From Halorhodospira halochloris (GTDB lineage: Bacteria; Pseudomonadota; Gammaproteobacteria; Nitrococcales; Halorhodospiraceae), in contig NZ_AP017372.2 in assembly GCF_002356555.2 (NCBI RefSeq), positions 1,488,001 to 1,552,000 on the forward strand: a DNA stretch of 64,000 nucleotides. Reading direction: 5' to 3'. The notes beneath the pieces are model-generated. The model did not search any database, was not told the DNA's origin, and was given only the letters and a program-made list of their open reading frames with translations. The translations under genes were made by a program, and so were the position numbers. Of this stretch, positions 1-64,000 are shown piece after piece. Every line of letters begins with the position of its first letter. The first letter of the stretch is position 1.

Positions 1-239
1 AGGAGTCGGTCTCCACCTTTGGCGGCTACGCTTATGATGCACTAATGCTGGCGGTTGCAGCCATGGAGCGGGCGGGAAGCGCCGAGCCTGCTCAGGTGCG
101 CGATGCCCTAGAGCAGACTGAAGACTTTGCCGGTGTAACCGGTATCTTCAACATCACCCCAGAGGATCACAACGGCCTGGAACCTGAATCGTTCCGCCTG
201 CTAGAGGTGCGCGATGGACGCTGGGAGTTGATTGATTGA
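1..239 (+). CDS. Liv-type ABC transporter substrate-binding protein, C-terminal part
   Basis: The reading frame is open from the window edge (codons from base 3) to a TGA at 237-239, so only the last 78 residues are visible. The segment FGGYAYDALML followed by a helix and an acidic C-terminus is typical of the end of periplasmic branched-chain amino-acid binding proteins (LivJ type). These deliver ligand to the LivHM permease. It lies 58 bp upstream of the permease gene on the same strand, which supports the assignment. The exact ligand (leucine, isoleucine, valine, or another amide or urea-type solute) cannot be read from this piece. Confidence 0.8.
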   Translation, partial: ESVSTFGGYAYDALMLAVAAMERAGSAEPAQVRDALEQTEDFAGVTGIFNITPEDHNGLEPESFRLLEVRDGRWELID

Positions 240-297
240 GCGGCTCCTGAAGCCGGCGCTTGCTCATCGCCTGACTTGCGATTAACCGAGGCCATAA

Positions 298-1173
298 ATG
301 TTCGCCGAATTTCTCCAGTACCTGCTTGCCGGGGTGACGATCGGGGCTACTTATGCCCTGATCGCCCTCGGCTTTACCATCATCTATAACGCCAGCCATG
401 TGATTAATTTTGCCCAGGGCGAGATGCTGATGATCGGCGGCATGGCCACTGTGGCACTGTTCGCCACCGGTGTGCCGTTGGCCCTAGCAATCGCCCTAGC
501 GGTGCTTCTTGCAGCGATTCTCGGCATGCTCCTGCACCGTCTAGCCATCGCCCCGGCGCGTCAGGCCGATGTGGTAACACTGATAATCATCACCATTGGG
601 GCGGCTATCTTCCTGCGCGGTGTCGCGCAGATAATCTGGGGCCGCGATTACCACTCCCTGCCCTCATTCAGTCAGCCGTCATCAATCGAGGTCTTCGGCG
701 CGGTCATGTACTCCCAAAGCCTATGGGTGCTCGGGGTGGCGAGCGTGGTAGTGGCGCTGTTGGCGGTCTTTTTCATGAAGACTGCGGTAGGACGAGCGAC
801 CTTGGCCGTCTGTATGAATAAGCAGGCCGCACGCCTTATGGGGGTGCGCGTTGAATGGGTGCTGACCCTCGCCTTCGTCCTCGCTGCCGCTCTCGGTGCC
901 ATTGCCGGGGCGGTTGCTACCCCGATCACCCTAACCAGTTACGATATCGGTGTTATGCTCGGCTTGAAGGGGTTTGTTGCGGCGGCCATTGGCGGGCTCG
1001 GCAGCGGTGTTGGAGCGATTGTCGGCGGCCTGCTGCTAGGTATAAGTGAGGCAATGACCGCCGGCTACCTCTCCTCCGATTATAAGGATGCCGTAGCCTT
1101 CCTGCTTATCCTAGTAATCCTGATGTTCATGCCGCGCGGTCTACTTGGTGCTCGTGAGGCGGAGCGGGTTTGA
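298..1173 (+). CDS. livH: Branched-chain amino-acid ABC transporter permease LivH
   Basis: This is a 291-residue, almost wholly hydrophobic protein with about eight membrane segments, a normal length for LivH. It contains the family hallmark ALIALGFTIIYNASHVINFAQGE near residues 20-40 and a GLKGFVAAAIGGLGS loop near 225, the region that contacts the ATPase. It would form the inner-membrane channel with LivM. The ATG at 298 directly precedes the first hydrophobic segment. The stop overlaps the livM start by 4 bases (ATGA), so translation is probably coupled. Confidence 0.93.
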   Translation: MFAEFLQYLLAGVTIGATYALIALGFTIIYNASHVINFAQGEMLMIGGMATVALFATGVPLALAIALAVLLAAILGMLLHRLAIAPARQADVVTLIIITIGAAIFLRGVAQIIWGRDYHSLPSFSQPSSIEVFGAVMYSQSLWVLGVASVVVALLAVFFMKTAVGRATLAVCMNKQAARLMGVRVEWVLTLAFVLAAALGAIAGAVATPITLTSYDIGVMLGLKGFVAAAIGGLGSGVGAIVGGLLLGISEAMTAGYLSSDYKDAVAFLLILVILMFMPRGLLGAREAERV

Positions 1174-2339
1174 TGAGTGGCGCAAACCAGGACCCAAATC
1201 AGCAGTCGGGACAGGCACCGAAACGGCAATCAGCACGGCACCCAGACCAGCCGCCGGATCCGCACCGAAGCAAGAGCTCCGGCAGGGGCTCAAAGTTAGC
1301 CGGGATGGCCCGCAAGATTAACGGGTTACCGGCGCTGATTATAGTTGCCCTGACCTTCCCGTTACTGACTAGTAACGAGTTTCACCTTGATATCGCCACC
1401 CAGATGGCGCTGATCGCGGCCACAGTTGTCGGTCTGAACCTGCTCGTCGGCTACGCCGGGCAGATCAGCCTCGGCCACGCCGCCTTCTTCGCCATCGGCG
1501 CCTATGCCAGCGCCATCCTCACCGGTGATTACGGCTGGGGCGCGCTCCCTGCCCTAGTCTGCGCAGCGCTGCTCGCTGCCGCCATCGCCTGGCTGGTCGG
1601 GCGGCCGCTACTGCGCCTTAAAGGGCACTACCTATCGATGGCTACCCTTGGCTTCGGCATCATAGTCGCCATAATCATTAATAATGAGGGCTGGCTAACC
1701 GGTGGCCCTGACGGCACCTCTGTCGAGCCTTTTGCAGTCCTCGGTTTCGAGCTTAACGCCTTCTCAGATTATAGTATCCTCGGCATGACGGTCTCCGGGA
1801 CGCTGCTCTGGTACCTGTTCGCGGTCTTGCTATTGGTGGTGGCAGTATGGATCGCCTTAAATATCATCGACTCCCCGATCGGACGGGCACTCCGTGCAGT
1901 GCACGGCTCGGAGGTAGCAGCGCGGGTGGTCGGGGTCGATACCGCTCACTATAAGCTGCTTATTTTCGTAATAGCGGCCATCTATGCGAGTGTTATGGGC
2001 AGCTTCTATGCCCACTACACCGGTTATATAACCCCGGAGCTGGCAACCTTTGAGCACTCCATAGAGCTGATCACCATGATCGTGCTCGGCGGCATGGGCT
2101 CGACCTTCGGGGTGATTATCGGCGCTGTCCTGCTAACCTTACTGCCGCAGCTGCTTGCCGACTTCCAGCAATACGAGATGATGCTCTTCGGTCTGGTGCT
2201 GATGCTGACCATGATCTTCATGCCCAAGGGTCTGCTACCGACCTTGAGCGCAGGCAGCTCTAGGCTCTGGCACAGCTATCGGCAGCGTAAGTCACAGCTA
2301 GGCGGCACGGGTGCATCGTCATCGGAGGGTGGCCCATGA
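1170..2339 (+). CDS. livM: Branched-chain amino-acid ABC transporter permease LivM
   Basis: This 389-residue permease is the partner of LivH. It has a polar, Gln/Pro/Arg-rich N-terminal extension of about 45 residues before the first membrane helix, which is longer than usual; an internal start is possible. The core carries the LivM signature LLVGYAGQISLGHAAFFAIGAY (residues about 90-112) and a late IVLGGMGSTFG loop that couples to the ATPases. Its start overlaps livH and its stop overlaps livG, each by 4 bases, showing a tightly coupled operon. Confidence 0.93.
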   Translation: MMSGANQDPNQQSGQAPKRQSARHPDQPPDPHRSKSSGRGSKLAGMARKINGLPALIIVALTFPLLTSNEFHLDIATQMALIAATVVGLNLLVGYAGQISLGHAAFFAIGAYASAILTGDYGWGALPALVCAALLAAAIAWLVGRPLLRLKGHYLSMATLGFGIIVAIIINNEGWLTGGPDGTSVEPFAVLGFELNAFSDYSILGMTVSGTLLWYLFAVLLLVVAVWIALNIIDSPIGRALRAVHGSEVAARVVGVDTAHYKLLIFVIAAIYASVMGSFYAHYTGYITPELATFEHSIELITMIVLGGMGSTFGVIIGAVLLTLLPQLLADFQQYEMMLFGLVLMLTMIFMPKGLLPTLSAGSSRLWHSYRQRKSQLGGTGASSSEGGP

Positions 2340-3103
2340 TGGATAGTAGTGTTCGCCTACAAGTTAAAGAGGTAAGCAAGGCCTTCGGCGGGGTTCAGGC
2401 GGTTGATGAGCTCAGCTTCAGCGTCGGGCGCGGTGAGATCTACGCCGTGATTGGTCCGAACGGTGCCGGCAAAACAACCCTGTTCAATCTTATCACCGGC
2501 ATCTACCCCCTCGATAGCGGCGAGTTATTGGTCGACGGTGAGCCGGCGCACGGACTCTACCCTGAACAACTCGCCCAGCGCGGCATCTCGCGCACCTTCC
2601 AGAATATGCAGATCTGCATGAACATGAGTGCGCTGGAAAACGTCATGCTCGGCCGTCACCGCCACCTAAGCCGGGGTTTTGTAGCCACAATGCTGCATCT
2701 GCCTAAGCTGCGGCGCAGCGAGCGCGACTGCCACAAAGAGTCGCTACGCCTGCTCGAGTTCGTCGGCTGTGCCGCCTACGCCGAGGCGAGTGCCGCCGCC
2801 CTGCCCTACGGTGCCCTTAAGCGCCTAGAGATAGCCCGCGCCCTGGCCACCGAGCCGTCTATCCTCTTTCTTGATGAGCCCGCAGCCGGCCTTAACACCA
2901 CCGAGACTGCCGAGATTGAGCGGCTTATCGGTGCTATCGCCGCTCAGGGGGTCAGCATAGTGCTGGTCGAGCACGATATGAAGCTGGTGATGTCGATCGC
3001 CGAGCGCATCCTCGTGCTTGATTACGGTCGCCGCTTAGCCGAGGGCACACCGCAACAAGTACGCCAGAATCCGGATGTAATCGCCGCCTATCTGGGCAGT
3101 TAA
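2336..3103 (+). CDS. livG: Branched-chain amino-acid ABC transporter ATPase LivG
   Basis: This is a 255-residue cytoplasmic ATPase of the LivG class. It has Walker A GPNGAGKTT near residue 41, a Q-loop region ISRTFQN, Walker B ILFLDEPAAGL near 180 and the switch histidine in VEHDM. The usual LSGG signature is replaced by LPYGALKRLEIARAL. Deviation at this motif is common in LivG proteins, so it is not evidence of inactivity. The gene overlaps livM by 4 bases and is 15 bp from the next ATPase gene. Confidence 0.93.
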   Translation: MMDSSVRLQVKEVSKAFGGVQAVDELSFSVGRGEIYAVIGPNGAGKTTLFNLITGIYPLDSGELLVDGEPAHGLYPEQLAQRGISRTFQNMQICMNMSALENVMLGRHRHLSRGFVATMLHLPKLRRSERDCHKESLRLLEFVGCAAYAEASAAALPYGALKRLEIARALATEPSILFLDEPAAGLNTTETAEIERLIGAIAAQGVSIVLVEHDMKLVMSIAERILVLDYGRRLAEGTPQQVRQNPDVIAAYLGS

Positions 3104-3118
3104 GACGACGGGGCAAAG

Positions 3119-4465
3119 ATGAGCGCACAGCACGAGCATGATCCCGCTGAGATAGCCACGCGCACCATATATCAGGAGCATATCAACCTCTGGCGCATCA
3201 TCCTGCTGCTCGACCGCTTGCAGCGGGATATTGACGAGCGGGATGAAGAGCCCGATGAGGTGCTGATCAGCAGCATCCTAGACTACTTTGAGCAGTTCTC
3301 CGAGCGGGTGCAAAGCGGCCCTAACGAGATCCTGCTATTCGAGCGGTTGCGTCAGCGCAATGCCGGCAGCTTTGCCGAGCTCGATGAGCTCGAACGGGAC
3401 TACTTAACCGCCCACCAAGCCCTGCAGGGGCTGCGCCAACAGCTGCACGATTGTGTCACCAACTGGCCACAGGGGCGTGAGCAACTAAGCGCCGCCTTGG
3501 GCGATTTCACTACTCACCTGCGTGGCCACATTCAGCAGGAAGAGCAGCTGCTCATACCCCGCGCGCGCGAGCTTCTCACTCCAGCAGACTGGTCCGAGAT
3601 CGCTGCAGCCAAAGATCAATACGACGATCCTCTCTTTGGTGAGCGGGTTCGCGAGGAGTTCCGCGAACTACGTCACCACATTATAAATATCGCCCCCGAG
3701 CATGTCGGCGGCCTCGGCATCCAGCATAAGACCCGCATCGAGCCGCAGACACACGAGCAGATCCTTACCGTAAGCTCATTGAGCACCTCGTATGGGCGCA
3801 TCCAGGCCCTCTATGACGTCGATCTGTCTATCCGCAGCGGCGAGATAGTCGCGCTGGTAGGTGCTAACGGCGCCGGCAAGAGCACCCTGCTAATGACCCT
3901 CTCCGGTCTGCAGCCGGCGGATTCCGGGACTATAACTTATCGCCATCACGATTTGACCCGCATGCCGGCGCACCGGCGGGTTCACGAGGGAATCGTACAG
4001 ATCCCCGAGGGCCGGCAGGTGTTTCGTGATCTGAGTGTCCACGATAACCTGCTCATGGGCGCTTATACCCGAGGGCGCGATGCGCAGGTGATGACGGATC
4101 TGGACAACATCTATAGCCGCTTCCCGGTACTGCGCCAAAAGCAGCATCAGCTTGCTGGCATGCTCTCCGGCGGACAACAGCAGATGCTCGCTATCGGCCG
4201 CGCCTTGATGGCCGCACCGCGCCTGCTTCTACTCGATGAGCCGAGCATGGGCCTAGCCCCGTTGGTTGTTGAAGAGATCTTTAACATCCTGCGCGATCTC
4301 AACCGCGAAGGCATAACGCTCTTTCTAGTCGAGCAGAACGCCTCGCAGGCGCTATCGATCGCCGATCGCGGCTACGTCCTCGAGGCCGGCAAGGTAGTGC
4401 TATCCGGTAGTGGTGAGCAGTTACTCGCAGATGATAAGGTGCGGGAGGCGTACTTAGGTCTTTGA
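3119..4465 (+). CDS. livF: Hemerythrin-like domain fused to LivF-type ABC ATPase
   Basis: This 448-residue protein is nearly twice the length of LivF (about 235 aa). Residues about 10-195 form a helical HHE/hemerythrin-like domain with H21, E70, H99, H137 and E141 in HHE-like spacing. The position usually filled by a His pair before E70 is Gln-Ser, so metal binding is uncertain. Residues about 215-448 are a complete LivF ATPase: Walker A GANGAGKST (248-256), LSGGQQQMLAIGRAL signature, LLLDEPSMGL Walker B and VEQN switch. The two halves share one frame with no stop between them. It is the last transporter gene and lies 1 bp before the yheS-like start. An iron, O2 or NO-dependent control of uptake is conceivable but is inference only. 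Confidence 0.88.
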   Translation: MSAQHEHDPAEIATRTIYQEHINLWRIILLLDRLQRDIDERDEEPDEVLISSILDYFEQFSERVQSGPNEILLFERLRQRNAGSFAELDELERDYLTAHQALQGLRQQLHDCVTNWPQGREQLSAALGDFTTHLRGHIQQEEQLLIPRARELLTPADWSEIAAAKDQYDDPLFGERVREEFRELRHHIINIAPEHVGGLGIQHKTRIEPQTHEQILTVSSLSTSYGRIQALYDVDLSIRSGEIVALVGANGAGKSTLLMTLSGLQPADSGTITYRHHDLTRMPAHRRVHEGIVQIPEGRQVFRDLSVHDNLLMGAYTRGRDAQVMTDLDNIYSRFPVLRQKQHQLAGMLSGGQQQMLAIGRALMAAPRLLLLDEPSMGLAPLVVEEIFNILRDLNREGITLFLVEQNASQALSIADRGYVLEAGKVVLSGSGEQLLADDKVREAYLGL

Positions 4466-4466
4466 T

Positions 4467-6398
4467 ATGATTCAGCTGCGCAATATAACCCTGCGCCGCG
4501 GCACCGAGGCGCTGTTAGAGCAGGTGAGCACGAGAATCTACCCGGGCCATAAAGTCGGTCTGATCGGTCCCAATGGCTCGGGCAAAAGTACCCTGCTGAG
4601 TATGCTGCGCGGCGAGCTGGCCCCCGATAGCGGGGAGTTCTACCTGCCCAGGGACTGGGAAATAGCCTCAATGGCCCAGGAAACTCCTGCTCTGCAGCGC
4701 TCAGCAGAGGATTTTATTCTCGATGGTGACCGCCGCCTGCGTGCCGCTGAGCAGGAGTTAACCGACGCACAGCAAAGCGGTGACGGTGAGCGTATAGCTC
4801 TCGCCCACAGCAACTACGAGGAGGTCGGCGGTTACAGCGCCCATGCCCGGGCCGGAGAGCTGTTGCATGGGCTCGGCTTCAATGCCGAGGATGGCCAGCG
4901 CAGTGTTGCCGAGTTTTCCGGCGGCTGGCGGGTGCGCTTGAGCTTGGCTCAGGCCCTGATGTCGCCATCAGATCTGTTGCTCCTCGACGAGCCGACCAAT
5001 CACCTCGATCTGGAGACTGTGCTCTGGCTCGAACAGTGGCTGCGCCGCTATACGGGAACACTGATCATAATCTCCCACGACCGGGATCTGCTAGATAATG
5101 TCATCGACTCGGTGCTGCATATCGAGCACCGCGACCTTAATCTATACAGTGGCGGCTACACCGCCTTTGAACATCAGCGCGCCGAGCACCTCGCCCGGCA
5201 GCAGGCGATATACGAGAAACAACAGCGCGAAATTGCCCACATGCAGCGTTTTATCGATCGCTTTCGCGCTAAGGCGAGCAAGGCCCGCGCGGCGCAGAGC
5301 CGTATTAAAGCCTTAGAGCGCATGGAGAAGGTGGCACCGGCTTACGCCGACTCGCAGTTCCAGTTCCGTTTCCCGCCTGCCCCGCAAGCAGCCAATCCTT
5401 TGCTTACCCTGGAGGGAGCCAAACTAGGCTACTCTGGAGCAGTTATACTCAGCGAGGTAACCCGCAGTATCGCCTACGAAGATCGCATCGGCCTGCTAGG
5501 CCCCAACGGGGCAGGCAAATCTACCCTGGTACGTGCCCTCGCCGGAGAACAGCCGCTGCTCGCCGGAGAAACCTACCGGGCCAGCGGCCTGCAGGTTGGC
5601 TATTTCGCTCAGCATCAACTCGAGCAACTCGACTGCGAGGCTAGTCCATTGCTGCATTTGCAGCGCATTGCGCCACAGGCAACACCACAGCGGCTGCGCG
5701 ATTTCCTCGGTAGCTTCGCCTTTCGGGGCGACATGGCGACTTCCCCGGTAGGTAACCTATCCGGCGGCGAGAAGGCGCGTCTTGTGCTGGCCTTAATCGC
5801 CTGGCAACAACCTAACCTGCTCTTGCTCGACGAACCGACCAACCATCTCGACCTGGAGATGCGCCACGCCCTTAGTCTAGCCCTGCAGGATTTTGCTGGT
5901 GCAGTTGTGGTTATATCCCATGATCGGCGTTTGCTCGCCGCTACGGTTGACCGCTACTGGCTGGTTGCTAACGGCACGGTTACTGATTTCACAGGTGATC
6001 TTGACGATTACCGCGACTGGCTCACCGAACGCCGACGCGAGGCTGCCCGTGAGAATACATCCACTACCCGAGAAAAGGCGGCGGGCGGCCAATCTCAGAG
6101 CAGCGGTGACGGCCGCAAGGCACAGCGGCGCCGTGAAGCCGAACAGCGGGCCGCTCTCAAGCCGCTGCGCGAGCGCGCTGCGCGGCTACTCAATGAGATC
6201 GAGCAATGTGACCAAGAGCTTAAAGAGATTGAACAGCGTTTGGCCGATCCGCAGCTATACGAGCAACAAGACGGCCAAGGCAGGCTCACTGCGCTTATGC
6301 AGCAGCAAGGGGCGCTTAAGCGCCAGCGCGAAGAACTGGAGATGGAGTGGATGGAGGCCGAAGAAGAGGTTGAACAGGCAGCTCGTAAGTTAGTCTAA
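4467..6398 (+). CDS. yheS: ABC-F ATPase, YheS type
   Basis: This 643-residue soluble protein has two ABC domains and no membrane segment, which is the ABC-F layout. Walker A motifs are GPNGSGKST (about 32) and GPNGAGKST (about 344). Signatures are FSGGWRVRL and LSGGEKARL, and both Walker B motifs read LLLLDEPTNHLDL. The arm and linker segment RFIDRFRAKASKARAAQSRIKALERME and a charged C-terminal coiled coil match E. coli YheS closely. YheS is a ribosome-associated ABC-F translation factor. The gene follows the livF-like stop directly. A yheT-type hydrolase lies 0.9 kb downstream, recalling the yheS-yheT neighbourhood of enterobacteria. Confidence 0.92.
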   Translation: MIQLRNITLRRGTEALLEQVSTRIYPGHKVGLIGPNGSGKSTLLSMLRGELAPDSGEFYLPRDWEIASMAQETPALQRSAEDFILDGDRRLRAAEQELTDAQQSGDGERIALAHSNYEEVGGYSAHARAGELLHGLGFNAEDGQRSVAEFSGGWRVRLSLAQALMSPSDLLLLDEPTNHLDLETVLWLEQWLRRYTGTLIIISHDRDLLDNVIDSVLHIEHRDLNLYSGGYTAFEHQRAEHLARQQAIYEKQQREIAHMQRFIDRFRAKASKARAAQSRIKALERMEKVAPAYADSQFQFRFPPAPQAANPLLTLEGAKLGYSGAVILSEVTRSIAYEDRIGLLGPNGAGKSTLVRALAGEQPLLAGETYRASGLQVGYFAQHQLEQLDCEASPLLHLQRIAPQATPQRLRDFLGSFAFRGDMATSPVGNLSGGEKARLVLALIAWQQPNLLLLDEPTNHLDLEMRHALSLALQDFAGAVVVISHDRRLLAATVDRYWLVANGTVTDFTGDLDDYRDWLTERRREAARENTSTTREKAAGGQSQSSGDGRKAQRRREAEQRAALKPLRERAARLLNEIEQCDQELKEIEQRLADPQLYEQQDGQGRLTALMQQQGALKRQREELEMEWMEAEEEVEQAARKLV

Positions 6399-6520
6399 TT
6401 GCTCGCAAAGCCCCTTATGTACGGACAACAGAACAGGCACTGAGGGCGAGCGTAAACCAAGCAGCTTAGTCGTAAAGTTCTCTGATGGGCGCCGTCCATG
6501 GCACTATCTGGCAATTATTA

Positions 6521-6672
6521 GGGAACCTCTAAAAGCCTCCCCGGCGCCATTATCTGCCCCGGTGTGGAGGTCTTGGCGCCAGGGATGGCGCCATGAAGCC
6601 TCCAGGGATGGATTCACGGCGTCCTCCACACCGGGGCAGATAATGGCGCCGGGGAGGCTTTTAGAGGTTCCC
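6521..6672. repeat. Palindromic 152-bp element, copy 1
   Basis: The element is bounded by gggaacctct and agaggttccc. Roughly 53 bp at each end are near-perfect inverted repeats, including CTCCCCGGCGCCATTATCTG and its complement. The roughly 45-bp centre carries several ggcgcc palindromes. It encodes no convincing protein. Further full-length copies lie at 8336-8493 and 13826-13977, with degraded relatives at 7161-7312 and 10553-10619. All sit in gaps between genes, which suggests a non-autonomous mobile element or a structured intergenic repeat. Confidence 0.85.
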
Positions 6673-6707
6673 ATTAGCCTTGCCCTAGCACCGCTTAATG
6701 ATCGTGA

Positions 6708-7076
6708 TCAGACGTCTTCGCTCTTATCAGCGTGCTCTGTGCCCGGGGCGTGCTCGGGCGGGCAGTAGGTGGTGTATAGCTTCAGCATCCCTGAGCCGGT
6801 GTTGATGAAGTTATGATAGACGCCAGAGGGAACTATGCTGACATCCCCCTCTTGAACCTCGTAGGTCTCACTGCCAATCTCGGCCCTGCCACTGCCGGCT
6901 ACGAAGTAGAGCAGCTGATCGTGCCCCTCGTGTGTTTCGGCACCTATATCCTCCCCTTCGGGGATGGCCATCACCACCAGCTGAGTCTTCTCGCCGGTCC
7001 ACACTACCTTGCGGAATTTATCATTCTCCAGCGCCATTTGGGCGATGGGTAGAGTCAGTCGGGTCTCTTCGCTCAT
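6708..7076 (-). CDS. Small cupin-domain protein
   Basis: This 122-residue protein is a single cupin barrel. Motif 1 is seen as ETHEGHDQLLYFVAGSG near residues 46-62, supplying two His and a Glu-like ligand position. Motif 2 is PSGVYHNFIN near 83, supplying the last His. Such proteins bind a divalent metal and act as dioxygenases, isomerases or small-molecule binding proteins; the substrate cannot be inferred. The ATG at 7076 follows an AGGAAG-like site on the minus strand. It stands alone between two palindromic elements. Confidence 0.85.
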   Translation of the reverse strand: MSEETRLTLPIAQMALENDKFRKVVWTGEKTQLVVMAIPEGEDIGAETHEGHDQLLYFVAGSGRAEIGSETYEVQEGDVSIVPSGVYHNFINTGSGMLKLYTTYCPPEHAPGTEHADKSEDV

Positions 7077-7160
7077 TTTTCTTCCTTATGTTGCTTATTC
7101 TGGCCAAGCTAACGATAAACGTGTTTATATTCTGACATCATAAACAACCCAAGTACAGTG

Positions 7161-7312
7161 GGACGCCTCTTAAAACTCCTCCCGCTGAGCTGGAGCTGCT
7201 TAGGTGTGGAGGACACCGTGGATCCATCCCTGGAGGCCTAATGGCACCATACCTGGCGCCTATACCTCCACACAGATGCAGCCAGACCTGGGGGCGGGTT
7301 TGGAGGTCTCTA
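7161..7312. repeat. Palindromic element, degraded copy
   Basis: Same length and layout as the 6521 element: the core GTGGAGGACACCGTGGATCC, CATCCCTGGAGGCC and CCTGGCGCC are recognisable. The terminal arms have diverged (cctcttaaaactcctccc and ggtttggaggtct), so the long hairpin is lost. It lies immediately upstream of the YheT-like gene. Confidence 0.65.
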
Positions 7313-7336
7313 GTGACGCATAAGGTTTACAACAAT

Positions 7337-8320
7337 ATGACAAGAGGCAGTTTTTCCCCAGCCTGGTGGTTGCCAGGTTGCCACAGCCAAACCATGTTCC
7401 CTGCCGTATTTAGGCGCGCACCGCAGGTAAAGCTGATCCCAGAAAAGCTGGAATTGCCGGATGGAGATTTTCTCGACTTGATGTGGGGACCGCCCGGCAA
7501 GGGGCTAGCATTAATCGGCCATGGGCTAGGCGGCAACGAGCGCTCCGGCTACGTACGCGGGCTTATAGCTGCGTTGGCCGAGCGCGGTATCGGCAGTGTA
7601 GTGATGATAGCACGGGGAGCCGGCGACACGCCCAATCGCTCGCAGCGCTCATACCACGCTGCTGCTTGGGATGATCTTGACGCGGTAATAGACACCTTGC
7701 ACAGACGCTATCCGCAGCAGCCGCTGGCGGCCTGCGGCTTCTCGCTCAGTGGATCAATCCTGCTCAACTGGTTGGGCCAACGCCCCGACAAAAAGCTCAG
7801 CCAGGCAGTGGCAGTATCGGTGCCATTCGATCTCCAGATGTGCGCATACGCCCTCGAACAGGGCATTGGCGTTATATACCAGCAATATCTGTTGCGCAGG
7901 CTAAAGCCCCTAGCTGAGCGCAAGTTCAAGCATAGCCCTCAGGCCCCAGTAACTACCCAGCAAATTCGTAATATTCGGCGTCTGCGCGAGTTTGATGACC
8001 TAATCACAGCACCTATAAACGGTTTCGCCGACAGTACCGATTATTATCGCCGCGCCAGTTGCCGGCAACGGCTCAAGAGAATAGAACAGCCGACAGCGAT
8101 TATCCATGCGCTTGATGACCCATTCGTACCCGAAAAGGCAGTCCCCACAGAGGATGAGCTAGGCCCCGGTATCAGTCTGGAACTGACGCAAAAGGGCGGT
8201 CATGTAGGCTTCGTTAAAGGTGCCATGCCTGGTTACCATAGCTATTGGTTGGATCAGCGCATCGCGGACTGGATTGAGTACCGTGTGTTACAGTGCGTAT
8301 CCTCTAAAACCTCCCCTTAA
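7337..8320 (+). CDS. yheT: Alpha/beta hydrolase, YheT (UPF0017) family
   Basis: The start chosen is the ATG at 7337 (MTRGSFSPAWW). The longer frame from 7241 would translate a degraded palindromic repeat, and 327 residues matches the roughly 340-residue family. The N-terminal WWLPGCHSQTMFP motif is characteristic of YheT. The catalytic Ser lies in GFSLSGSI near residue 138, Asp in HALDDPFVP and His in GGHVGF, giving a full triad. The enzyme is a predicted carboxylesterase-like hydrolase of unknown substrate. The yheS homologue lies upstream on the same strand, separated by the inverted cupin gene. Confidence 0.87.
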   Translation: MTRGSFSPAWWLPGCHSQTMFPAVFRRAPQVKLIPEKLELPDGDFLDLMWGPPGKGLALIGHGLGGNERSGYVRGLIAALAERGIGSVVMIARGAGDTPNRSQRSYHAAAWDDLDAVIDTLHRRYPQQPLAACGFSLSGSILLNWLGQRPDKKLSQAVAVSVPFDLQMCAYALEQGIGVIYQQYLLRRLKPLAERKFKHSPQAPVTTQQIRNIRRLREFDDLITAPINGFADSTDYYRRASCRQRLKRIEQPTAIIHALDDPFVPEKAVPTEDELGPGISLELTQKGGHVGFVKGAMPGYHSYWLDQRIADWIEYRVLQCVSSKTSP

Positions 8321-8335
8321 CCATAAGCTGCCTCG

Positions 8336-8493
8336 GGTGGCCTCTAAAATCTTCGCCGGCGCCGCCACCATCCGCCCCGGTGTGGAGGACGCCGTGAATC
8401 CATCCCTGGAGGCTTCATGGCGCCATCCCTGGCGCCAAGACCTCCACACCGGGGCGGATGGTGGCGGCGCCGGCGAAGATTTTAGAGGTTCCC
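8336..8493. repeat. Palindromic element, copy 2
   Basis: A full-length relative of the 6521 element with the same centre. Its arm sequence differs (CTTCGCCGGCGCCGCCACCATC) but changes compensate on both sides, so the inverted repeat remains near perfect. Compensatory change argues that the hairpin itself is selected or is copied as a unit. Confidence 0.83.
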
Positions 8494-8528
8494 CTCGGTG
8501 ATGCCAGATTCGGTTGCACAATAAACCA

Positions 8529-10487
8529 TCACCCCTCACGCGCCGCAGAGGGGTGCATCAAATCCGGCATTTCCAAGCTAAAAAGCTGAATCCGCTGCGA
8601 ATTGCTTTGCTTGGCGTAATACATGGCAATATCAGCATTTTGGGTTAATTCCGCGCCATCCTTGCCATGATCAGGATAAATGGCAATACCGATACTGGAT
8701 GACACATGTAGCTTTAGTCCATCGGTATGGAATGGTTTATCCAATGAATGCTGAATAATCCCAGCTAACCTTTCGGCGTTTTCTACTCGACTGATCTCGG
8801 GAAGCACAACCACGAACTCATCACCACCGATCCTAGCCACGGTGTCGGTGTCGCGCAAACACCCTAGCAAGCGCTGGGCTGTCTGCTGCAGCACCAGATC
8901 ACCTACACCATGGCCATGAGTGTCATTGATCGGCTTGAACTGGTCTAGATCGATAAACATCAAAGCCAGCATCTTACCATTGGCACTTGCAGTGGCCATG
9001 GCCTGATCTAGACGATCCATCAGCAGCGCCCTATTGGGCAATTGGGTCAACCCATCGTGATGGGCCATGTGCATGAATTGAGTCTCCGCACGCTTGCGCG
9101 TAGTAATATCGTGGGCGATACCCAGCATACCCATGATACTGTTGTCGTTATCGAGCAAGGGCGAGGCGTTAGTTACGTGCCACTGCCAGCCGTATCTTTT
9201 GTGTTGTACCCTGTATTCAAGCCCGCTCGCCTTACTGCGAGTGGTCAAAACACCCTGGAGAAAAGTCTCACAGTGAGGGACATCATCGGGATGGACTATT
9301 GCCGAGAAGTGGCTACCTTGGATCTCATTCGGATCCTGACCGAGTATATCACTGATATTGGGTGAAATATATTGGAAGGTGCCATCCAGGTTGAGGGCGT
9401 AGATTATATCATTGGCGTCTTCGACGAAGGTCCGAAACTTCTGCTCGTTGATGCGCAACTGGTTTTCGATAGCCTTACGCTGGGTGATATCCTTCCAGGC
9501 AACGTGCAGGATGGGATGTTCTTCATAGTGAATGGCTGTTAGTACCAGCATCGCATCAAAGGGCTGTCCATTCGGGCGAATGCACTGCCATTCGCACTCA
9601 TATCCTCCACACCTCAGCGTCTGCTGGCACATATCCTCGGCGTATTCACTCGAAGAGCGCCCGTCAGCCTGTTGCTGCGGTGCAAAATCGGTCAGAGGCC
9701 TACCTATTAGCGAGTCGGGCCCAGGCAGTTGAAACTGCTCGAGGGCAGCCGGATTGGCCGCGGTAAAATAGCCTTGCTGATCCATCAGGGTAAGTGGCTG
9801 ACGGGATTCCTCAAACAGCATTCGGAAACGTTTTTCACTGGCTGCGAGGATTTGCCCTGCTCGCTCCTGAGTCATGACAATGACCCCTAGGGCGAGGAGA
9901 ATGTAGAACAGCAGGCTACCATTAAAGGTGACTATTTGAGTGATATTCTCCTGCAAGATGCTGGTTGTGGCATCCATGCCCCCCAAGCTGGCCATTGTGA
10001 AGCGATAGCCAACAAGCAGCAGCAAAGCCGACAGACCGATACTTACAATTACCCGACCTCGCCCGGGAGTATCTGCCCAGTTACGAAACAACATGAACAG
10101 AATCATTGCCAATTGGCCGAATAAAATCGCCGAGACCACGACTACCCTAGCCTGCATATTATCCAGAATAGGCAATAGACTGATGGCCATCACGGGTAGC
10201 GGAGCCCATAACAACCAGCGTGGCAAACGGTATTGCTGAATAAGGCGAAACCCCTCAGCTATCAGGGCTAGCCAGCAGCTGAGCATGAGGTTGGAGATCA
10301 CCAGCAGGGCTGGATGCGGCGTATTGGCGTGCCACATGAACCCCAGGTGGCCAAGGGTATTAACCAGCGCCGCGAGTGACCACAGCCACATGGGGCTGTG
10401 GCCTGGACGATCCGCCATGGAGAGCATTGCCGCCCCAAGCAGCAAATTGGTCAACGCGATGATCAGGAATAAGGTCGGGATGTCCAC
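8529..10487 (-). CDS. Membrane-anchored PAS-PAS-GGDEF diguanylate cyclase
   Basis: This 652-residue protein has about seven N-terminal membrane helices (residues 1-205), a PAS domain (about 218-330), a second PAS with a PAC tail (about 345-455) and a GGDEF domain to the end. The active-site motif is intact (RIGGDEFVV), and an RxxD inhibitory site (RDTD) lies five residues before it, so product inhibition by c-di-GMP is expected. No EAL domain is present. The PAS modules suggest sensing of redox state or a small ligand, but no cofactor can be deduced. The gene is isolated between palindromic elements. Confidence 0.93.
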   Translation of the reverse strand: MDIPTLFLIIALTNLLLGAAMLSMADRPGHSPMWLWSLAALVNTLGHLGFMWHANTPHPALLVISNLMLSCWLALIAEGFRLIQQYRLPRWLLWAPLPVMAISLLPILDNMQARVVVVSAILFGQLAMILFMLFRNWADTPGRGRVIVSIGLSALLLLVGYRFTMASLGGMDATTSILQENITQIVTFNGSLLFYILLALGVIVMTQERAGQILAASEKRFRMLFEESRQPLTLMDQQGYFTAANPAALEQFQLPGPDSLIGRPLTDFAPQQQADGRSSSEYAEDMCQQTLRCGGYECEWQCIRPNGQPFDAMLVLTAIHYEEHPILHVAWKDITQRKAIENQLRINEQKFRTFVEDANDIIYALNLDGTFQYISPNISDILGQDPNEIQGSHFSAIVHPDDVPHCETFLQGVLTTRSKASGLEYRVQHKRYGWQWHVTNASPLLDNDNSIMGMLGIAHDITTRKRAETQFMHMAHHDGLTQLPNRALLMDRLDQAMATASANGKMLALMFIDLDQFKPINDTHGHGVGDLVLQQTAQRLLGCLRDTDTVARIGGDEFVVVLPEISRVENAERLAGIIQHSLDKPFHTDGLKLHVSSSIGIAIYPDHGKDGAELTQNADIAMYYAKQSNSQRIQLFSLEMPDLMHPSAAREG

Positions 10488-10552
10488 GCCATGCCACTCG
10501 CGGTTGCTATCTCTAATCTAGTGGGGCCTTGGCATAGCACGCCGTATCAAGG

Positions 10553-10619
10553 GATTAATTCACGGCGCCATCCACACCGTGGCGACATAATTTGGCTTGG
10601 GGTAGATTCAGAGGCTCCT
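10553..10619. repeat. Half copy of the palindromic element
   Basis: Only the right half is present: GGCGCCATCCACACCGTGG, then a diverged arm ending in agaggctcc. It lies between the cyclase gene and vapC. Confidence 0.5.
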
Positions 10620-10750
10620 TAGCCACCAGACTCCAGTGCAGGATAAACCCACTTTGTAAGCAGGGGCAACAATACTTTCGATAGCCATTGGAGTAATAGC
10701 TGTGATTGATCTTTAGCTTGAAGCCATAATTTTTGGTATTATTTGGTTTG

Positions 10751-11155
10751 TCAAGGGTTTAAGCGTAGAGCTGGTGCTAGGCCTAAGTGCTCAACGAAGG
10801 GTTTGAAGTCGCGATCCAGAAAAAGTAATGGAAAGTCGTTCTCTATACAGAAGGTCGCGATGATGATATCCGCGTTTTTTCTTATCGTAATGCCTTTTTT
10901 TCGGAGTGCCCGATAGTTGTCGGCGCATTTTCCGGCCATCTTTCTGCTAAACAGTTCATGCTGATCCAGCGTCAATAGGCTTTGTTTGGTCTGACGGTAC
11001 TCCCTGTCAGTGCGAATCCCTTGCAGGATCTCCAGGAATATGAGGTCGCCAATCGCGACAGACCCCTCGACTATAGAGGAATCCAGCAAATCAGTATGTG
11101 GGTTCTCGATGCCGTTGAAATAGTCGATCCAGACGCTGGTATCAACCAGCATCAT
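10751..11155 (-). CDS. vapC: VapC-type PIN-domain toxin
   Basis: This is a 134-residue PIN-domain ribonuclease with the conserved acidic set: D in LVDTSVW, E in FLEILQG, D in KNADIIIA and D in LFLDRDF. VapC toxins cleave tRNA or rRNA and are neutralised by the VapB protein. The gene starts with two consecutive ATG codons (11155 and 11152) that overlap the stop of the upstream antitoxin frame, the usual vapBC coupling. Confidence 0.9.
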   Translation of the reverse strand: MMLVDTSVWIDYFNGIENPHTDLLDSSIVEGSVAIGDLIFLEILQGIRTDREYRQTKQSLLTLDQHELFSRKMAGKCADNYRALRKKGITIRKNADIIIATFCIENDFPLLFLDRDFKPFVEHLGLAPALRLNP

Positions 11156-11346
11156 TTAGCACTCCGCATTTCATCCAGATCGCCTTCCCATTTGATCTTG
11201 CCGCGCAAATTGCGAATCTGCTGCTGCTTGCTTCTTTGCACAAGGAGCCTTAGCCCTTGCTCAACTGCCTCTTTTTTGGTTTCACAACCGGAGGCCTTGA
11301 GGGCTTCGTCCATCAATTGATCGTCAATGACTATATTAGTTCTGAT
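11152..11346 (-). CDS. vapB: VapB-type antitoxin lacking a canonical start codon
   Basis: The frame encodes a 64-residue VapB of the RTNIVIDDQLMDEALK type, with a C-terminal toxin-binding tail ending in EMRSAK. The codon where ATG normally stands is ATC (complement at 11344-11346). No ATG, GTG or TTG occurs upstream before an in-frame TAA. An AGG-containing Shine-Dalgarno-like site lies about 6 bases ahead of this ATC. Either ATC is used as a rare start, or translation begins at the internal TTG or ATG near codon 12, or the antitoxin is inactivated. The stop overlaps the vapC start. Confidence 0.75.
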   Translation of the reverse strand: MRTNIVIDDQLMDEALKASGCETKKEAVEQGLRLLVQRSKQQQIRNLRGKIKWEGDLDEMRSAK

Positions 11347-11710
11347 ATCGCACCTATGTGTATTGCTGAGTTATTTTATACACATATTAACACCCCGTGG
11401 AGGACATAGCAATCGGCTACACGGCGACCGGTTCTCCGCCGCTTCGCGGCTCCAAACCGGCGTGGGAGCCAGGGGTTGGGCGATAACGAGGGGATGTGGC
11501 TCTGTGGTTAACCTATGCGCAATCACATTCGAACATGCAAGCCAGCGTACCGATGTGAGCTAACTCATTGTAGAAGGTACTGCGGCATAGTCAGCCCATA
11601 CAGCCAACACCAAAAAGCGACGCGCTTGGGTACACCATCCGGACTTGTGAATGATCTTTGGTTTGCAGCTATATGCCAACAAGCAGGAATTAGGAAAGGT
11701 TCCCGATTTG
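11347..11710. other. Intergenic stretch without a recognised gene
   Basis: It contains a small GC hairpin around the repeated cggcg/gccg bases at 11417-11465. Several short open frames on both strands have no recognisable family or ribosome site. Nothing else can be supported. Confidence 0.4.
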
Positions 11711-12937
11711 CTAAGGATATCCAGGAGCAGACGCGCCAGTGGCCAGTGCCCAGCCCGCAGCATGGCCGGATGCCCAGGCCCATTGCAAATTAAAACCTCC
11801 TAAGTGGCCGGTCACATCCACCACCTCTCCAATGAAGTACAGCCCCGGAAAGGCCCGACATTCAAGGGTCTTGGAGGACAGGGCATCCGTATCCACCCCG
11901 CCCACAGTTACCTCAGCAACCCGATACCCCTCGGTGCCAGAGGGCCAGACCTGCCATGACTGGCAGGCCTGCTCCACCCGGTCAATATCCGTGTCGCTGA
12001 GCTGGCCCAGGGGCTGGCTCTTCACCCCAAGATCGCACCAGCGTTGCGCTACCCGCCGGGTGAGCCGTTCTCCTAGCAGGGTCTTCAATTCCATCTTCGG
12101 GCGCTGCTGGCGCACGCTACGGATATGATCGCCTAGATTCACATCCGGGAACAGATCAATCTCCACCGACTGCCCCGGCTCCCAGTAGGACGACACCTGC
12201 AACACCGCCGGGCCACTCAGCCCTCGATGGGTAAACAGCAGATTCTCCCGAAAGCTCTTGCCATTTACATTCGCCGTGGCGTCCAGGGCGATACCGCTCA
12301 GGCCTTCCAGGCGCTTGAGGGCCTTCTTGCCCAGCGTGAGAGGCACCAGGCCTGGACGCGTAGAGCGCACAGGAATATCCAGAGACTGAGCCAAATCAAA
12401 ACCAAACCCGCTGGCCCCAATAGACGGAACAGAGTAACCCCCGGTGGCTATGACCAGGGCATCGGCCTGTACGGTCCCCGTGGGGGTATCCACCTGATGC
12501 GGCGGGCCGACGCGGACATCCTTGATAGGGGCGCGGGTGCGGATCTCCACATTCGCCCTCTCGCATTCCGCCAAGAGCATGTTGAGGATATCCTTAGCGG
12601 AGCGGTCGCAGAAGAGTTGCCCGTGATCTCGTTCGTGATAGGGAATGCCGTAACGTTCCACCAGGGCGATGAAGTCCCAAGGCGTGAAACGGCTCAGGGC
12701 TGATTTGGCAAAGTGCGGGTTGGCGCAGATGAAATCCTCGGCCGTGCAGTGCAGGTTAGTGAAGTTGCAGCGCCCGCCGCCGGACATGAGGATCTTCTTA
12801 CCGGGCTTGTTGGCATGATCCAGTACCAGTATGCGATGACCCCCGCCCTGTTGCCCAGCCACCCCGGCACACATGAGGCCTGCGGCACCGGCGCCGATGA
12901 TTATGATGTCGTAGTAATGGGGGTCGATGGTCTGCAT
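11711..12937 (-). CDS. BaiN/HI0933-type FAD-dependent oxidoreductase
   Basis: From the ATG at 12937 (MQTIDPHYYD) the protein is about 408 residues, the usual size. The N-terminal dinucleotide fold is IIIGAGAAGLMCA. The family hallmarks KILMSGGGRCNFTN (about 50) and ATGGYSVPSIGASG (about 155) are present. The C-terminal FAD-binding stretch is GLYFIGEVVDVTGHLGGFNLQWAWASG. Family members are flavoproteins (YhiN, BaiN) with dehydrogenase or reductase activity on poorly known substrates. It appears complete and monocistronic. Confidence 0.92.
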   Translation of the reverse strand: MQTIDPHYYDIIIIGAGAAGLMCAGVAGQQGGGHRILVLDHANKPGKKILMSGGGRCNFTNLHCTAEDFICANPHFAKSALSRFTPWDFIALVERYGIPYHERDHGQLFCDRSAKDILNMLLAECERANVEIRTRAPIKDVRVGPPHQVDTPTGTVQADALVIATGGYSVPSIGASGFGFDLAQSLDIPVRSTRPGLVPLTLGKKALKRLEGLSGIALDATANVNGKSFRENLLFTHRGLSGPAVLQVSSYWEPGQSVEIDLFPDVNLGDHIRSVRQQRPKMELKTLLGERLTRRVAQRWCDLGVKSQPLGQLSDTDIDRVEQACQSWQVWPSGTEGYRVAEVTVGGVDTDALSSKTLECRAFPGLYFIGEVVDVTGHLGGFNLQWAWASGHAAGWALATGASAPGYP

Positions 12938-12964
12938 ATTAATAACGAATACCTTCACACTCAA

Positions 12965-13368
12965 AGCCGGCTATCTGTCGCTGCAAGTTATGCACAAGGC
13001 TCAATGCTTGCAATTTGGACGAATAATCAGCCTATGATAATGCGCAAGTTCCACTTTGTGGTCTGGATGCCAGCCATAAGCCACTGATTTTAATGTTCCT
13101 ACTGCCTGCCTGAACAAAAACTGACCAGTTCCGCCAAATGCCCGTTATGATTAGGTAGATAGAAACTCTCCACAGAGTTTTCCACAGCTTTTGTGGACAA
13201 CTGCAGAGGCAGAGATACGCTGGCACCAAACAAAGTGTATCAGGCTGCTAGCGACCTAAAACGATGAGCAAAAGGCAACATCCTATGCTCGCAGCATGCG
13301 GCAGCGATGGTCGCGATGAATCCTTCATTGAGGGGTGAACAGCTTGCAGCGCGCCACAGAAGGCACAG
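12965..13368. other. Gene-poor stretch with an IS1380 scar
   Basis: Bases 13284-13340 (CTATGCTCGCAGCATGCGGC and following) are nearly identical to the middle of the IS1380 transposase gene at 27658-27716. This marks a transposase remnant of about 60 bp. The remainder has no recognisable gene; a TCCACAG/CTGTGGA inverted pair is present at 13171-13200. Confidence 0.6.
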
Positions 13369-13473
13369 TTAAACCAGCAGATCACCGGGGCCGACCTGCA
13401 GCGCGGCACGGATATCAGCAGGTATGGTGGTCTGGCCCTTAGCGGTAATCTTGGCGACGACGATCATCGGCAT
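13369..13473 (-). pseudogene. Truncated AbrB/MazE-type antitoxin fragment
   Basis: The 34-codon frame starts MPMIVVAKITAKGQTTIPAD and continues through LQVGPGDLLV, then stops. This is exactly the N-terminal swapped-hairpin DNA-binding half of SpoVT/AbrB-like antitoxins. The C-terminal toxin-binding half and any partner toxin are absent, so it is read as a remnant. An AAGGGGAG ribosome site precedes the ATG, so a short product is still possible. Confidence 0.65.
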
Positions 13474-13825
13474 GCTCCCCTTACTGTAAGGTTCCTTTAA
13501 TTCTAAGCTGCCGTAGTAGCCTTAGCCAGAAGTTCGTCCAGATCATGGATACAAAAGCGAGTTAAACTTAGGCTCGAAATATCAACGTTCTCTCCCGGAA
13601 TCCCGTCAATTAGCGGCAGCATTTGCTGAAACAGAACAAGATGTCCGTTGCCGTTGAATTACAACACATGTTGATGTAGACCATGCAGTTCTGGATCAGG
13701 TGCAGCGCGAGCATACTGATCTCGTGACCCTCACGACGGTTACTCATCATCTGGCATAATCAAGATCCTGGATTTCCTTTTTTATGATGTCATGTGTCGT
13801 TGTCATGCTTAACCTCGGATCTGTT
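13474..13825. other. Gene-less stretch
   Basis: No gene can be supported. A minus-strand frame ending at 13504 (LPLIDGIPGENVDISSLSL) is open but has no start and no recognised family. Confidence 0.35.
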
Positions 13826-13977
13826 GGGTTCCTCTAAAAACCTCCCCGGCGCCATTATCTGCCCCGGTGTGGAGGACGCCGTGAATCCATCCCTGGAGGC
13901 TTCATGGCGCCATCCCTGGCGCCAAGACCTCCACACCGAGGCAAATAATGGCGCCGGGGAGGTTTTTAGAGGTTCCC
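13826..13977. repeat. Palindromic element, copy 3
   Basis: Almost identical to the copy at 6521, with arms TTTTTAGAGG and CCTCTAAAAA at the ends and the same CATTATCTGCCCCGGTGTGG arm. Two or three unmatched bases occur in the right arm (ccgaggcaaataa). Confidence 0.85.
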
Positions 13978-14050
13978 TTAGCAGAAATGGGCCGATGCTT
14001 ACCGTTCGGATCGGCTGCTGAGCCCCTGCAGGATTCACAGCGCTCGTGTG

Positions 14051-14272
14051 TTACGCGCCATCTTCAGGCGGCCGCATCCAGACCGGAAACAATCTGGACA
14101 GTGGATGCCCGGCTTCCGTAATCAAGATAGCGGCTGGTGACACAACTTTTGGGTCTACCCCCAGGTAAGCGGCGATTGGCGAGTAGCCGTAAAAGCCAGC
14201 GTAGGTCTGTGAGACGCCCCCCTTACGCGTGTTCGAGTTGTCCATGGTGAAGACATCGATATCCAGCGCCAC
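14051..14272 (-). pseudogene. IS1380-family transposase fragment
   Basis: The 73-residue frame reads LDIDVFTMDNSNTRKGGVS then YAGFYGYSPIAAYLG. This corresponds to the segment around the first catalytic Asp of IS1380-family DDE transposases. Both ends of the transposase are missing. Sequence divergence from the intact element at 27280 shows it derives from another IS1380 member. Confidence 0.75.
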
Positions 14273-14294
14273 ATGGCCAGTGTCCGGCTCCTAA

Positions 14295-14700
14295 ATCGGC
14301 GCCTGGAGCCGGCTAGCAGATCAACGTTTCGATCAACTGCGCCAAGAACGCGACACAGCCCACCAAGAGACCACTACCCTTCGCCAAGAAAGGATGCCGA
14401 AATCCGCACAATGGCGGCCGAGCATGAACAGACCCGCCTTGGCCTGGAGCAACGCCTTAGCGAGAGTCAGCAGGCCTTGGAGAACCTGCAAGCTCAGGTA
14501 GAGCGCGAGCGCAAATACTGGAAGGGACAAGAACTGCAGTACATAAAACGCTTCAACGAAATCAGCAACGAACGTGACAACTACCAGCAGCGCGCCGAGA
14601 AGCTCGAAGATCAGCTCAAGCAGGAAACGAAAATGCTGCAAAGAAAGCTAGACAGCGCCCATCAGGAGCGTAGCGTAGTAAACATCGCTCAGCGTGCCCG
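14295..14700 (+). pseudogene. Frameshifted coiled-coil protein fragment
   Basis: Two overlapping frames together encode one continuous coiled coil: SRLADQRFDQLRQERDTAHQ then TTTLRQER in one frame, and DAEIRTMAAEHEQTRLGLEQ and onward in the next. The frame change falls near 14390, so the gene is broken. The 5' end follows an in-frame stop at 14292. The 3' end runs into the IS1380-like left end near 14790. The heptad-rich, Glu/Gln/Arg-rich composition resembles KfrA or SMC-like plasmid and chromosome-segregation proteins, but the family is not certain. Confidence 0.5.
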
Positions 14701-14788
14701 CCAGAGCCGCATTGTGTCGTCGAATGAGCCCGTGACAAACCGTTCTCCGTCTGGACTAAACTCGACTGAGTTTACAAGGCCCAGCGGG

Positions 14789-15003
14789 ATGGCCCCAATA
14801 CCAGAACTGGGAGACTCCAGGCGCGTCTCGACTTGCGAAGACGTGTTGAACTCGGCTGTCATAACCGGTAGCTTTTACACCTATGGTACGATGTCTCTTT
14901 TAGTTACTTTATTGTTTAACGCGCTGATTATGAAGGACATAAGGCACTACGCCAACCTCTTCGGTCTTTTTTCTTGCATTAGCCTGGAGTCATTCCCTGC
15001 AAC
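14789..15003 (-). mobile_element. IS1380-family left-end remnant upstream of lipoprotein gene
   Basis: This stretch matches the leader found upstream of both propeller genes. Read on the minus strand it aligns with the left end of the intact IS1380 element at 27280-27500. It carries an eroded terminal repeat (cttgcattagcctgg for tgaattatccggg), the CTTCATAATCAG block and the first roughly 100 bases of the transposase (with GTCGAGAC). It abuts the lipoprotein gene and could supply an outward promoter, as ISEcp1-type ends do. Confidence 0.65.
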
Positions 15004-15057
15004 TTTCAGTCTACCCAAACAAAAAGTATGACCTTTAGCGGCTAAAGAGGATAAAAC

Positions 15058-15825
15058 ATGAAACAAAAAACGACGATCTTAGTGGCAGCGTTGTGCATAA
15101 CTGGTTGCGCGTCTATGCAGGATGATGAGTTTTCTAGTGAGGAGGTCGGTGAAGCCGAACACCTAGCTTATAATGTCGTCCCTGAAGAAGAAGAAAAAAC
15201 AAAAGAGGTTGAAGATGTTGAAGTTTCTGTAAAAGCAGAGGGCGGACGCTTCGAGCCCAGTCAACGCTATAAGATAGAGGTAATTGAATATGATCAGCCA
15301 TTTTTGGACAGCATAGGAGCTTCTATGAATGGTGGATCTGAAGACTACTATAGAGCAGAGTATCGCGCCGTGCCTCTAAATGTGACCTACGGGTCTTCGC
15401 ATATTAGGGCAATATTTGAAATCAAAAACAACTCTGAAACAGTGATACGGCAAGACGACATTGGTTATGCCGTTTTTGTCGATGATGAACATATCGAATA
15501 TGGCGAAGAGTCCACGGAGGATCTGCAACCCGAGGGTGGAAAATATGGATTTCTAATTGAAACTACAATTGATGATTTTGAGGGTGCTGAAAAAATACGC
15601 GTTGTTTTCTATGACGTAGTCGTAGCAGTGGATGAAAGAGGGCAGCCAAAGCGCCTTCAAAATTTCGACGTTAACTTTGAAGTGAGATCCTGGCAAGTGA
15701 CCATGCAAGAAAATAACTTTTATGCAACTAAGACCGTTACCGATTCTGAGTTGCGTCGTTTAGATGGTACCGAGGTTAATGAGTCCGACGTCGAGGATAG
15801 ATTTTTTCCAGGAGCCCTTGATTAG
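15058..15825 (+). CDS. Acidic lipoprotein of unknown function
   Basis: This is a 255-residue protein with a clear type II signal: basic start MKQKTT, a hydrophobic stretch and lipobox ITGC at residues 17-20. The mature part begins with a strongly acidic, disordered segment (residues 25-60, many Glu) and continues as a beta-rich domain with no recognised family. GGATAAAAC before the ATG at 15058 gives a plausible ribosome site. It shares its upstream IS1380-like leader with the two propeller genes, so the three may be co-regulated or have moved together. Confidence 0.75.
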   Translation: MKQKTTILVAALCITGCASMQDDEFSSEEVGEAEHLAYNVVPEEEEKTKEVEDVEVSVKAEGGRFEPSQRYKIEVIEYDQPFLDSIGASMNGGSEDYYRAEYRAVPLNVTYGSSHIRAIFEIKNNSETVIRQDDIGYAVFVDDEHIEYGEESTEDLQPEGGKYGFLIETTIDDFEGAEKIRVVFYDVVVAVDERGQPKRLQNFDVNFEVRSWQVTMQENNFYATKTVTDSELRRLDGTEVNESDVEDRFFPGALD

Positions 15826-16166
15826 GATAGGTGCCAATTGCTGACCTTCTCGCAGATAAAGCCAATACCCAGAGGAGACGTACTTTTATTTGCCCGGATA
15901 TCGGCCCCTTTCTGGTCAGTGTTGGTGGCACTAGAGGCCTGTCAAGGAAAGGGCGATTATCTCAAGCATGGTTTGGTATTTTTTGCTTTTTGCCTGAATC
16001 GGTTGTGCCTCCGGCACCCTCTTCTCGAAAACTTCGGGGTGGCCGTGTAAAAGAGTTGCGGCCCGTGGAATTCAGCTGAACCCCCCGAAGCAATCCCAAA
16101 CATTTGAGTTTCCGCATCTAACATATAAGCATAATGAAACCCTTGAAGAGCATGTAAAACTGTTCT

Positions 16167-18299
16167 TCAGAAAGAGATTCTGGGAACTATTTTCAGTATT
16201 CCTGTTTCGGCATCGATGGCGCGCACGGTACCATCGGCGCCTGCGCTGTAGACGGTATCACCCTCCACCGCGACACCGAAGAACGAGCGGTCATGCCCAT
16301 CGAAGACCCATTTCTGTAAGCCGGTATAAACATCGATGGCGCGCACGGTGTCATCATCGCCGGCGCTGTAGACGGTACTGCCCTCCACCGCGACACTGTA
16401 AACATCATCGTCATGCCCATCGAAGACCCACTGCTCCTCGCCGGTCTCAGCATCGAGGGCGCGCACGGTTTCATCACGGACATCGCCAGCGCTATAGACG
16501 GTATCGCCTTCCACCGCGACGTCGTGGACCCACCGGTCATGCCCATCGAAAGCCCACTGCTCCTCGCCGGTCTCGGCATCGATGGCGCGGACGGTCTCAT
16601 CGGAGCTGGCGCTGTAGACGGTATCGCCCTCCACCGCGACGCCGCGGACCCTATCGGTATGCCCCTCAAAGACCCACGGCTCGCCATCGACCATGAAGGG
16701 TTCACCGGTTTCGGCATCGATGGCGCGGACGGTCTCATCGGAGCTGGCGCTGTAGACGGTATCGCCCTCCACCGCGACGCTCCTGACCGTGCTGGTATGC
16801 CCCTCAAAGACCCACGGCTCGCCATCGACCATGAAGGGTTCACCGGTTTCGGCATCGATGGCGCGCACGGTATCATCGCCGGAGGCGCTGTAGACGGTAT
16901 CGCCCTCTACCGCAACATCCCGGACACGGGCCGCCGTGCCCTCATGCCCCTCAAATACCCATTTCTGTAAGCCGGTATGAACATCGATGGCGCGCACGTT
17001 GTTATGCTGGCAGGCGCCGTAGACGGTATCGCCCTCCACCGCGACGTTGTAGAACCGGCCGGGCCCCTCGAAGACCCACTTCCAATCACCAGTTAAGGCC
17101 CAGATCCATCCCTCATCATCTCCCGCGGCGAAGAGAGCATCATCCGTCACAGCGATGTCAGCTATCCATGTTGCTCCTGACTCAGTATATTCTGCATGTT
17201 CCGCATAGCCCCATAAATACTCCCCGGTTTTAGCATCAATAGCTTGTATTTCTCCGTTACTTCCTCCTATATACGCGGTTCCATTATTTGTTTCGACCGC
17301 TCGAATTGATGCACCATACCCGGCATACTTCCATTTTTCCTCGGCTGTATTAGCATCAACGGCGCGGACGGTCTCATCGGCGCTGGCGCTGTAGACGGTA
17401 CCACCCTCCACAGAGACGCTATAAACATCATCGTCATGCCCCTCAAAGACCCACGGCTCGCCATCGACCATGAAGGGTTCACCGGTTTCGGCATCGATGG
17501 CGCGGATAGTGTTATCGGTACTCCCCACGTAGACGGTGTCCCCTTGTGCTGCAACGCTCCTGATGCGGCCGGTTTCGGGTTCGTAAACCCAGGCGTCATC
17601 ACCCGTTCTTACTGCCGTGCCCGAAGAAGCATCTATGGCACGGACCGTTTCTCGGCAGGCGCTATAAACGGTGTCATCGATAACAGCTATATCTCGCAAG
17701 ATACCATCGGTATGGCTTTCGTGTTTGGATCCGTCCCCTGATTTAATATCTATGGCATAGATGTTGTCATTTTTATCGATACTGTATACGGTGTCTTGCT
17801 TGACTGTTACTCCTGTTACCTCTGCGTCGTGTCCATCAAACACCCACCCTCTTTCACTGCCTGTAATGTCATTTGCATGGACATCCTGGTCACTGAAGCT
17901 ATACGCAACACCATCCTCTAGCACATCATCCTGAAAGTCATCGGGTATTCCTCCGAAAACCCAAGCTTCTTCTCCTGTTTCTGCATCGATCGCCCGTATA
18001 GTTTGATCATGACCCGCAGTAAATACAAGGTCACTTGTTGCTGCGACAGCTGCGATCTGGGTCCCATCCTCATGTCCCCGAAAAACCCACTTACCAGCTC
18101 CTGTTTTGGTATCGATTGCGCGAACGGTACCATCATCACCGGAAGTATAGACCCTATCACCCTTGACTGTAACACCATAAACAGTTGATTTATGTGCCCA
18201 TTCGGCACTCCATTTTGCGCTTGGCACTGCGCTAGCATAAAGGTGTGAGTTAAACGAGAGCATCAAAAAAGCAGCTAAACATATTGCCTTGTTTCTCAT
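16167..18299 (-). CDS. Secreted 16-blade WD40/PQQ-like beta-propeller protein A
   Basis: The start is set at the ATG at 18299 (MRNKAICLAAF), which follows a strong AGGGGGG site. The 53 codons ahead of it belong to an IS1380-like end. The 710-residue product has a signal peptide ending near ASAVPSAKW, then 16 repeats of about 40 residues. The repeat consensus is GHxxxVxxVAVEGDTVYSAS, then D.TVRAIDAETGE and a W-V/A-F pair. It blends WD40 (GH) and PQQ-type (AIDAETGE..W) features, without visible PQQ dehydrogenase residues. Blades 1-9 are diverse, whereas blades 10-16 are nearly identical to one another. The protein is probably a periplasmic or surface binding platform; the ligand is unknown. Confidence 0.85.
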   Translation of the reverse strand: MRNKAICLAAFLMLSFNSHLYASAVPSAKWSAEWAHKSTVYGVTVKGDRVYTSGDDGTVRAIDTKTGAGKWVFRGHEDGTQIAAVAATSDLVFTAGHDQTIRAIDAETGEEAWVFGGIPDDFQDDVLEDGVAYSFSDQDVHANDITGSERGWVFDGHDAEVTGVTVKQDTVYSIDKNDNIYAIDIKSGDGSKHESHTDGILRDIAVIDDTVYSACRETVRAIDASSGTAVRTGDDAWVYEPETGRIRSVAAQGDTVYVGSTDNTIRAIDAETGEPFMVDGEPWVFEGHDDDVYSVSVEGGTVYSASADETVRAVDANTAEEKWKYAGYGASIRAVETNNGTAYIGGSNGEIQAIDAKTGEYLWGYAEHAEYTESGATWIADIAVTDDALFAAGDDEGWIWALTGDWKWVFEGPGRFYNVAVEGDTVYGACQHNNVRAIDVHTGLQKWVFEGHEGTAARVRDVAVEGDTVYSASGDDTVRAIDAETGEPFMVDGEPWVFEGHTSTVRSVAVEGDTVYSASSDETVRAIDAETGEPFMVDGEPWVFEGHTDRVRGVAVEGDTVYSASSDETVRAIDAETGEEQWAFDGHDRWVHDVAVEGDTVYSAGDVRDETVRALDAETGEEQWVFDGHDDDVYSVAVEGSTVYSAGDDDTVRAIDVYTGLQKWVFDGHDRSFFGVAVEGDTVYSAGADGTVRAIDAETGILKIVPRISF

Positions 18300-18312
18300 A
18301 ACCCCCCCTGAA

Positions 18313-18513
18313 CCCGGATAATTCAAGAAAAAAAGACCGAAGAGGTTGGCGTAATGCCTTAAGTGCTTCATAATCAGCGCGTTAAACAATAAAGTAACTA
18401 AAAGAGACATCGTACCATAGGTGTAAAAGCTACCGGTTATGACAGCCGAGTTCAACACGTCTTCGCAAGTCGAGACGCGCCTGGAGTCTCCCAGTTCTGA
18501 TGTTGGGCCATCC
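18313..18513 (+). mobile_element. IS1380-family left-end remnant upstream of propeller A
   Basis: Begins with the terminal repeat CCCGGATAATTCA, identical to the intact element at 27280. It then aligns through GGTTGG, CTTCATAATCAG and GTCGAGACGCGCCTGGAG with the element's leader and the 5' part of its transposase. The frame is broken. The propeller gene reads away from the element, across the terminal repeat. Confidence 0.78.
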
Positions 18514-18708
18514 TCCAGTGGAGCTTTACGGCCAGGGCCCGGGCGCGGCGCATCGAAGAAATGGCGCTGGTCTTCCAGAAGGTCCGGGTGACGGCACTCG
18601 GGATCAGGCGCACTCCCTAATATTGTCCAGAGAAGATGAGGGGTGTCGGAGGGGCAAGACGTGGACCTTCTTTTTGATGCAGGACACTAGAGCACTGTCA
18701 GGGTAAGA
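18514..18708. other. Spacer with IS481-like scrap
   Basis: Bases 18567-18640 (GTCTTCCAGAAGGTCCG and following) match part of the IS481-family remnant at 31370-31435. The motif caggacactag at 18679 recurs at 29750, possibly an IS end. No gene is present. Confidence 0.55.
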
Positions 18709-18921
18709 GCGGTTATCTCACGCATGGCTTAGTATTTTTGCTTTTTGCCTGAATCGGTTGTGCCTCCGGCACCCTCTTCTCGAAAACTTCGGGGTGGCCG
18801 TGTAAAAGAGTTGCGGCCCGTGGAATTCAGCTGAACCCCCCGAAGCAATCCCAAACATTTGAGTTTCCGCATCTAACATATAAGCATAATGAAACCCTTG
18901 AAGAGCATGTAAAACTGTTCT

Positions 18922-21048
18922 TCAGAACGAGATTCTGGGAACTATTTTCAGTATTCCTGTTTCGGCATCGATGGCGCGCACGGTACCATCGGCGCTTGCG
19001 CTGTAGACGGTATCACCCTCCACCGCGACACTGGAAACATCATCGTCATGCCCCTCGAATACCCATCTCTGTAAACCGGTATAAACATCGATGGCGCGCA
19101 CGGTGTCATCATCGCCGGCGCTATAGACGATATCGCCCTCCACCACGACGTGGCGCATGCCCCGGCTGTCATGCCCATCGAAAACCCACTCCCGGCTGTC
19201 ATGCCCATCGAAAACCCTCTCCTGGTCGCCGGTCTCAGCATCGATGGCGCGCACGGTGCCATCCCAGCTGGCGCTATAGACAGTATCGCCCTCCACCGCG
19301 ACGTCGTAGACCCGGCTGTCATGCCCCTCGAAGACCCACTGCTCCTCGCCGGTCTCAGCATCGATGGCGCGCACATTTTTATCTGGGCCTAGAGATGGCG
19401 CCACGCTGGCGCTGTAGACGGTATCGCCCTCCACCGCGACACCGTAGACCCGGCGCTCATGCCCATCGAAAACCCACTGCTCCTCGCCGGTCTCAGCATC
19501 GATGGCGCGCACGGTGTCATCATCGCCGCCACTGTAGACGGTGCTCCCCTCAACCGCGACGCCGCGGACACTATCGGTATGCCCCTCGAAGACCCACTGC
19601 TCCTCGCCGGTCTCAGCATCGATGGCGCGCACGGTGTCATCATCGCCGCCACTGTAGACGGTATTCCCCTCAACCGCGACAGCCCAGACGCCGCTGCGCG
19701 AGCGGTCATGCCCCTCAAAGACCCATTTCTGTAAGCCGGTATAAACATCGATGGCGCGGAGAGTGTTATCGGCGCTGGCGCTGTAGACGGTATCGCCCTC
19801 CACCGCGACGCCGCGGACCCTATCGGTATGCCCCTCGAAGACCCACTCCCAATCACCAGTTAAGGCCCAGATCCATCCGTCGTCATCTCCCGCGGCGAAG
19901 AGAGCATCATCCGTCACAGCGATGTCAGTTATCCATGTTACTCCTGACTCAGTATATTCTGCATGTTCCGCGTAGCCCCATAAATACTCCCCGGTTTTAG
20001 CATCAATAGCTTGTATTTCTCCGTTACTTCCTCCTATATACGCGGTTCCATTGTTTGTTTCGACCGCCCGAATTGATGCACCATACCCGGCATATTTCCA
20101 TTTTTCCTCGGCTGTATTAGCATCAACGGCACGGACGGTCTCATCGGAGCTGGCGCTGTAGACGGTATCACCCTCCACTGTGATGTCCCGGACAGCCCCG
20201 AAATGCTCCTCGAAGACCCACTGCTCGGCTCCTGTCTCGGCATCGATGGCGCGGAGAGTGTTATCGGTACTCCCCACGTAGACGGTGTCCCCCTGTGCTG
20301 CAACGCTCCTGATGCGGCCGGTTTCGGGTTCGTAAACCCATGCGTCATCACCCGTTCTTACTGCCGTGCCCGAAGAAGCATCTATGGCACGGACCGTTTC
20401 TCGGCAGGCGCTATAAACGGTGTCATCGATAACAGCTATATCTCGCAAGATACCATCGGTATGGCTTTCGTGTTTGGATCCGTCCCCTGATTTAATATCT
20501 ATGGCATAGATGTTGTCATTTTTATCGATACTGTATACGGTGTCTTGCTTGACTGTTACTCCTGTTACCTCTGCGTCGTGTCCATCAAACACCCACCCTC
20601 TTTCACTGCCTGTAATGTCATTTGCATGGACATCCTGGTCACTGAAGCTATACGCAACACCATCCTCTAGCACATCATCCTGAAAGTCATCGGGTATTCC
20701 TCCGAAAACCCAAGCTTCTTCTCCTGTTTCTGCATCGATCACCCGTATAGTCTGATCATGACCCGCAGTAAATACAAGGTCACTTGTTGCTGCGACAGCT
20801 GCGATCTGGGTCCCATCCTCATGTCCCCGAAAAACCCACTTTTCAGCTCCTGTTTTGGTATCGATTGCGCGAACGGTACCATCATCACCGGAAGTATAGA
20901 CCCTATCACCCTTGACTGTAACACTATAAACAGTTGATTTATGTGCCCATTCGGCACTCCATTTTGCGCTTGGTACTGCGCTAGCATAAAGGTGTGAGTT
21001 AAACGAGAGCATCAAAAAAGCAGCTAAACAAATTGCCTTGTTTCTCAT
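18922..21048 (-). CDS. Secreted 16-blade WD40/PQQ-like beta-propeller protein B
   Basis: This is the paralogue of protein A, 708 residues from the ATG at 21048 with the same signal peptide and ribosome site. Blades 1-5 and 8-9 are almost identical to A, and blades 6-7 differ in the loop. Blades 10-16 contain the same kinds of loops (DDDVYSV, TDRVRGV, DRS) in a different order. Blade 15 holds an in-frame duplication of about 11 residues (DGHDSR twice), and blade 13 carries an APSLGP insertion. The total remains 16 blades, suggesting selection on blade number while individual blades are exchanged. Confidence 0.85.
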   Translation of the reverse strand: MRNKAICLAAFLMLSFNSHLYASAVPSAKWSAEWAHKSTVYSVTVKGDRVYTSGDDGTVRAIDTKTGAEKWVFRGHEDGTQIAAVAATSDLVFTAGHDQTIRVIDAETGEEAWVFGGIPDDFQDDVLEDGVAYSFSDQDVHANDITGSERGWVFDGHDAEVTGVTVKQDTVYSIDKNDNIYAIDIKSGDGSKHESHTDGILRDIAVIDDTVYSACRETVRAIDASSGTAVRTGDDAWVYEPETGRIRSVAAQGDTVYVGSTDNTLRAIDAETGAEQWVFEEHFGAVRDITVEGDTVYSASSDETVRAVDANTAEEKWKYAGYGASIRAVETNNGTAYIGGSNGEIQAIDAKTGEYLWGYAEHAEYTESGVTWITDIAVTDDALFAAGDDDGWIWALTGDWEWVFEGHTDRVRGVAVEGDTVYSASADNTLRAIDVYTGLQKWVFEGHDRSRSGVWAVAVEGNTVYSGGDDDTVRAIDAETGEEQWVFEGHTDSVRGVAVEGSTVYSGGDDDTVRAIDAETGEEQWVFDGHERRVYGVAVEGDTVYSASVAPSLGPDKNVRAIDAETGEEQWVFEGHDSRVYDVAVEGDTVYSASWDGTVRAIDAETGDQERVFDGHDSREWVFDGHDSRGMRHVVVEGDIVYSAGDDDTVRAIDVYTGLQRWVFEGHDDDVSSVAVEGDTVYSASADGTVRAIDAETGILKIVPRISF

Positions 21049-21061
21049 AACCCCCCCTGAA

Positions 21062-21262
21062 CCCGGATAATTCAAGAAAAAAAGACCGAAGAGGTTGGCG
21101 TAGTGCCTTAAGTGCTTCATAATCAGCGCGTTAAACAATAAAGTAACTAAAAGAGACATCGTACCATAGGTGTAAAAGCTACCGGTTATGACAGCCGAGT
21201 TCAACACGTCTTCGCAAGTCGAGACGCGCCTGGAGTCTCCCAGTTCTGATGTTGGGCCATCC
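21062..21262 (+). mobile_element. IS1380-family left-end remnant upstream of propeller B
   Basis: Same structure as the remnant at 18313: terminal repeat CCCGGATAATTCA followed by the degenerate transposase start, ending at the junction ggccatcc. It reads away from propeller B. Confidence 0.78.
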
Positions 21263-21494
21263 CGCTGCCCCTCTTCGCCCGCGCGAAATCTCCATAGCCC
21301 ACGGTTCGCGCTGCAATCCCAAAGAGTTCCTTGGTGAGCCGGGCCTCCAGGGTCAGCAGATCGGAATTGGTGTTGACCGTGTCCACCGCGTTGCGGTTTG
21401 CATCTATGAGATGGGTCAGGTTCTCACCCGCGACCTCGAACCCGGAATCCAGCAGGGCACGGTTCTCCAGCCAGTTCGTCCGGATTCGCTCCAA
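21249..21494 (-). pseudogene. Gene fragment, family not recognised
   Basis: An open frame begins MERIRTNWLENRALLDSGFE and continues LTHLIDANRNAVDTVNTNSD then LTKELFGIAARTVGYGDFAR. The composition looks like real helical protein. It is cut by the duplication junction, after which it translates repeat DNA. I do not recognise the family; the original gene would have extended further. Confidence 0.45.
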
Positions 21495-21524
21495 GCGAGC
21501 CTTCTGGAAACGCCGAGCGCAGGC

Positions 21525-22277
21525 TCATGCATAATGGCACGGCTTGCTCTCAATGTTTAGCCAGAACGGATTAGCTCTGTATTTGTAGTAGAGTCGACTG
21601 CGGTGGGGGTGTCGGACATAATAGATCCCCTTAGATGATGCCAACGCCCCAGTGTCACGCAATACCTGCAAAGCCGCGCCTTCGAGGCCATGCAATTGCT
21701 TCTCACTGACTCTATACAAGCCGCTAAACCGCCGTGGCTGATTACCGATGTCAAGTTCCAAAGGCCATGGCTCCAAAATTCCAGCCTCGTCCAAACTACG
21801 ACAAGCCCTATCAGTTAGCGCCCGGTTGCGCGCTACCTGGCCAAGAAAATCAATAACCTTCTGCAACTGCGGTGTAGGCTTATCATCTGCCGTAAACAGC
21901 GGCTGACCGATATAGGCGTCCGCCTGTAATGCCGCGGATGCCTCATCCACGGCCACTACGTGCTTATCTTGCGCAGTTTCTACCAAGTAGAACGGATAGG
22001 CTCCCAGGTAGGCAGGAACATAACCCCCCCGCCAACGTCCGCGCGAATCGACAAAGGCTGAACGGCCAGATTCCACCCCTAGCAAAGCCTGTAAAATCGG
22101 GCCTGATTTCTGATAAGTGATCACCAGAGGAAAAGCACCTACCGCACGGGGCAATTCCCGACTGGTAACAGGAACGAGGTGATTCTCTGCGGCGTGGAAA
22201 TAGCCTCGGGCCCGCTGCCAATAAGTATCGCGGAGCCTGTTTGATGATAACGGCTTTAATGATGATTTTTGAGTCAT
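21525..22277 (-). CDS. SapC family protein
   Basis: This is a 250-residue protein of the SapC family: an N-terminal VPVTSRELPRAVGAFPLVI segment, WRGGYVPAYLGAYPF in the middle and ALTDRACRSLDEAGILEPW near residue 170. The length matches the family. SapC-like proteins are found in many proteobacteria, often near surface or secretion genes, but their role is not established here. It lies 130 bp upstream (in transcription terms, downstream) of the DUF6447 gene on the same strand. Confidence 0.8.
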   Translation of the reverse strand: MTQKSSLKPLSSNRLRDTYWQRARGYFHAAENHLVPVTSRELPRAVGAFPLVITYQKSGPILQALLGVESGRSAFVDSRGRWRGGYVPAYLGAYPFYLVETAQDKHVVAVDEASAALQADAYIGQPLFTADDKPTPQLQKVIDFLGQVARNRALTDRACRSLDEAGILEPWPLELDIGNQPRRFSGLYRVSEKQLHGLEGAALQVLRDTGALASSKGIYYVRHPHRSRLYYKYRANPFWLNIESKPCHYA

Positions 22278-22407
22278 GCTTGCAGCGAAGGTTTTGTTTT
22301 TTGATCGCCGTTTAGGCTACGAATTCAATCTTAACGACCGATACCCCCCAAGTCTCGTAGCCAATCGCTGACCACTGAGACTTCGGAGTAACTAACTTGC
22401 CACAAGC

Positions 22408-22620
22408 TTATTGTGATTCGCCCAATTCACCTTGCAGCGCACGGGCGTAAGCCTGGCGTGCGGTGCGGGTAATCGCCAGCTGGCGGTTAAGCCGCTCGAT
22501 CTCCTGATCTGCCACACGCAGGTTGATTAGCTGCTGACGGGCGTTTTCACTCATCTCATCAATCTTGTACTCGGTACCATCTATGGTGACAGTACGCTGC
22601 TGCGTCTCTTCTTCAGCCAT
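22408..22620 (-). CDS. DUF6447 family small protein, intact copy
   Basis: This 70-residue protein has TVTIDGTEYKIDEMSENARQ at the start and a C-terminal helix (IERLNRQLAITRTARQAYAR). This pattern fits the small DUF6447 family. An AGGAGG ribosome site precedes the ATG at 22620. The left edge of the 4.84-kb repeat lies within its last codons, and this copy keeps the natural C-terminus (GELGESQ). Confidence 0.7.
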   Translation of the reverse strand: MAEEETQQRTVTIDGTEYKIDEMSENARQQLINLRVADQEIERLNRQLAITRTARQAYARALQGELGESQ

Positions 22621-23018
22621 CGTTTCCTCCTAGTTGAATGTCCGGTCTAACTCTGTGGCTCACGATTGTAACGGCTGTTGATTATAGTTCCTGATAAGGT
22701 GGCAGTACATCACTCATCAAAGGCTGCAAGATCAATTACCGCTGCCGCTTGAACTGCATACTCTACGAAGAGCTTCTCACAGGCGCGATGGTTCTGGCGC
22801 ATAACCAATTCCGACTTGACTTGCAGGCCCGACGGCGCATTTACTCGCTCACGCTGGGACAACTGATCCCGCGTTATTCATGAGAAGCCGAGTTTAACCC
22901 TTAGAAGAGATGTTGCTTGAACAGGCTGAACAAGAGAGATTTGCCCCCAAAACCACTGACACAAAAGCGCCATTCCAGACTACCCTTAGGTACACCGGAT
23001 TCACGATCGTTCAACTCT
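22621..23018. other. Gene-less stretch with an IS1380 right-end scar
   Basis: Bases 22868-22900 (CCCGCGTTATTCATGAGAAG and following) are an almost exact inverted copy of the right terminus of the IS1380 element at 28961-28992. No transposase sequence adjoins it. No gene is supported. Confidence 0.6.
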
Positions 23019-23477
23019 TCACTCCTCCGACTCCTTCGACCGGGAGCCTTTGCTCGAGTACTTCAACTTCCTAATTTCTTCCTGGGTCAGCGCGGGAGGG
23101 TCCCCGAGCCTGATATTTCTATTCAGTTCGACCATCAGAGCCACGATATCCTCTTTATCTGCCTGACTCCTACCTGACTTAATCGCCGTCATCAGGCTCT
23201 CCATTGGTAGCGAGAGAACCAACCCGCCCTCATCGAGCTGGACCTGGACACCAAGGCGGCGGAAAACCGCCAGCAATGCTTCCAGTGTGCTTGTCCTAAC
23301 CTTGTCGACATCTCTAAGCGTCTCGACCCTATTGATGGTTGGTCGCGAAACCTGCGAAGCCTTGGCTAGGTCCGATTGGCTCATATTGAAAAGCGCGCGG
23401 AGAGTCCGAAGCACCACCGAAACCTGTTCAGCGTAACTTGGCAGATGCTCTTGACCTTTTCTGTCCTTGTGATTCAT
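23019..23477 (-). CDS. XRE-type helix-turn-helix regulator
   Basis: From the ATG at 23477 the protein is about 152 residues. The HTH lies at residues 25-65 (LRTLRALFNMSQSDLAKASQ then VSRPTINRVE), followed by a region resembling the MqsA/HipB-type continuation (LLAVFRRLGVQVQLDEG). The C-terminal 50 residues are charged and variable. It may control the neighbouring module or be an orphan antitoxin; no HipA-like toxin is adjacent. Confidence 0.75.
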   Translation of the reverse strand: MNHKDRKGQEHLPSYAEQVSVVLRTLRALFNMSQSDLAKASQVSRPTINRVETLRDVDKVRTSTLEALLAVFRRLGVQVQLDEGGLVLSLPMESLMTAIKSGRSQADKEDIVALMVELNRNIRLGDPPALTQEEIRKLKYSSKGSRSKESEE

Positions 23478-23746
23478 GATGAATATCATTACTTGCTTAT
23501 GAATTTTGATGAACCATTTTAGCACCTCATGAAACACATTATGCCACCAATCGGGCTCGTTACAAACATGCTCACGGGGCTTACCGCGATTGAGGAAGCG
23601 TCGTCATCACCATGAGTTGACCCAACAGCAGACATGAAGAGCTTGCCACCACTCAAAATGATGCGTGAACGGAGCCGCAAAGATACGCCACACGCAAAGC
23701 GCGAGATGAAGTGCTCAAGGCTCTGTGCAAACAGAACGAGCATCGT

Positions 23747-23965
23747 ATGGAGTTTGTGCCGGAGGATGAAATGCTATTAACTGACAGAGAAATCAGACAG
23801 CTCACCGGGCGGAAGCGGTTCGCCGCACAGTGCCGCGCCCTTGGCAGGATGGGACTGCCACATGATAGAGACCCGGATGGCCGTCCGCTAGTATTGCGGG
23901 AGGTAGTTATGGAAAGATTAGGTGGAGAGAAGCCATCGCAAGAGTGGGAGCCTGGAAGATGCTGA
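23747..23965 (+). CDS. DUF4224 protein, integrase-associated
   Basis: The frame contains MLLTDREIRQLTGRKRFAAQ then CRALGRMGLPHDRDPDGRPLVL, the typical DUF4224 core found directly upstream of phage and island integrases. About 70 residues is normal. The ATG at 23747 gives the best fit, with a later option at 23771. It overlaps the frame of the integrase remnant that follows, the standard arrangement. Confidence 0.65.
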   Translation: MEFVPEDEMLLTDREIRQLTGRKRFAAQCRALGRMGLPHDRDPDGRPLVLREVVMERLGGEKPSQEWEPGRC

Positions 23966-24215
23966 GCTTGAAGCCCTGCGCAGGGTGGCTAATGTAAGAA
24001 TCAAGGCAATCATTGATATCGCTTACCTGACTGCTCTACGCAAAGGCGATCTGCTTAACCTGCGCTTATCGGATCTGTACGACGATTGGATTCAATGCCG
24101 AGTCGGCAAGACAGGTCAGGAGGTCAGGATTGGTTGGAGTGACGCGTTGCGAGAAGCTGTTAGCCGAGCTCGTAAATTGGCGCGCCGGGGAGGATTCGAA
24201 CCCCCAACCTTCTGA
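23922..24215 (+). pseudogene. Tyrosine integrase fragment
   Basis: LRRVANVRIKAIIDIAYLTA then LRKGDLLNLRLSDLYDD is the part of a tyrosine recombinase holding the first catalytic Arg (TALRKGDLL). The N-terminal arm-binding part and the HxxR...Y end are missing. The last residues (GGFEPPTF) translate a tRNA 3' end, so the gene has been fused to an attachment site. Confidence 0.75.
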
Positions 24216-24226
24216 TCCGTAGTCAG
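24178..24226 (-). tRNA. tRNA-Arg(ACG) 3' part, attachment-site remnant
   Basis: The minus strand reads as anticodon stem-loop CTGA-CTACGGA-TCAG (anticodon ACG), variable loop, T-arm with GGTTCGAATCC and the acceptor end GCGCGCCA. The 5' half with the D-arm is absent, so this is not a working tRNA. Such 3' ends are the usual integration targets of islands carrying tyrosine integrases, consistent with the integrase remnant it abuts. Confidence 0.8.
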
Positions 24227-24229
24227 AGC

Positions 24230-24813
24230 CTTAAACAGCCCTTAAACTTCTGATAAAACACAGGTTATGCCTTTCTGATATCTACAAAAGAAACACTCAA
24301 AACCCTACGTAAGCCTTTGATAAATAGGAGCCTGGTTGCATTTTTGTAGACAAGTTATCACGCTTCATGCTCGTATAGCTTATCCATGATCAAGTTTGCG
24401 GCCTGTGCTAAGGAGCCAAAGCAATGTCTTAAGCGCACAGCACGATCAGTAGTCTAGGAAGGTTTCACTTTCTTTGCGGTTTTGTTTATTAGGGCCACAG
24501 TAGCCGGAGCTATATATCTCCAATCCGGGCTCTGAGCGTCGTGTGCCACCTCTTCTGCGCCAGGCTCCCCTATTTGCCAGAGAGTTACCGCACCCCAGCA
24601 CGTGTTGACCAGCGACCACCTTGGCCGGATAATTCAACTACTCAATCAATGAGAGTGTCCAGAATCTGCTCAGCAGGACGGGATGAGACAGGCTAATTCA
24701 CCCCACCGCCACCTCTAATTGGGCTCTGAGGTGGTAACTTGCTTGAAGAGACGACGGAATGAAGGCTGTTCCCGGATACATTCTCGTCCCGCAAGTACGG
24801 TAGTATAGTAGGC
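24230..24813. other. Gene-poor stretch of mobile debris
   Basis: A minus-strand frame ending at 24358 (RLRHCFGSLAQAANLIMDKL) is open for about 30 codons without a convincing start. A GCCGGATAATTCA motif at 24623-24635 resembles the IS1380 terminal repeat. No complete gene is evident. Confidence 0.4.
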
Positions 24814-25386
24814 ATGACGATCCCGAACTGGAACCATCAGGGGGTCCTCCCCCCTTACGTAGGGAGTCAGACTGGTTCCGATGGCCGCTCTCCCTATCCG
24901 ACGACACTTGTCGAAGTGTTAGAGCACTTTGGCACTTCCCCTGAGCGATGCAAAGTCCTTCGTGGGTTTCTCGACTATCGGCAGGAGCTGTACAGCATCG
25001 GGGTTAAGCAGGGATTCCAGTGGGTGAACGGAAGCTTCGCGGAGAATGTGGAGATTCTCGAGGAGCGCCCCCCAGAGGACGTGGACGTAGTGACTTTTTT
25101 TGCGGTGCCTTCGGGAGAGAGCCAGCAAACGCTCTTGGAAAAAAACGCGGACGTATTCCGTCCAGCCTCAGTAAAACGGCGGCATGGTGTCGATGGTTAT
25201 CCAGTTCCTTGGGATGGCGGCGACTGGCAGAGGCTAGTGAAGCATGCGAGCTATTGGTACAGCCTTTGGTCTCATCGGCGTAACCACCTCTGGAAAGGAT
25301 TCGTTCAGATCCCGTTGGAGCCTTCTGAAGAAGTCCCACGAGCGGTTTTGGATAACATCACGTCGGCTATCGGGGAGAATAAATAA
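24814..25386 (+). CDS. DUF6932-like, nucleotidyltransferase-type protein, intact copy
   Basis: This 190-residue protein opens with MTIPNWNHQGVLPPYVG. It contains WVNGSFAENVEILEERPPED then VDVVTFF near residues 66-92. A GS motif followed by a spaced D-x-D is the pattern of the polymerase-beta/minimal nucleotidyltransferase fold. I associate the opening and this block with the DUF6932 family, from memory. The stop overlaps the next gene's ATG (ATAATG junction), so the two are translationally coupled. A toxin or defence role is plausible by analogy with MNT-type enzymes but is not shown. The second copy at 55254 is frameshifted. Confidence 0.7.
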   Translation: MTIPNWNHQGVLPPYVGSQTGSDGRSPYPTTLVEVLEHFGTSPERCKVLRGFLDYRQELYSIGVKQGFQWVNGSFAENVEILEERPPEDVDVVTFFAVPSGESQQTLLEKNADVFRPASVKRRHGVDGYPVPWDGGDWQRLVKHASYWYSLWSHRRNHLWKGFVQIPLEPSEEVPRAVLDNITSAIGENK

Positions 25387-26321
25387 TGACGCGCCCTTCT
25401 GAACATGAGCAACTCTCTGCCGAGAAGGCGCAGCTCGAAAGTTTCCTCGCTGATGTTCCGCAGGAGAGTGCAATCGAGCGGATAGCACTAGAGGATCGCT
25501 TGGAAAGTGTTCGCGTTCGGCTCGAGGAGCTCGCCACCAATAGTAGCGAGGCAGCCCGGGTGAGTCTGACCTTCTCAGGCAAGCCCGTGCTGAACTCCGA
25601 GGGTATTTTGGCCGATTTCAGTGCAGCGGCTTTGCAGAAATTCGAACAGATGGTGGCAACGGTGGGTGCTTATCTACGCACAGGCGAACTTAGGTCCTCG
25701 GGGCCATTGCCAGCACGGCAAGAACACCGCCTTATGATCACAGGGACCACCGTGGGATCTTTTGGCTTTCATCTAGAAGAGAGGAGCGAACCTGAACAGC
25801 CGGAGATGGGGTTAGAAGATAGCTCGGTCCGAAAGGCTTTGGACCGAGTAACTCGTGTGATAGAAGGAGCTCTAGAGTCCGAAGAGGCACTAGCTGAGGA
25901 GGTCTCCGATCTTGATTCTCGCTCAGTGCGAAGTCTGCATGAATTTATGAACACAGTCGCAAGTCGTGATGCCTGGTTCCGGCTGGAGGCCGTCGGTCGT
26001 CGCGTGGAATTCCCCGACATGGAGCATCTAAGCCGTACTGTGGAGTGGCTTCAAGAGGACAATATCCATGAAGAAGAAGCGGAGCTGCGGGGCACTCTCG
26101 AAGGTTATTTGCCACACACGCGCACCTTCGAGCTTGCAGAAGACGAACTAGGCCTCGTGAAGGGTAAAATAGCTCCAGCGATTGACGATCCTCATGATTT
26201 ACAGCCCTACCTGAAGAAGCGGGTTACTTTGAGCGTGCGGAAAACAGCTCTTGGAGGCGGTAAGCCCCGATTTGCTCTTGTATCCCCTCCCAGTTCGCCG
26301 GACGAGGATGCCGACGTGTAA
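25386..26321 (+). CDS. Partner of the DUF6932-like gene, unknown family
   Basis: This 311-residue acidic soluble protein has an N-terminal coiled coil (residues 5-55). A possible beta-rich centre follows (RLMITGTTVGSFGFHLEE), then a helical middle and a C-terminal beta segment (LKKRVTLSVRKTALGG). I do not recognise the family. It directly overlaps the nucleotidyltransferase-like gene, and both are preserved in the second repeat copy at 55825 (two amino-acid changes, K to Q and S to G). That supports a two-gene unit. Confidence 0.75.
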   Translation: MTRPSEHEQLSAEKAQLESFLADVPQESAIERIALEDRLESVRVRLEELATNSSEAARVSLTFSGKPVLNSEGILADFSAAALQKFEQMVATVGAYLRTGELRSSGPLPARQEHRLMITGTTVGSFGFHLEERSEPEQPEMGLEDSSVRKALDRVTRVIEGALESEEALAEEVSDLDSRSVRSLHEFMNTVASRDAWFRLEAVGRRVEFPDMEHLSRTVEWLQEDNIHEEEAELRGTLEGYLPHTRTFELAEDELGLVKGKIAPAIDDPHDLQPYLKKRVTLSVRKTALGGGKPRFALVSPPSSPDEDADV

Positions 26322-26501
26322 ACTAGCCGTCGTAGCCTTCTCTAGCTGAGCCAACGCTGCTCGGCATCTTCCACGCGGAGGCGGGTTTCCAGCGTGTATA
26401 GCTGGATGTCGAGCATGTCGAGCGGCTTGGCTTCCTCGCAGGGCGTACTTGGCGGCTTTGATCAGCGGATTTTTGGGTTCAAGTCCGAGTTGTTGCTATG
26501 G

Positions 26502-26915
26502 CTATTCATTGCGTTGGCTTCCTTCTCCCCACTTCATTGCACCCAGCCAGAGGAGCTTGCCTAATGCGGGTGCTGCTGTGGAACAAATGAAAACATACGC
26601 CGCAGGACTCCACCCAAACCAGTAGCAGATAAAGCCGGTCACGATGCTTACCACGGATAGCACGAACGCAGAGCTAAGAATAACTGGGACAAGAGAACTC
26701 CTGGGCGGACCTATTAAGAAGGCTGTCATAGCGACGACGAATAAAGAAAGGAGCAATGAGCGTACGAGAAGATCTATCAAGCTTTCGCCTTCAAACCACG
26801 GCAAGCCAATCGTATCAACTATAACTAGATTGCTAGACATAAGCGCAACGGCAAATACCCCGAGACTGCCCCCAAAACGCTCAGATAGATCACGAAGCGT
26901 ATCTGGTGATATCAA
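26502..26915 (-). CDS. Small membrane protein, unknown function
   Basis: This 137-residue protein has about four hydrophobic segments (residues 17-37, 50-72, 77-98, 101-125) and a charged C-terminal tail. No family is recognised. It is convergent with the two-gene unit and lies upstream of the TrlF gene's 3' end. Small membrane proteins in defence clusters are often effectors, but that is only a guess from position. An identical copy lies at 56941. Confidence 0.6.
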   Translation of the reverse strand: MISPDTLRDLSERFGGSLGVFAVALMSSNLVIVDTIGLPWFEGESLIDLLVRSLLLSLFVVAMTAFLIGPPRSSLVPVILSSAFVLSVVSIVTGFICYWFGWSPAAYVFICSTAAPALGKLLWLGAMKWGEGSQRNE

Positions 26916-27028
26916 ACCCGACCTCCACTGTCATACCAGTTTATTCAAAAGACGCGATCTTTGCGCGTATTTTACTGATGCCGTATAACGTCATCCATAA
27001 TCCCGTATTAGGACGCGATAGCATCATT

Positions 27029-27279
27029 TTACCTATGAAGCCCGTACTTCGATCCACGAACGTCAAACGCCGGCCAGGTACCTTCGAGGATATCAACAGA
27101 TGAAGCCGCTATACTCACGCTCTCTATTGATCCCGACTTATAAACTACCGTGTTGTTTTGGTCTGTCACGATTTCTGCTACTATTATCTGATTCGCGTCA
27201 CAAACAATCGCTAAATTCGGATTGTGGGTTACTATTATAACTTGCCGATGCTCTGCGGCAGATTTGATAGCACTCACAA
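27029..27279 (-). pseudogene. TrlF-type ATPase, C-terminal fragment
   Basis: The last 83 codons of the gene seen whole at 57468-60560, including VIIVTHNPNLAIVCDANQI with the switch histidine. It is cut at 27280 by the terminal repeat of the IS1380 element, so the ATPase core and the start are gone. Confidence 0.9.
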
Positions 27280-28992
27280 CCCGGATAATTCACGACAGGT
27301 AGGAAATAAAGGTTGGTGCGGCGCTTTATTTCCTTCATAATCAGAGCTGTACGAACACGGAAAACAAAAGGAAACGCCGCACCATGGGTGAAACGATACC
27401 TCTCTTCGAACCATCTTTCAATAAGTCTCTGCGGGTCGAGACTCGACCGGAACGCCTTAGCTCTGAGGCGGGAGTAATGCTCCAGCGCGAGGCTTTTGAG
27501 CGTACTGGAATCATCTCCTGGATGAGCGCACGACTAGAGGATTCCCGTGATCAAAGTCGTGTAAAGCATTCACTTAGCGAGCTGCTGCGCGATAGCTTAA
27601 CCATGATGGGCCAAGGCTGGGATGACCAGCGTGATGCCAGCACCTTGGGCAACGATCCTATGCTCGCAGCATGCGGCAGCGATGGTCGTGGCGAATCCGT
27701 CATTGATCGGGGCCTTGCTTCGCAGCCAACTATCTCTCGGCTGTTAGACATGCTGGCGCACGAACATAACCTAGATGTGCTCAATAAGGCGCTTCTCAAG
27801 CTAGTCGAGCAGCGGATACGCTCCCGTAACAAAGGGCGCCGCGCGCGAACCATGACGATTGATGTCGATGGTGTCCCATTGCAGGCTCATGGTCAGCAGC
27901 CGGGCAGCGCTTTCAGCGGGCACACCGGACAACGTCAACATTACCCGCTGTTCGCTCTGTGTGCAGAGACCGGAGATATGATTGGAGTGCTGTTGCGCCC
28001 AGGTAATGCAGGCCCGGCGAGCGAGGCGGCGGCTTTGGTCCCGCGGCTAGTCGAGTACTTGCGCACTCATGTGGCTGAGCAAGTTCGGGTGCGACTGGAT
28101 GCGGGGTTTGCCGACGCTAACACCCTCGCGGCTTTGGATGCGCACAAGATTGAGTTTATCGCCCGATTGCCTAGGAACCAGGCCCTTGAGCGCCACTTCG
28201 AACCACACCGCTACCGGTGTGGCCGCCCTTCAAAAAGAGAGCGTGAGTGGACTAGGGAGATCAGCTATCAAGCAGGCACCTGGGATCATCCCCGGCGTGT
28301 AGTCATGGTTATTCGAGAACGCCCTGGGGAACTATTCCGCGATGCTTTCTATCTGGTCACCAACGTTTGCGGCAGTCAGCGCTTTGTACGCAGCCACTAT
28401 CAGCGGCGCGGCAAAGCAGAGGCACATTTTGGCGAGTTTAAAGATGTGGTTGGCGAGTCGCTTCCTTGCACCTGCCGGGGCAAGGCGACAGAACAACAGG
28501 TGTTAGCCCGCAGCCAGGCGCTTCTAGGGCTTAGAGCATTGGCTTACCAGCTGCTTCACATTCTACGCGAGAGCATGGAGCGTGCTACAGGTGATGGCTG
28601 GACCTTACGCCGACTGCGAGAACAAGTGCTCAAAAGCGCGGTTCGGGTGCTGCGTCATGCTCGCAAGTTGCAAGTCATTTTAGAGCGCCGCTGTGCTAAG
28701 CACTGGCGCGCTTTGCTGCGACGTCTGCCCAAAGAGTACCCAGCTCCCGGATAGATTTGATCCTTGAGCTTAAAATCAACTAGGCTCAAGCCGCTGGAAG
28801 CAACCCGGCGGGGGGTCGCTGTGTCTATAAAGCGCATTTTCGGCTCTTAGTAACCACTAGAGAGGGTCAAATCACGAGCAGTATAGCCACTTTACAGCCA
28901 AATATTGCTCGGGTTGCGGCTATTTTCTGTTCAGTGTTGATATATACCTACTCTTGTAGGGGGTAAACTCGGCTTCTCATGAATAACGCGGG
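27280..28992 (+). mobile_element. IS1380-family insertion sequence, intact
   Basis: The 1713-bp element has a left terminus CCCGGATAATTCACGAC and a right terminus whose complement reads CCCGCGTTATTCATGAG, about 12 of 17 positions matching. It encodes one transposase. No target duplication is visible (cacaa on the left, ttttat on the right), as expected if flanking DNA was lost by recombination or deletion after insertion. Confidence 0.85.
27384..28754 (+). CDS. IS1380-family transposase
   Basis: This 456-residue DDE transposase appears intact. Catalytic-region landmarks are TMTIDVDGVPLQAHGQQPGS with the first Asp (about 155), VRVRLDAGFADANTLAAL with the second (about 233), and the YQRRGKAEAHFGEFKD block with the Glu (about 350). 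The last block (Y-x-R-R-G-x-x-E) is typical of IS4/IS1380 enzymes. Fragments of the same or related genes lie at 13284, 14051, 14789, 18313 and 21062, showing long activity of this family here. Confidence 0.93.
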   Translation: MGETIPLFEPSFNKSLRVETRPERLSSEAGVMLQREAFERTGIISWMSARLEDSRDQSRVKHSLSELLRDSLTMMGQGWDDQRDASTLGNDPMLAACGSDGRGESVIDRGLASQPTISRLLDMLAHEHNLDVLNKALLKLVEQRIRSRNKGRRARTMTIDVDGVPLQAHGQQPGSAFSGHTGQRQHYPLFALCAETGDMIGVLLRPGNAGPASEAAALVPRLVEYLRTHVAEQVRVRLDAGFADANTLAALDAHKIEFIARLPRNQALERHFEPHRYRCGRPSKREREWTREISYQAGTWDHPRRVVMVIRERPGELFRDAFYLVTNVCGSQRFVRSHYQRRGKAEAHFGEFKDVVGESLPCTCRGKATEQQVLARSQALLGLRALAYQLLHILRESMERATGDGWTLRRLREQVLKSAVRVLRHARKLQVILERRCAKHWRALLRRLPKEYPAPG

Positions 28993-29166
28993 TTTTATGT
29001 CAGATATCCTCCCCATACACTTGCAACTCTACTCCGTACCAATGACCATAGCAAATCCAACTGAGAGGGTGCGACAAGACGCGACACTTCCGCTAAGATT
29101 CTGAAAGGCAATGCGCCTTAGAGATTCAGTCACTCACCTCGAGCATCTCTTCGCTCACCCTGACTG

Positions 29167-29260
29167 TTCGAGTGGAGGCGCCGGTCACACGACGCCCCCT
29201 CACGGATCCCAGCGGGCGGATTTCCCGCACTGGGCTCCTCAGGTGAATCTCATGAGGCCA
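29167..29260 (-). ncRNA. Group II intron 3' end (domains V and VI)
   Basis: On the minus strand bases 29237-29205 fold as a domain V hairpin. It begins GAGCCCAGTGCGG, has a GAAA loop and closes with CCGCTGGGATC; the catalytic AGC triad is present. A domain VI-like GC stem and an end CCACTCGAAC follow. No reverse transcriptase gene is visible beside it, so this is a degraded intron end. Confidence 0.6.
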
Positions 29261-29982
29261 TTGCCACCGCGGCTCGTTTCTTCGTCTTGGCTCCCCCTAG
29301 GAGCAGCACCATGGCGCGGCACTCGGAAGTTCATCAGTTTGGTGTATAACTTATCGATTAGCGAAAGTGCCGCTTTCAAAAGTTTCGCTACACCGCTTCT
29401 TCGAGGCGCTGCATCTTCGGCTTCGGCACCTCCAGGTGCCTGATACAGCTATAAATCCCCCATTGAACACACTATACTATTGAAGCAAGTTAGCGAAAGC
29501 CCTACGCACGTACCACTACGGGCTGTGCACCCAATCTGAACCGTTGTCCGTTCAAAATCAAAGCCATATATGACGCGAGCAATTTGTTCAGCAAATGAAC
29601 TGATGAACTTCCGGGCACTATGCGCCTCAGCCATGTGCTCGGTGAACCCCCGGCGGGCGCGTGTTCTCCTTGATCCGCACCACCTGCCCCACGCCGGCGC
29701 CCGGCTGTGCCCCGCCGTCAGGGCCCATACGTGGAACGCATTTATGATTCAGGACACTAGGGCTAGCTGACAAGAGTGCGAGGGCCAATAACCGTTCTGC
29801 ATGAATTTGACGGGTTGGGGGAGGGTGATGTTAGCTTTTACACTCGGGGGTACTTATCAAGCGTTGCCTGTCAAGCGCGATAGCGATGGTATTGGGAAAA
29901 GAACTACGCATGCCGGCCCCCTAGCCCCCTAGGCAATAGAGGAGATGACAAATGACTGATCCCCCCCCCGCGCGCCACTAGC
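29261..29982. other. Gene-poor mobile debris
   Basis: Short frames on both strands contain the same RKFIS motif (29318 on plus, 29608 on minus), suggesting two scraps of one transposase or reverse-transcriptase-like gene in opposite orientation. The motif caggacactag at 29750 recurs at 18679. A run of nine C is present near 29961. No gene can be supported. Confidence 0.4.
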
Positions 29983-30150
29983 AAGCAGCGCATCAGTGCG
30001 GGCCTCCAGCCGCTCGACGAGATCTTGGATGCGGTCTCCTGCCCAGCGCGTCTTCCACATCCGAGGCGGCCCCCGGCTGCGGCAAGACAACGCTGGGCCT
30101 GCATTTCCTGACCGCCGAGACGGACGCCAGCGCCGTCCACACCCGGAACT
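29983..30150 (+). pseudogene. KaiC/RAD55-like ATPase fragment
   Basis: One frame reads KQRISAGLQPLDEIL, the start of KaiC-type domains. After a frameshift near 30050 the next frame reads EAAPGCGKTTLGLHFLTAE, a Walker A motif with the usual following helix. The rest of the ATPase is absent. It is a small remnant of a circadian-clock-like RecA-family protein. Confidence 0.65.
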
Positions 30151-30202
30151 CCTCAAAAAGCAAAACCTTTTAAATCCGAAAAAATTTCAGAAGAGGAAAC
30201 TT

Positions 30203-30487
30203 ATGAAGTTATTACCCCCTATTGCTCTTGCCATAATTGTCTTCATTCAAGGTTGCGGTGGTTCAAATTCAGAGGAATATGACTCAAAATTGATTTACAA
30301 TTTTGTTGCTTCCTGCTCTCAGCAAGGACAGGCTTCCGTTGAGCAGTGTGGTTGTATGATGGACGAAATCAGAAAAAATGTTTCACAGGATAAATTCATG
30401 GAGTACGAAACAAACATGCTTTCTGGGGGCAAGATCCCAGATGAATTTAATAAAATCATCAGCAGCGCTAGGTCAGTTTGTAGGTGA
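30203..30487 (+). CDS. Small cysteine-containing lipoprotein
   Basis: Starting at the ATG at 30203, preceded by AGAGGAAA, the product is 94 residues. It has a signal helix and lipobox IQGC at residues 14-17. The mature part has four further Cys (SCSQQGQ, QCGCMMDE, SVC), suggesting disulfides. The family is unknown. The longer in-frame start at 29996 would read through the KaiC remnant and is rejected. Confidence 0.6.
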   Translation: MKLLPPIALAIIVFIQGCGGSNSEEYDSKLIYNFVASCSQQGQASVEQCGCMMDEIRKNVSQDKFMEYETNMLSGGKIPDEFNKIISSARSVCR

Positions 30488-30630
30488 CCATCGCAGCAGC
30501 TGCTCCCGCTCTGTAGCGTTTCCAAGGGCTCTTGCTAGCGACATAGCGGGAGCAGCTGGTGGTGTGGGGCTGGTCTTTCTACACAACTCCGCTGGCGTCA
30601 GGGCGGAGCACGGCCTGAGCGCACGATTTT

Positions 30631-30780
30631 GAGCGTCAGGCAGAACGTGTGGGTGATGTCATCGAGCTTATCAGCGTCTACCTTAAGGACTCGGCCGAAA
30701 AACTAGAGGATATCCATAGCAGTTTCTGGGTCTACCGCCTCTCGGAATATAATGAGAAGGTCGAGAATGTGCGCGAGTGA
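30631..30780 (+). pseudogene. Orphan C-terminal gene fragment
   Basis: An open frame with no start encodes ERQAERVGDVIELISVYLKD and ends VENVRE, a plausible amphipathic helical tail. It stops 24 bp before the next membrane-protein gene, so the two may once have been an operon. Confidence 0.35.
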
Positions 30781-30804
30781 ACGATTTGATAAAGGAGAAA
30801 AACC

Positions 30805-31131
30805 ATGGGTGCTGTAGCAACCGCAACCGTCGTTGTAGCTGCGCTGATCATCATCGCCGCCTGGGTGTGGTTCAATTATCACCTCCAGCAAGCATTCGAG
30901 CAAATCAGCGCGAATAGCCGTCATTTTTCGCCAGGTCTCGTTTGGCTCAACCTAATCCCGTTTTTCAACATCGCCTGGACGGCCGTTTTGGTGGTGATGC
31001 TCGATCGCGGCTATCGAAAAGAGTATCCCAGTCAGGCCCATGAGGTCCTCGGTCACATCATCTGTCAAGACCTGACTGGTCATATACCAGCTTACGAAAT
31101 AACTCGGGGTGCTCCTCGTACCACCGCTTGA
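30805..31131 (+). pseudogene. Membrane protein truncated by IS481-like remnant
   Basis: An AGGAGAAA site precedes the ATG at 30805. Residues 1-25 and 45-68 are membrane helices, with the motif LVWLNLIPFFNIAW between them. From about 31045 the frame runs antisense into an IS481-family transposase remnant, so the native C-terminus is lost. Confidence 0.6.
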
Positions 31132-31440
31132 GCTTTTGGACGGGGGTGATGTGCCCGAGTGCGCGCTGGGGAATGTGGTGATTGTAGAGCCGGCGATCGT
31201 GCCAGAGCATCGAGTCGAGATCGGCGGCCGAGTCGAAGTGGGTCGTGCGCAGGATCTCGTTGACCCGGCCGTTGAAGCGCTCCACCAGCCCGTTGGTCTG
31301 GGGGCGGCGCGGCGGCGTGAGGCGGTGCTCGATGTCGTAGCGGGCGCACAGCGCGTCGAGGACATGGCCCAGGTCTTCCAGAAGGTCCGAGCGCCGCCGC
31401 TCGGGGTCAGGCGACCCCCCTGATCACGTCCAGACGAGTT
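31045..31440 (-). pseudogene. IS481-family transposase, C-terminal remnant
   Basis: The minus-strand frame gives LLEDLGHVLDALCARYDIEH, TPPRRPQTNGLVERFNGRVN and a tail with HHIPQRALGHITPVQKL. TNGLVERFNGR holds the last catalytic Glu of the integrase-core (rve) fold. The N-terminal HTH and the first two Asp are missing. Scraps of the same sequence lie at 18567 and 32026. Confidence 0.75.
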
Positions 31441-31605
31441 GTGGGGAGTCGCCAGAGCATGGGTGGGCATTTACAAAACCCCTCTACGACATATACGTTT
31501 ACCTTGTGTGCCCTCCCCCCAGGCCATACTAAATACCGGTGCAGGATTAATCCCGGATTATCTTGATTGATAGCCTTAGTAACCGTTAAAGGAGCACCCT
31601 AAGTC

Positions 31606-31977
31606 ATGACAGCCAATCAGCTTGTAGTCCGGACAACCGTCATCAGCTGCTTCCTTTTTATTGGTGGATGTGGCCAACAACTCCCAACGTGTGATAGCAA
31701 TGATACAATTGAAATAATTACGGACCTTATAAGTGAGGATGTGGCCTCTGGCAGAGCTGGAGTAGGTCCCACGGATGTTAACGTTCGAATAGATGATATC
31801 GAGCTGATAGATGACGGCGAAACGCGCCGCCGTTGCGAAGTCACATATCTAGCTTCAAATATTCCCATAGAGGAGGTTGACGAGTCACACAGCAGGATCA
31901 TGACCTATGATATTTATCAGGAAGGTGATGATAATATTTGGGAAGTTGTTGATATCAGTTATGAAAGGTTCAAGTAA
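31606..31977 (+). CDS. Small lipoprotein, unknown function
   Basis: This 123-residue protein has an N-terminal hydrophobic stretch and lipobox FIGGC (Cys22), followed by an acidic domain containing two further Cys. AAGGAGCACC precedes the ATG. No family is recognised. It is one of three small or acidic lipoproteins in this window beside mobile debris. Confidence 0.6.
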   Translation: MTANQLVVRTTVISCFLFIGGCGQQLPTCDSNDTIEIITDLISEDVASGRAGVGPTDVNVRIDDIELIDDGETRRRCEVTYLASNIPIEEVDESHSRIMTYDIYQEGDDNIWEVVDISYERFK

Positions 31978-31994
31978 AAAGCAGAACCAGAATA

Positions 31995-32338
31995 ACAAGT
32001 CACCACAAATGCCATCACGGTGCTGTGACGAGCGTGGCGACCCCCGTGATCACGTCCAGGCGAGTTGTGGGGAGTCGCCAGGCTTGTTCTGGCCAAACGA
32101 TTCCTAACACCAATTTTAACCAACCGTACCTTCTCTCATCTCTGCCAAGCCAGGCCTACCGATCCCTTATGGCTACGACTCCACCACCTCATACGCCGCC
32201 ATCTGCACAAACATCCGCGTCGCTATCTCAAACGCCTGCCCCTCATCAATACAATTTAGGCATATCGACAACAAAAAATAATCCAGCTGGATGACTAGCT
32301 CTGGCGGCCCCTTGGGGGGTCACCAGAGCGTCTGCCAA
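31995..32338. other. Gene-less stretch with IS481 scrap
   Basis: Bases 32026-32085 (GATCACGTCCAGGCGAGTTG and following) repeat the sequence at 31421-31455 in the same orientation as that remnant's flank. The C-rich remainder holds no credible gene. Confidence 0.5.
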
Positions 32339-32881
32339 TTACAAACCACCCCTTTCAGCTAGACTGGTATAGCCTTCGGCGGAGACGATGATGTGATCAA
32401 TAAGCCTGACATCGATAAGCTCGAGTGCCTGACGAAGCCTCTCAGTGATCCTCTCATCCGCAACCGAGGGCTCCAGATGGCCGCTCGGGTGATTGTGGAC
32501 TAGGATTACGGCAGCAGCTTGACGTCTTAGGGCCTCTTTGAGCACTTCGCGTGGATGTATTGTGGCCCCGTCAATAGTGCCCCGGAAAAGCTCCTCAACA
32601 CCCAATATGCGGTGCTTGGTATCGAGATATACAACGCCGAAGACCTCATGATCTTTACCAAGAAGCTGGGTTTGCAGGGCCTGGTAAGCGGAACTCGGAC
32701 AGCTCAGAGATCGACCCTTAGCCAGTCTACGACGGGCAATTCTCTGCGCTATCTCGAGAAGCTCATCGCCTGTCACTGGCTCAGATACAACGTAAGTGCC
32801 GCTCTTCTCCCCGGTTTGGAGCTTGGCGTGGATCATAGCAAGTTTCTCCTTTGCGTAGTGCCACATCACGGGCAAAGGCAC
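32339..32881 (-). CDS. radC: RadC-family JAMM protein
   Basis: This 180-residue protein ends with the RadC/MPN core: Glu in VEELFRGTIDG, then VHNHPSGHLEPSVAD with the His-x-His, Ser and Asp of a JAMM zinc site. The N-terminal HhH part found in chromosomal RadC is absent, which is common for the mobile-element and plasmid versions. The start may be the inner ATG giving MIHAKLQTGEK. It is the last gene of the leftward cluster. Confidence 0.88.
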   Translation of the reverse strand: MPLPVMWHYAKEKLAMIHAKLQTGEKSGTYVVSEPVTGDELLEIAQRIARRRLAKGRSLSCPSSAYQALQTQLLGKDHEVFGVVYLDTKHRILGVEELFRGTIDGATIHPREVLKEALRRQAAAVILVHNHPSGHLEPSVADERITERLRQALELIDVRLIDHIIVSAEGYTSLAERGGL

Positions 32882-32958
32882 ACATCGGCCCTTACAGGGC
32901 TAAGTGCCTGCCCGGCCATTGGCGGTTAGGATTAAGGTGTAGCGAAGGTAGGAGGGAC

Positions 32959-34731
32959 TTAGTGGCTAAGCAGTTGCCCCGTTACATCGAAGAGCGAGTT
33001 CTTTAATTCACTTAGCTGATCGATGCGTATAGCTTGCGGGAAAAGGTGATCGACGCGGTGCTGGATACCGATTCCGATCATCTCAAGCTGTGCCGATTGG
33101 GCACGGCTGATCATCGACAGTGTGCTATCCGTATCGTTCGGCTCACCGTCGGTTAGAACCAGAACCACCTTACGAGGCTCAGAACGTGCGAGCAGATCTG
33201 CCGCTGCAAACCACAGCGCCCCTGTCATCGGAGTGCTGCCACGCGCCTTTTGCACGAAGGCTCCAGTTCTAGTGCTTACCCTGTCATCGTGGGCAAGCAC
33301 TTGAGTGACATAGCTGCTTTGCCCCCTTAGTCCTGGGAATACCGAGACCGCCCTAGAGACACCGTTTATAGACTCTAGCGCCAGGGCTAGAGACATAGCC
33401 GCATCTAGGGCCAAGCGATCCGGCCCACCCTGCATCGAGAGCGAGAGATCGATGAGAAGATGCAGTGCGGTGTTAGGGGCAGGTTGCGCTCTGCTTGTCC
33501 TGAATATCCGGCTATCCGCAACACCCGCCCGGTGCAGATGTTTCGCACTTAAACGCCGGCCAGAGCGTGCGGTACGTGAACGGGTCAATCGTTGAGACTG
33601 AACCAGCCCTTGCAGCTGCGCATTTAGGTGCGCTGAATGGACCTTGACCCGCTCCAAGGCCTCCTTGCCTAGCTCTGCATCGCCCTGATAGGACTGCACT
33701 GTTGGCAGCAGCTGAGTGTCATCGCTAGAGTGGCTTTGCAGGATGTTGCCAACCGCCTCGAATAGATCCTCCGGCAGAGCATCCTTATCGGCTTGCAGTG
33801 CTGCCTGTGCGGCTTGAGCTGCCAGACTTGAGTCTTGCTCTGAAGAGCAACCTTGCTGCGATGTCGAGCCTTGCTGTAACGTGCTGTCGGCCGGCTGCTC
33901 ATGATGACCCTCATCACCAGAGTCGGCATCAGTAGCGGCACTAGCTTCGGCATCAGCACCCTCATCTGCAGACGCACCGGCGCAATCCTCACCACTTGCC
34001 AGCTGCCCCTCTTGGGAGTCATCCTTCCCTGATGCCTGATCATCCGCTGCGTGATCATCGGCGGGTTGATTATCAGGCTGATCAGCCGCGTTAGCTTGCT
34101 CAGGTGATTGTCCCTGTGAGAGAGACTCAAGCAGGGAGATAATCCGCTGCGCTAAAGCCATCGTCTCGGCTGTACAGGTGAGTCCCGGAATCTCGGCTAG
34201 AAGCCCGTGTAACTGCCTCACGAACTGCTGACCGAATACCTGTGAGAGCACCTCTTCTGATTGCTGAGAGTGCATCTGCAATGCGCTTTGCCGACGATAG
34301 TGATAACGGCCAATCAACAGTACCGCGTTTCCAAGCACCTGCCCCGGTGGATCTTGATCACTGGGAGGTTGCATCCGACCTGCTTCAATCAAATGCTCCA
34401 GCACCGCATCGAGGGTCTTCCTCGTCCCTGGATAAGTGGTAATCATCGCCGCCTCAATGCGGATATCCTCGATCACTCCCTCCAGAAGCTTCCCTAAGGG
34501 CTGGGGATGACGCGCCTGAGTGAAGTCGGTGAAGCGCACATGACCGGCTTCATGGGCCAAGAACCCATAAGCCAACGTCCTGCTCTGCGCCTCTTCGGAT
34601 AGACCCGGGATGTTAATGCTCTGCCCGTCAGTGAACGCATTCTGACCGCCAACCCGAACCTTGACGCCAAACTTACGCCCATAGGCGGCAGCCACTATCG
34701 GTAGAGCATCGTTGAGTGTACTAAGTCGCAT
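32959..34731 (-). CDS. CobT-like VWA protein with HExGH motif
   Basis: This 590-residue protein has an N-terminal metallopeptidase-like helix AHEAGHVRFTDF (about 55). A long acidic, Gln/Asp/Ala-rich linker spans residues about 215-310. The C-terminal VWA domain has a MIDAS-like start LHLLIDLSLSMQG (about 415) and LVLTDGEPNDTDS (about 525). Pairing of such a protein with a CobS/MoxR-type AAA ATPase is a recurrent chaperone-like arrangement. Here it is not near cobalamin genes and likely serves the mobile element. AGGAGGCG precedes the ATG. Confidence 0.85.
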   Translation of the reverse strand: MRLSTLNDALPIVAAAYGRKFGVKVRVGGQNAFTDGQSINIPGLSEEAQSRTLAYGFLAHEAGHVRFTDFTQARHPQPLGKLLEGVIEDIRIEAAMITTYPGTRKTLDAVLEHLIEAGRMQPPSDQDPPGQVLGNAVLLIGRYHYRRQSALQMHSQQSEEVLSQVFGQQFVRQLHGLLAEIPGLTCTAETMALAQRIISLLESLSQGQSPEQANAADQPDNQPADDHAADDQASGKDDSQEGQLASGEDCAGASADEGADAEASAATDADSGDEGHHEQPADSTLQQGSTSQQGCSSEQDSSLAAQAAQAALQADKDALPEDLFEAVGNILQSHSSDDTQLLPTVQSYQGDAELGKEALERVKVHSAHLNAQLQGLVQSQRLTRSRTARSGRRLSAKHLHRAGVADSRIFRTSRAQPAPNTALHLLIDLSLSMQGGPDRLALDAAMSLALALESINGVSRAVSVFPGLRGQSSYVTQVLAHDDRVSTRTGAFVQKARGSTPMTGALWFAAADLLARSEPRKVVLVLTDGEPNDTDSTLSMISRAQSAQLEMIGIGIQHRVDHLFPQAIRIDQLSELKNSLFDVTGQLLSH

Positions 34732-34741
34732 AATCGCCTCC

Positions 34742-34787
34742 TAAAAACGAAAAAGGCGCAGCAGCCGGGCTAACCGGCCACTGCGCC
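34742..34787 (-). terminator. Rho-independent terminator after DUF3150 gene
   Basis: On the minus strand GGCGCAGTGGCCGG pairs with CCGGCTGCTGCGCC and is followed by CTTTTTCGTTTTT. It lies just past the DUF3150 stop at 34821. Confidence 0.75.
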
Positions 34788-34820
34788 GTGGTAGAGGTTG
34801 AGCTGATTGGTATCGGCTCG

Positions 34821-35828
34821 CTAGAAAAAGAAGCTTGGCACCGGCTGAGGGTCGGTTATTACCGGCCTGTGCGAGGGAGTGCTATCGCCGCTGTTCTCGC
34901 CCTCTTGCTCAGGCGTTGTGTCGGCCCCACTATCCTCAAGACCGGCATCCGATGAATCGATCTGCTCAGCGCTTTTGTCCGTTGGCAGTGTGGGCAGTGG
35001 CAAGCTGAGTGCATCGATCTGACCGGCACCATGACGGGCCATGCGCTCGGCATCGGATAGCAACAGGGCTAGGCCCATCCCTTCGTTGAAAAGGGAGCCC
35101 TGGATAGGGGCTGTAGCCGGCAACCGGTGCAGCCATTGATCGACGCTACCGAGTACTGGCTCGATACGCCTGTCGATAAAGCTCAGACAGGCCAGCTTGT
35201 TACGGATCTTTCTGAAGGTGCCTAAGGCACGGCGGTTGAGCTTATCCTTGCCCTCGAAGCTATCAGTTAAATCCCGGGCCATTTGCTCGACCTCGCCAAA
35301 GACACCGTCACCGAGTTCGGCTACCTCCTCGTCTAAGGTGCCAGGCACGATAGCCGGCTTTATCTCAACGAGCTGATAGCCAAATCGCAGCCGTGCAGCC
35401 ACACTACTTGCTGGCTCCACGGCCCGGCGAATCGCCGTCTCGAAACCAGGCAGAGTTTGAATCCAATCCTCTAGGTCCCGGTCGTAAGTGGACAGAAAGT
35501 TATCACGCTCGGCATCGAACTGAGCCTTAATCTGATCGAGCTCCTCAGCCAGAGCGGTGGTCTGCTCCTTAGCAACGGCAAATCCGCCGAGAAAGCGGGT
35601 GCCAACCCGCAGACAGGAGCGTTCTGCCGATTGCTTAAGCCGATGGAAGGCCTTGAGCTGTTCCGGGTCACAGACGCGCTTGGAACCGAGAGATACCAAA
35701 TCTTCGGGCGGTATCTCCCCATCATCCAAGTGTAGATCCTCTGCGCGCAGCTTCTTACGCCCTGACCAGATCCGTATATCCAGCACTACCAAAGTTAGCT
35801 GATCGGTGATTTCAGTGATGTTAATCAT
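34821..35828 (-). CDS. DUF3150 family protein
   Basis: The start chosen is the ATG at 35828 (MINITEITDQ), preceded by GGAGGTCGACG; the open frame upstream crosses an intergenic hairpin. The 335-residue product has the DUF3150 opening LTLVVLDIRIWSGRKKLRAED, a long helical middle and a disordered acidic tail. The role is unknown. The family regularly travels with CobS-like AAA and VWA genes on plasmids and integrative elements. Confidence 0.82.
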   Translation of the reverse strand: MINITEITDQLTLVVLDIRIWSGRKKLRAEDLHLDDGEIPPEDLVSLGSKRVCDPEQLKAFHRLKQSAERSCLRVGTRFLGGFAVAKEQTTALAEELDQIKAQFDAERDNFLSTYDRDLEDWIQTLPGFETAIRRAVEPASSVAARLRFGYQLVEIKPAIVPGTLDEEVAELGDGVFGEVEQMARDLTDSFEGKDKLNRRALGTFRKIRNKLACLSFIDRRIEPVLGSVDQWLHRLPATAPIQGSLFNEGMGLALLLSDAERMARHGAGQIDALSLPLPTLPTDKSAEQIDSSDAGLEDSGADTTPEQEGENSGDSTPSHRPVITDPQPVPSFFF

Positions 35829-35866
35829 CGTCGACCTCCATAGAGAGTAGATCGCCGCACAGCACG

Positions 35867-35900
35867 ACACACCAACTCGCGGGGTGACGAGCTGGTGTGT
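35867..35900. other. Intergenic hairpin
   Basis: ACACACCAACTCG pairs with CGAGCTGGTGTGT around an 8-base loop (one mismatch). It lies between the AAA gene and the DUF3150 gene. No T tract follows, so it may attenuate or protect mRNA rather than terminate it. Confidence 0.6.
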
Positions 35901-35965
35901 TGTGGCAGCGGTATCGGCGAATGTGGGTGAGTAAGACGGGGGTATAGGTGAATGGGTGGAACGGC

Positions 35966-36925
35966 TCAGCAATTGCTGCTTTGCCAGTAGTCGCCGAACA
36001 CATCGGCAGCTATCCGGTGAATGGCCTCGCGCTGCTCGGCCTCTGCACGTGCTGTCAGTGCCTGGTTTAACGAGTACTCGAAAACGTTAGGCGCCCCCTT
36101 AAACGTGGCGGCTAAGGTTGCCCAGCGCACCAGAGTCCTTGTGCTCATGGTCACCGTCAGCTGACCAGCCTCACTATCTGAGCCCATGAACAAGCGCCTT
36201 ACCTCACCGGCGACACTTAGCATCCTGCTGACTATCTCCTCGGGCAGGCTCGGCACGGCAGCTTGGAGCATCTCCTTCTCAGCTTCCGGATCCGGGTACT
36301 CAACGTGGATAACCCGAAAGCGGTCCATGAATGCCACATTTTGGCGTAGAACGCCCTGATACAGCCCGGTGGTATCGCCAGAGCCGAGCGAGTTGCCGGT
36401 GGCAATGAGGCGAAACTGCGGATGGGGATGGATCACCTCACCACCATTCTCAGCAATCACAAGCGGTTGCCCCTCTATGATGTCATTAAGCCCGGCCAAT
36501 TCCGCAGGATCCATCATGTCGAGCTCGTTTAGTATGAGGATGTGACCGTCACGGGCTGCGACTGCCAGCGGCCCGTGAACAAAGTCGGTTGAGCCCTTAA
36601 CCAGCACGAACTGCCCTATCAGTGACTGAAACTCCAAGCGGCCATGGCATGTTACCGATTGGACGGGCCAGTTAAGTCGGGCAGCTATTTGGCTGATCAA
36701 GGTGCTCTTACCTGAGCCGGTCGGACCGCAGAGGAAAAGCCCATCACCGGCGCTGTGATGCAGAAAGGCGAGCACATCGCCTAATAGCCGGTGGCGAAAT
36801 ACATAGCTAGATTTCAGTGGGGGGATGTTCGGATGTGTCGGATCCGAATAGCCTGGCACTTCAAGTCCTGGATGTGCGGGGACATTGAAGGTTTGGGACA
36901 CGTTAAATTGCGTTAAAGCAGACAT
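35966..36925 (-). CDS. CobS/MoxR-type AAA ATPase
   Basis: From the ATG at 36925 (MSALTQFNVS), preceded by AAAGGAG, the protein is 319 residues. It shows Walker A CGPTGSGKST (about 78), Walker B HILILNELDM with Asn-Glu in place of the usual Asp-Glu, sensor 1 LIATGNS and an arginine-finger region RQNVAFMDRFRVI. These are marks of CobS/MoxR AAA proteins, which remodel partners together with VWA proteins. The VWA partner lies two genes downstream. Confidence 0.88.
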   Translation of the reverse strand: MSALTQFNVSQTFNVPAHPGLEVPGYSDPTHPNIPPLKSSYVFRHRLLGDVLAFLHHSAGDGLFLCGPTGSGKSTLISQIAARLNWPVQSVTCHGRLEFQSLIGQFVLVKGSTDFVHGPLAVAARDGHILILNELDMMDPAELAGLNDIIEGQPLVIAENGGEVIHPHPQFRLIATGNSLGSGDTTGLYQGVLRQNVAFMDRFRVIHVEYPDPEAEKEMLQAAVPSLPEEIVSRMLSVAGEVRRLFMGSDSEAGQLTVTMSTRTLVRWATLAATFKGAPNVFEYSLNQALTARAEAEQREAIHRIAADVFGDYWQSSNC

Positions 36926-36962
36926 GGAATTCTCCTTTGTCATCAGTAAAGTAGACAAGAGC

Positions 36963-36996
36963 ACCACCACTACCCCAATGGCTGGGGCAGTGGCGG
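36963..36996. other. Intergenic hairpin
   Basis: CCACTACCCCA pairs with TGGGGCAGTGG around a short loop, between the Gp3-like gene and the AAA gene. It is one of a series of hairpins after genes in this cluster. Confidence 0.6.
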
Positions 36997-37012
36997 CAGG
37001 GTTGATTCAGGG

Positions 37013-37966
37013 TTAAGAAGACGGTGGCTGTGAGCCGTTACCACCTTGCTTAGCGGATGCTGGGCGGTTTTGCTCATTAAGGCTTGCAGGCTGTGGCTGT
37101 GGGATTTTTGAGAGCTGCTCTGAGAGTGAATTACTCTCTTGTGGCTGAGTAGCTGAGGATTGAGCTGAGTAGAACTCCTCGGCTATAGCACTACCCTCCT
37201 CTGGGGACTCCTCGAAAGCGCCATTGGCCAGGCACTGCTTCGCAGCCCGATCCAATGCTTTTTGATCAAAGCCCATGGCCTCACGCTCTTGTTGAAGGCG
37301 ATCGGCTTCAGCTAGGGTCTCTTCCAGTGTCCACCCTTCTCGCAGGGTGAGGTCGACGTAGAAAACCGGTCTGCCAAAGGACTGCCTAGTCGATTTGCCC
37401 CTTAGGCGCAGCTCAAGGGGAAGGTAGGCCAATCGATTGCAGGATATCGCCTGGAAATAGCTCAATCGGGCCTCTAATGTCCTGATGGAGTTAAATCCGG
37501 TTGTCCTAAAGATAAAGCTACCGAGTGGGTCTTCCTGCTCGCCGATGAGCACACTAAGCCGGGCAAAAGGCTTACAACGCCCTCCTGCGGCCAACTCACA
37601 GCCATCCGGTGATGGGCAGGGCAACTCAACTAGCCCCTCTTTGGTCCGTCGACGACAGGTCTCCCCATCCCCCATGCAAAGGGGGCGACCCTGGTCTCGA
37701 TCGAACAGGGCGTATGAGGCACGCAGGTTGAGATTCGGCTCACTGAAGAGCATGCGCACCGGCAAACGGCGCAGCTTCGCCTCGCCCTGCTGCTCGCGCA
37801 GCTGAGTATCGAGTGGGTGGATTATCCAGTCCCCGGCAGACTGGATCTGGGAGGTGATGGTGAACTGATCATCCATCTGCGGCAATCGCTTACCATCGCG
37901 CTCGACTACCCGACCGATGGTGATCCGCCCGAGTACCGGTGGAGTTATAGCTAAGCCTTTGATCAT
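37013..37966 (-). CDS. Gp3-like zinc-binding protein (recombination directionality type)
   Basis: This 317-residue protein has a central Cys cluster: CMGDGETCRR, LPCPSPDGCEL, GRCKPF (residues about 98-133). A beta-rich segment with FRTTGFNSIRTLEARL follows. The layout resembles Gp3-like recombination directionality factors and the hydrolase-or-metal-binding proteins of integrative elements. The C-terminal 80 residues are low-complexity Ser/Gln/Glu. A role in excision or in DNA metabolism with the adjacent exonuclease is inference. Confidence 0.65.
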   Translation of the reverse strand: MIKGLAITPPVLGRITIGRVVERDGKRLPQMDDQFTITSQIQSAGDWIIHPLDTQLREQQGEAKLRRLPVRMLFSEPNLNLRASYALFDRDQGRPLCMGDGETCRRRTKEGLVELPCPSPDGCELAAGGRCKPFARLSVLIGEQEDPLGSFIFRTTGFNSIRTLEARLSYFQAISCNRLAYLPLELRLRGKSTRQSFGRPVFYVDLTLREGWTLEETLAEADRLQQEREAMGFDQKALDRAAKQCLANGAFEESPEEGSAIAEEFYSAQSSATQPQESNSLSEQLSKIPQPQPASLNEQNRPASAKQGGNGSQPPSS

Positions 37967-37984
37967 CTTGGATCTCCTCTAAAC

Positions 37985-38039
37985 GAAAAAACCCGCCTTA
38001 GCACGTACCCCGTAATCAGGGGGTACGTGCTAGACGGGT
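37985..38039 (-). terminator. Strong terminator after the YqaJ exonuclease gene
   Basis: On the minus strand ACCCGTCTAGCACGTACCCC pairs with GGGGTACGTGCTAAGGCGGG around an 8-base loop and is followed by TTTTTTCG. It lies between the exonuclease stop (38064) and the Gp3-like start (37966). Confidence 0.85.
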
Positions 38040-38063
38040 CTGATGGTGGTAATTTAAGTTGAA

Positions 38064-39098
38064 CTAATCGCGGATCGTGAACCGCCTCGAGCCCGGCACC
38101 TGCTGTTTGTAGCGTGCTACCAGCTCAGGATAGTCGGCCTCAAGAGCCTTGGTATCGACTCTATTGCTCGGGGCGGATTGCTTCCAGGTCACGGTACCGG
38201 TGGGAAAGATAGCCTTCTCCGCCTCGCCCATTGCCGCCTGGATGCTCTGCTTTAGCACATCCTCACGGCGCCGACGTTCAGCTATCTCTTCACGCACTCG
38301 CTGCAACTGAGCAAAGCTGCGGCCAAGCTCAGCATCCTCCTGAAAGTCAACAACTGTCCCTGTATGGCTCTCCTGGTAAAGCTCGCGTAGGGCTTGAGCC
38401 GAACTTTCGGAACCATCGGGCCGTGGCGGAGTATCCGCCTCGACACAGGACCAGAAGGCTTGCTCCAGGGCGATCAACCGCTCTATCACATCCTCATCGC
38501 GCTCGATGCGGTGTATTTCCAAGTTCTGACCACCGATAAGAACAGCAACGTCAGCCGCCCTTTGCCCAGTCACCGCTAACTGGTGCTGAACCTGCAGCTG
38601 CACGTGTTGCGGTACTCCATTGCGCCAACGCCTCGCCTCCATTACACCCGTGGTCTTGATCTCCAAGATTTGGATATCAGGATCACCGACCACCTCACGG
38701 TCTAAGTTACATAGCATCCAAGGATGCTCGGGGTGCTGGAGGATGGCGTTGACGCGCCGCACCTTACGCCCGGTGACCTGGGCGTAAGCATCGGCTACGG
38801 TCGGCTCAAGGAGCTGCCCCCACCAGGCAGGATTTTGCGGATCGACTGACTCTGCCGATTGCTCGACCTGCCGTCCGCTCTTATCAAGCCAAACCTCCAG
38901 TGGCGAGGAGTACGGATGCATGCCAATTACAGCCGCTGCCTCAGATGCCCCAATTCCACCACGACGGATCGACAACCACGTCGCACGATCTAGATCCCTT
39001 GTCTCGACCAGACGATGCGCCTGACCCCAGTGCTCCGGAGCACGGCTACGCTGGCCACGGCTTTCAAGACACACAACGCCTTCAGTGGCTACCGTCAT
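38064..39098 (-). CDS. YqaJ-type viral recombinase / exonuclease
   Basis: The start is set at 39098 (MTVATEGVVC), preceded by GAGGAGGTGCGCC; the protein is 344 residues. It holds the lambda-exonuclease fold motifs: WLSIRRGGIGASEAAAVIGM (about 35), WGQLLEPTVADAY (about 93) and the Asp...Glu-x-Lys core DPDIQILEIKTTG (about 145), then QLQVQHQLAVTG. The C-terminal region is coiled coil. Such enzymes resect DNA ends for single-strand annealing; no RecT or Beta partner is seen. It overlaps the upstream zinc-ribbon gene by 17 bp. Confidence 0.9.
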   Translation of the reverse strand: MTVATEGVVCLESRGQRSRAPEHWGQAHRLVETRDLDRATWLSIRRGGIGASEAAAVIGMHPYSSPLEVWLDKSGRQVEQSAESVDPQNPAWWGQLLEPTVADAYAQVTGRKVRRVNAILQHPEHPWMLCNLDREVVGDPDIQILEIKTTGVMEARRWRNGVPQHVQLQVQHQLAVTGQRAADVAVLIGGQNLEIHRIERDEDVIERLIALEQAFWSCVEADTPPRPDGSESSAQALRELYQESHTGTVVDFQEDAELGRSFAQLQRVREEIAERRRREDVLKQSIQAAMGEAEKAIFPTGTVTWKQSAPSNRVDTKALEADYPELVARYKQQVPGSRRFTIRD

Positions 39099-39441
39099 GG
39101 CGCACCTCCTCCCCACCGGCGCTAGAGCGAATCGGCAGCGTGAATCGATATCCACAGGCCATGCAGATGTGTGTATCGAGGACCGGACCGTCGAGTTGAG
39201 CGCCGATTCTCGCCCCACTGAGCCCACCTGCTACACCACCTAACAGACCTCCAATCAAAGCTCCCGAAGCAGTGCCCGTCGGGCCACCTGCCGCAGCCGC
39301 TGTAGCTCCCATCCTGCTGCCATGTATAGCACCAGTTATGCCGGAAGCTAATCCGGCACTTGCACCTGTGACTGCTCCTACAGTCTGACCGAGACGACGT
39401 TCTTCGACGTCTCTCGACCAGCATTTTGGACACGAATACAT
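39082..39441 (-). CDS. Zinc-ribbon protein with glycine-zipper core
   Basis: This 119-residue protein has a CPKC pair at residues 4-7 and a CMAC pair near 93, forming a split zinc ribbon. Between them lies a hydrophobic, Gly/Ala-rich segment (residues 18-80) resembling a glycine zipper able to insert in membrane. GGAGGTGACGT precedes the ATG. The 3' end contains the ribosome site and start of the exonuclease gene, so translation is coupled. The function is unknown. Confidence 0.7.
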   Translation of the reverse strand: MYSCPKCWSRDVEERRLGQTVGAVTGASAGLASGITGAIHGSRMGATAAAAGGPTGTASGALIGGLLGGVAGGLSGARIGAQLDGPVLDTHICMACGYRFTLPIRSSAGGEEVRHDGSH

Positions 39442-39702
39442 ACGTCACCTCCACTTTGCTTTAGAAACCGCAAACCCCTCTGGCTTGCACGGAGATGATG
39501 TATATTTTAAATTTTGATGAGTCCAAGGTTTGAGTTAGGTCGACGTGAGTTAGGTTTTTGTCTTGCTAGGGTTACCCGGATGATTTAATTAGGCTGCACT
39601 TGAGTTACGTTATTATATAGACTTTTCTTATAATTTCATCAACCTAAACATAACCTTAGGCTATTCATGGCGAGTGTTTAAAAGAGATTCTAATTTAGGT
39701 AA
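39442..39702. promoter_or_regulatory. Divergent control region with repeated GAGTTAGGT
   Basis: The 9-mer gagttaggt occurs at 39532-39540 and 39547-39555 and with one change (gagttacgt) at 39602-39610, all in direct orientation. A TATAAT lies at 39629-39634. The region separates the leftward recombination cluster from the rightward Rep-like gene, so these are candidate operators for a shared regulator such as the HTH or RHH proteins further right. Confidence 0.45.
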
Positions 39703-39879
39703 ATGTTAAGATCTATATATAGAACAGCTGATACGGCTGACACAGCTATTACAGCTGATACAGCGATCACAGAGGATACTACAGTTACAGCTGACACAGC
39801 TGATACAGCTAATGCAGCGGATACAGATACGCATCCATACACACAGTGCACGATATATCTAAAAAAACTAAGAACATAA
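39703..39879 (+). repeat. Twelve 9-bp tandem repeats, possibly a TAD-repeat mini-protein
   Basis: From 39724 to 39831 there are twelve consecutive 9-bp units with consensus ACAGCTGAT; several are exact and the register is never broken. Because 9 is a multiple of 3, an ATG at 39703 (after TTTAGGT) reads through all units as Thr-Ala-Asp triplets and stops at 39877, giving 58 residues. The array could be iterons for the Rep-like protein encoded 330 bp downstream, a coding minisatellite, or both. A weakly phased array of this sort near a replication gene favours the iteron reading. Confidence 0.6.
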
Positions 39880-40049
39880 TCAGCATTTCTGCTATATAAT
39901 TAAACTTCAGCCTAGTAGGCCAACTAAAACTCACTAAGATTCCCCTCCCCAAAGGGGAATCGATTCTTATCGATTACGACGAATGATTACACCCCACGAA
40001 GAGTAGATCCAGCAATAGCACAATCAACTCAGATACTTGCGCACTAAAA

Positions 40050-40097
40050 AAAGCAAGCATCTGGATCTGATACATGCTGTATCCAGATGCTTGCTTT
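40050..40097 (-). terminator. Perfect 17-bp-arm hairpin with antisense T tract
   Basis: AAAGCAAGCATCTGGAT and ATCCAGATGCTTGCTTT are exact complements around a 14-base loop. On the plus strand a run of A precedes it, so on the minus strand the hairpin is followed by seven T: a textbook terminator for a leftward transcript. No leftward gene lies upstream of it. A short antisense RNA over the 5' end of the Rep-like gene (as in plasmid copy control) is the natural explanation. Confidence 0.65.
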
Positions 40098-40206
40098 CAT
40101 GCGTCCTATCGTGCCTTACAACCCTCTTAGCAACCAAGCCTCAAAGATCGGCTCTTTTAAGATAGCCGATCTATTTGTTAACCACAAACCGCAAAAGGTG
40201 AAGACA

Positions 40207-40920
40207 ATGAAAACCCAACCCAGATACCATCCACTAAACCGAAACTGGCGCCTTCACTACGAACCTACCTACCAAGGACTACCTGTGATGTGTGAGAGGC
40301 ATGATCACAGCCCTCTAGTCGAGAATTTTTTAGAGAAAACGCTCACACTCTTTCAACGCACAAGAGAACAACACCCAAGAACTTTCGCACTAAGATTCGA
40401 TCTCTACTTTCCAGCCGACTTCGACCTAGCAGCGATTAACCATGGCAGTGACATCATGAAAACCTTTTGGCGCTACCTAGACTCGCAATTTAATACCGCC
40501 TCTTTAGCGCATTCACCGAAAACCGAGTACATCTGGGTGCGTGAAATAGGCCCACAATCAGACAAACCCCACTTTCACGTACTTCTAATGCTCGATGCTA
40601 ACGCCATCTTAAACCTTGGCAATCCAGCGCCTAGTCCTGATGGCACTTACTCCGACAACACACTCGCTCATCGGATTATCCGCGCCTGGCTGGGCGCTTT
40701 AGCTTATCCTGCTCTAGATCCTCTAGGTTCGTTGGTATATTTCCAGAAAGATTCTCACACTGGAGAGTTTATACGCTGGCTTCTTGATAGATCTGACGAT
40801 TATAACTGGACAAGACTATTCTATTTAACCAGCTATTTATTCAAGACATACTCCAAGCCTGTCGGCCAAGGTATTCGCGCGTTCGGCTCATCTCGTCTCT
40901 ACCGAAGGACTCCAGCTTAG
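40207..40920 (+). CDS. YagK/YfjJ (inovirus Gp2-like) Rep-type protein, HUH motif present
   Basis: The ATG at 40207 follows AAAAGGTGAAGAC. The open frame upstream to 40087 overlaps the hairpin and is rejected. The 237-residue protein has LRFDLYFP (motif 1-like, about 62), PHFHVLLMLD with the His-x-His of HUH endonucleases (residues 122-124) and a Tyr-rich SYLFKTYSKP near 215. The pattern fits the YagK/YfjJ or inovirus Gp2 family, thought to act in rolling-circle-like replication. Nicking activity is plausible but unproven. Two divergent relatives follow at 43639 and 45830. Confidence 0.78.
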   Translation: MKTQPRYHPLNRNWRLHYEPTYQGLPVMCERHDHSPLVENFLEKTLTLFQRTREQHPRTFALRFDLYFPADFDLAAINHGSDIMKTFWRYLDSQFNTASLAHSPKTEYIWVREIGPQSDKPHFHVLLMLDANAILNLGNPAPSPDGTYSDNTLAHRIIRAWLGALAYPALDPLGSLVYFQKDSHTGEFIRWLLDRSDDYNWTRLFYLTSYLFKTYSKPVGQGIRAFGSSRLYRRTPA

Positions 40921-40990
40921 ACTCATGTACTTGTCGCGTTTGATATTTTTTTAGTACTTAGATATTTACCTTTTTGACTGAATTGATAAA

Positions 40991-41041
40991 CGGGGATAGC
41001 TGGATTTGGCATAAGGAGCTTAAGGCTATCCCCGATTTGTC
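40991..41041 (+). terminator. Terminator after first Rep-like gene
   Basis: CGGGGATAGC pairs with GCTATCCCCG around a 24-base loop and is followed by ATTTGTCTTTTG. It lies 70 bp past the stop. Confidence 0.6.
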
Positions 41042-41116
41042 TTTTGTAAAGCCACACCAAGCCTCTCACAGATTTTAAGAGTAAAGCACTACGTATGATT
41101 CATTTAGCCTATAAAT

Positions 41117-41153
41117 CGCTCATATCGGCTATGCGTAGCTCTCACAGGCATTT
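41117..41153 (+). repeat. Hairpin repeat, copy 1
   Basis: Form: GCTCATATCGGCTATGCGTAG then CTCTCACAGGCATTT. This is a degraded copy of the repeat best seen at 43101. A partial copy (GCCTCTCACAGATTTTAAGAG) lies just upstream at 41061-41081. The surrounding 40921-41732 has no credible gene. Confidence 0.55.
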
Positions 41154-41323
41154 ATGTTTGCTCTTCTCGATGGTTATTTAAAACATGGACATGTTTCGAT
41201 TATAACTAGATTGCGGTTTTACCTAGCCCGGTAATTAACGATTTGTTTAAAAAACTACACACTGACTCTCTAAGCGATTTCTTACATTCATCAGTAGAGT
41301 AGCATAGATGCATCCCACTCAAA

Positions 41324-41360
41324 TGCTCACAGCAGCTGTGCGTAGCTCACAGAGGCATTT
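41324..41360 (+). repeat. Hairpin repeat, copy 2
   Basis: Contains AGCTGTGCGTAGCTCACAGA and GGCATTT. The downstream flank (taactg, then a GAAACAAGA block repeated at 41391 and 41408) is shared with the copy at 43101, so the repeat unit extends to about 90 bp. Confidence 0.7.
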
Positions 41361-41732
41361 CTAACTGCTAGGTTCGATTATTATTCACTTGAAACAAGAT
41401 TTACTTGAAACAAGATTTAGTGGCTTTTTTGATTGAATTTCCACTTGACTTTTTCATCACACCGCACAATATTAGCGATGCTTTGCGGCACTTGGCATAC
41501 CAACGCAATGCCTGCTCGAAAGGTCATTTTCGAAACGCACGGATTATTTAAAAGCACTCGATCACGCTATCCTCAGACAATTCCATCACGAGTTGATGTT
41601 ACGCCCAACAAGCTGTGACCCTTTTGGACACTGGCGTCACGAGCTCAGACAACTTCAACGGTATCATTAAAAATTATAAATGAGCGCACTAACAGCGGTT
41701 ACTTAACCTTTTTTATAGCTGTATGGTTTTTT

Positions 41733-42691
41733 TCAAAAATTTAAAAACTCTCGCATCAGCGATTGATTATCGCGCAACCTCCAAACACCATTTTCTATTC
41801 CACGCAAACCCTCAAATTCTGGTTGATCTATAACCTCCCAGAAAGCATCAACGAAGACTTTATCTTTTGCATCAAAAGGTTCTTGTGGAACTGTTAGCGA
41901 TGCACACTGGATACACATCATCTCATACTCCTCATCGTCACAGGCGTCGCTGAACACTTTATGAACGTAAACCCAATCCGGCTTAGTTCGCCGATCAGCA
42001 TATCCCCTGGATGTTTGTTTCCATGTTAGTATCCACTGATTTGTAGGGCGCATGTCTGTTGGAGCTAAATGCACCTCTTTTTTAATATCATCTTGAACAG
42101 GCTGCGGAATGGCATCAGTGTAGTCGAATTCACCATCTACGTACCAAGCAATATAAACCATCCCATCGTAGTCCGGATCATAATCGAAAATACTCTTTTT
42201 GGCTCTTATCAGAGGAACATGAATTAATTGATTAACTATGGCCTTTCTATGCTTTTCTCTCAGCTCCTCTAGACGGTCTCGCTTTGATCGCTCGTCCGGA
42301 TATGATTTCTTCGCCTTTTGGAGGTACTCCCAAAAAAGACGGCTTGCTTCTTCAAGCAAAGACTCTTGGGAAAGGCGAACGCATAGCTCCTCATTCCCTG
42401 ATAAGCTGAGCCCATTGTTAGATAAATTGGCACTCCCAACGATTACACTGCTGTCGCCAATGTAGAGTTTCGAGTGAAGACCATCCAAAAACCATAATTT
42501 TTCCCAGCCAATCTCTCTTGCAAGCTCCGCGATAGACTCTGGATTACTTCCGAGAGTTGGTGATACAATTACATACTCTAGCGCTCCTGGATCTACGAAT
42601 TCTCTCCAGTTTGCACCTATATAAGCTACAGCGATTCGTTTAGGGGCAATCTTTTCCAGTTCTTTTTTATTTTAGGTGTACCAATCAGCAT
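41733..42691 (-). pseudogene. Phospholipase-D-family nuclease gene with A-tract frameshift
   Basis: The main frame encodes one PLD motif, HSKLYIGDSSVIVGSANLSN (His-x-Lys, then Gly-Ser-x-Asn), preceded by KRIAVAYIGANWREFVDPGA. It has no start. A different frame opened by the ATG at 42691 (MLIGTPKIKK) joins it exactly if one A is added to the six-A tract at 42663-42668. The intact product would be about 319 residues. The C-terminal two thirds are unrecognised. It could be a sequencing artefact, a slippage-controlled gene or a true pseudogene; a start at the in-frame TTG at 42488 would lose the N-terminal strand. Confidence 0.72.
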
Positions 42692-42860
42692 TCTTAATTC
42701 CAGTTGCAATTTGGTAGACGATGAATTTCAATAGACTGTATCATGTGAAAAGCTTTGGACATATTTGCAGCATTCCAAAAAACTTGCACCCTGGCTACGC
42801 ATTGGACTTATGAGCGATGTTTACGATTTTGATACAGGTAAGCTTAATTAACCCTATACA

Positions 42861-42899
42861 GCCTCTCAAAATAGCTGTGCATGGCTTATAAGAGTATTT
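42861..42899 (+). repeat. Hairpin repeat, copy 3
   Basis: GCCTCTCAAAATAGCTGTGC then ATGGCTTATAAGAGTATTT. The outer arms CTCT and AGAG are kept, and the loop changed from gcgta to gcatg. Confidence 0.65.
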
Positions 42900-43100
42900 A
42901 CGCTGCATGTTTTCAGTCTAAGCCTTGTTTGATTGATATATTGTGCCTTTAGTTATTCACCTGATTAACTAGACTGATTTTACCCCATGTTTAACGGTTA
43001 TCTTGAACTTTGTCACCGATTAATCGATTTCTACTTCGCAGAGCGCCTGTGAGTGCTTTTGTTGTTTTTGATGCAGGTTGGCTTATTTTTGTTTGTCAAA

Positions 43101-43139
43101 CCTCTCATAAAAGCTGTGCGTAGCTCACAGAGGTATTTT
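43101..43139 (+). repeat. Hairpin repeat, copy 4 (best conserved)
   Basis: CCTCT and AGAGG form the outer arms. Inside, AGCT pairs with AGCT around GTGCGT, or alternatively CTGTG pairs with CACAG around CGTAGCT. The unit occurs four to five times between two Rep-like genes, always in the same orientation. Hairpins of this kind are typical HUH-enzyme substrates, but the link is by position only. Confidence 0.7.
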
Positions 43140-43638
43140 TAACTGATAAACTCGATACTTATCCACCCGAAACAAGACTTTAGCACAACCCCTTCACTAA
43201 CCTACAGGATCGGACCTATCTGAAAACTAGAATCACTTCCCTCACTCTGTCACAGCACCACTCGATTGACTCTAACCACCTCTAGCCTCTCACCAGACAA
43301 CCCATAGACACCCTTTAAGTCACCTAACCCTTCAGCACCCACACCTCTACTCATCACCCTTAAACGAACAGAGTAACAACCACTGCTTGGCCTACCCAGA
43401 GTCAGTCTAGCATCCCTCACCTGAGCGGATCAGCAGTGAGAACAAATTCGACTAAATCGCATGATCACACCCTCACCAAACCCATCAACTACGATCATCT
43501 ACTACGGCACTGCTAATGGTATGAGCGAAACCCTTCTCCCTTGCCATTGCACTGACTCAAAACCCTAAAACGCTCAGGCAATGGCAGCACAGCCGGATCG
43601 CTCACTTTCACCTACATTTAACCATGAGGACAGAAACA

Positions 43639-44322
43639 ATGTTAGCGTCTACCAAAGATCCTCTCCAGTATACTGCACTTCACTACGACAGTGAGTTCAA
43701 CGGCTTGCCCGTAGACCAAGGTCAAGGGCCACTAATCGCCCGTCATCTCGGTCTACTCGAAGACTTACTCCAACGAGCTAGAAACGCGCACGATAACTCC
43801 CTAGCTGTGCGCTTCGACCTGCACTGCCCGAATACCATAGCCATCTCAGCGACTCTCAACCAAGGCAACGGTCTTGTCAGCCTTTTCTGGAGTAATCTCT
43901 ACGAGCAACTCTTTAACGCTCAACCTGCAGCGCCCTTCGATCTGCACTTTGCCTGGACACGTGAGCACGATCCTCACACCGGACAACAGGCCACTTACAA
44001 ATCCCTAATCTTACTAAACGCTCGCGCCTTTCATGGGCTCTACAGTAACGAGCAGGCGCAGGATATAGGCACAAGTGACAGTCTCGCCGGATGCATCCTG
44101 CGAGCCTGGGCTAAATCCTTACGTATCTCTGACCCACCACCGCCTGAGCTAGTCTCCTTTCCAACAGATCCGCTAAGCGGCAAGACCCAGGTCATGCTCT
44201 TGAACAGATACGATCATAACGCCTGGCGAGAGCTTTTCACTCAATCGAGCAGCCTATGCAAATACGAAGGTAAGCCGCTCGGTCGGGTCTTCTGCGCATT
44301 TAGAACTAGCAACCGCCAATAG
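43639..44322 (+). CDS. YagK/YfjJ-like protein B, HUH residues lost
   Basis: The start chosen is 43639 (MLASTKDPLQ), with GAGGACAG upstream. The 227-residue product aligns along its length with the protein at 40207: opening YTALHYDSEFNGLPV, LAVRFDLHCP, WTREHDPHTG and KPLGRVFCAF at the end. The HFH of the first protein is replaced by Thr-Tyr-Lys (ATYKSLILLN), and the Tyr in SYLFK becomes Ser-Leu (SSLCK). The fold is probably retained but the nicking chemistry is not. It may act as a DNA-binding antagonist or accessory factor. Confidence 0.72.
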   Translation: MLASTKDPLQYTALHYDSEFNGLPVDQGQGPLIARHLGLLEDLLQRARNAHDNSLAVRFDLHCPNTIAISATLNQGNGLVSLFWSNLYEQLFNAQPAAPFDLHFAWTREHDPHTGQQATYKSLILLNARAFHGLYSNEQAQDIGTSDSLAGCILRAWAKSLRISDPPPPELVSFPTDPLSGKTQVMLLNRYDHNAWRELFTQSSSLCKYEGKPLGRVFCAFRTSNRQ

Positions 44323-44367
44323 CTCAAGCACAAAGATGCCTTGCGGCTCAACCAGCCTCTAATACAA

Positions 44368-44399
44368 GGGAGGAAAGTCGAGCGAGGTACTTTCCTCCC
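44368..44399 (+). other. Hairpin after protein B gene
   Basis: GGGAGGAAAGT and ACTTTCCTCCC are exact complements around a 10-base loop, 46 bp past the stop. There is no T tract, so it may be a weak terminator or an mRNA end protector. Confidence 0.6.
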
Positions 44400-44536
44400 G
44401 CTCATGTTAAAGGCTTACCGGGTAAAGCGCTAAGCCATACATCATGACGATGAACTCGTTAAAAGCCACATCAACTCATCATCCTATGACAGCAGCGCCG
44501 TAGTCCTACCCACATCAAATCAAGGAGATCCCAACC

Positions 44537-44944
44537 ATGACAGATAACGACCTGCTCGAGCGCATATACGCGCAGATGCACCAGCCTATCCCCACCACAG
44601 CAAAAGCACAGCCAAGCACCGGCTTCACAAACAAGCAGACCACAAACGATACCGCAGCACCAGGATCTACCCAAGATACGCCATACACACCGGCGCCGGT
44701 TCACACTGAACAACTACACAGCGCGAATCTCGCCAACTCACCCCACAACGACGATATCGATCCGACCACATTGATCCAGGCGGTTATAGAGCATCGCCAA
44801 ATCCATCAACTCACCCAAGAACAACTCGCCACTGAGCTTGGGATCAATATAAGCACCCTCAGAGACTGGGAGCAGGGCCGACGCCAGCCCAAAGGACCAT
44901 CCCAAGCCCTGTTACGTCTATTCATCACTTCATCTAGAAGCTAA
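44537..44944 (+). CDS. Helix-turn-helix regulator with long N-terminal tail
   Basis: This 135-residue protein has a Thr/Pro/Gln-rich disordered N-terminal 75 residues, then an XRE/NadS-type HTH: HQLTQEQLATELGINISTLR then DWEQGRRQPKGPSQALLRLF. AAGGAGATCCC precedes the ATG. It is a candidate repressor of the element's replication or recombination genes. Confidence 0.8.
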   Translation: MTDNDLLERIYAQMHQPIPTTAKAQPSTGFTNKQTTNDTAAPGSTQDTPYTPAPVHTEQLHSANLANSPHNDDIDPTTLIQAVIEHRQIHQLTQEQLATELGINISTLRDWEQGRRQPKGPSQALLRLFITSSRS

Positions 44945-45829
44945 CCGAGCTAGAAATTTCTACTGGCTCAGCATCCAAACCAGATGCCCCTTCTCCCGTA
45001 ACACCACACAACCGAGACCTCGATGATTGCGGCTGCCCCTGCATATGGGGCGCAGCCGCGACTGCCTGGAAACGCCTGTTCTTCCTAAAGAGCATCGCAT
45101 AGGCCCGAAACCATGGCGACTCAACCGTTTTACGTTAACTAGAACAAAGGCACCAATATGCTATAGCCAAGAAGCGCTCACACTTTCGCATCAACTCCTC
45201 AAATTCCTTTCATCTTTGGAGAGCTCTCTAGCCAGCCCCCTGCTCGGTCCATTCCCAAGGACGGGGAATGGACCGGGGAACGGGGGGCTGGCTTTTTTAC
45301 TTTCTGCTCAATCTCAAATACTCCACCTCGCGCCTGCCACTGCTAACACTCAGACGATCCCTTGAGCACTGCTTGAGGCTAGCACGTCGACTAAAGATCG
45401 TTCATCAATCCAAAACGCCAGACGACAGAGTACCGTGACTTAATTTCAGTTACCTAAGGAAGAGAGACAGGATCACTTCTAGTGCGAGCCGCCTGCACGC
45501 TACCTGATAGGATCACCCTGTGGGCATCTAGCCTGACGGTCCAGAGTATCGGCTGCGTGAACCGAGGAGGCGAAAATCACAATTCTCTGGTTCACTGATA
45601 ATTACCACGCTCGTAGGCACTGTAGCACTCAACCCAAAACCGCACAGTGCCTTACCCCCCTAACATATTGGGGAACTTTTTTGGGAGAATTTGGGAACAA
45701 TTTTGAGGTATTGGAGATCGATACACACATAGACTGAAAGGTTGAGCCTGATATGCTGCCACCGACATTGGCAAGCAACTAATCTCAGAGGAACTTTAGA
45801 CAACCAAGGAGTATGTAGGAAAAGTACCA
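44945..45829. other. Gene-less stretch between regulator and third Rep-like gene
   Basis: Apart from the strong terminator at 45231 it shows no gene. Bases 45650-45720 contain runs of G and T (ggggaacttttttgggag) upstream of the next gene. Confidence 0.45.
45231..45298 (+). terminator. Very strong rho-independent terminator
   Basis: GCCAGCCCCC pairs with GGGGGCTGGC. Inside this, CGGTCCATTCCC pairs with GGGAATGGACCG. TTTTTT follows directly. It lies about 290 bp past the regulator gene with no gene between, so it may end a longer untranslated RNA. Confidence 0.88.
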
Positions 45830-47188
45830 ATGGCTCGCAAGCATCAACCGAGGTGGTATAAACGCGCCCGCAAGGTCATCCAGAACCAGCATTCCCGGTG
45901 GCAGCTGATCGATCCGCATCACCCCTCCGGACTAGAGTTTGACCCTTACAAAGTAGAGACCGCCCGCCTAATTGCCTTAGTTGACCTCGAGGAACTTGTA
46001 CACAAGCTCCTCAAAATCCCCAATGATGGGAAATCAATCTGGGACGAATTCCAGCCAAGCAGCGCAGCCAGTTCCTCCAAAGGCTTACCATTCATGCCCC
46101 ATGAGGATAGCCTAATTGCTCAGGCACAGCGCATCTTCAAAGCGCTATACCAGCCGACTATCTGGGGCATAGAACCTCTCCTGCAAGAGTGGAAACCCCT
46201 AAATATCAACCCTCTCATTATGAAAGCTGATGACGAGCTCAGACCCCATACACAGCACCACGCTACAATGCAGAACCAGCGTGGCCGTTGGTTCCCCTCA
46301 TCCAAGGAGAGTGTATCGGAACTGCTAGAACGCCTCCAAAAGAGCAGCCATAGCCTACGCAAGTTTGCCGAGGACCCGTCAATACGCAACCGGTTACGCA
46401 GTGCGCGCAAGCGCAGTAAGAAAATCGACGAATACCTCCGAGATTGCTTTCGCTGCAACCCCAAGCCGCGGCTCATGATACGGGTCGACTTAGGAGCGCA
46501 TGAACTCCGTCCTCACCATTTCACCCCTGAGGGCCGAATCTGGTTAAACCCAGACAATCTGCAGCTCCATGCCGAGACTCTTGAAGAGCTGATCATGAGA
46601 AGAATTCTCGCGCGCCACAAGCCGCAACGAGATTGGCTCAACCGGTGGACAGGCTACCTCGTAAAGCGTCAATACGATTTTGACAAGGGGTATTATTGGC
46701 ACCTAATTATGTTCTTCGACCCCAATACCGTAGGTAGTCACCCTGCGACCATGGAAAACGATCTGAGCGAGGCGTGGAAAGAAGTTACCCGCGAGCAAGA
46801 TCTCACAGGATTGTGCTGGGGAGCCAATCGCGATATTAAAGCGCGCACCCCGGAAAGAGGCAGCCTATTGCTGCCGAAGAGCAAAAACCTTCCTATAAGG
46901 GAACTCGCTTTCTATCTCGGTGATCTCGACTACATCGCCCACGTCCACCGATGGGACAATCGCCATAACCTGCGCCATCCTCAATCCCCATCCAAAAAGT
47001 CTGCCCCCAAGCGCAGCCGCTCAACTGTTAAGAACTCCGCGAAACAGCCGAAAAAAACTCTGATAGAAATGGGCTCCGAGCGCTTATCGCCGCTTGACAC
47101 CGGTAACGAGCAAAGCCAAGGGCAGGGCTTCGAGACAGGCTCTGAAAAGGGTGACGATTCCCCGCAGGATCCACCCGGTAACGCTTAG
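45830..47188 (+). CDS. Large YagK/YfjJ (Gp2-like) Rep-type protein C
   Basis: This 452-residue basic protein has about 200 residues of unrecognised N-terminal sequence. A Rep-like core follows: RLMIRVDLGAHELRP (about 218), KGYYWHLIMFFDP (about 288) and ELAFYLGDLDYIAHV near 360. The spacing follows inovirus Gp2/YagK proteins. Only the second His of the HUH pair remains (Tyr-Trp-His). The last 60 residues are a disordered Lys/Ser/Gln tail. It could be the main replication initiator, with the smaller proteins as accessories, but this is inference. Confidence 0.68.
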   Translation: MARKHQPRWYKRARKVIQNQHSRWQLIDPHHPSGLEFDPYKVETARLIALVDLEELVHKLLKIPNDGKSIWDEFQPSSAASSSKGLPFMPHEDSLIAQAQRIFKALYQPTIWGIEPLLQEWKPLNINPLIMKADDELRPHTQHHATMQNQRGRWFPSSKESVSELLERLQKSSHSLRKFAEDPSIRNRLRSARKRSKKIDEYLRDCFRCNPKPRLMIRVDLGAHELRPHHFTPEGRIWLNPDNLQLHAETLEELIMRRILARHKPQRDWLNRWTGYLVKRQYDFDKGYYWHLIMFFDPNTVGSHPATMENDLSEAWKEVTREQDLTGLCWGANRDIKARTPERGSLLLPKSKNLPIRELAFYLGDLDYIAHVHRWDNRHNLRHPQSPSKKSAPKRSRSTVKNSAKQPKKTLIEMGSERLSPLDTGNEQSQGQGFETGSEKGDDSPQDPPGNA

Positions 47189-47276
47189 CTCTCCCCTCGC
47201 GACCATGCCTCCCAACTACAGTATTCATTATGCATATCCCTCACCGCCTCTCGCCAACTCTCGAATACGCGCTCTC

Positions 47277-47540
47277 TCATACCTGGTGATTAGGAATATC
47301 CGCATCTCTAATATCTATATTCCGCCTTTCCTCAACACAGTCCAAAGCCTGATCGCTTCCCGTGTAGCTGCGAACTAGCGCATCGATTACCTCGCTTCGG
47401 CTGCCAAGACCGAGTTCTTCCTTGAAATTATCCAAACTATCCCGGATCGCGGCATCCACCGTCAGCTCAAGCCGCACCTGGCCCTGCTGTTGCCTCTTTT
47501 TACGCAGCCGCTGTTGACGTTCGCTCTGACTCATGCCCAC
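47277..47540 (-). CDS. Ribbon-helix-helix protein
   Basis: This 87-residue protein has a basic N-terminus, the strand VRLELTVDAAI and helices RDSLDNFKEELGLGSRSEVI then ALVRSY, the pattern of CopG/MetJ-type RHH regulators. It is convergent with the Rep-like gene C. Small RHH proteins near rep genes often control copy number. Confidence 0.72.
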   Translation of the reverse strand: MGMSQSERQQRLRKKRQQQGQVRLELTVDAAIRDSLDNFKEELGLGSRSEVIDALVRSYTGSDQALDCVEERRNIDIRDADIPNHQV

Positions 47541-47782
47541 CTTCTCAATTGCGCTGATCTTCTAGCCAGAACCTAAAGAAGAAGTCGCCTATTGTCGGCC
47601 GGTGACGCCTTAAACCTCCATCCCGCGTAACAGGAGACGCACCTGCAGCGCTATTCAAGTGACCGGTGACGAAACAAAACGCGCTTTGAGCGAGCAACAA
47701 CGCCGAGCGCCCCTGTAAGCAGTGGGCAGCTGACAGCGCCGCTGGGCGACCCAGTCGAATATACATCGAAGGTTTGCAGCGG

Positions 47783-48376
47783 CTAGCCGAGATAGCTGCC
47801 GGGGGCTTCGTACCTCGTCATGAATTCAATATCGCAGCCAAAAGATACGCCATTAGCCCTAAGCCAATGTGGAACAGCGATGAGCGCAAGACCATGCGCG
47901 GTATCAAGGTGAGGTTTCAGAACGTAACTACACGGCGCGTCGAAAAAGGCGAAAACGCCCTGCCCAGTCATGAATTGGCGCAAGGTGGTCAAATCTTGCA
48001 GCGGTTGCGCCGTAGCACTATCTGGGCGGCGCAAGGCGCGCAGAAAAGTGGCATCAAACAGCCGTGAACTCAGCATTTGATCAAGCCGGCCTCCAGCGCG
48101 AACCAAAACCCGATTCCGCGAAAACTCCAACAACCCCAAGACTATCAGCAATCCGACCGCGACTATCAGCAGCATAACCAGGGTCTCGACGCTCCCGCTC
48201 GAGAGCACCCGATCAAACATCTGTAGCATGAACAGCGGCGGGACCAGCATCAGCAGGTTGATAAAGAAGCTGAATGCGGCCACCGCGATTATGGATTGTT
48301 TGAATTGGCCGAGGCACTCGCGCAACTCGCCCTTGGCCTTAGCGCCGGCTCCTTGAATACTCTGAGGATTGGCCAT
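47783..48376 (-). pseudogene. Type I secretion ABC exporter (PrtD-like), N-terminal fragment
   Basis: The first 150 residues match the start of PrtD/HlyB-type exporters: FKQSIIAVAAFSFFINLLML then VPPLFMLQMFDRVLSSGSVE, and LTTLRQFMTGQGVFAFFDAP. After FFDAP the frame runs into unrelated sequence for about 47 codons, and the rest of the membrane domain and the ATPase are absent. No secretion partners are nearby. Confidence 0.82.
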
Positions 48377-48536
48377 GAGCCTCTCTATTTGTAGGGATAA
48401 TTGGAACTTGCTTGGTAACTTGGCTTAACCTGGACCTTAACGGTTCAGTTTTTAAAAAGGCGAGCAGCAGTTTAACTACAAGATTATCTTGTGGCTAGTG
48501 CTTAGGCTTATCAGTGCTTAATCTAGCGCCTGATAA

Positions 48537-48953
48537 TCAGGCTTTTGACAGAAGACGGCGCATCCAGTTCAAGGAACGCGGCAATCCCCAACGCGCTGCT
48601 TTTGCCTGTTCTCCCAGCATCCGCAGAACTTCATGCGCCTGGGTGCGCGAAAGAGCTAAACCTGCAACAGGCTCAGAAGCTTCATAGGATCCTGGCTCTG
48701 CTGGCAACTGATACCCAAGCAGACCCAGTCGCAGCTGATCACCATCGACTTGAATACGTATATCACTAATCAAATACGAAGCTGCCCTGCTGCTCACACA
48801 ATCATGCCTTTCTTCTTTTTTCTGCTCCTCAGACCCCTCACTGCCAGAAATCTGTTGCCGATGGCCAGCTATCTCAGAGCGTGCAGCTATGTGCTCAAGA
48901 GCCATTACCGTGTCATCAGCTGGCGCGCCTTCTCCGGCCGGATGGCTTGCCAC
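48537..48953 (-). CDS. Hypothetical protein
   Basis: A 138-codon open frame. The second half (ISDIRIQVDGDQLRLGLLGY then LALSRTQAHEVLRMLGEQAK) looks like real mixed alpha/beta protein, while the first half is low-complexity and may not be translated. No family is recognised. It lies 160 bp upstream of the exporter fragment on the same strand. Confidence 0.45.
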   Translation of the reverse strand: MASHPAGEGAPADDTVMALEHIAARSEIAGHRQQISGSEGSEEQKKEERHDCVSSRAASYLISDIRIQVDGDQLRLGLLGYQLPAEPGSYEASEPVAGLALSRTQAHEVLRMLGEQAKAARWGLPRSLNWMRRLLSKA

Positions 48954-49726
48954 GCTCGTTGGTCGTTGTGGCCTTAATCATTCGTTGGGCTACTTGGTCC
49001 GCCGCGAAGCCCAGGACAGCGGTCGCCGGCAGACACGGAGAGCTGGCTCTCCCTCAACCGAGGCGCATGGCCCCTGGTGACAAAGCTGTTGGATCTACCC
49101 CCAATCGGCGCTCAACGCGTATCGAATAGGGTACGGCCAACACAAATGCCAGCGGATGTGGCTATTTAACGTAAAGGCGGGATTATACGTACTACTGAGT
49201 GAGCATCAGCACCAGGAGGCGAGCCGCTGCAGTCAGGCTCACCAGTGGATTGACCCCGGAAGTGTGCATCTTGGGAAGGTCAGAGGTCATCGCGAGCCCC
49301 ATCGGGATCAGGGCACAAAAGTCTCAATCGAGGCGAAAGAGTCTCGGCGGGAGGTGCCCCAATTAGGACCCGCGATGACCCGAGATCACACTAACACCAT
49401 ACAAAGGTGAGTGAAACCCTGGTAATAGCCATTTGAACACATCAGTAAGGCCGTCCAATCAAACGTTATTGCGACGCAATAGATTTGTGAAGCCGTTCAG
49501 TTAACGCTGAGAGGTGGTAATGTCCGGTAATTAGCATTACGGCAATTTATGCCTATGCGCCGTACCGCATATAGGTTCACGGTGGCTAATACCTTGCCTG
49601 CACTCCCGCACCGGGCCAGGGTGGGCGGATTTACCGCATTCCTTGATTCAGGTTGTGTTGTTCAAAATTAAATCAGTGAGACTGCTAGCCTAGATGTGTC
49701 TCCCTTCTAAAAGACTGGAGGTCTCT
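48954..49726. other. Gene-poor stretch with IS1380 scrap
   Basis: Bases 49074-49104 (TGGTGACAAAGCTGTTGGAT and following) resemble the IS1380 fragment at 14138-14168. The remainder holds short frames only, with no recognisable family. Confidence 0.4.
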
Positions 49727-50488
49727 ATGCCCCAGCTAAGACGCCTTTATCCAGCAGCCATAGCACTCTCGAGCGCCGTGTGCACGGGCTCCCTGTCCGC
49801 TGCGGAGCGGTTCACCGGAGGATATATCGGTGTAGAAGGGGACTTGTTATCTTCCGTTACCTTTGAGCGGGACTTCGATGATGGTTTCGCCGGGGAAGTA
49901 GTTGAAGATTTTGTAGAATATGAAGATCCAACAGATTTCTTAGAAAATGATGATCAGCAGGAAGGGTTCGCAAGTGCTCTTATGTACACATCGCATGAAG
50001 CTGGAATTGAGGAGGTAGTTCCCGGAGGAAGTGTAATCTTAGGCGGCGGAATGCAGCAGGATGGCTTTTATTCTGGCATCGAGGCCCGTTACCACTTCGG
50101 CGGCGTGGATGAAGAATTTGAAGATGATCTGGAAGAGAGCCTTGAGTTTGAGGATGGCTATTCGATCTCTGCTCGATTTGGGACTCTGCTACGCGAAGGT
50201 AATGTAATGCTCTATGGAAGCTTGGGGTACGCAACTAGGGAGGTGACTTACGAAGTTTTTGAGGACGATGAAAATAGCGATAGTAACGATCATTCTGGCT
50301 TTCGTGCAGGCATTGGTCTTGAATATCGGCCCGATTATCCGCCGATCTTTGTTCGCCTTGAGACTTCGCGAACTGATTTCGGGGATGAAACTTATGAAGA
50401 CGAGGATGATGGTAACGAGTTTGATTTTGCCGATATCGATGACTTGGTCGAGCACGCCGCGCACCTCGGGGTAGGATATCGATTCTAG
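49727..50488 (+). CDS. Acidic outer-membrane beta-barrel protein
   Basis: The start is at 49727 (MPQLRRLYPA), with CTGGAGGTC upstream. The 253-residue product has a signal peptide cleaved near LSAAERF. The alternating strands start with GGYIGVEGDL and end in LGVGYRF, whose terminal Phe is the usual barrel-assembly signal. Loops are extremely acidic (runs of Asp/Glu), as in halophile surface proteins. It resembles small OmpA/OmpW-like barrels; the substrate is unknown. Confidence 0.75.
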   Translation: MPQLRRLYPAAIALSSAVCTGSLSAAERFTGGYIGVEGDLLSSVTFERDFDDGFAGEVVEDFVEYEDPTDFLENDDQQEGFASALMYTSHEAGIEEVVPGGSVILGGGMQQDGFYSGIEARYHFGGVDEEFEDDLEESLEFEDGYSISARFGTLLREGNVMLYGSLGYATREVTYEVFEDDENSDSNDHSGFRAGIGLEYRPDYPPIFVRLETSRTDFGDETYEDEDDGNEFDFADIDDLVEHAAHLGVGYRF

Positions 50489-50749
50489 GATTTAATTTGA
50501 GTTCAACGTATAAACTTCTCGCCTCATCTGTAATGATCGCAAGCCTAGCTTGCTGATCTAAATCAGCGGCGGAGACTCGTCAAGGAATGCCTTATGAGAC
50601 CCGCCAATCCCAGAACTCCTCCCGTTTGCAGTGGCAGTATAGGGCAGCCAGCTCGAGCACCTAGCCTATTTTAATGCGCCGGTAAGCGTGGGACGAAGTG
50701 TGTCAGGATGATGCCTGTGTTGTAAGTAAAGGCGGAAAAGAGACTAGCC

Positions 50750-51121
50750 ATGTACTCTGCTCGCGAGGATATTCTCTCATGCATTGACCAAGCACTCTTC
50801 TTTCGCCAGCGCAAGGCGACGGAGTATCCCAACGACTGTCGGAACCAACTTTCAGTCGCTGAACTCCAGCGCCTTAGGGTCTACGTCTCAGAGCTACCCG
50901 AAGCGCACGACTTGTTCATCAAGTGGGATACCGCTTGGGCTAAGGTCGAGGATGAAGCGATCTACTTCTTCGAGGAAGTCCTTGAATCAACTGGTGAACG
51001 GACGGACATTTTCGCCCGCTACGGCTTCCATGGAAGGGAGGACCCGGAATCTTTTTGTGAGAGGCTTGCAGCACGCTTAGACGATTTTGCTCTACGCGGA
51101 GAGGAAGGCGGCACCGCATAA
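50750..51121 (+). CDS. Hypothetical protein
   Basis: This is a 123-residue, mostly helical acidic protein (MYSAREDILSCIDQALFFRQ, later RYGFHGREDPESFCERLAAR) with no recognised family. GGAAAAGAGAC precedes the ATG. Its stop lies a few bases before the first recognisable codon of the IS3 orfA remnant, so the IS may have inserted just behind it. Confidence 0.55.
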   Translation: MYSAREDILSCIDQALFFRQRKATEYPNDCRNQLSVAELQRLRVYVSELPEAHDLFIKWDTAWAKVEDEAIYFFEEVLESTGERTDIFARYGFHGREDPESFCERLAARLDDFALRGEEGGTA

Positions 51122-51130
51122 GCCCAAAAG

Positions 51131-51288
51131 GAGCAGCAGCAAGATCAGATCCGCAAGGAGCGTAAGCGTGCTAAAGAACTTGAGAGCGAGCTTCGACGCA
51201 AGGAACAGGCGCTTGCTGAGACAGCGGCTCTATTAGCGCTGCGAAAAAAAGCCAATGCGATCTGGGGAACGGAAGACGAGGACGCATG
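51131..51288 (+). pseudogene. IS3-family orfA, C-terminal remnant
   Basis: The frame reads RKERKRAKELESELRRKEQA then LALRKKANAIWGTEDEDA, the leucine-zipper end of an IS3-family OrfA. The HTH half is missing. Its stop overlaps the orfB start (ATGA). Confidence 0.75.
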
Positions 51289-52362
51289 ATCAGTGCCTCA
51301 GATCGCGAAACTGCTGTGAAGCTGATCGACGAAGCGCGTGCGAACGGGGCTCGGCTCGAGCCGGCCTGTCGGGAGCTAGGTATAACGCCGCGCACTTACC
51401 AGCGCTGGAAGCGTGTCGACGAAGGAAGCGGCGTCAAGGCCGACCAAAGGCCATTGACGCCGCGGCCGACGCCTCCCAATGCGCTGACCACAGAGGAGAA
51501 AGCGGCGATACTTGAAGCTTGTCATAGGCCGGAGCACGCCGACTTGCCGCCGGCACAGATCGTAGCCCGACTAGCCGATGAAGAGGGGATCTATATAGCC
51601 TCAGAATCAAGCTTCTATCGCGTACTACGCGCCAACGCGGAGCAGCGCCATCGCGGTCGCGCAAAAGCGCCGATACGGCGTAAGCGTCCGACCAGCTACC
51701 GAGCCGATCAACCCAACACGGTTTGGTCGTGGGATATCACATGGATACCCGGCCCAGCAAAAGGTATCTTCTTGTATTTGTTCATGATTATCGACATTTA
51801 CTCGCGTAAGATAGTCGGTTGGGAGGTGCATGAAAACGAGACCGGAGCTGCGGCGGCAGCCCTGCTTGAGCAGACCGTGCTAGCCGAGGGGTGTTTAACG
51901 CGCCCCTTGGTATTGCACTCGGATAACGGTTCACCGCTTAAGGGAGCCACTATGCTAGAGACCATGCGGCGGCTGCAAATTGAGACCTCATTCAGTCGTC
52001 CGCGCGTATCCAACGACAACCCCTACTCAGAGGCACTGTTCAGGACATGCAAGTACGTCCCTAGCTTCCCTTCTCGTGGTTTCTCTGGGCTCAAGGATGC
52101 CCGCACGTGGGTAGCCAATTTCGTGCAATGGTACAACCATCACCACCGCCACAGCAGCATAAAGTACGTCACACCGCAGCAGCGCCACCTGGGACTTGAT
52201 CAAGAGATCTTAGAAGAGCGCCAAAAGCTCTATGAGAAAGCCAAGGAACGCAACCCTCAGCGCTGGAGCGGAGAAACTCGGGATTGGAGTCCCGTCGGCC
52301 CCGCCTGGTTGAACCCTGAACTTGACAGCCAGGGGGTCCAGGATAAGGAGCTTTCCAAATAA
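51286..52362 (+). CDS. IS3-family transposase OrfB
   Basis: This 358-residue protein has an N-terminal HTH_21-type region and an integrase core with all three acidic residues: WSWDITWI, LHSDNGSP, NPYSEALF followed by 35 residues and the K/R-containing HHHRHSSIKYVTP. OrfB is intact, but orfA is truncated, so the element cannot make its OrfAB fusion. No terminal inverted repeats were found by eye. Confidence 0.9.
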   Translation: MISASDRETAVKLIDEARANGARLEPACRELGITPRTYQRWKRVDEGSGVKADQRPLTPRPTPPNALTTEEKAAILEACHRPEHADLPPAQIVARLADEEGIYIASESSFYRVLRANAEQRHRGRAKAPIRRKRPTSYRADQPNTVWSWDITWIPGPAKGIFLYLFMIIDIYSRKIVGWEVHENETGAAAAALLEQTVLAEGCLTRPLVLHSDNGSPLKGATMLETMRRLQIETSFSRPRVSNDNPYSEALFRTCKYVPSFPSRGFSGLKDARTWVANFVQWYNHHHRHSSIKYVTPQQRHLGLDQEILEERQKLYEKAKERNPQRWSGETRDWSPVGPAWLNPELDSQGVQDKELSK

Positions 52363-52566
52363 TGATTGAGGCGACAACTACCTTGACAAACGCCGCTCCT
52401 GATAGGCCAAGGTTTCTGCACAGTGCCCAAGTTCACCGAGGCCTCCCCTGCCCCAATGCAAGGGCGCATCAATGCTCTATGGCAATTATATCCCAGGTTT
52501 ACGATCTCAGAAGACAGCGTTACCCTGTAACGATAATAGAGCTGCTTACCTAAACGGGGTTTAAAT

Positions 52567-52863
52567 GTGATCGGCTATCACCACCGTAACCCTTACCAAG
52601 GCTACCCGCTTCTTGAGCAACAGGATGATGTAGAGCTAGTGCGTATTGACCCTGAGAAGAACGTGTGGCGATTTTACTATCTCTGGCTAGCACCAGATTT
52701 TTTCTGCTCAGTAAGACTGGTGCGCTTCTGGGGAAGAATCAGCACTAGTGGAGGACAGCACCGGGTAGAACCATTTGATGATATCGAGCAGGCGCGCGAT
52801 GCCCTCGCAAAGATCGTTAATCAGAAGCTGCGCCGGGGATATAGATACAAAGGTGCGCTTTAG
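52567..52863 (+). CDS. Stand-alone WGR-domain protein
   Basis: This 98-residue protein with a GTG start is almost wholly a WGR domain: ELVRIDPEKNVWRFYYLWLA at the front, LVRFWGRISTSGGQHRVEPF with the WGR triad, and a helix ending KLRRGYR. WGR domains bind nucleic acid ends in PARP-like and MolR proteins. Stand-alone forms occur on plasmids. Its stop lies 14 bp before the start of repeat copy 2. Confidence 0.82.
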   Translation: MIGYHHRNPYQGYPLLEQQDDVELVRIDPEKNVWRFYYLWLAPDFFCSVRLVRFWGRISTSGGQHRVEPFDDIEQARDALAKIVNQKLRRGYRYKGAL

Positions 52864-53060
52864 AGAGATCCTTGAAGCGCACGGGCGTAAGCCTGGCGTG
52901 CGGTGCGGGTAATCGCCAGCTGGCGGTTAAGCCGCTCGATCTCCTGATCTGCCACACGCAGGTTGATTAGCTGCTGACGGGCGTTTTCACTCATCTCATC
53001 AATCTTGTACTCGGTACCATCTATGGTGACAGTACGCTGCTGCGTCTCTTCTTCAGCCAT
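52860..53060 (-). CDS. DUF6447 small protein, copy with altered C-terminus
   Basis: Identical to the copy at 22408 up to RALQG, after which the repeat boundary replaces the last residues with SL and a stop. The ribosome site and start are unchanged, so it may still be made. Confidence 0.6.
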   Translation of the reverse strand: MAEEETQQRTVTIDGTEYKIDEMSENARQQLINLRVADQEIERLNRQLAITRTARQAYARALQGSL

Positions 53061-53458
53061 CGTTTCCTCCTAGTTGAATGTCCGGTCTAACTCTGTGGCT
53101 CACGATTGTAACGGCTGTTGATTATAGTTCCTGATAAGGTGGCAGTACATCACTCATCAAAGGCTGCAAGATCAATTACCGCTGCCGCTTGAACTGCATA
53201 CTCTACGAAGAGCTTCTCACAGGCGCGATGGTTCTGGCGCATAACCAATTCCGACTTGACTTGCAGGCCCGACGGCGCATTTACTCGCTCACGCTGGGAC
53301 AACTGATCCCGCGTTATTCATGAGAAGCCGAGTTTAACCCTTAGAAGAGATGTTGCTTGAACAGGCTGAACAAGAGAGATTTGCCCCCAAAACCACTGAC
53401 ACAAAAGCGCCATTCCAGACTACCCTTAGGTACACCGGATTCACGATCGTTCAACTCT

Positions 53459-53917
53459 TCACTCCTCCGACTCCTTCGACCGGGAGCCTTTGCTCGAGTA
53501 CTTCAACTTCCTAATTTCTTCCTGGGTCAGCGCGGGAGGGTCCCCGAGCCTGATATTTCTATTCAGTTCGACCATCAGAGCCACGATATCCTCTTTATCT
53601 GCCTGACTCCTACCTGACTTAATCGCCGTCATCAGGCTCTCCATTGGTAGCGAGAGAACCAACCCGCCCTCATCGAGCTGGACCTGGACACCAAGGCGGC
53701 GGAAAACCGCCAGCAATGCTTCCAGTGTGCTTGTCCTAACCTTGTCGACATCTCTAAGCGTCTCGACCCTATTGATGGTTGGTCGCGAAACCTGCGAAGC
53801 CTTGGCTAGGTCCGATTGGCTCATATTGAAAAGCGCGCGGAGAGTCCGAAGCACCACCGAAACCTGTTCAGCGTAACTTGGCAGATGCTCTTGACCTTTT
53901 CTGTCCTTGTGATTCAT
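53459..53917 (-). CDS. XRE-type regulator, second copy
   Basis: Identical in sequence to the regulator at 23019-23477. Confidence 0.75.
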   Translation of the reverse strand: MNHKDRKGQEHLPSYAEQVSVVLRTLRALFNMSQSDLAKASQVSRPTINRVETLRDVDKVRTSTLEALLAVFRRLGVQVQLDEGGLVLSLPMESLMTAIKSGRSQADKEDIVALMVELNRNIRLGDPPALTQEEIRKLKYSSKGSRSKESEE

Positions 53918-54186
53918 GATGAATATCATTACTTGCTTATGAATTTTGATGAACCATTTTAGCACCTCATGAAACACATTATGCCACCAATCGGGCTCGT
54001 TACAAACATGCTCACGGGGCTTACCGCGATTGAGGAAGCGTCGTCATCACCATGAGTTGACCCAACAGCAGACATGAAGAGCTTGCCACCACTCAAAATG
54101 ATGCGTGAACGGAGCCGCAAAGATACGCCACACGCAAAGCGCGAGATGAAGTGCTCAAGGCTCTGTGCAAACAGAACGAGCATCGT

Positions 54187-54405
54187 ATGGAGTTTGTGCC
54201 GGAGGATGAAATGCTATTAACTGACAGAGAAATCAGACAGCTCACCGGGCGGAAGCGGTTCGCCGCACAGTGCCGCGCCCTTGGCAGGATGGGACTGCCA
54301 CATGATAGAGACCCGGATGGCCGTCCGCTAGTATTGCGGGAGGTAGTTATGGAAAGATTAGGTGGAGAGAAGCCATCGCAAGAGTGGGAGCCTGGAAGAT
54401 GCTGA
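54187..54405 (+). CDS. DUF4224 protein, second copy
   Basis: Identical to the frame at 23747-23965. Confidence 0.62.
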   Translation: MEFVPEDEMLLTDREIRQLTGRKRFAAQCRALGRMGLPHDRDPDGRPLVLREVVMERLGGEKPSQEWEPGRC

Positions 54406-54655
54406 GCTTGAAGCCCTGCGCAGGGTGGCTAATGTAAGAATCAAGGCAATCATTGATATCGCTTACCTGACTGCTCTACGCAAAGGCGATCTGCTTAACC
54501 TGCGCTTATCGGATCTGTACGACGATTGGATTCAATGCCGAGTCGGCAAGACAGGTCAGGAGGTCAGGATTGGTTGGAGTGACGCGTTGCGAGAAGCTGT
54601 TAGCCGAGCTCGTAAATTGGCGCGCCGGGGAGGATTCGAACCCCCAACCTTCTGA
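54362..54655 (+). pseudogene. Tyrosine integrase fragment, second copy
   Basis: Identical to 23922-24215, again running into the tRNA-Arg 3' end. Confidence 0.75.
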
Positions 54656-54666
54656 TCCGTAGTCAG
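54618..54666 (-). tRNA. tRNA-Arg(ACG) 3' part, second copy
   Basis: Identical to the partial tRNA at 24178-24226; it also lacks the 5' half. Confidence 0.78.
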
Positions 54667-54669
54667 AGC

Positions 54670-55253
54670 CTTAAACAGCCCTTAAACTTCTGATAAAACA
54701 CAGGTTATGCCTTTCTGATATCTACAAAAGAAACACTCAAAACCCTACGTAAGCCTTTGATAAATAGGAGCCTGGTTGCATTTTTGTAGACAAGTTATCA
54801 CGCTTCATGCTCGTATAGCTTATCCATGATCAAGTTTGCGGCCTGTGCTAAGGAGCCAAAGCAATGTCTTAAGCGCACAGCACGATCAGTAGTCTAGGAA
54901 GGTTTCACTTTCTTTGCGGTTTTGTTTATTAGGGCCACAGTAGCCGGAGCTATATATCTCCAATCCGGGCTCTGAGCGTCGTGTGCCACCTCTTCTGCGC
55001 CAGGCTCCCCTATTTGCCAGAGAGTTACCGCACCCCAGCACGTGTTGACCAGCGACCACCTTGGCCGGATAATTCAACTACTCAATCAATGAGAGTGTCC
55101 AGAATCTGCTCAGCAGGACGGGATGAGACAGGCTAATTCACCCCACCGCCACCTCTAATTGGGCTCTGAGGTGGTAACTTGCTTGAAGAGACGACGGAAT
55201 GAAGGCTGTTCCCGGATACATTCTCGTCCCGCAAGTACGGTAGTATAGTAGGC
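54670..55253. other. Gene-poor debris, second copy
   Basis: Same content as 24230-24813, including the GCCGGATAATTCA motif. Confidence 0.4.
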
Positions 55254-55825
55254 ATGACGATCCCGAACTGGAACCATCAGGGGGTCCTCCCCCCTTACGT
55301 AGGGAGTCAGACTGGTTCCGATGGCCGCTCTCCCTATCCGACGACACTTGTCGAAGTGTTAGAGCACTTTGGCACTTCCCCTGAGCGATGCAAAGTCCTT
55401 CGTGGGTTTCTCGACTATCGGCAGGAGCTGTACAGCATCGGGGTTAAGCAGGGATTCCAGTGGGTGAACGGCAGCTTCGCGGAGAATGTGGAGATTCTCG
55501 AGGAGCGCCCCCCAGAGGACGTGGACGTAGTGACTTTTTTTGCGGTGCCTTCGGGAGAGAGCCAGCAAACGCTCTTGGAAAAAACGCGGACGTATTCCAT
55601 CCAGCCTCAGTAAAACGGCGGCATGGTGTCGATGGTTATCCAGTTCCTTGGGATGGCGGCGACTGGCAGAGGCTAGTGAAGCATGCGAGCTACTGGTACA
55701 GCCTTTGGTCTCATCGGCGTAACCACCTCTGGAAAGGATTCGTTCAGATCCCGTTGGAGCCTTCTGAAGAAGTCCCACGAGCGGTTTTGGATAACATCAC
55801 GTCGGCTATCGGGGAGAATAAATAA
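55254..55825 (+). pseudogene. DUF6932-like nucleotidyltransferase-type gene, frameshifted copy
   Basis: Same start as the intact gene at 24814, but the seven-A tract after CTCTTGG has six A here (about 55579-55584). The frame shifts after residue 115 and stops at 55613. The predicted GS...D-x-D region (residues 66-92) precedes the shift. The remaining codons to 55825 stay open in the other frame, so slippage or a one-base read error would restore the protein. Confidence 0.8.
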
Positions 55826-56760
55826 TGACGCGCCCTTCTGAACATGAGCAACTCTCTGCCGAGAAGGCGCAGCTCGAAAGTTTCCTCGCTGATGTTCCGC
55901 AGGAGAGTGCAATCGAGCGGATAGCACTAGAGGATCGCTTGGAAAGTGTTCGCGTTCGGCTCGAGGAGCTCGCCACCAATAGTAGCGAGGCAGCCCGGGT
56001 GAGTCTGACCTTCTCAGGCCAGCCCGTGCTGAACTCCGAGGGTATTTTGGCCGATTTCGGTGCAGCGGCTTTGCAGAAATTCGAACAGATGGTGGCAACG
56101 GTGGGTGCTTATCTACGCACAGGCGAACTTAGGTCCTCGGGGCCATTGCCAGCACGGCAAGAACACCGCCTTATGATCACAGGGACCACCGTGGGATCTT
56201 TTGGCTTTCATCTAGAAGAGAGGAGCGAACCTGAACAGCCGGAGATGGGGTTAGAAGATAGCTCGGTCCGAAAGGCTTTGGACCGAGTAACTCGTGTGAT
56301 AGAAGGAGCTCTAGAGTCCGAAGAGGCACTAGCTGAGGAGGTCTCCGATCTTGATTCTCGCTCAGTGCGAAGTCTGCATGAATTTATGAACACAGTCGCA
56401 AGTCGTGATGCCTGGTTCCGGCTGGAGGCCGTCGGTCGTCGCGTGGAATTCCCCGACATGGAGCATCTAAGCCGTACTGTGGAGTGGCTTCAAGAGGACA
56501 ATATCCATGAAGAAGAAGCGGAGCTGCGGGGCACTCTCGAAGGTTATTTGCCACACACGCGCACCTTCGAGCTTGCAGAAGACGAACTAGGCCTCGTGAA
56601 GGGTAAAATAGCTCCAGCGATTGACGATCCTCATGATTTACAGCCCTACCTGAAGAAGCGGGTTACTTTGAGCGTGCGGAAAACAGCTCTTGGAGGCGGT
56701 AAGCCCCGATTTGCTCTTGTATCCCCTCCCAGTTCGCCGGACGAGGATGCCGACGTGTAA
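55825..56760 (+). CDS. Partner of the DUF6932-like gene, second copy
   Basis: A 311-residue protein matching 25386-26321 with two changes seen (Lys to Gln in FSGKPVL, Ser to Gly in ADFSAA). It stays intact although the coupled upstream gene is frameshifted. Confidence 0.75.
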   Translation: MTRPSEHEQLSAEKAQLESFLADVPQESAIERIALEDRLESVRVRLEELATNSSEAARVSLTFSGQPVLNSEGILADFGAAALQKFEQMVATVGAYLRTGELRSSGPLPARQEHRLMITGTTVGSFGFHLEERSEPEQPEMGLEDSSVRKALDRVTRVIEGALESEEALAEEVSDLDSRSVRSLHEFMNTVASRDAWFRLEAVGRRVEFPDMEHLSRTVEWLQEDNIHEEEAELRGTLEGYLPHTRTFELAEDELGLVKGKIAPAIDDPHDLQPYLKKRVTLSVRKTALGGGKPRFALVSPPSSPDEDADV

Positions 56761-56940
56761 ACTAGCCGTCGTAGCCTTCTCTAGCTGAGCCAACGCTGCT
56801 CGGCATCTTCCACGCGGAGGCGGGTTTCCAGCGTGTATAGCTGGATGTCGAGCATGTCGAGCGGCTTGGCTTCCTCGCAGGGCGTACTTGGCGGCTTTGA
56901 TCAGCGGATTTTTGGGTTCAAGTCCGAGTTGTTGCTATGG

Positions 56941-57354
56941 CTATTCATTGCGTTGGCTTCCTTCTCCCCACTTCATTGCACCCAGCCAGAGGAGCTTGCC
57001 TAATGCGGGTGCTGCTGTGGAACAAATGAAAACATACGCCGCAGGACTCCACCCAAACCAGTAGCAGATAAAGCCGGTCACGATGCTTACCACGGATAGC
57101 ACGAACGCAGAGCTAAGAATAACTGGGACAAGAGAACTCCTGGGCGGACCTATTAAGAAGGCTGTCATAGCGACGACGAATAAAGAAAGGAGCAATGAGC
57201 GTACGAGAAGATCTATCAAGCTTTCGCCTTCAAACCACGGCAAGCCAATCGTATCAACTATAACTAGATTGCTAGACATAAGCGCAACGGCAAATACCCC
57301 GAGACTGCCCCCAAAACGCTCAGATAGATCACGAAGCGTATCTGGTGATATCAA
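56941..57354 (-). CDS. Small membrane protein, second copy
   Basis: Identical to 26502-26915. In this copy it lies 114 bp beyond the stop of the complete TrlF gene, on the same strand. Confidence 0.6.
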   Translation of the reverse strand: MISPDTLRDLSERFGGSLGVFAVALMSSNLVIVDTIGLPWFEGESLIDLLVRSLLLSLFVVAMTAFLIGPPRSSLVPVILSSAFVLSVVSIVTGFICYWFGWSPAAYVFICSTAAPALGKLLWLGAMKWGEGSQRNE

Positions 57355-57467
57355 ACCCGACCTCCACTGTCATACCAGTTTATTCAAAAGACGCGATCTT
57401 TGCGCGTATTTTACTGATGCCGTATAACGTCATCCATAATCCCGTATTAGGACGCGATAGCATCATT

Positions 57468-60400
57468 TTACCTATGAAGCCCGTACTTCGATCCACGAAC
57501 GTCAAACGCCGGCCAGGTACCTTCGAGGATATCAACAGATGAAGCCGCTATACTCACGCTCTCTATTGATCCCGACTTATAAACTACCGTGTTGTTTTGG
57601 TCTGTCACGATTTCTGCTACTATTATCTGATTCGCGTCACAAACAATCGCTAAATTCGGATTGTGGGTTACTATTATAACTTGCCGATGCTCTGCGGCAG
57701 ATTTGATAGCACTCACAAGAGTGTTGTAAATTGTTTCGTTGTCTAGGTTGCCCTCGGGCTGGTCTATTAAAAGAGGCGTGCCCTCAGGGCTCAGAACGAG
57801 GTGAAACACTAAGAGCAAAACGCCTCTTTCACCTGGCGATAACCTTTCAATTCTCTTTTCTCCCCATCGAATCTCATATATTGCGGCGAACTTTTCGAGC
57901 CCGTACAAGAAATTATACAGCTCATGGCGGGATGCGCTTCCTTTGATTTGGTCGTCTGGGTTGCGCGTTGGCTGGTGACCTTCATCCTCTCGCAAATCAG
58001 CTCGAAGTGCTTGTTCTAGCGCCTCCGCTACTTTTGTTAACGTTCCGGCTGTATTATCAAAACACTCTTCAACTAGACCACTAGCCTTCTGTCGCCCTTC
58101 TTCGGATCCTGAAAATGTTCCGCGGCGCCCTTGATTGATATAGGAAAGGAACCCGTCAACTAATCCGACGTCTATGATTGATGCTGCAAAATTCAGTGGT
58201 ACCTCGTCTACACTCAGCTCCTCTTGCCACAACCGCTGCGCAACAGGCTGATATAATTCCTCCAGCTCCTTTCGCTCATTCTCGATGGCCTCAGCAATGC
58301 GCTGGGTAATGCGGGCACGTTCCCGTCGTGCGTCTTCAAGGCGCTGGTCTAGAGTTCCATCCTGTATAACAGAGATTTCCCGTCTTAGCTTCCGCAAGCC
58401 AGACTCTTCGTCATTTAGCAGACCCCAAACTCGTTTCTTCCAGCGCGCTCTATTTGCAAGCTCGCTATCGAACTCACGCTCTATGGCGCTCTGATCCCTT
58501 TGTAGCGCTTGCAGCTCCTCGTTGCAACGTGCGCACCACGCTAACAGCCCCTCCCCTTTTTCGCTGCCCAAAATAACATGCACTCGTTCCAGAGCTCTGT
58601 TCGCTTGCTCCTGTTTATCCCAGGTTTTGTCCCATTGAATTGATAGGGAAATAAAACTTTCCGGGTCCAGATCGACAGAATAAAAATCCTCACAGTATTT
58701 CTGAATCGTGTTTTCAATATGAGCTTTTACGTTCTCACCTACGCGGCTAAGGCGAATCGCACTTTCGCTGTATTGTCTCCATGCTTTCTCAATTCGGCGC
58801 ACTCTTTTTAGCCTTGCGTCGAGATCTCTAGCTCGTTTCCTTAGGCGTGCTGCGTGTTCCTCGACCTGCTTATCAGTCGCATTTATCGCTGCGCGTGACT
58901 TCACGGACAACCTAGGCTTTCCTTGCCAAGCCTCCCGTAATTCCTCTAGTCTCTGGTTCTCAAGATACTTGAGCCGCGCTATCCATTCGCTCGAAAGACG
59001 ATCCTCGAGATCGACAATCTTTTCGTTTACTACTTTTAGCTCACTACGGGCCTGCTCTGCACGGTCGCGAAACGGCCGAACACTCTCCGAGACTAGCTCT
59101 CGAAAGTTATTAGCTTTCTGCCGCTTATCTTCTGGCAGGTGTCGAAAAACTACTTGCTCAAGTTCGCGCGAGAACCTCACCGGTCCTTCATCGCTGATCT
59201 CAGTGCAAATATTTTCTATATAACTTTGAGGGAGATACTCGACCTTCCTAGGTTTACTATGGTCAGTCTTTTCATCTAGGCCGATAGAAATAACCTCTCC
59301 AGAGGCCCAGGTTACTTCTGTTTCAAATTTCGAGGCAAGGTTTTGCGGTCGTTTGCAAAATCGATCCCGATTTAGAAAAGAAAACTCTTCCTCCGCGTGC
59401 GAGTTGCCAGCCAGAGCCGCACAGTCTAAAAGAGCGCTTTTGCCAGATCCCTTGTTACCAATGATAGCTACAAGGCCAGGGTTAACAGGGAGTTCGACAT
59501 CAAACCATCCCGCATTTTCAGTGCTGGACTTCGGGCGAATAGCGATTTGATCAATGTAACGTGATGGGTTGCTTGCTAGGTCCTGAAGCTTGGGTGGCGT
59601 TGTACCGACGTACGAGCGAGCGGAAGGCTCATTGACACACTGACGAAGACCAGAAAATGTGAGCTCGCAGCACAGCCATGCGTCTCGTCCGAGAGGAAAC
59701 TGGAAAAGATCCTCGGTCTTGTGAGAATCAGACGTAGGAATGCATAATTTGAGATCACGGAACTCTTCTCGGAATTGTTCTTTGCTTGGGGATTTTTCCC
59801 CAATTGCCCACCGGCGGGTGTTCTCATTGCTACTAAAAAGAAGGTGTGACGCTTGAAGAAGACGCTTCCGAGTAGAGTGCGCCTGCCCATGCCAGCTAAG
59901 TCTCGAAAGATCCTCGTCAGGTGGTACTGCGATTAGGTATCGTCCCGAAAAGATGCTGGGGCTTTGTTGGAGAGCGCTCTGGACGTCACTTAAAGCGACG
60001 CTTGCCTGTTGCATTCCAATTTTGAGGGCGTCTTCCTTCGAGAAGGTCTCATGTTGGCTTTGTAGTAATTCGCCGTACTGGGCCAACATTTTCTTTTTTA
60101 AGGGCCAGCGCTCGGTTGGTGACTCGGGACCTGTTTCTACGTCAAATTTTAGTTGGTTAAGGAAGCGGTCCTCGATGTCATCCTCACAAACTTCTTCAGA
60201 AAAAATGACATGCAGATTGATACGCCTGCCTTCAATTAACTGGTCTAGTCGAAGCTCAACGTTGGGCAGCAGCAGAAGCTCGCACCCGTAAACAATGTAT
60301 TCTTCGGCGCAAATGTCTGCAAGCGGAGTAGGGTCGTTTTGAAGACGCTTCAGTTTCCTAAAGCCTTCAATCGTAAAGTAGTCGGTGACGCCAATTACAG

Positions 60401-60560
60401 AAACTTTATTGTGATATGCTTTCTCAAAGAGTGCTGCAGCGTAAGCAATAAAATCTGTCCCAAACTGGTTATTAAGGTAAGAAAATGGGGTGTGAACTTG
60501 GAGGTCCCATTTGTGCCATTGAGAGCCGCGTCCTTTGCTGCTAGCGCGAATATCTGACAT
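57468..60560 (-). CDS. TrlF-type PHP-domain SMC-like ATPase
   Basis: This 1030-residue protein has an N-terminal PHP-type domain with WDLQVHTPFSYLN (about 18) and later VIGVTDYF and SDSHKTED. An ABC/SMC-type ATPase is split by a long coiled coil (about 490-800). Walker A is IGNKGSGKSALLD (about 373), signature LSPGERGVLLL (about 920), Walker B LLIDQPEGNLDN (about 945), H-loop VTHNPN (about 972). This is the layout of TrlF-family AAA-like ATPases found in defence islands. A nuclease role for the PHP domain and the trigger are not known from sequence. It is complete here and truncated in repeat copy 1. Confidence 0.85.
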   Translation of the reverse strand: MSDIRASSKGRGSQWHKWDLQVHTPFSYLNNQFGTDFIAYAAALFEKAYHNKVSVIGVTDYFTIEGFRKLKRLQNDPTPLADICAEEYIVYGCELLLLPNVELRLDQLIEGRRINLHVIFSEEVCEDDIEDRFLNQLKFDVETGPESPTERWPLKKKMLAQYGELLQSQHETFSKEDALKIGMQQASVALSDVQSALQQSPSIFSGRYLIAVPPDEDLSRLSWHGQAHSTRKRLLQASHLLFSSNENTRRWAIGEKSPSKEQFREEFRDLKLCIPTSDSHKTEDLFQFPLGRDAWLCCELTFSGLRQCVNEPSARSYVGTTPPKLQDLASNPSRYIDQIAIRPKSSTENAGWFDVELPVNPGLVAIIGNKGSGKSALLDCAALAGNSHAEEEFSFLNRDRFCKRPQNLASKFETEVTWASGEVISIGLDEKTDHSKPRKVEYLPQSYIENICTEISDEGPVRFSRELEQVVFRHLPEDKRQKANNFRELVSESVRPFRDRAEQARSELKVVNEKIVDLEDRLSSEWIARLKYLENQRLEELREAWQGKPRLSVKSRAAINATDKQVEEHAARLRKRARDLDARLKRVRRIEKAWRQYSESAIRLSRVGENVKAHIENTIQKYCEDFYSVDLDPESFISLSIQWDKTWDKQEQANRALERVHVILGSEKGEGLLAWCARCNEELQALQRDQSAIEREFDSELANRARWKKRVWGLLNDEESGLRKLRREISVIQDGTLDQRLEDARRERARITQRIAEAIENERKELEELYQPVAQRLWQEELSVDEVPLNFAASIIDVGLVDGFLSYINQGRRGTFSGSEEGRQKASGLVEECFDNTAGTLTKVAEALEQALRADLREDEGHQPTRNPDDQIKGSASRHELYNFLYGLEKFAAIYEIRWGEKRIERLSPGERGVLLLVFHLVLSPEGTPLLIDQPEGNLDNETIYNTLVSAIKSAAEHRQVIIVTHNPNLAIVCDANQIIVAEIVTDQNNTVVYKSGSIESVSIAASSVDILEGTWPAFDVRGSKYGLHR

Positions 60561-60624
60561 CGTTTCTACCTGTATTTTTTCCTACGATCTTACTGGAACA
60601 GCCCACCTTATGATGTCCCCGACT

Positions 60625-61285
60625 GTCGAGTCGGCCCGAGGAACCTCCCCCCCGAGACGCTTCAAGAAACGTGCGTGACATTCTCGCATCAAACGGCTCA
60701 GATCATCGATCCACTCGGCCAGCATACCTGTAAAATGGCTTTGTCGTACTCACTGGATCCTCCTGATGTACGCTTGTCGCAGTGCCCACGACCCGATGAC
60801 GTGACCCCTTCGCTCCACGGCCATTACAGCCGCCTCGTCACTACTACGGATCACTCCGCCCCTGCGCCTCGCATCGGTACTCGAGACCTCGGGATGATTG
60901 TCCCTCGGTCGGCTCCCTTGGCATCGAGAAAACAGGTTACCACGTTCTATAACCAAGCCTGGAAAACCGTCACGCCGCATATACACCGGACGCCGCGCCC
61001 AGCCAATCATCAGGCACTCGCTGGGCTCGTCCTGGGCCCTTGACACGGCCACGGTACTTATATCCTTTAGATGCCTCATCAGCGGTTCACTCTCGTTCGT
61101 CTCGGTGATCCACACCTGACAGGTCGAGCCTGCCTTTTCCCCAACGCTCACCACCACTACTCTTAACCGCAGCAGCTTGGGGTGGTTTGTGCATCCTCCT
61201 GAAAGGCGGCACCGAGGGGCCTACCCTCATCTTGGATACAGCATGCAGCCGTCACGTCCCTGCCCACGGCTGCTTCGTGGCACAC
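60625..61285 (-). ncRNA. ORF-less group II intron
   Basis: On the minus strand the element starts GTGTGCC at 61285. It runs through typical ribozyme blocks (GGGCGGAGTGATCCGTAGTA, then GAGCGAAGGGG) and ends with a domain V at 60699-60666. Domain V begins GAGCCGTTTGATGCG, closes with CGCACGTTTC and holds the AGC triad. A domain VI-like stem and the end CTCGAC near 60625 follow. The reverse-transcriptase ORF normally in domain IV is missing. At about 660 bases it is a minimal intron that would need a maturase in trans. It sits between the TrlF and methylase genes, interrupting neither. Confidence 0.75.
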
Positions 61286-61405
61286 GTCAAGCGGTGTTTA
61301 TCAAAATGGTTATCGCCTCAAGCGATTTCAGCCGCCTTGAGATGGCACGCATCCCAGCGTACCATGCGGTCGAATGCCGGAACAGGGTGCGAGGTGCCGA
61401 AGGGG

Positions 61406-64000
61406 ATGACTCAACAGGATACACTGGATGTCGCCGAGTCAATCGAGGCATTTCTTGCGCGCTGGCAGGGCGTGACCGGCACTGAGCAGGCCAACTCCCA
61501 ACTTTTTCTCACCGAGCTCTGCCACGTCTTGGGCCTACCTACCCCGGAGCCTGCTGGGGATGATCCGCAGCTCAACGCCTATGTCTTCGAGCGCCGGCTC
61601 CATGAGCACGCCCCGGATGGTTCGACGCGTACTCGGCGGATTGATCTCTACCGACGCGGCTGTTTTGTTCTTGAGTCTAAAAAACTGCGCCAGGGTGAGC
61701 ACACTGCCGGCTGGGACAAAGCACTTACTCGAGCCTTTCAGCAAGCCGAGGGCTATGCCCGAGCCTTACCAGCATGGGAGGGACGACCACCTTTCTTGTT
61801 AATAGTAGATGTGGGTCGGGTGCTCGAGTTTTATTCCGAGTTTTCCCGCAGTGGCGGTAACTATGTACCGTATCCGAATCCCAATCAGCACAGAATACGT
61901 CTAGAGGATCTTCGAGATCCGGAGATACGAGAGCGTCTTCGTCTCGTTTGGCTCGATCCAGACGCCTTAGACCTATCCAAACATGCGGCGCGTGTTACCC
62001 AGCGAATTAGTGGCGACTTGGCAAAGCTCGCCCGTTCTTTGGAGAAGGAAGGGTATGAGGTTGAAAGAGTCTCTAGGTTCCTGATGCGGGCGATGTTCAC
62101 CATGTTCGCTGAGGACATTGGCCTCATACCTAATGGCCGCTATCAGGAAATGCTTAGGGAGGTGCGTCAAAGGCCTGAGGTGTTCCCGGATGCGATGCGC
62201 GCTTTGTGGGAACGTATGCGTGATGGTGGCTTTGAATCTCGCTGGTTGGTACGTATTCCGCAGTTCAACGGGAATCTTTTTGATGAGATCAATCCCATAC
62301 CTCTAAATGAAGAGCAAATCGACTTACTAATCAAAGCGGCCGCCCACGATTGGACCGAGGTGGAACCGGCGATATTCGGCACATTGCTGGAGCGAGCTTT
62401 AGATCCAAAGGAGAGGCACAAGCTCGGGGCACATTACACACCTCGCTCTTATGTCGAACGCCTGGTAATGCCGACCGTCATAGAACCGTTGCGTGAAGAG
62501 TGGGCCGATGTGCAGGCGCAGGCTGCGATGCTCATCTCTCAGGGCAAAGAAAAGGACGCCCTTGCGGCTGTGGAACGCTTCTTCGGTAGGCTTCTAGAGG
62601 TCCGAGTTCTTGATCCGGCATGCGGCTCGGGCAACTTCCTTTATGTCAGCATGGAGGCCCTTAAGCGTCTTGAGGGTGAGGTCTTAGAGATGCTCTCCGA
62701 GCTTCGAGGTGGGCAAGCCTGGTTTGATGTCGAAGGTATGACAGTAGACCCTCACCAATTCCTCGGCCTCGAGATAAATCCATGGGCAGCACATATTACA
62801 GAAATGGTGCTCTGGATCGGCTATGTGCAGTGGCACTACCGCATACATGGCCGTGTGGACAACCTACCTGAACCCATTCTGCGCCGGTTTCACAACATCG
62901 AGCACCGAGATGCGCTGATCGAGTACGACGATGTGGAGCCCATGCTCGATGAACACGGTGAGCCGGTCACGATCTGGGACGGCAGCACCAGACCCTCGCC
63001 GGTTACGGGTGAGCCGATTCCCGACGAGACCTGCCGCAGAGCAGTCTACCGCTATATCAATCCCCGTCGCGCTGCATGGCCGGAGGCTGACTATATCGTC
63101 GGCAACCCGCCGTTCATTGGCGCTTCGACCATGCGCCGTGCCTTAGGAGATGGCTACGTGGATGCTGTACGTGTTGTCTACAAAGGTGAGGTGCCGGAGT
63201 CAGCGGATTTCGTCATGTACTGGTGGCACCTAGCAGCTGGAAAAGTGCGACAGGGGCAGGCTCAGAGATTCGGCTTTATCACCACTAACAGCTTGCGGCA
63301 GACTTTCAACCGGCGTGTGTTGGAACCGCACTTGAATGACGCCAAAAGGCCCCTGTCCCTGCTATTTGCCATTCCTGATCACCCTTGGGTCGATAGCAGT
63401 GATGGAGCGGCGGTAAGGATCGCCATGACCGTTGGTGCAGCTGGTGAGCAGGCCGGGGTGCTGCGGCAGGTGACGCAAGAGCAGGAAGCCGATGATGAGG
63501 CCCGGAACGTGAATCTGTCCCGCAGGGAAGGCCGCGTGTTTGCAGATCTAACCATTGGGGCGAATGTGGCGGGGGCAGTATTGTTGCACGCCAATCGCAA
63601 CGTGAGCCAAAGGGGATTCGAACTGGGCAACTCAGGCTTTATTGTTACACCTGAAGAAGCCAAATCATTGCAATACGACGACCATTTACCTATCGCAGAA
63701 ATCATCCGTGCATATCGAAATGGTCGAGATCTCACTCAAAGCCCACGCGGGGTCATGGTTATCGACCTGTTTGGGTGGTCTCTCGATGAAGTCCGTAAAC
63801 GATACCCCGGTGTGTATCAATGGATATTGGAGCGGGTTAAACCCGAACGTGAGCACAATCGTGATCCGAGGCTCAGAGAGCGGTGGTGGTTGCATCGTCG
63901 TTTGCGTGAGGATTTGAGAATCATGCTGAGCGGCGTTAACCGCTACATCGCAACTGTCGAAACCACCAAGCACCGCGTTTTCACGTTCCTAGATGCCAAC
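61406..64000 (+). CDS. MmeI-like restriction-methyltransferase, 5' part
   Basis: An uninterrupted frame of 865 codons runs from the ATG at 61406 (after GAAGGGG) to the window edge. An Asp...Glu-x-Lys pattern near the N-terminus (RRIDLYRRGCFVLESKK, residues 78-93) suggests an endonuclease site. Motif I DPACGSGNFLY is at 403 and motif IV NPPF at 567, followed by MRRALGDGYVDAVR and later NRDPRLRERWW. This order matches MmeI-like type IIL/IIG enzymes, single proteins that methylate and cut DNA. The target-recognition part lies outside the window. A methylase-only defence component is the alternative. Confidence 0.85.
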   Translation, partial: MTQQDTLDVAESIEAFLARWQGVTGTEQANSQLFLTELCHVLGLPTPEPAGDDPQLNAYVFERRLHEHAPDGSTRTRRIDLYRRGCFVLESKKLRQGEHTAGWDKALTRAFQQAEGYARALPAWEGRPPFLLIVDVGRVLEFYSEFSRSGGNYVPYPNPNQHRIRLEDLRDPEIRERLRLVWLDPDALDLSKHAARVTQRISGDLAKLARSLEKEGYEVERVSRFLMRAMFTMFAEDIGLIPNGRYQEMLREVRQRPEVFPDAMRALWERMRDGGFESRWLVRIPQFNGNLFDEINPIPLNEEQIDLLIKAAAHDWTEVEPAIFGTLLERALDPKERHKLGAHYTPRSYVERLVMPTVIEPLREEWADVQAQAAMLISQGKEKDALAAVERFFGRLLEVRVLDPACGSGNFLYVSMEALKRLEGEVLEMLSELRGGQAWFDVEGMTVDPHQFLGLEINPWAAHITEMVLWIGYVQWHYRIHGRVDNLPEPILRRFHNIEHRDALIEYDDVEPMLDEHGEPVTIWDGSTRPSPVTGEPIPDETCRRAVYRYINPRRAAWPEADYIVGNPPFIGASTMRRALGDGYVDAVRVVYKGEVPESADFVMYWWHLAAGKVRQGQAQRFGFITTNSLRQTFNRRVLEPHLNDAKRPLSLLFAIPDHPWVDSSDGAAVRIAMTVGAAGEQAGVLRQVTQEQEADDEARNVNLSRREGRVFADLTIGANVAGAVLLHANRNVSQRGFELGNSGFIVTPEEAKSLQYDDHLPIAEIIRAYRNGRDLTQSPRGVMVIDLFGWSLDEVRKRYPGVYQWILERVKPEREHNRDPRLRERWWLHRRLREDLRIMLSGVNRYIATVETTKHRVFTFLDAN

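Follow-up and report, generated by a model that had tools for sequence, protein, structure and literature searches.

Tandem genes for predicted sixteen-blade propeller proteins in Halorhodospira halochloris, with evidence of recombination among a subset of blades

The salt-loving, photosynthetic bacterium Halorhodospira halochloris carries two adjacent genes, here termed A and B, each encoding sixteen propeller blades, whose divergence is localised between near-identical flanks. With moderate confidence we interpret the pair as a recent tandem duplication of a probably exported two-propeller binding protein, in which blades 7 and 10-16 have recombined. The pair offers a natural experiment, comprising one duplication in which the flanks and half of the protein provide an internal clock and mainly the recombining blades have diverged. 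That divergence falls at the sites which determine specificity in the repeats of fungal allorecognition proteins and, if strains confirm the variation, the same route of diversification would operate in an exported bacterial protein lacking an NLR signalling module. The data comprise a single genome and this one pair of genes, and "the window" denotes the entire 64,000-nucleotide stretch analysed (contig positions 1,488,001-1,552,000), to which coordinates refer unless otherwise stated.

Results

Organization of the duplicated locus

Genes A (16,167-18,299; 710 residues from ATG) and B (18,922-21,048; 708 residues), identified from their reading frames, translations and Pfam matches, are both complete as placed by a prior sequence-only reading and, like all features described below, lie on the reverse strand. 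The 5' leader of A (18,300-18,513) matches that of B (21,049-21,262) at 213 of 214 positions (99.5%), and the 3' flank of A (15,990-16,166) is identical to that of B (18,745-18,921) at 177 of 177 (100%). Outside the variable blades the duplicated units share approximately 97-100% identity, and on pairwise comparison A and B are a recent tandem duplication. A consensus scan returned 11 promoter-like sites versus 6.2 (sd 2.5) in shuffled sequences, and 4 terminator-like sites versus 5.9; promoter-like sites in the A and B leaders occur only on the strand opposite the genes, so that a role for the leader as the A/B promoter gains no support.

Alignment places sixteen blades in each product, filling residues 25-700 of A and 25-698 of B, and bears out the count proposed earlier for both paralogues. 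We distinguish "fixed" blades (1-6, 8 and 9; A/B DNA identity 96-100%) from "active" blades (7 and 10-16; 78-88% at the same position), a division derived from the same data as the tests applied to it. Blade limits in B were set by blade alignment and identity to A, with a structure match for the C-terminal series. Fixed blades 1-6 (A, 17,481-18,227; B, 20,230-20,976) are 98.4% identical when compared together with the signal peptide, and fixed blades 8-9 (A, 17,079-17,342; B, 19,846-20,109) are 96.6% identical. Between them, active blade 7 (A, 17,343-17,480; B, 20,110-20,229) shows only 82.5% identity with an 18-nt gap, and in A has a 69-71-nt block in common with blades 12 and 13. The suggestion that blades 1-9 are almost the same thus holds for 1-6, 8 and 9; blade 7, diverged between near-identical stretches, is instead a member of the shuffled set. 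Active blades 10-16 (A, 16,200-17,078; B, 18,955-19,845) form a mosaic with 84.7% identity and 118 gap columns across blades 10-15, and 92.4% identity in blade 16. Blade 15 of B exceeds the usual 40 residues by 11 and contains a tandem duplication (19,161-19,222) that had been read as 11 residues; its repeat period is 30 nt (2.1 copies, 96% by TRF), corresponding to ten. Between A and B, pS and dN/dS are 0.055 and 0.19 for fixed blades, and 0.284 and 0.47 for active blades compared at the same position.

Repeats of 120-138 nt and near-identical units assemble poorly, and misjoining of A and B repeats might mimic such a pattern; since both frames are open, end in the same way and encode sixteen blades each, we regard an assembly artefact as highly improbable.

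Predicted fold and export

Both products exceed the Pfam cut-offs for PQQ_2 (PF13360; A 197 bits, B 190 bits; cut-off 27.6) and WD40 (PF00400; A 110 bits, B 132.5 bits; gathering score 27), consistent with a PQQ/WD40 hybrid. In the D-H-S/T-W tetrad of WD40 repeats, D is present in all but one of the 16 active blades, H occupies its position in each of the 15 that have a residue there, and the W-D of the WD40 motif reads by eye as A-I-D in most blades, a PQQ-like feature. The proteins thus resemble BamB and PQQ-like propellers in passing the PQQ_2 threshold, but differ in falling below the cut-offs of those families: the BamB equivalog model TIGR03300 (143 and 155 bits; cut-off 285.2) and that of PQQ alcohol dehydrogenase, TIGR03075 (103 and 114 bits; cut-off 480).

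Rather than the single sixteen-blade ring envisaged at first, both structure models show two consecutive propellers, the second of which holds blades 10-16. The predicted division falls at approximately 36-358 and 375-700 in A and 28-401 and 402-704 in B (model residue numbers being one above numbering from ATG), and the two models place blade 9 in different propellers (8+8 versus 9+7). Both derive from two-sequence alignments, with pLDDT 72.0 and 74.4 and pTM 0.52 and 0.50, blade 3 being unconfident. Residues ~402-704 of the B model, a seven-bladed propeller, match the seven-bladed WRAP-T and PkwA over 270-271 aligned residues (Z 41.5-42.6; rmsd 1.1-1.2). A whole-chain Foldseek search returned mostly eukaryotic tandem-WD40 chains at rmsd 11 to 22, along with Tako8 and Apaf-1; among solved chains, Tako8 (E 2.6e-39) and PkwA (E 6.3e-35) are closest in sequence.

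Residues 1-24 of A (18,228-18,299) have by eye the features of a Sec signal peptide, with a basic start, a hydrophobic core and ASA before residue 25, and the same residues begin B (20,977-21,048); both proteins are probably exported, to the periplasm or the surface. No NTPase (NACHT) module appeared among the 25 Pfam families listed, of 28 matching each protein; those 25 comprise propeller, WD40 and PQQ families and a small number of weak, unrelated ones. The extent of the blades leaves no room for such a module. Together with the signal-peptide-like start, its absence leaves membership of the HET/HNWD-type NLRs unsupported; of the likeness drawn earlier to the WD40 repeats of those proteins, what stands is that the repeats recombine and vary at the sites where HNWD repeats vary. 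PADLOC reported only HEAT-ARM_XIII (A, 1e-4; B, 3.9e-8), matches that we take as repeat cross-matches.

Recombination among active blades

Recombination among blades is well supported by several comparisons of their coding sequences. In the PHI test of site incompatibility all four window sizes gave p=0.0005, and identity runs exceeded the Bonferroni limit in 10 of 120 blade pairs, two measures that can be overstated when conserved columns alternate with variable ones. At 131 of the 166 same-position differences between A and B, both variants are present in other active blades, and segments are common to different positions and to both genes. A 69-72-nt block carrying a six-codon insertion occurs as identical runs in three places in A, in blades 7 (17,436-17,506), 12 (16,794-16,865) and 13 (16,656-16,729), and in none in B, where its 26-nt core has no copy. 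The shared segments indicate that exchange probably also took place between the two genes; no donor array was seen in the own-genome protein search.

Active blades of A and B intermix, such that A as a single clade is rejected (AU p=0.000125), and gene-specific consensus differences occur at none of 120 positions. Mean identity is nonetheless higher between blades at the same position (81.9%) than between blades at different ones (76.6%; label permutation P=0.003), so the order is not fully scrambled. The exchange between repeats first proposed for blades 10-16 also includes blade 7 and partly retains positional order. These three results also argue against the possibility that the C-terminal propellers of A and B were each re-amplified independently from one blade, the process described for Nostoc WRAP propellers (PMC9218822): although this process is known in bacterial propellers and would yield high blade identity, we reject it, on the consensus count and clade test, as extremely improbable.

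The divergent region is nearly one sharp-edged block, as would be expected if homologous recombination had replaced the C-terminal region of one copy with the diverged allele of another strain. This we consider unlikely overall, given the isolated patch at blade 7, the block present three times within A and the part-blade mosaics that span positions; these features require exchange within the gene, although it need not account for the whole divergence.

Variation at predicted top-face positions

Published top-face hotspots of WD40 repeats, R1-2, R1 and D-1 (PMC3419727), correspond to columns 22, 31 and 51 of our blade alignment. By our own matching of the motifs, columns 22, 31, 51 and 53 represent the Podospora HNWD codons under selection, 7, 9, 25 and 27 (PMC1805685). 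Among the 16 active blades, columns 22, 31, 51 and 53 rank 2, 5, 1 and 4 of 40 in entropy, the ranks of the three hotspot columns having P=0.0004. None of the eight active blades has the same hotspot triplet in A and B, whereas seven of the eight fixed blades do (two of those seven without the third column).

Positive selection on the active blades is only suggestive from these sequences, because synonymous diversity is also high at the same places. Hotspot codons show pS 0.53 versus pN 0.65, and pS reaches 0.586 in loop columns versus 0.321 elsewhere, so that loops may be old or unconstrained instead of selected; the ratio of hotspot pN to global pS is 1.77 (bootstrap 1.52-2.13), but approximately 1.2 over local pS. 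A FEL-like site test, whose script assumes a tree although the blades recombine, detected excess non-synonymous change (p<0.05) at columns 20, 22 and 44 only (3 of 40) and purifying selection at 9 of 40, with overall omega 0.65. Of the four HNWD-matching columns, only column 22 reaches p<0.05.

These values lend themselves to neutral concerted evolution, in which repeats recombine as repeats, the scaffold is kept by purifying selection, loops drift without any selection for diversity, and A and B remain functionally alike. The omega, the predominance of purifying over diversifying columns and the raised loop pS would all suit that account; the hotspot ratio over global pS and the contrast in triplets between active and fixed blades fit it less well, and we hold it to be a possible, if somewhat doubtful, explanation.

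Discussion

Under the recombination-based interpretation that we favour, tandem duplication of a putative binding-protein gene generated A and B, and segments of blades 7 and 10-16 were swapped by recombination within A, and probably also between the genes, retaining the blade scaffold while varying loop residues. Gene conversion-like exchange may hold the count at sixteen, because rings must close. The top face of the C-terminal propeller might provide a ligand-binding surface, in which case the two copies would by now differ in their binding partners; the fixed blades may carry a common role in folding, docking or scaffolding. A more specific proposal, that an extracytoplasmic recognition protein diversifies in the manner of fungal HNWD, pairing a constant propeller with one of recombining blades whose changed top-face residues provide a repertoire against phage, neighbours or substrates, seems to us improbable.

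Comparison with known systems

In common with A and B, the HNWD proteins of Podospora anserina (het-d/het-e/het-r) have repeats of high identity that evolve in concert, both inside a gene and from one gene to another (found here in one genome), and that vary, by our own mapping, at the same blade positions (PMC1805685, PMC2873952). Unlike these STAND proteins of variable repeat number, A and B have no NTPase, are probably exported, both have sixteen blades and shuffle only part of them. Highly repetitive prokaryotic WD40 proteins with high internal identity and diverse interaction-hotspot sites are already published (Hu et al. 2017, PMC5587647), and A and B would represent a probably exported, two-paralogue variant. 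They differ from that described set in that half of their blades are non-repetitive, that tandem paralogues show exchange directly, and that mean identity among the eight active blades is 69% and 68% in the two genes, just below the 0.7 line, as computed from our own alignment rather than by the method of Hu et al. WRAP and VCBS chitinase propellers likewise have near-identical blades, with paralogues that are distinguished by their repeats alone, for example two from Mastigocoleus that have 6 and 9 blades (Pereira and Lupas 2022, PMC9218822); A and B, unlike those examples, keep blade number and exchange content, with independent amplification rejected.

Integron cassettes were dismissed as the duplicated units: the single cassette array described for the H. 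halochloris genome (1,184,958-1,199,464; PMC7923331) lies outside the window.

Relatives in other genomes

Besides A and B, the own-genome protein search returned a third relative (genome positions 333,667-334,830) and a weak match at genome position 1,323,183, with seven matches in all at E<=0.001. No relative was found in viral contigs, a search of genome contigs gave three distant loci, and 241 plasmid records matched, all at <60% identity. A 356-residue WD40 protein (L049) and a 1206-residue protein that by eye combines a P-loop-like start with WD40 repeats (L051) were set aside, their architecture being unlike that of A and B. Of 95 genomes (source included), 62 gave a match at E<=0.001, for the most part weak; class-wide, a query of blades 1-9 retrieved 6 of 369 genomes at E<=1e-12, namely the source genome and five others with 25-33% identity. 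Matches occur in seven of the eight other genomes of the genus. Six are weak (E between 1.1e-8 and 8.5e-4), and the remaining one, at E 1.2e-30, is a propeller protein of G006 (L048) that is shorter and lipoprotein-like.

Tandem paralogues with two classes of blade

Genes A (16167-18299, minus strand) and B (18922-21048, minus strand), tandem paralogues of PQQ/WD40-hybrid blades, lie head to tail in a single 2,834,560-base contig, of which the window covers 1,488,001-1,552,000. The pair is a recent duplication. DNA alignment of A with B showed identity at 213 of 214 positions in the leaders, 177 of 177 in the 3' flanks, 806 of 819 across the signal peptide and blades 1-6, and 255 of 264 in blades 8-9; the corresponding values were 99/120 plus an 18-nt gap in blade 7, 598/706 with 118 gap columns in blades 10-15, and 109/118 in blade 16. 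For each of eight "fixed" blades (1-6, 8, 9), the best DNA match is the equivalent blade of the other gene (96-100%), and none exceeds 68% identity with any non-equivalent blade. Identity between "active" blades (7, 10-16) of equal position is 78-88%, often lower than with a blade at a different position: A13 is nearer to A12 (93%) and B10 (91%), A15 to B12 (85%), and A10 to B14 (83%). A16 and B16 are mutual best partners (88%), and a residual positional signal persists among active blades (81.9% at the same position vs 76.6% at different positions, P=0.003).

Synonymous divergence between A and B is 0.055 in fixed blades (pS; dN/dS 0.19) and 0.284 in active blades at the same position (dN/dS 0.47). 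A fivefold difference in synonymous change within one gene is unlikely to stem from point mutations accumulated after a single duplication.

Recombination among active blades

With 54 informative sites, the PHI test gave a significant p=0.0005 at all four window sizes. Within the aligned core, active blades of equal position differ between A and B at 166 sites; both variants recur in other active blades for 131 of these, one variant for 32 and neither for 3. Identical runs reached p<=0.01 in 24 of 120 blade pairs, 10 of them past Bonferroni correction. A7, A12 and A13 share an identical 69-72 nt block with a six-codon insertion, the core of which has no copy in B, and none of 120 consensus positions is gene-specific. 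Grouping of the A blades as one clade was rejected (AU p=0.000125), in a tree with 9 of 13 inner branches weak.

Variable columns and selection

The most variable columns of the 40-column active-blade alignment are 51, 22, 32, 53 and 31. Columns 22, 31 and 51 are the R1-2, R1 and D-1 residues, widely used by WD40 proteins in top-face binding (PMC3419727); a rank sum this low would arise by chance with probability 0.0004. Our motif-based mapping places the four positively selected codons of the Podospora HNWD repeats (PMC1805685) at columns 22, 31, 51 and 53. Hotspot triplets differ between A and B in all eight active blades; among the eight fixed blades, two of which lack the third column, only blade 9 differs, at R1. 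Hotspot pN (0.651) is 1.77 times pS across all columns (0.365; bootstrap 1.52-2.13 for the ratio) and only about 1.2 times local hotspot pS (0.530). In a FEL-like test on a tree, columns 20, 22 and 44 showed a non-synonymous excess and 9 of the 40 columns purifying selection (both p<0.05). We read the scaffold as strongly constrained, and the loops as relaxed to weakly diversifying.

Predicted structure and protein class

AlphaFold models built from two-sequence alignments render A and B each as two propellers, with blade 3 unconfident in both. The B model matches 7-bladed WRAP-T and PkwA at about 402-704 (Z 41.5-42.6, rmsd 1.1-1.2, 270-271 residues) and 8-bladed Tako8 at 29-401 (316 residues, rmsd 2.0); the A model matches Tako8 at 375-700 (307-308 residues, rmsd 1.6-1.7) and a 7-bladed chain at about 36-359 (264 residues, rmsd 1.6). 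With these matches, the modelled arrangement places the shuffled blades 10-16 together in the second propeller. Ring closure would be a natural reason for the constant blade number (16 in A, 16 in B).

Neither the Pfam matches listed nor the blade layout revealed an NTPase module in A or B, and both score under the BamB and PQQ-dehydrogenase cut-offs. By eye, their N-termini resemble Sec signal peptides. With pI 4.16 and 4.20, both proteins in mature form are acidic, as expected in halophiles. A constant core with variable hotspots is already known and so not a new pattern, since Hu et al. (PMC5587647) report highly repetitive prokaryotic WD40 proteins conserved save at some sites such as hotspots. 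No published account of the A/B locus was among the matches listed in our literature search.

Leader copies, neighbourhood and relatives

Copies of one leader, some 200 bp long, stand ahead of three genes: A (18300-18513, minus), B (21049-21262, minus) and, in opposite orientation with 96% identity (14782-14987, plus), an unrelated putative lipoprotein gene (15058-15825) for which family searches gave no match. Next to this third copy lies a remnant of another propeller gene, an ordinary-type WD40 fragment of 28 residues (14692-14775, minus; PF00400, E 6.9e-8). The leader resembles the start region of a DDE transposase gene (27384-28754), at 27278-27400 (69% over about 124 nt), a likeness suggesting that an insertion sequence may have moved the A and B units. 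A promoter scan gave no support for the leader as promoter of A and B. Directly upstream of B lies a type I-F Cas1 (Cas1f) remnant (21261-21503, minus; E 5.6e-14) without a Pfam match, and also upstream a SapC-family gene (21525-22277).

Elsewhere in the window, a 4.25-kb direct duplication (23019-27270 and 53459-57709; 4246/4251 bases identical) contains one gene each for an HTH and a DUF6932 protein. At the second copy stands a complete AAA gene (57468-60560; PADLOC mad3, E 1.7e-20), of which the first copy shows just the end, adjoining a DDE transposase gene.

A third relative in this genome (locus L046, 3662-5998; 778 residues), with hydrophobic N-terminal stretches, has three near-identical SYADYLENCTTCE repeats and seven A/B-type blades (mean identity 54%). 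In another genome of the genus, a 442-residue propeller protein with a lipoprotein-like start (L048, 4711-6039) is flanked by near-identical transposase-like genes at 2683-3549 and, split over two frames, at 6502-7370 (by eye), an arrangement resembling a composite transposon. A genome of the same order encodes a 568-residue, lipoprotein-like protein (L050, 4022-5728; by eye) of nearly identical PQQ-like blades, a further repetitive propeller that is probably exported.
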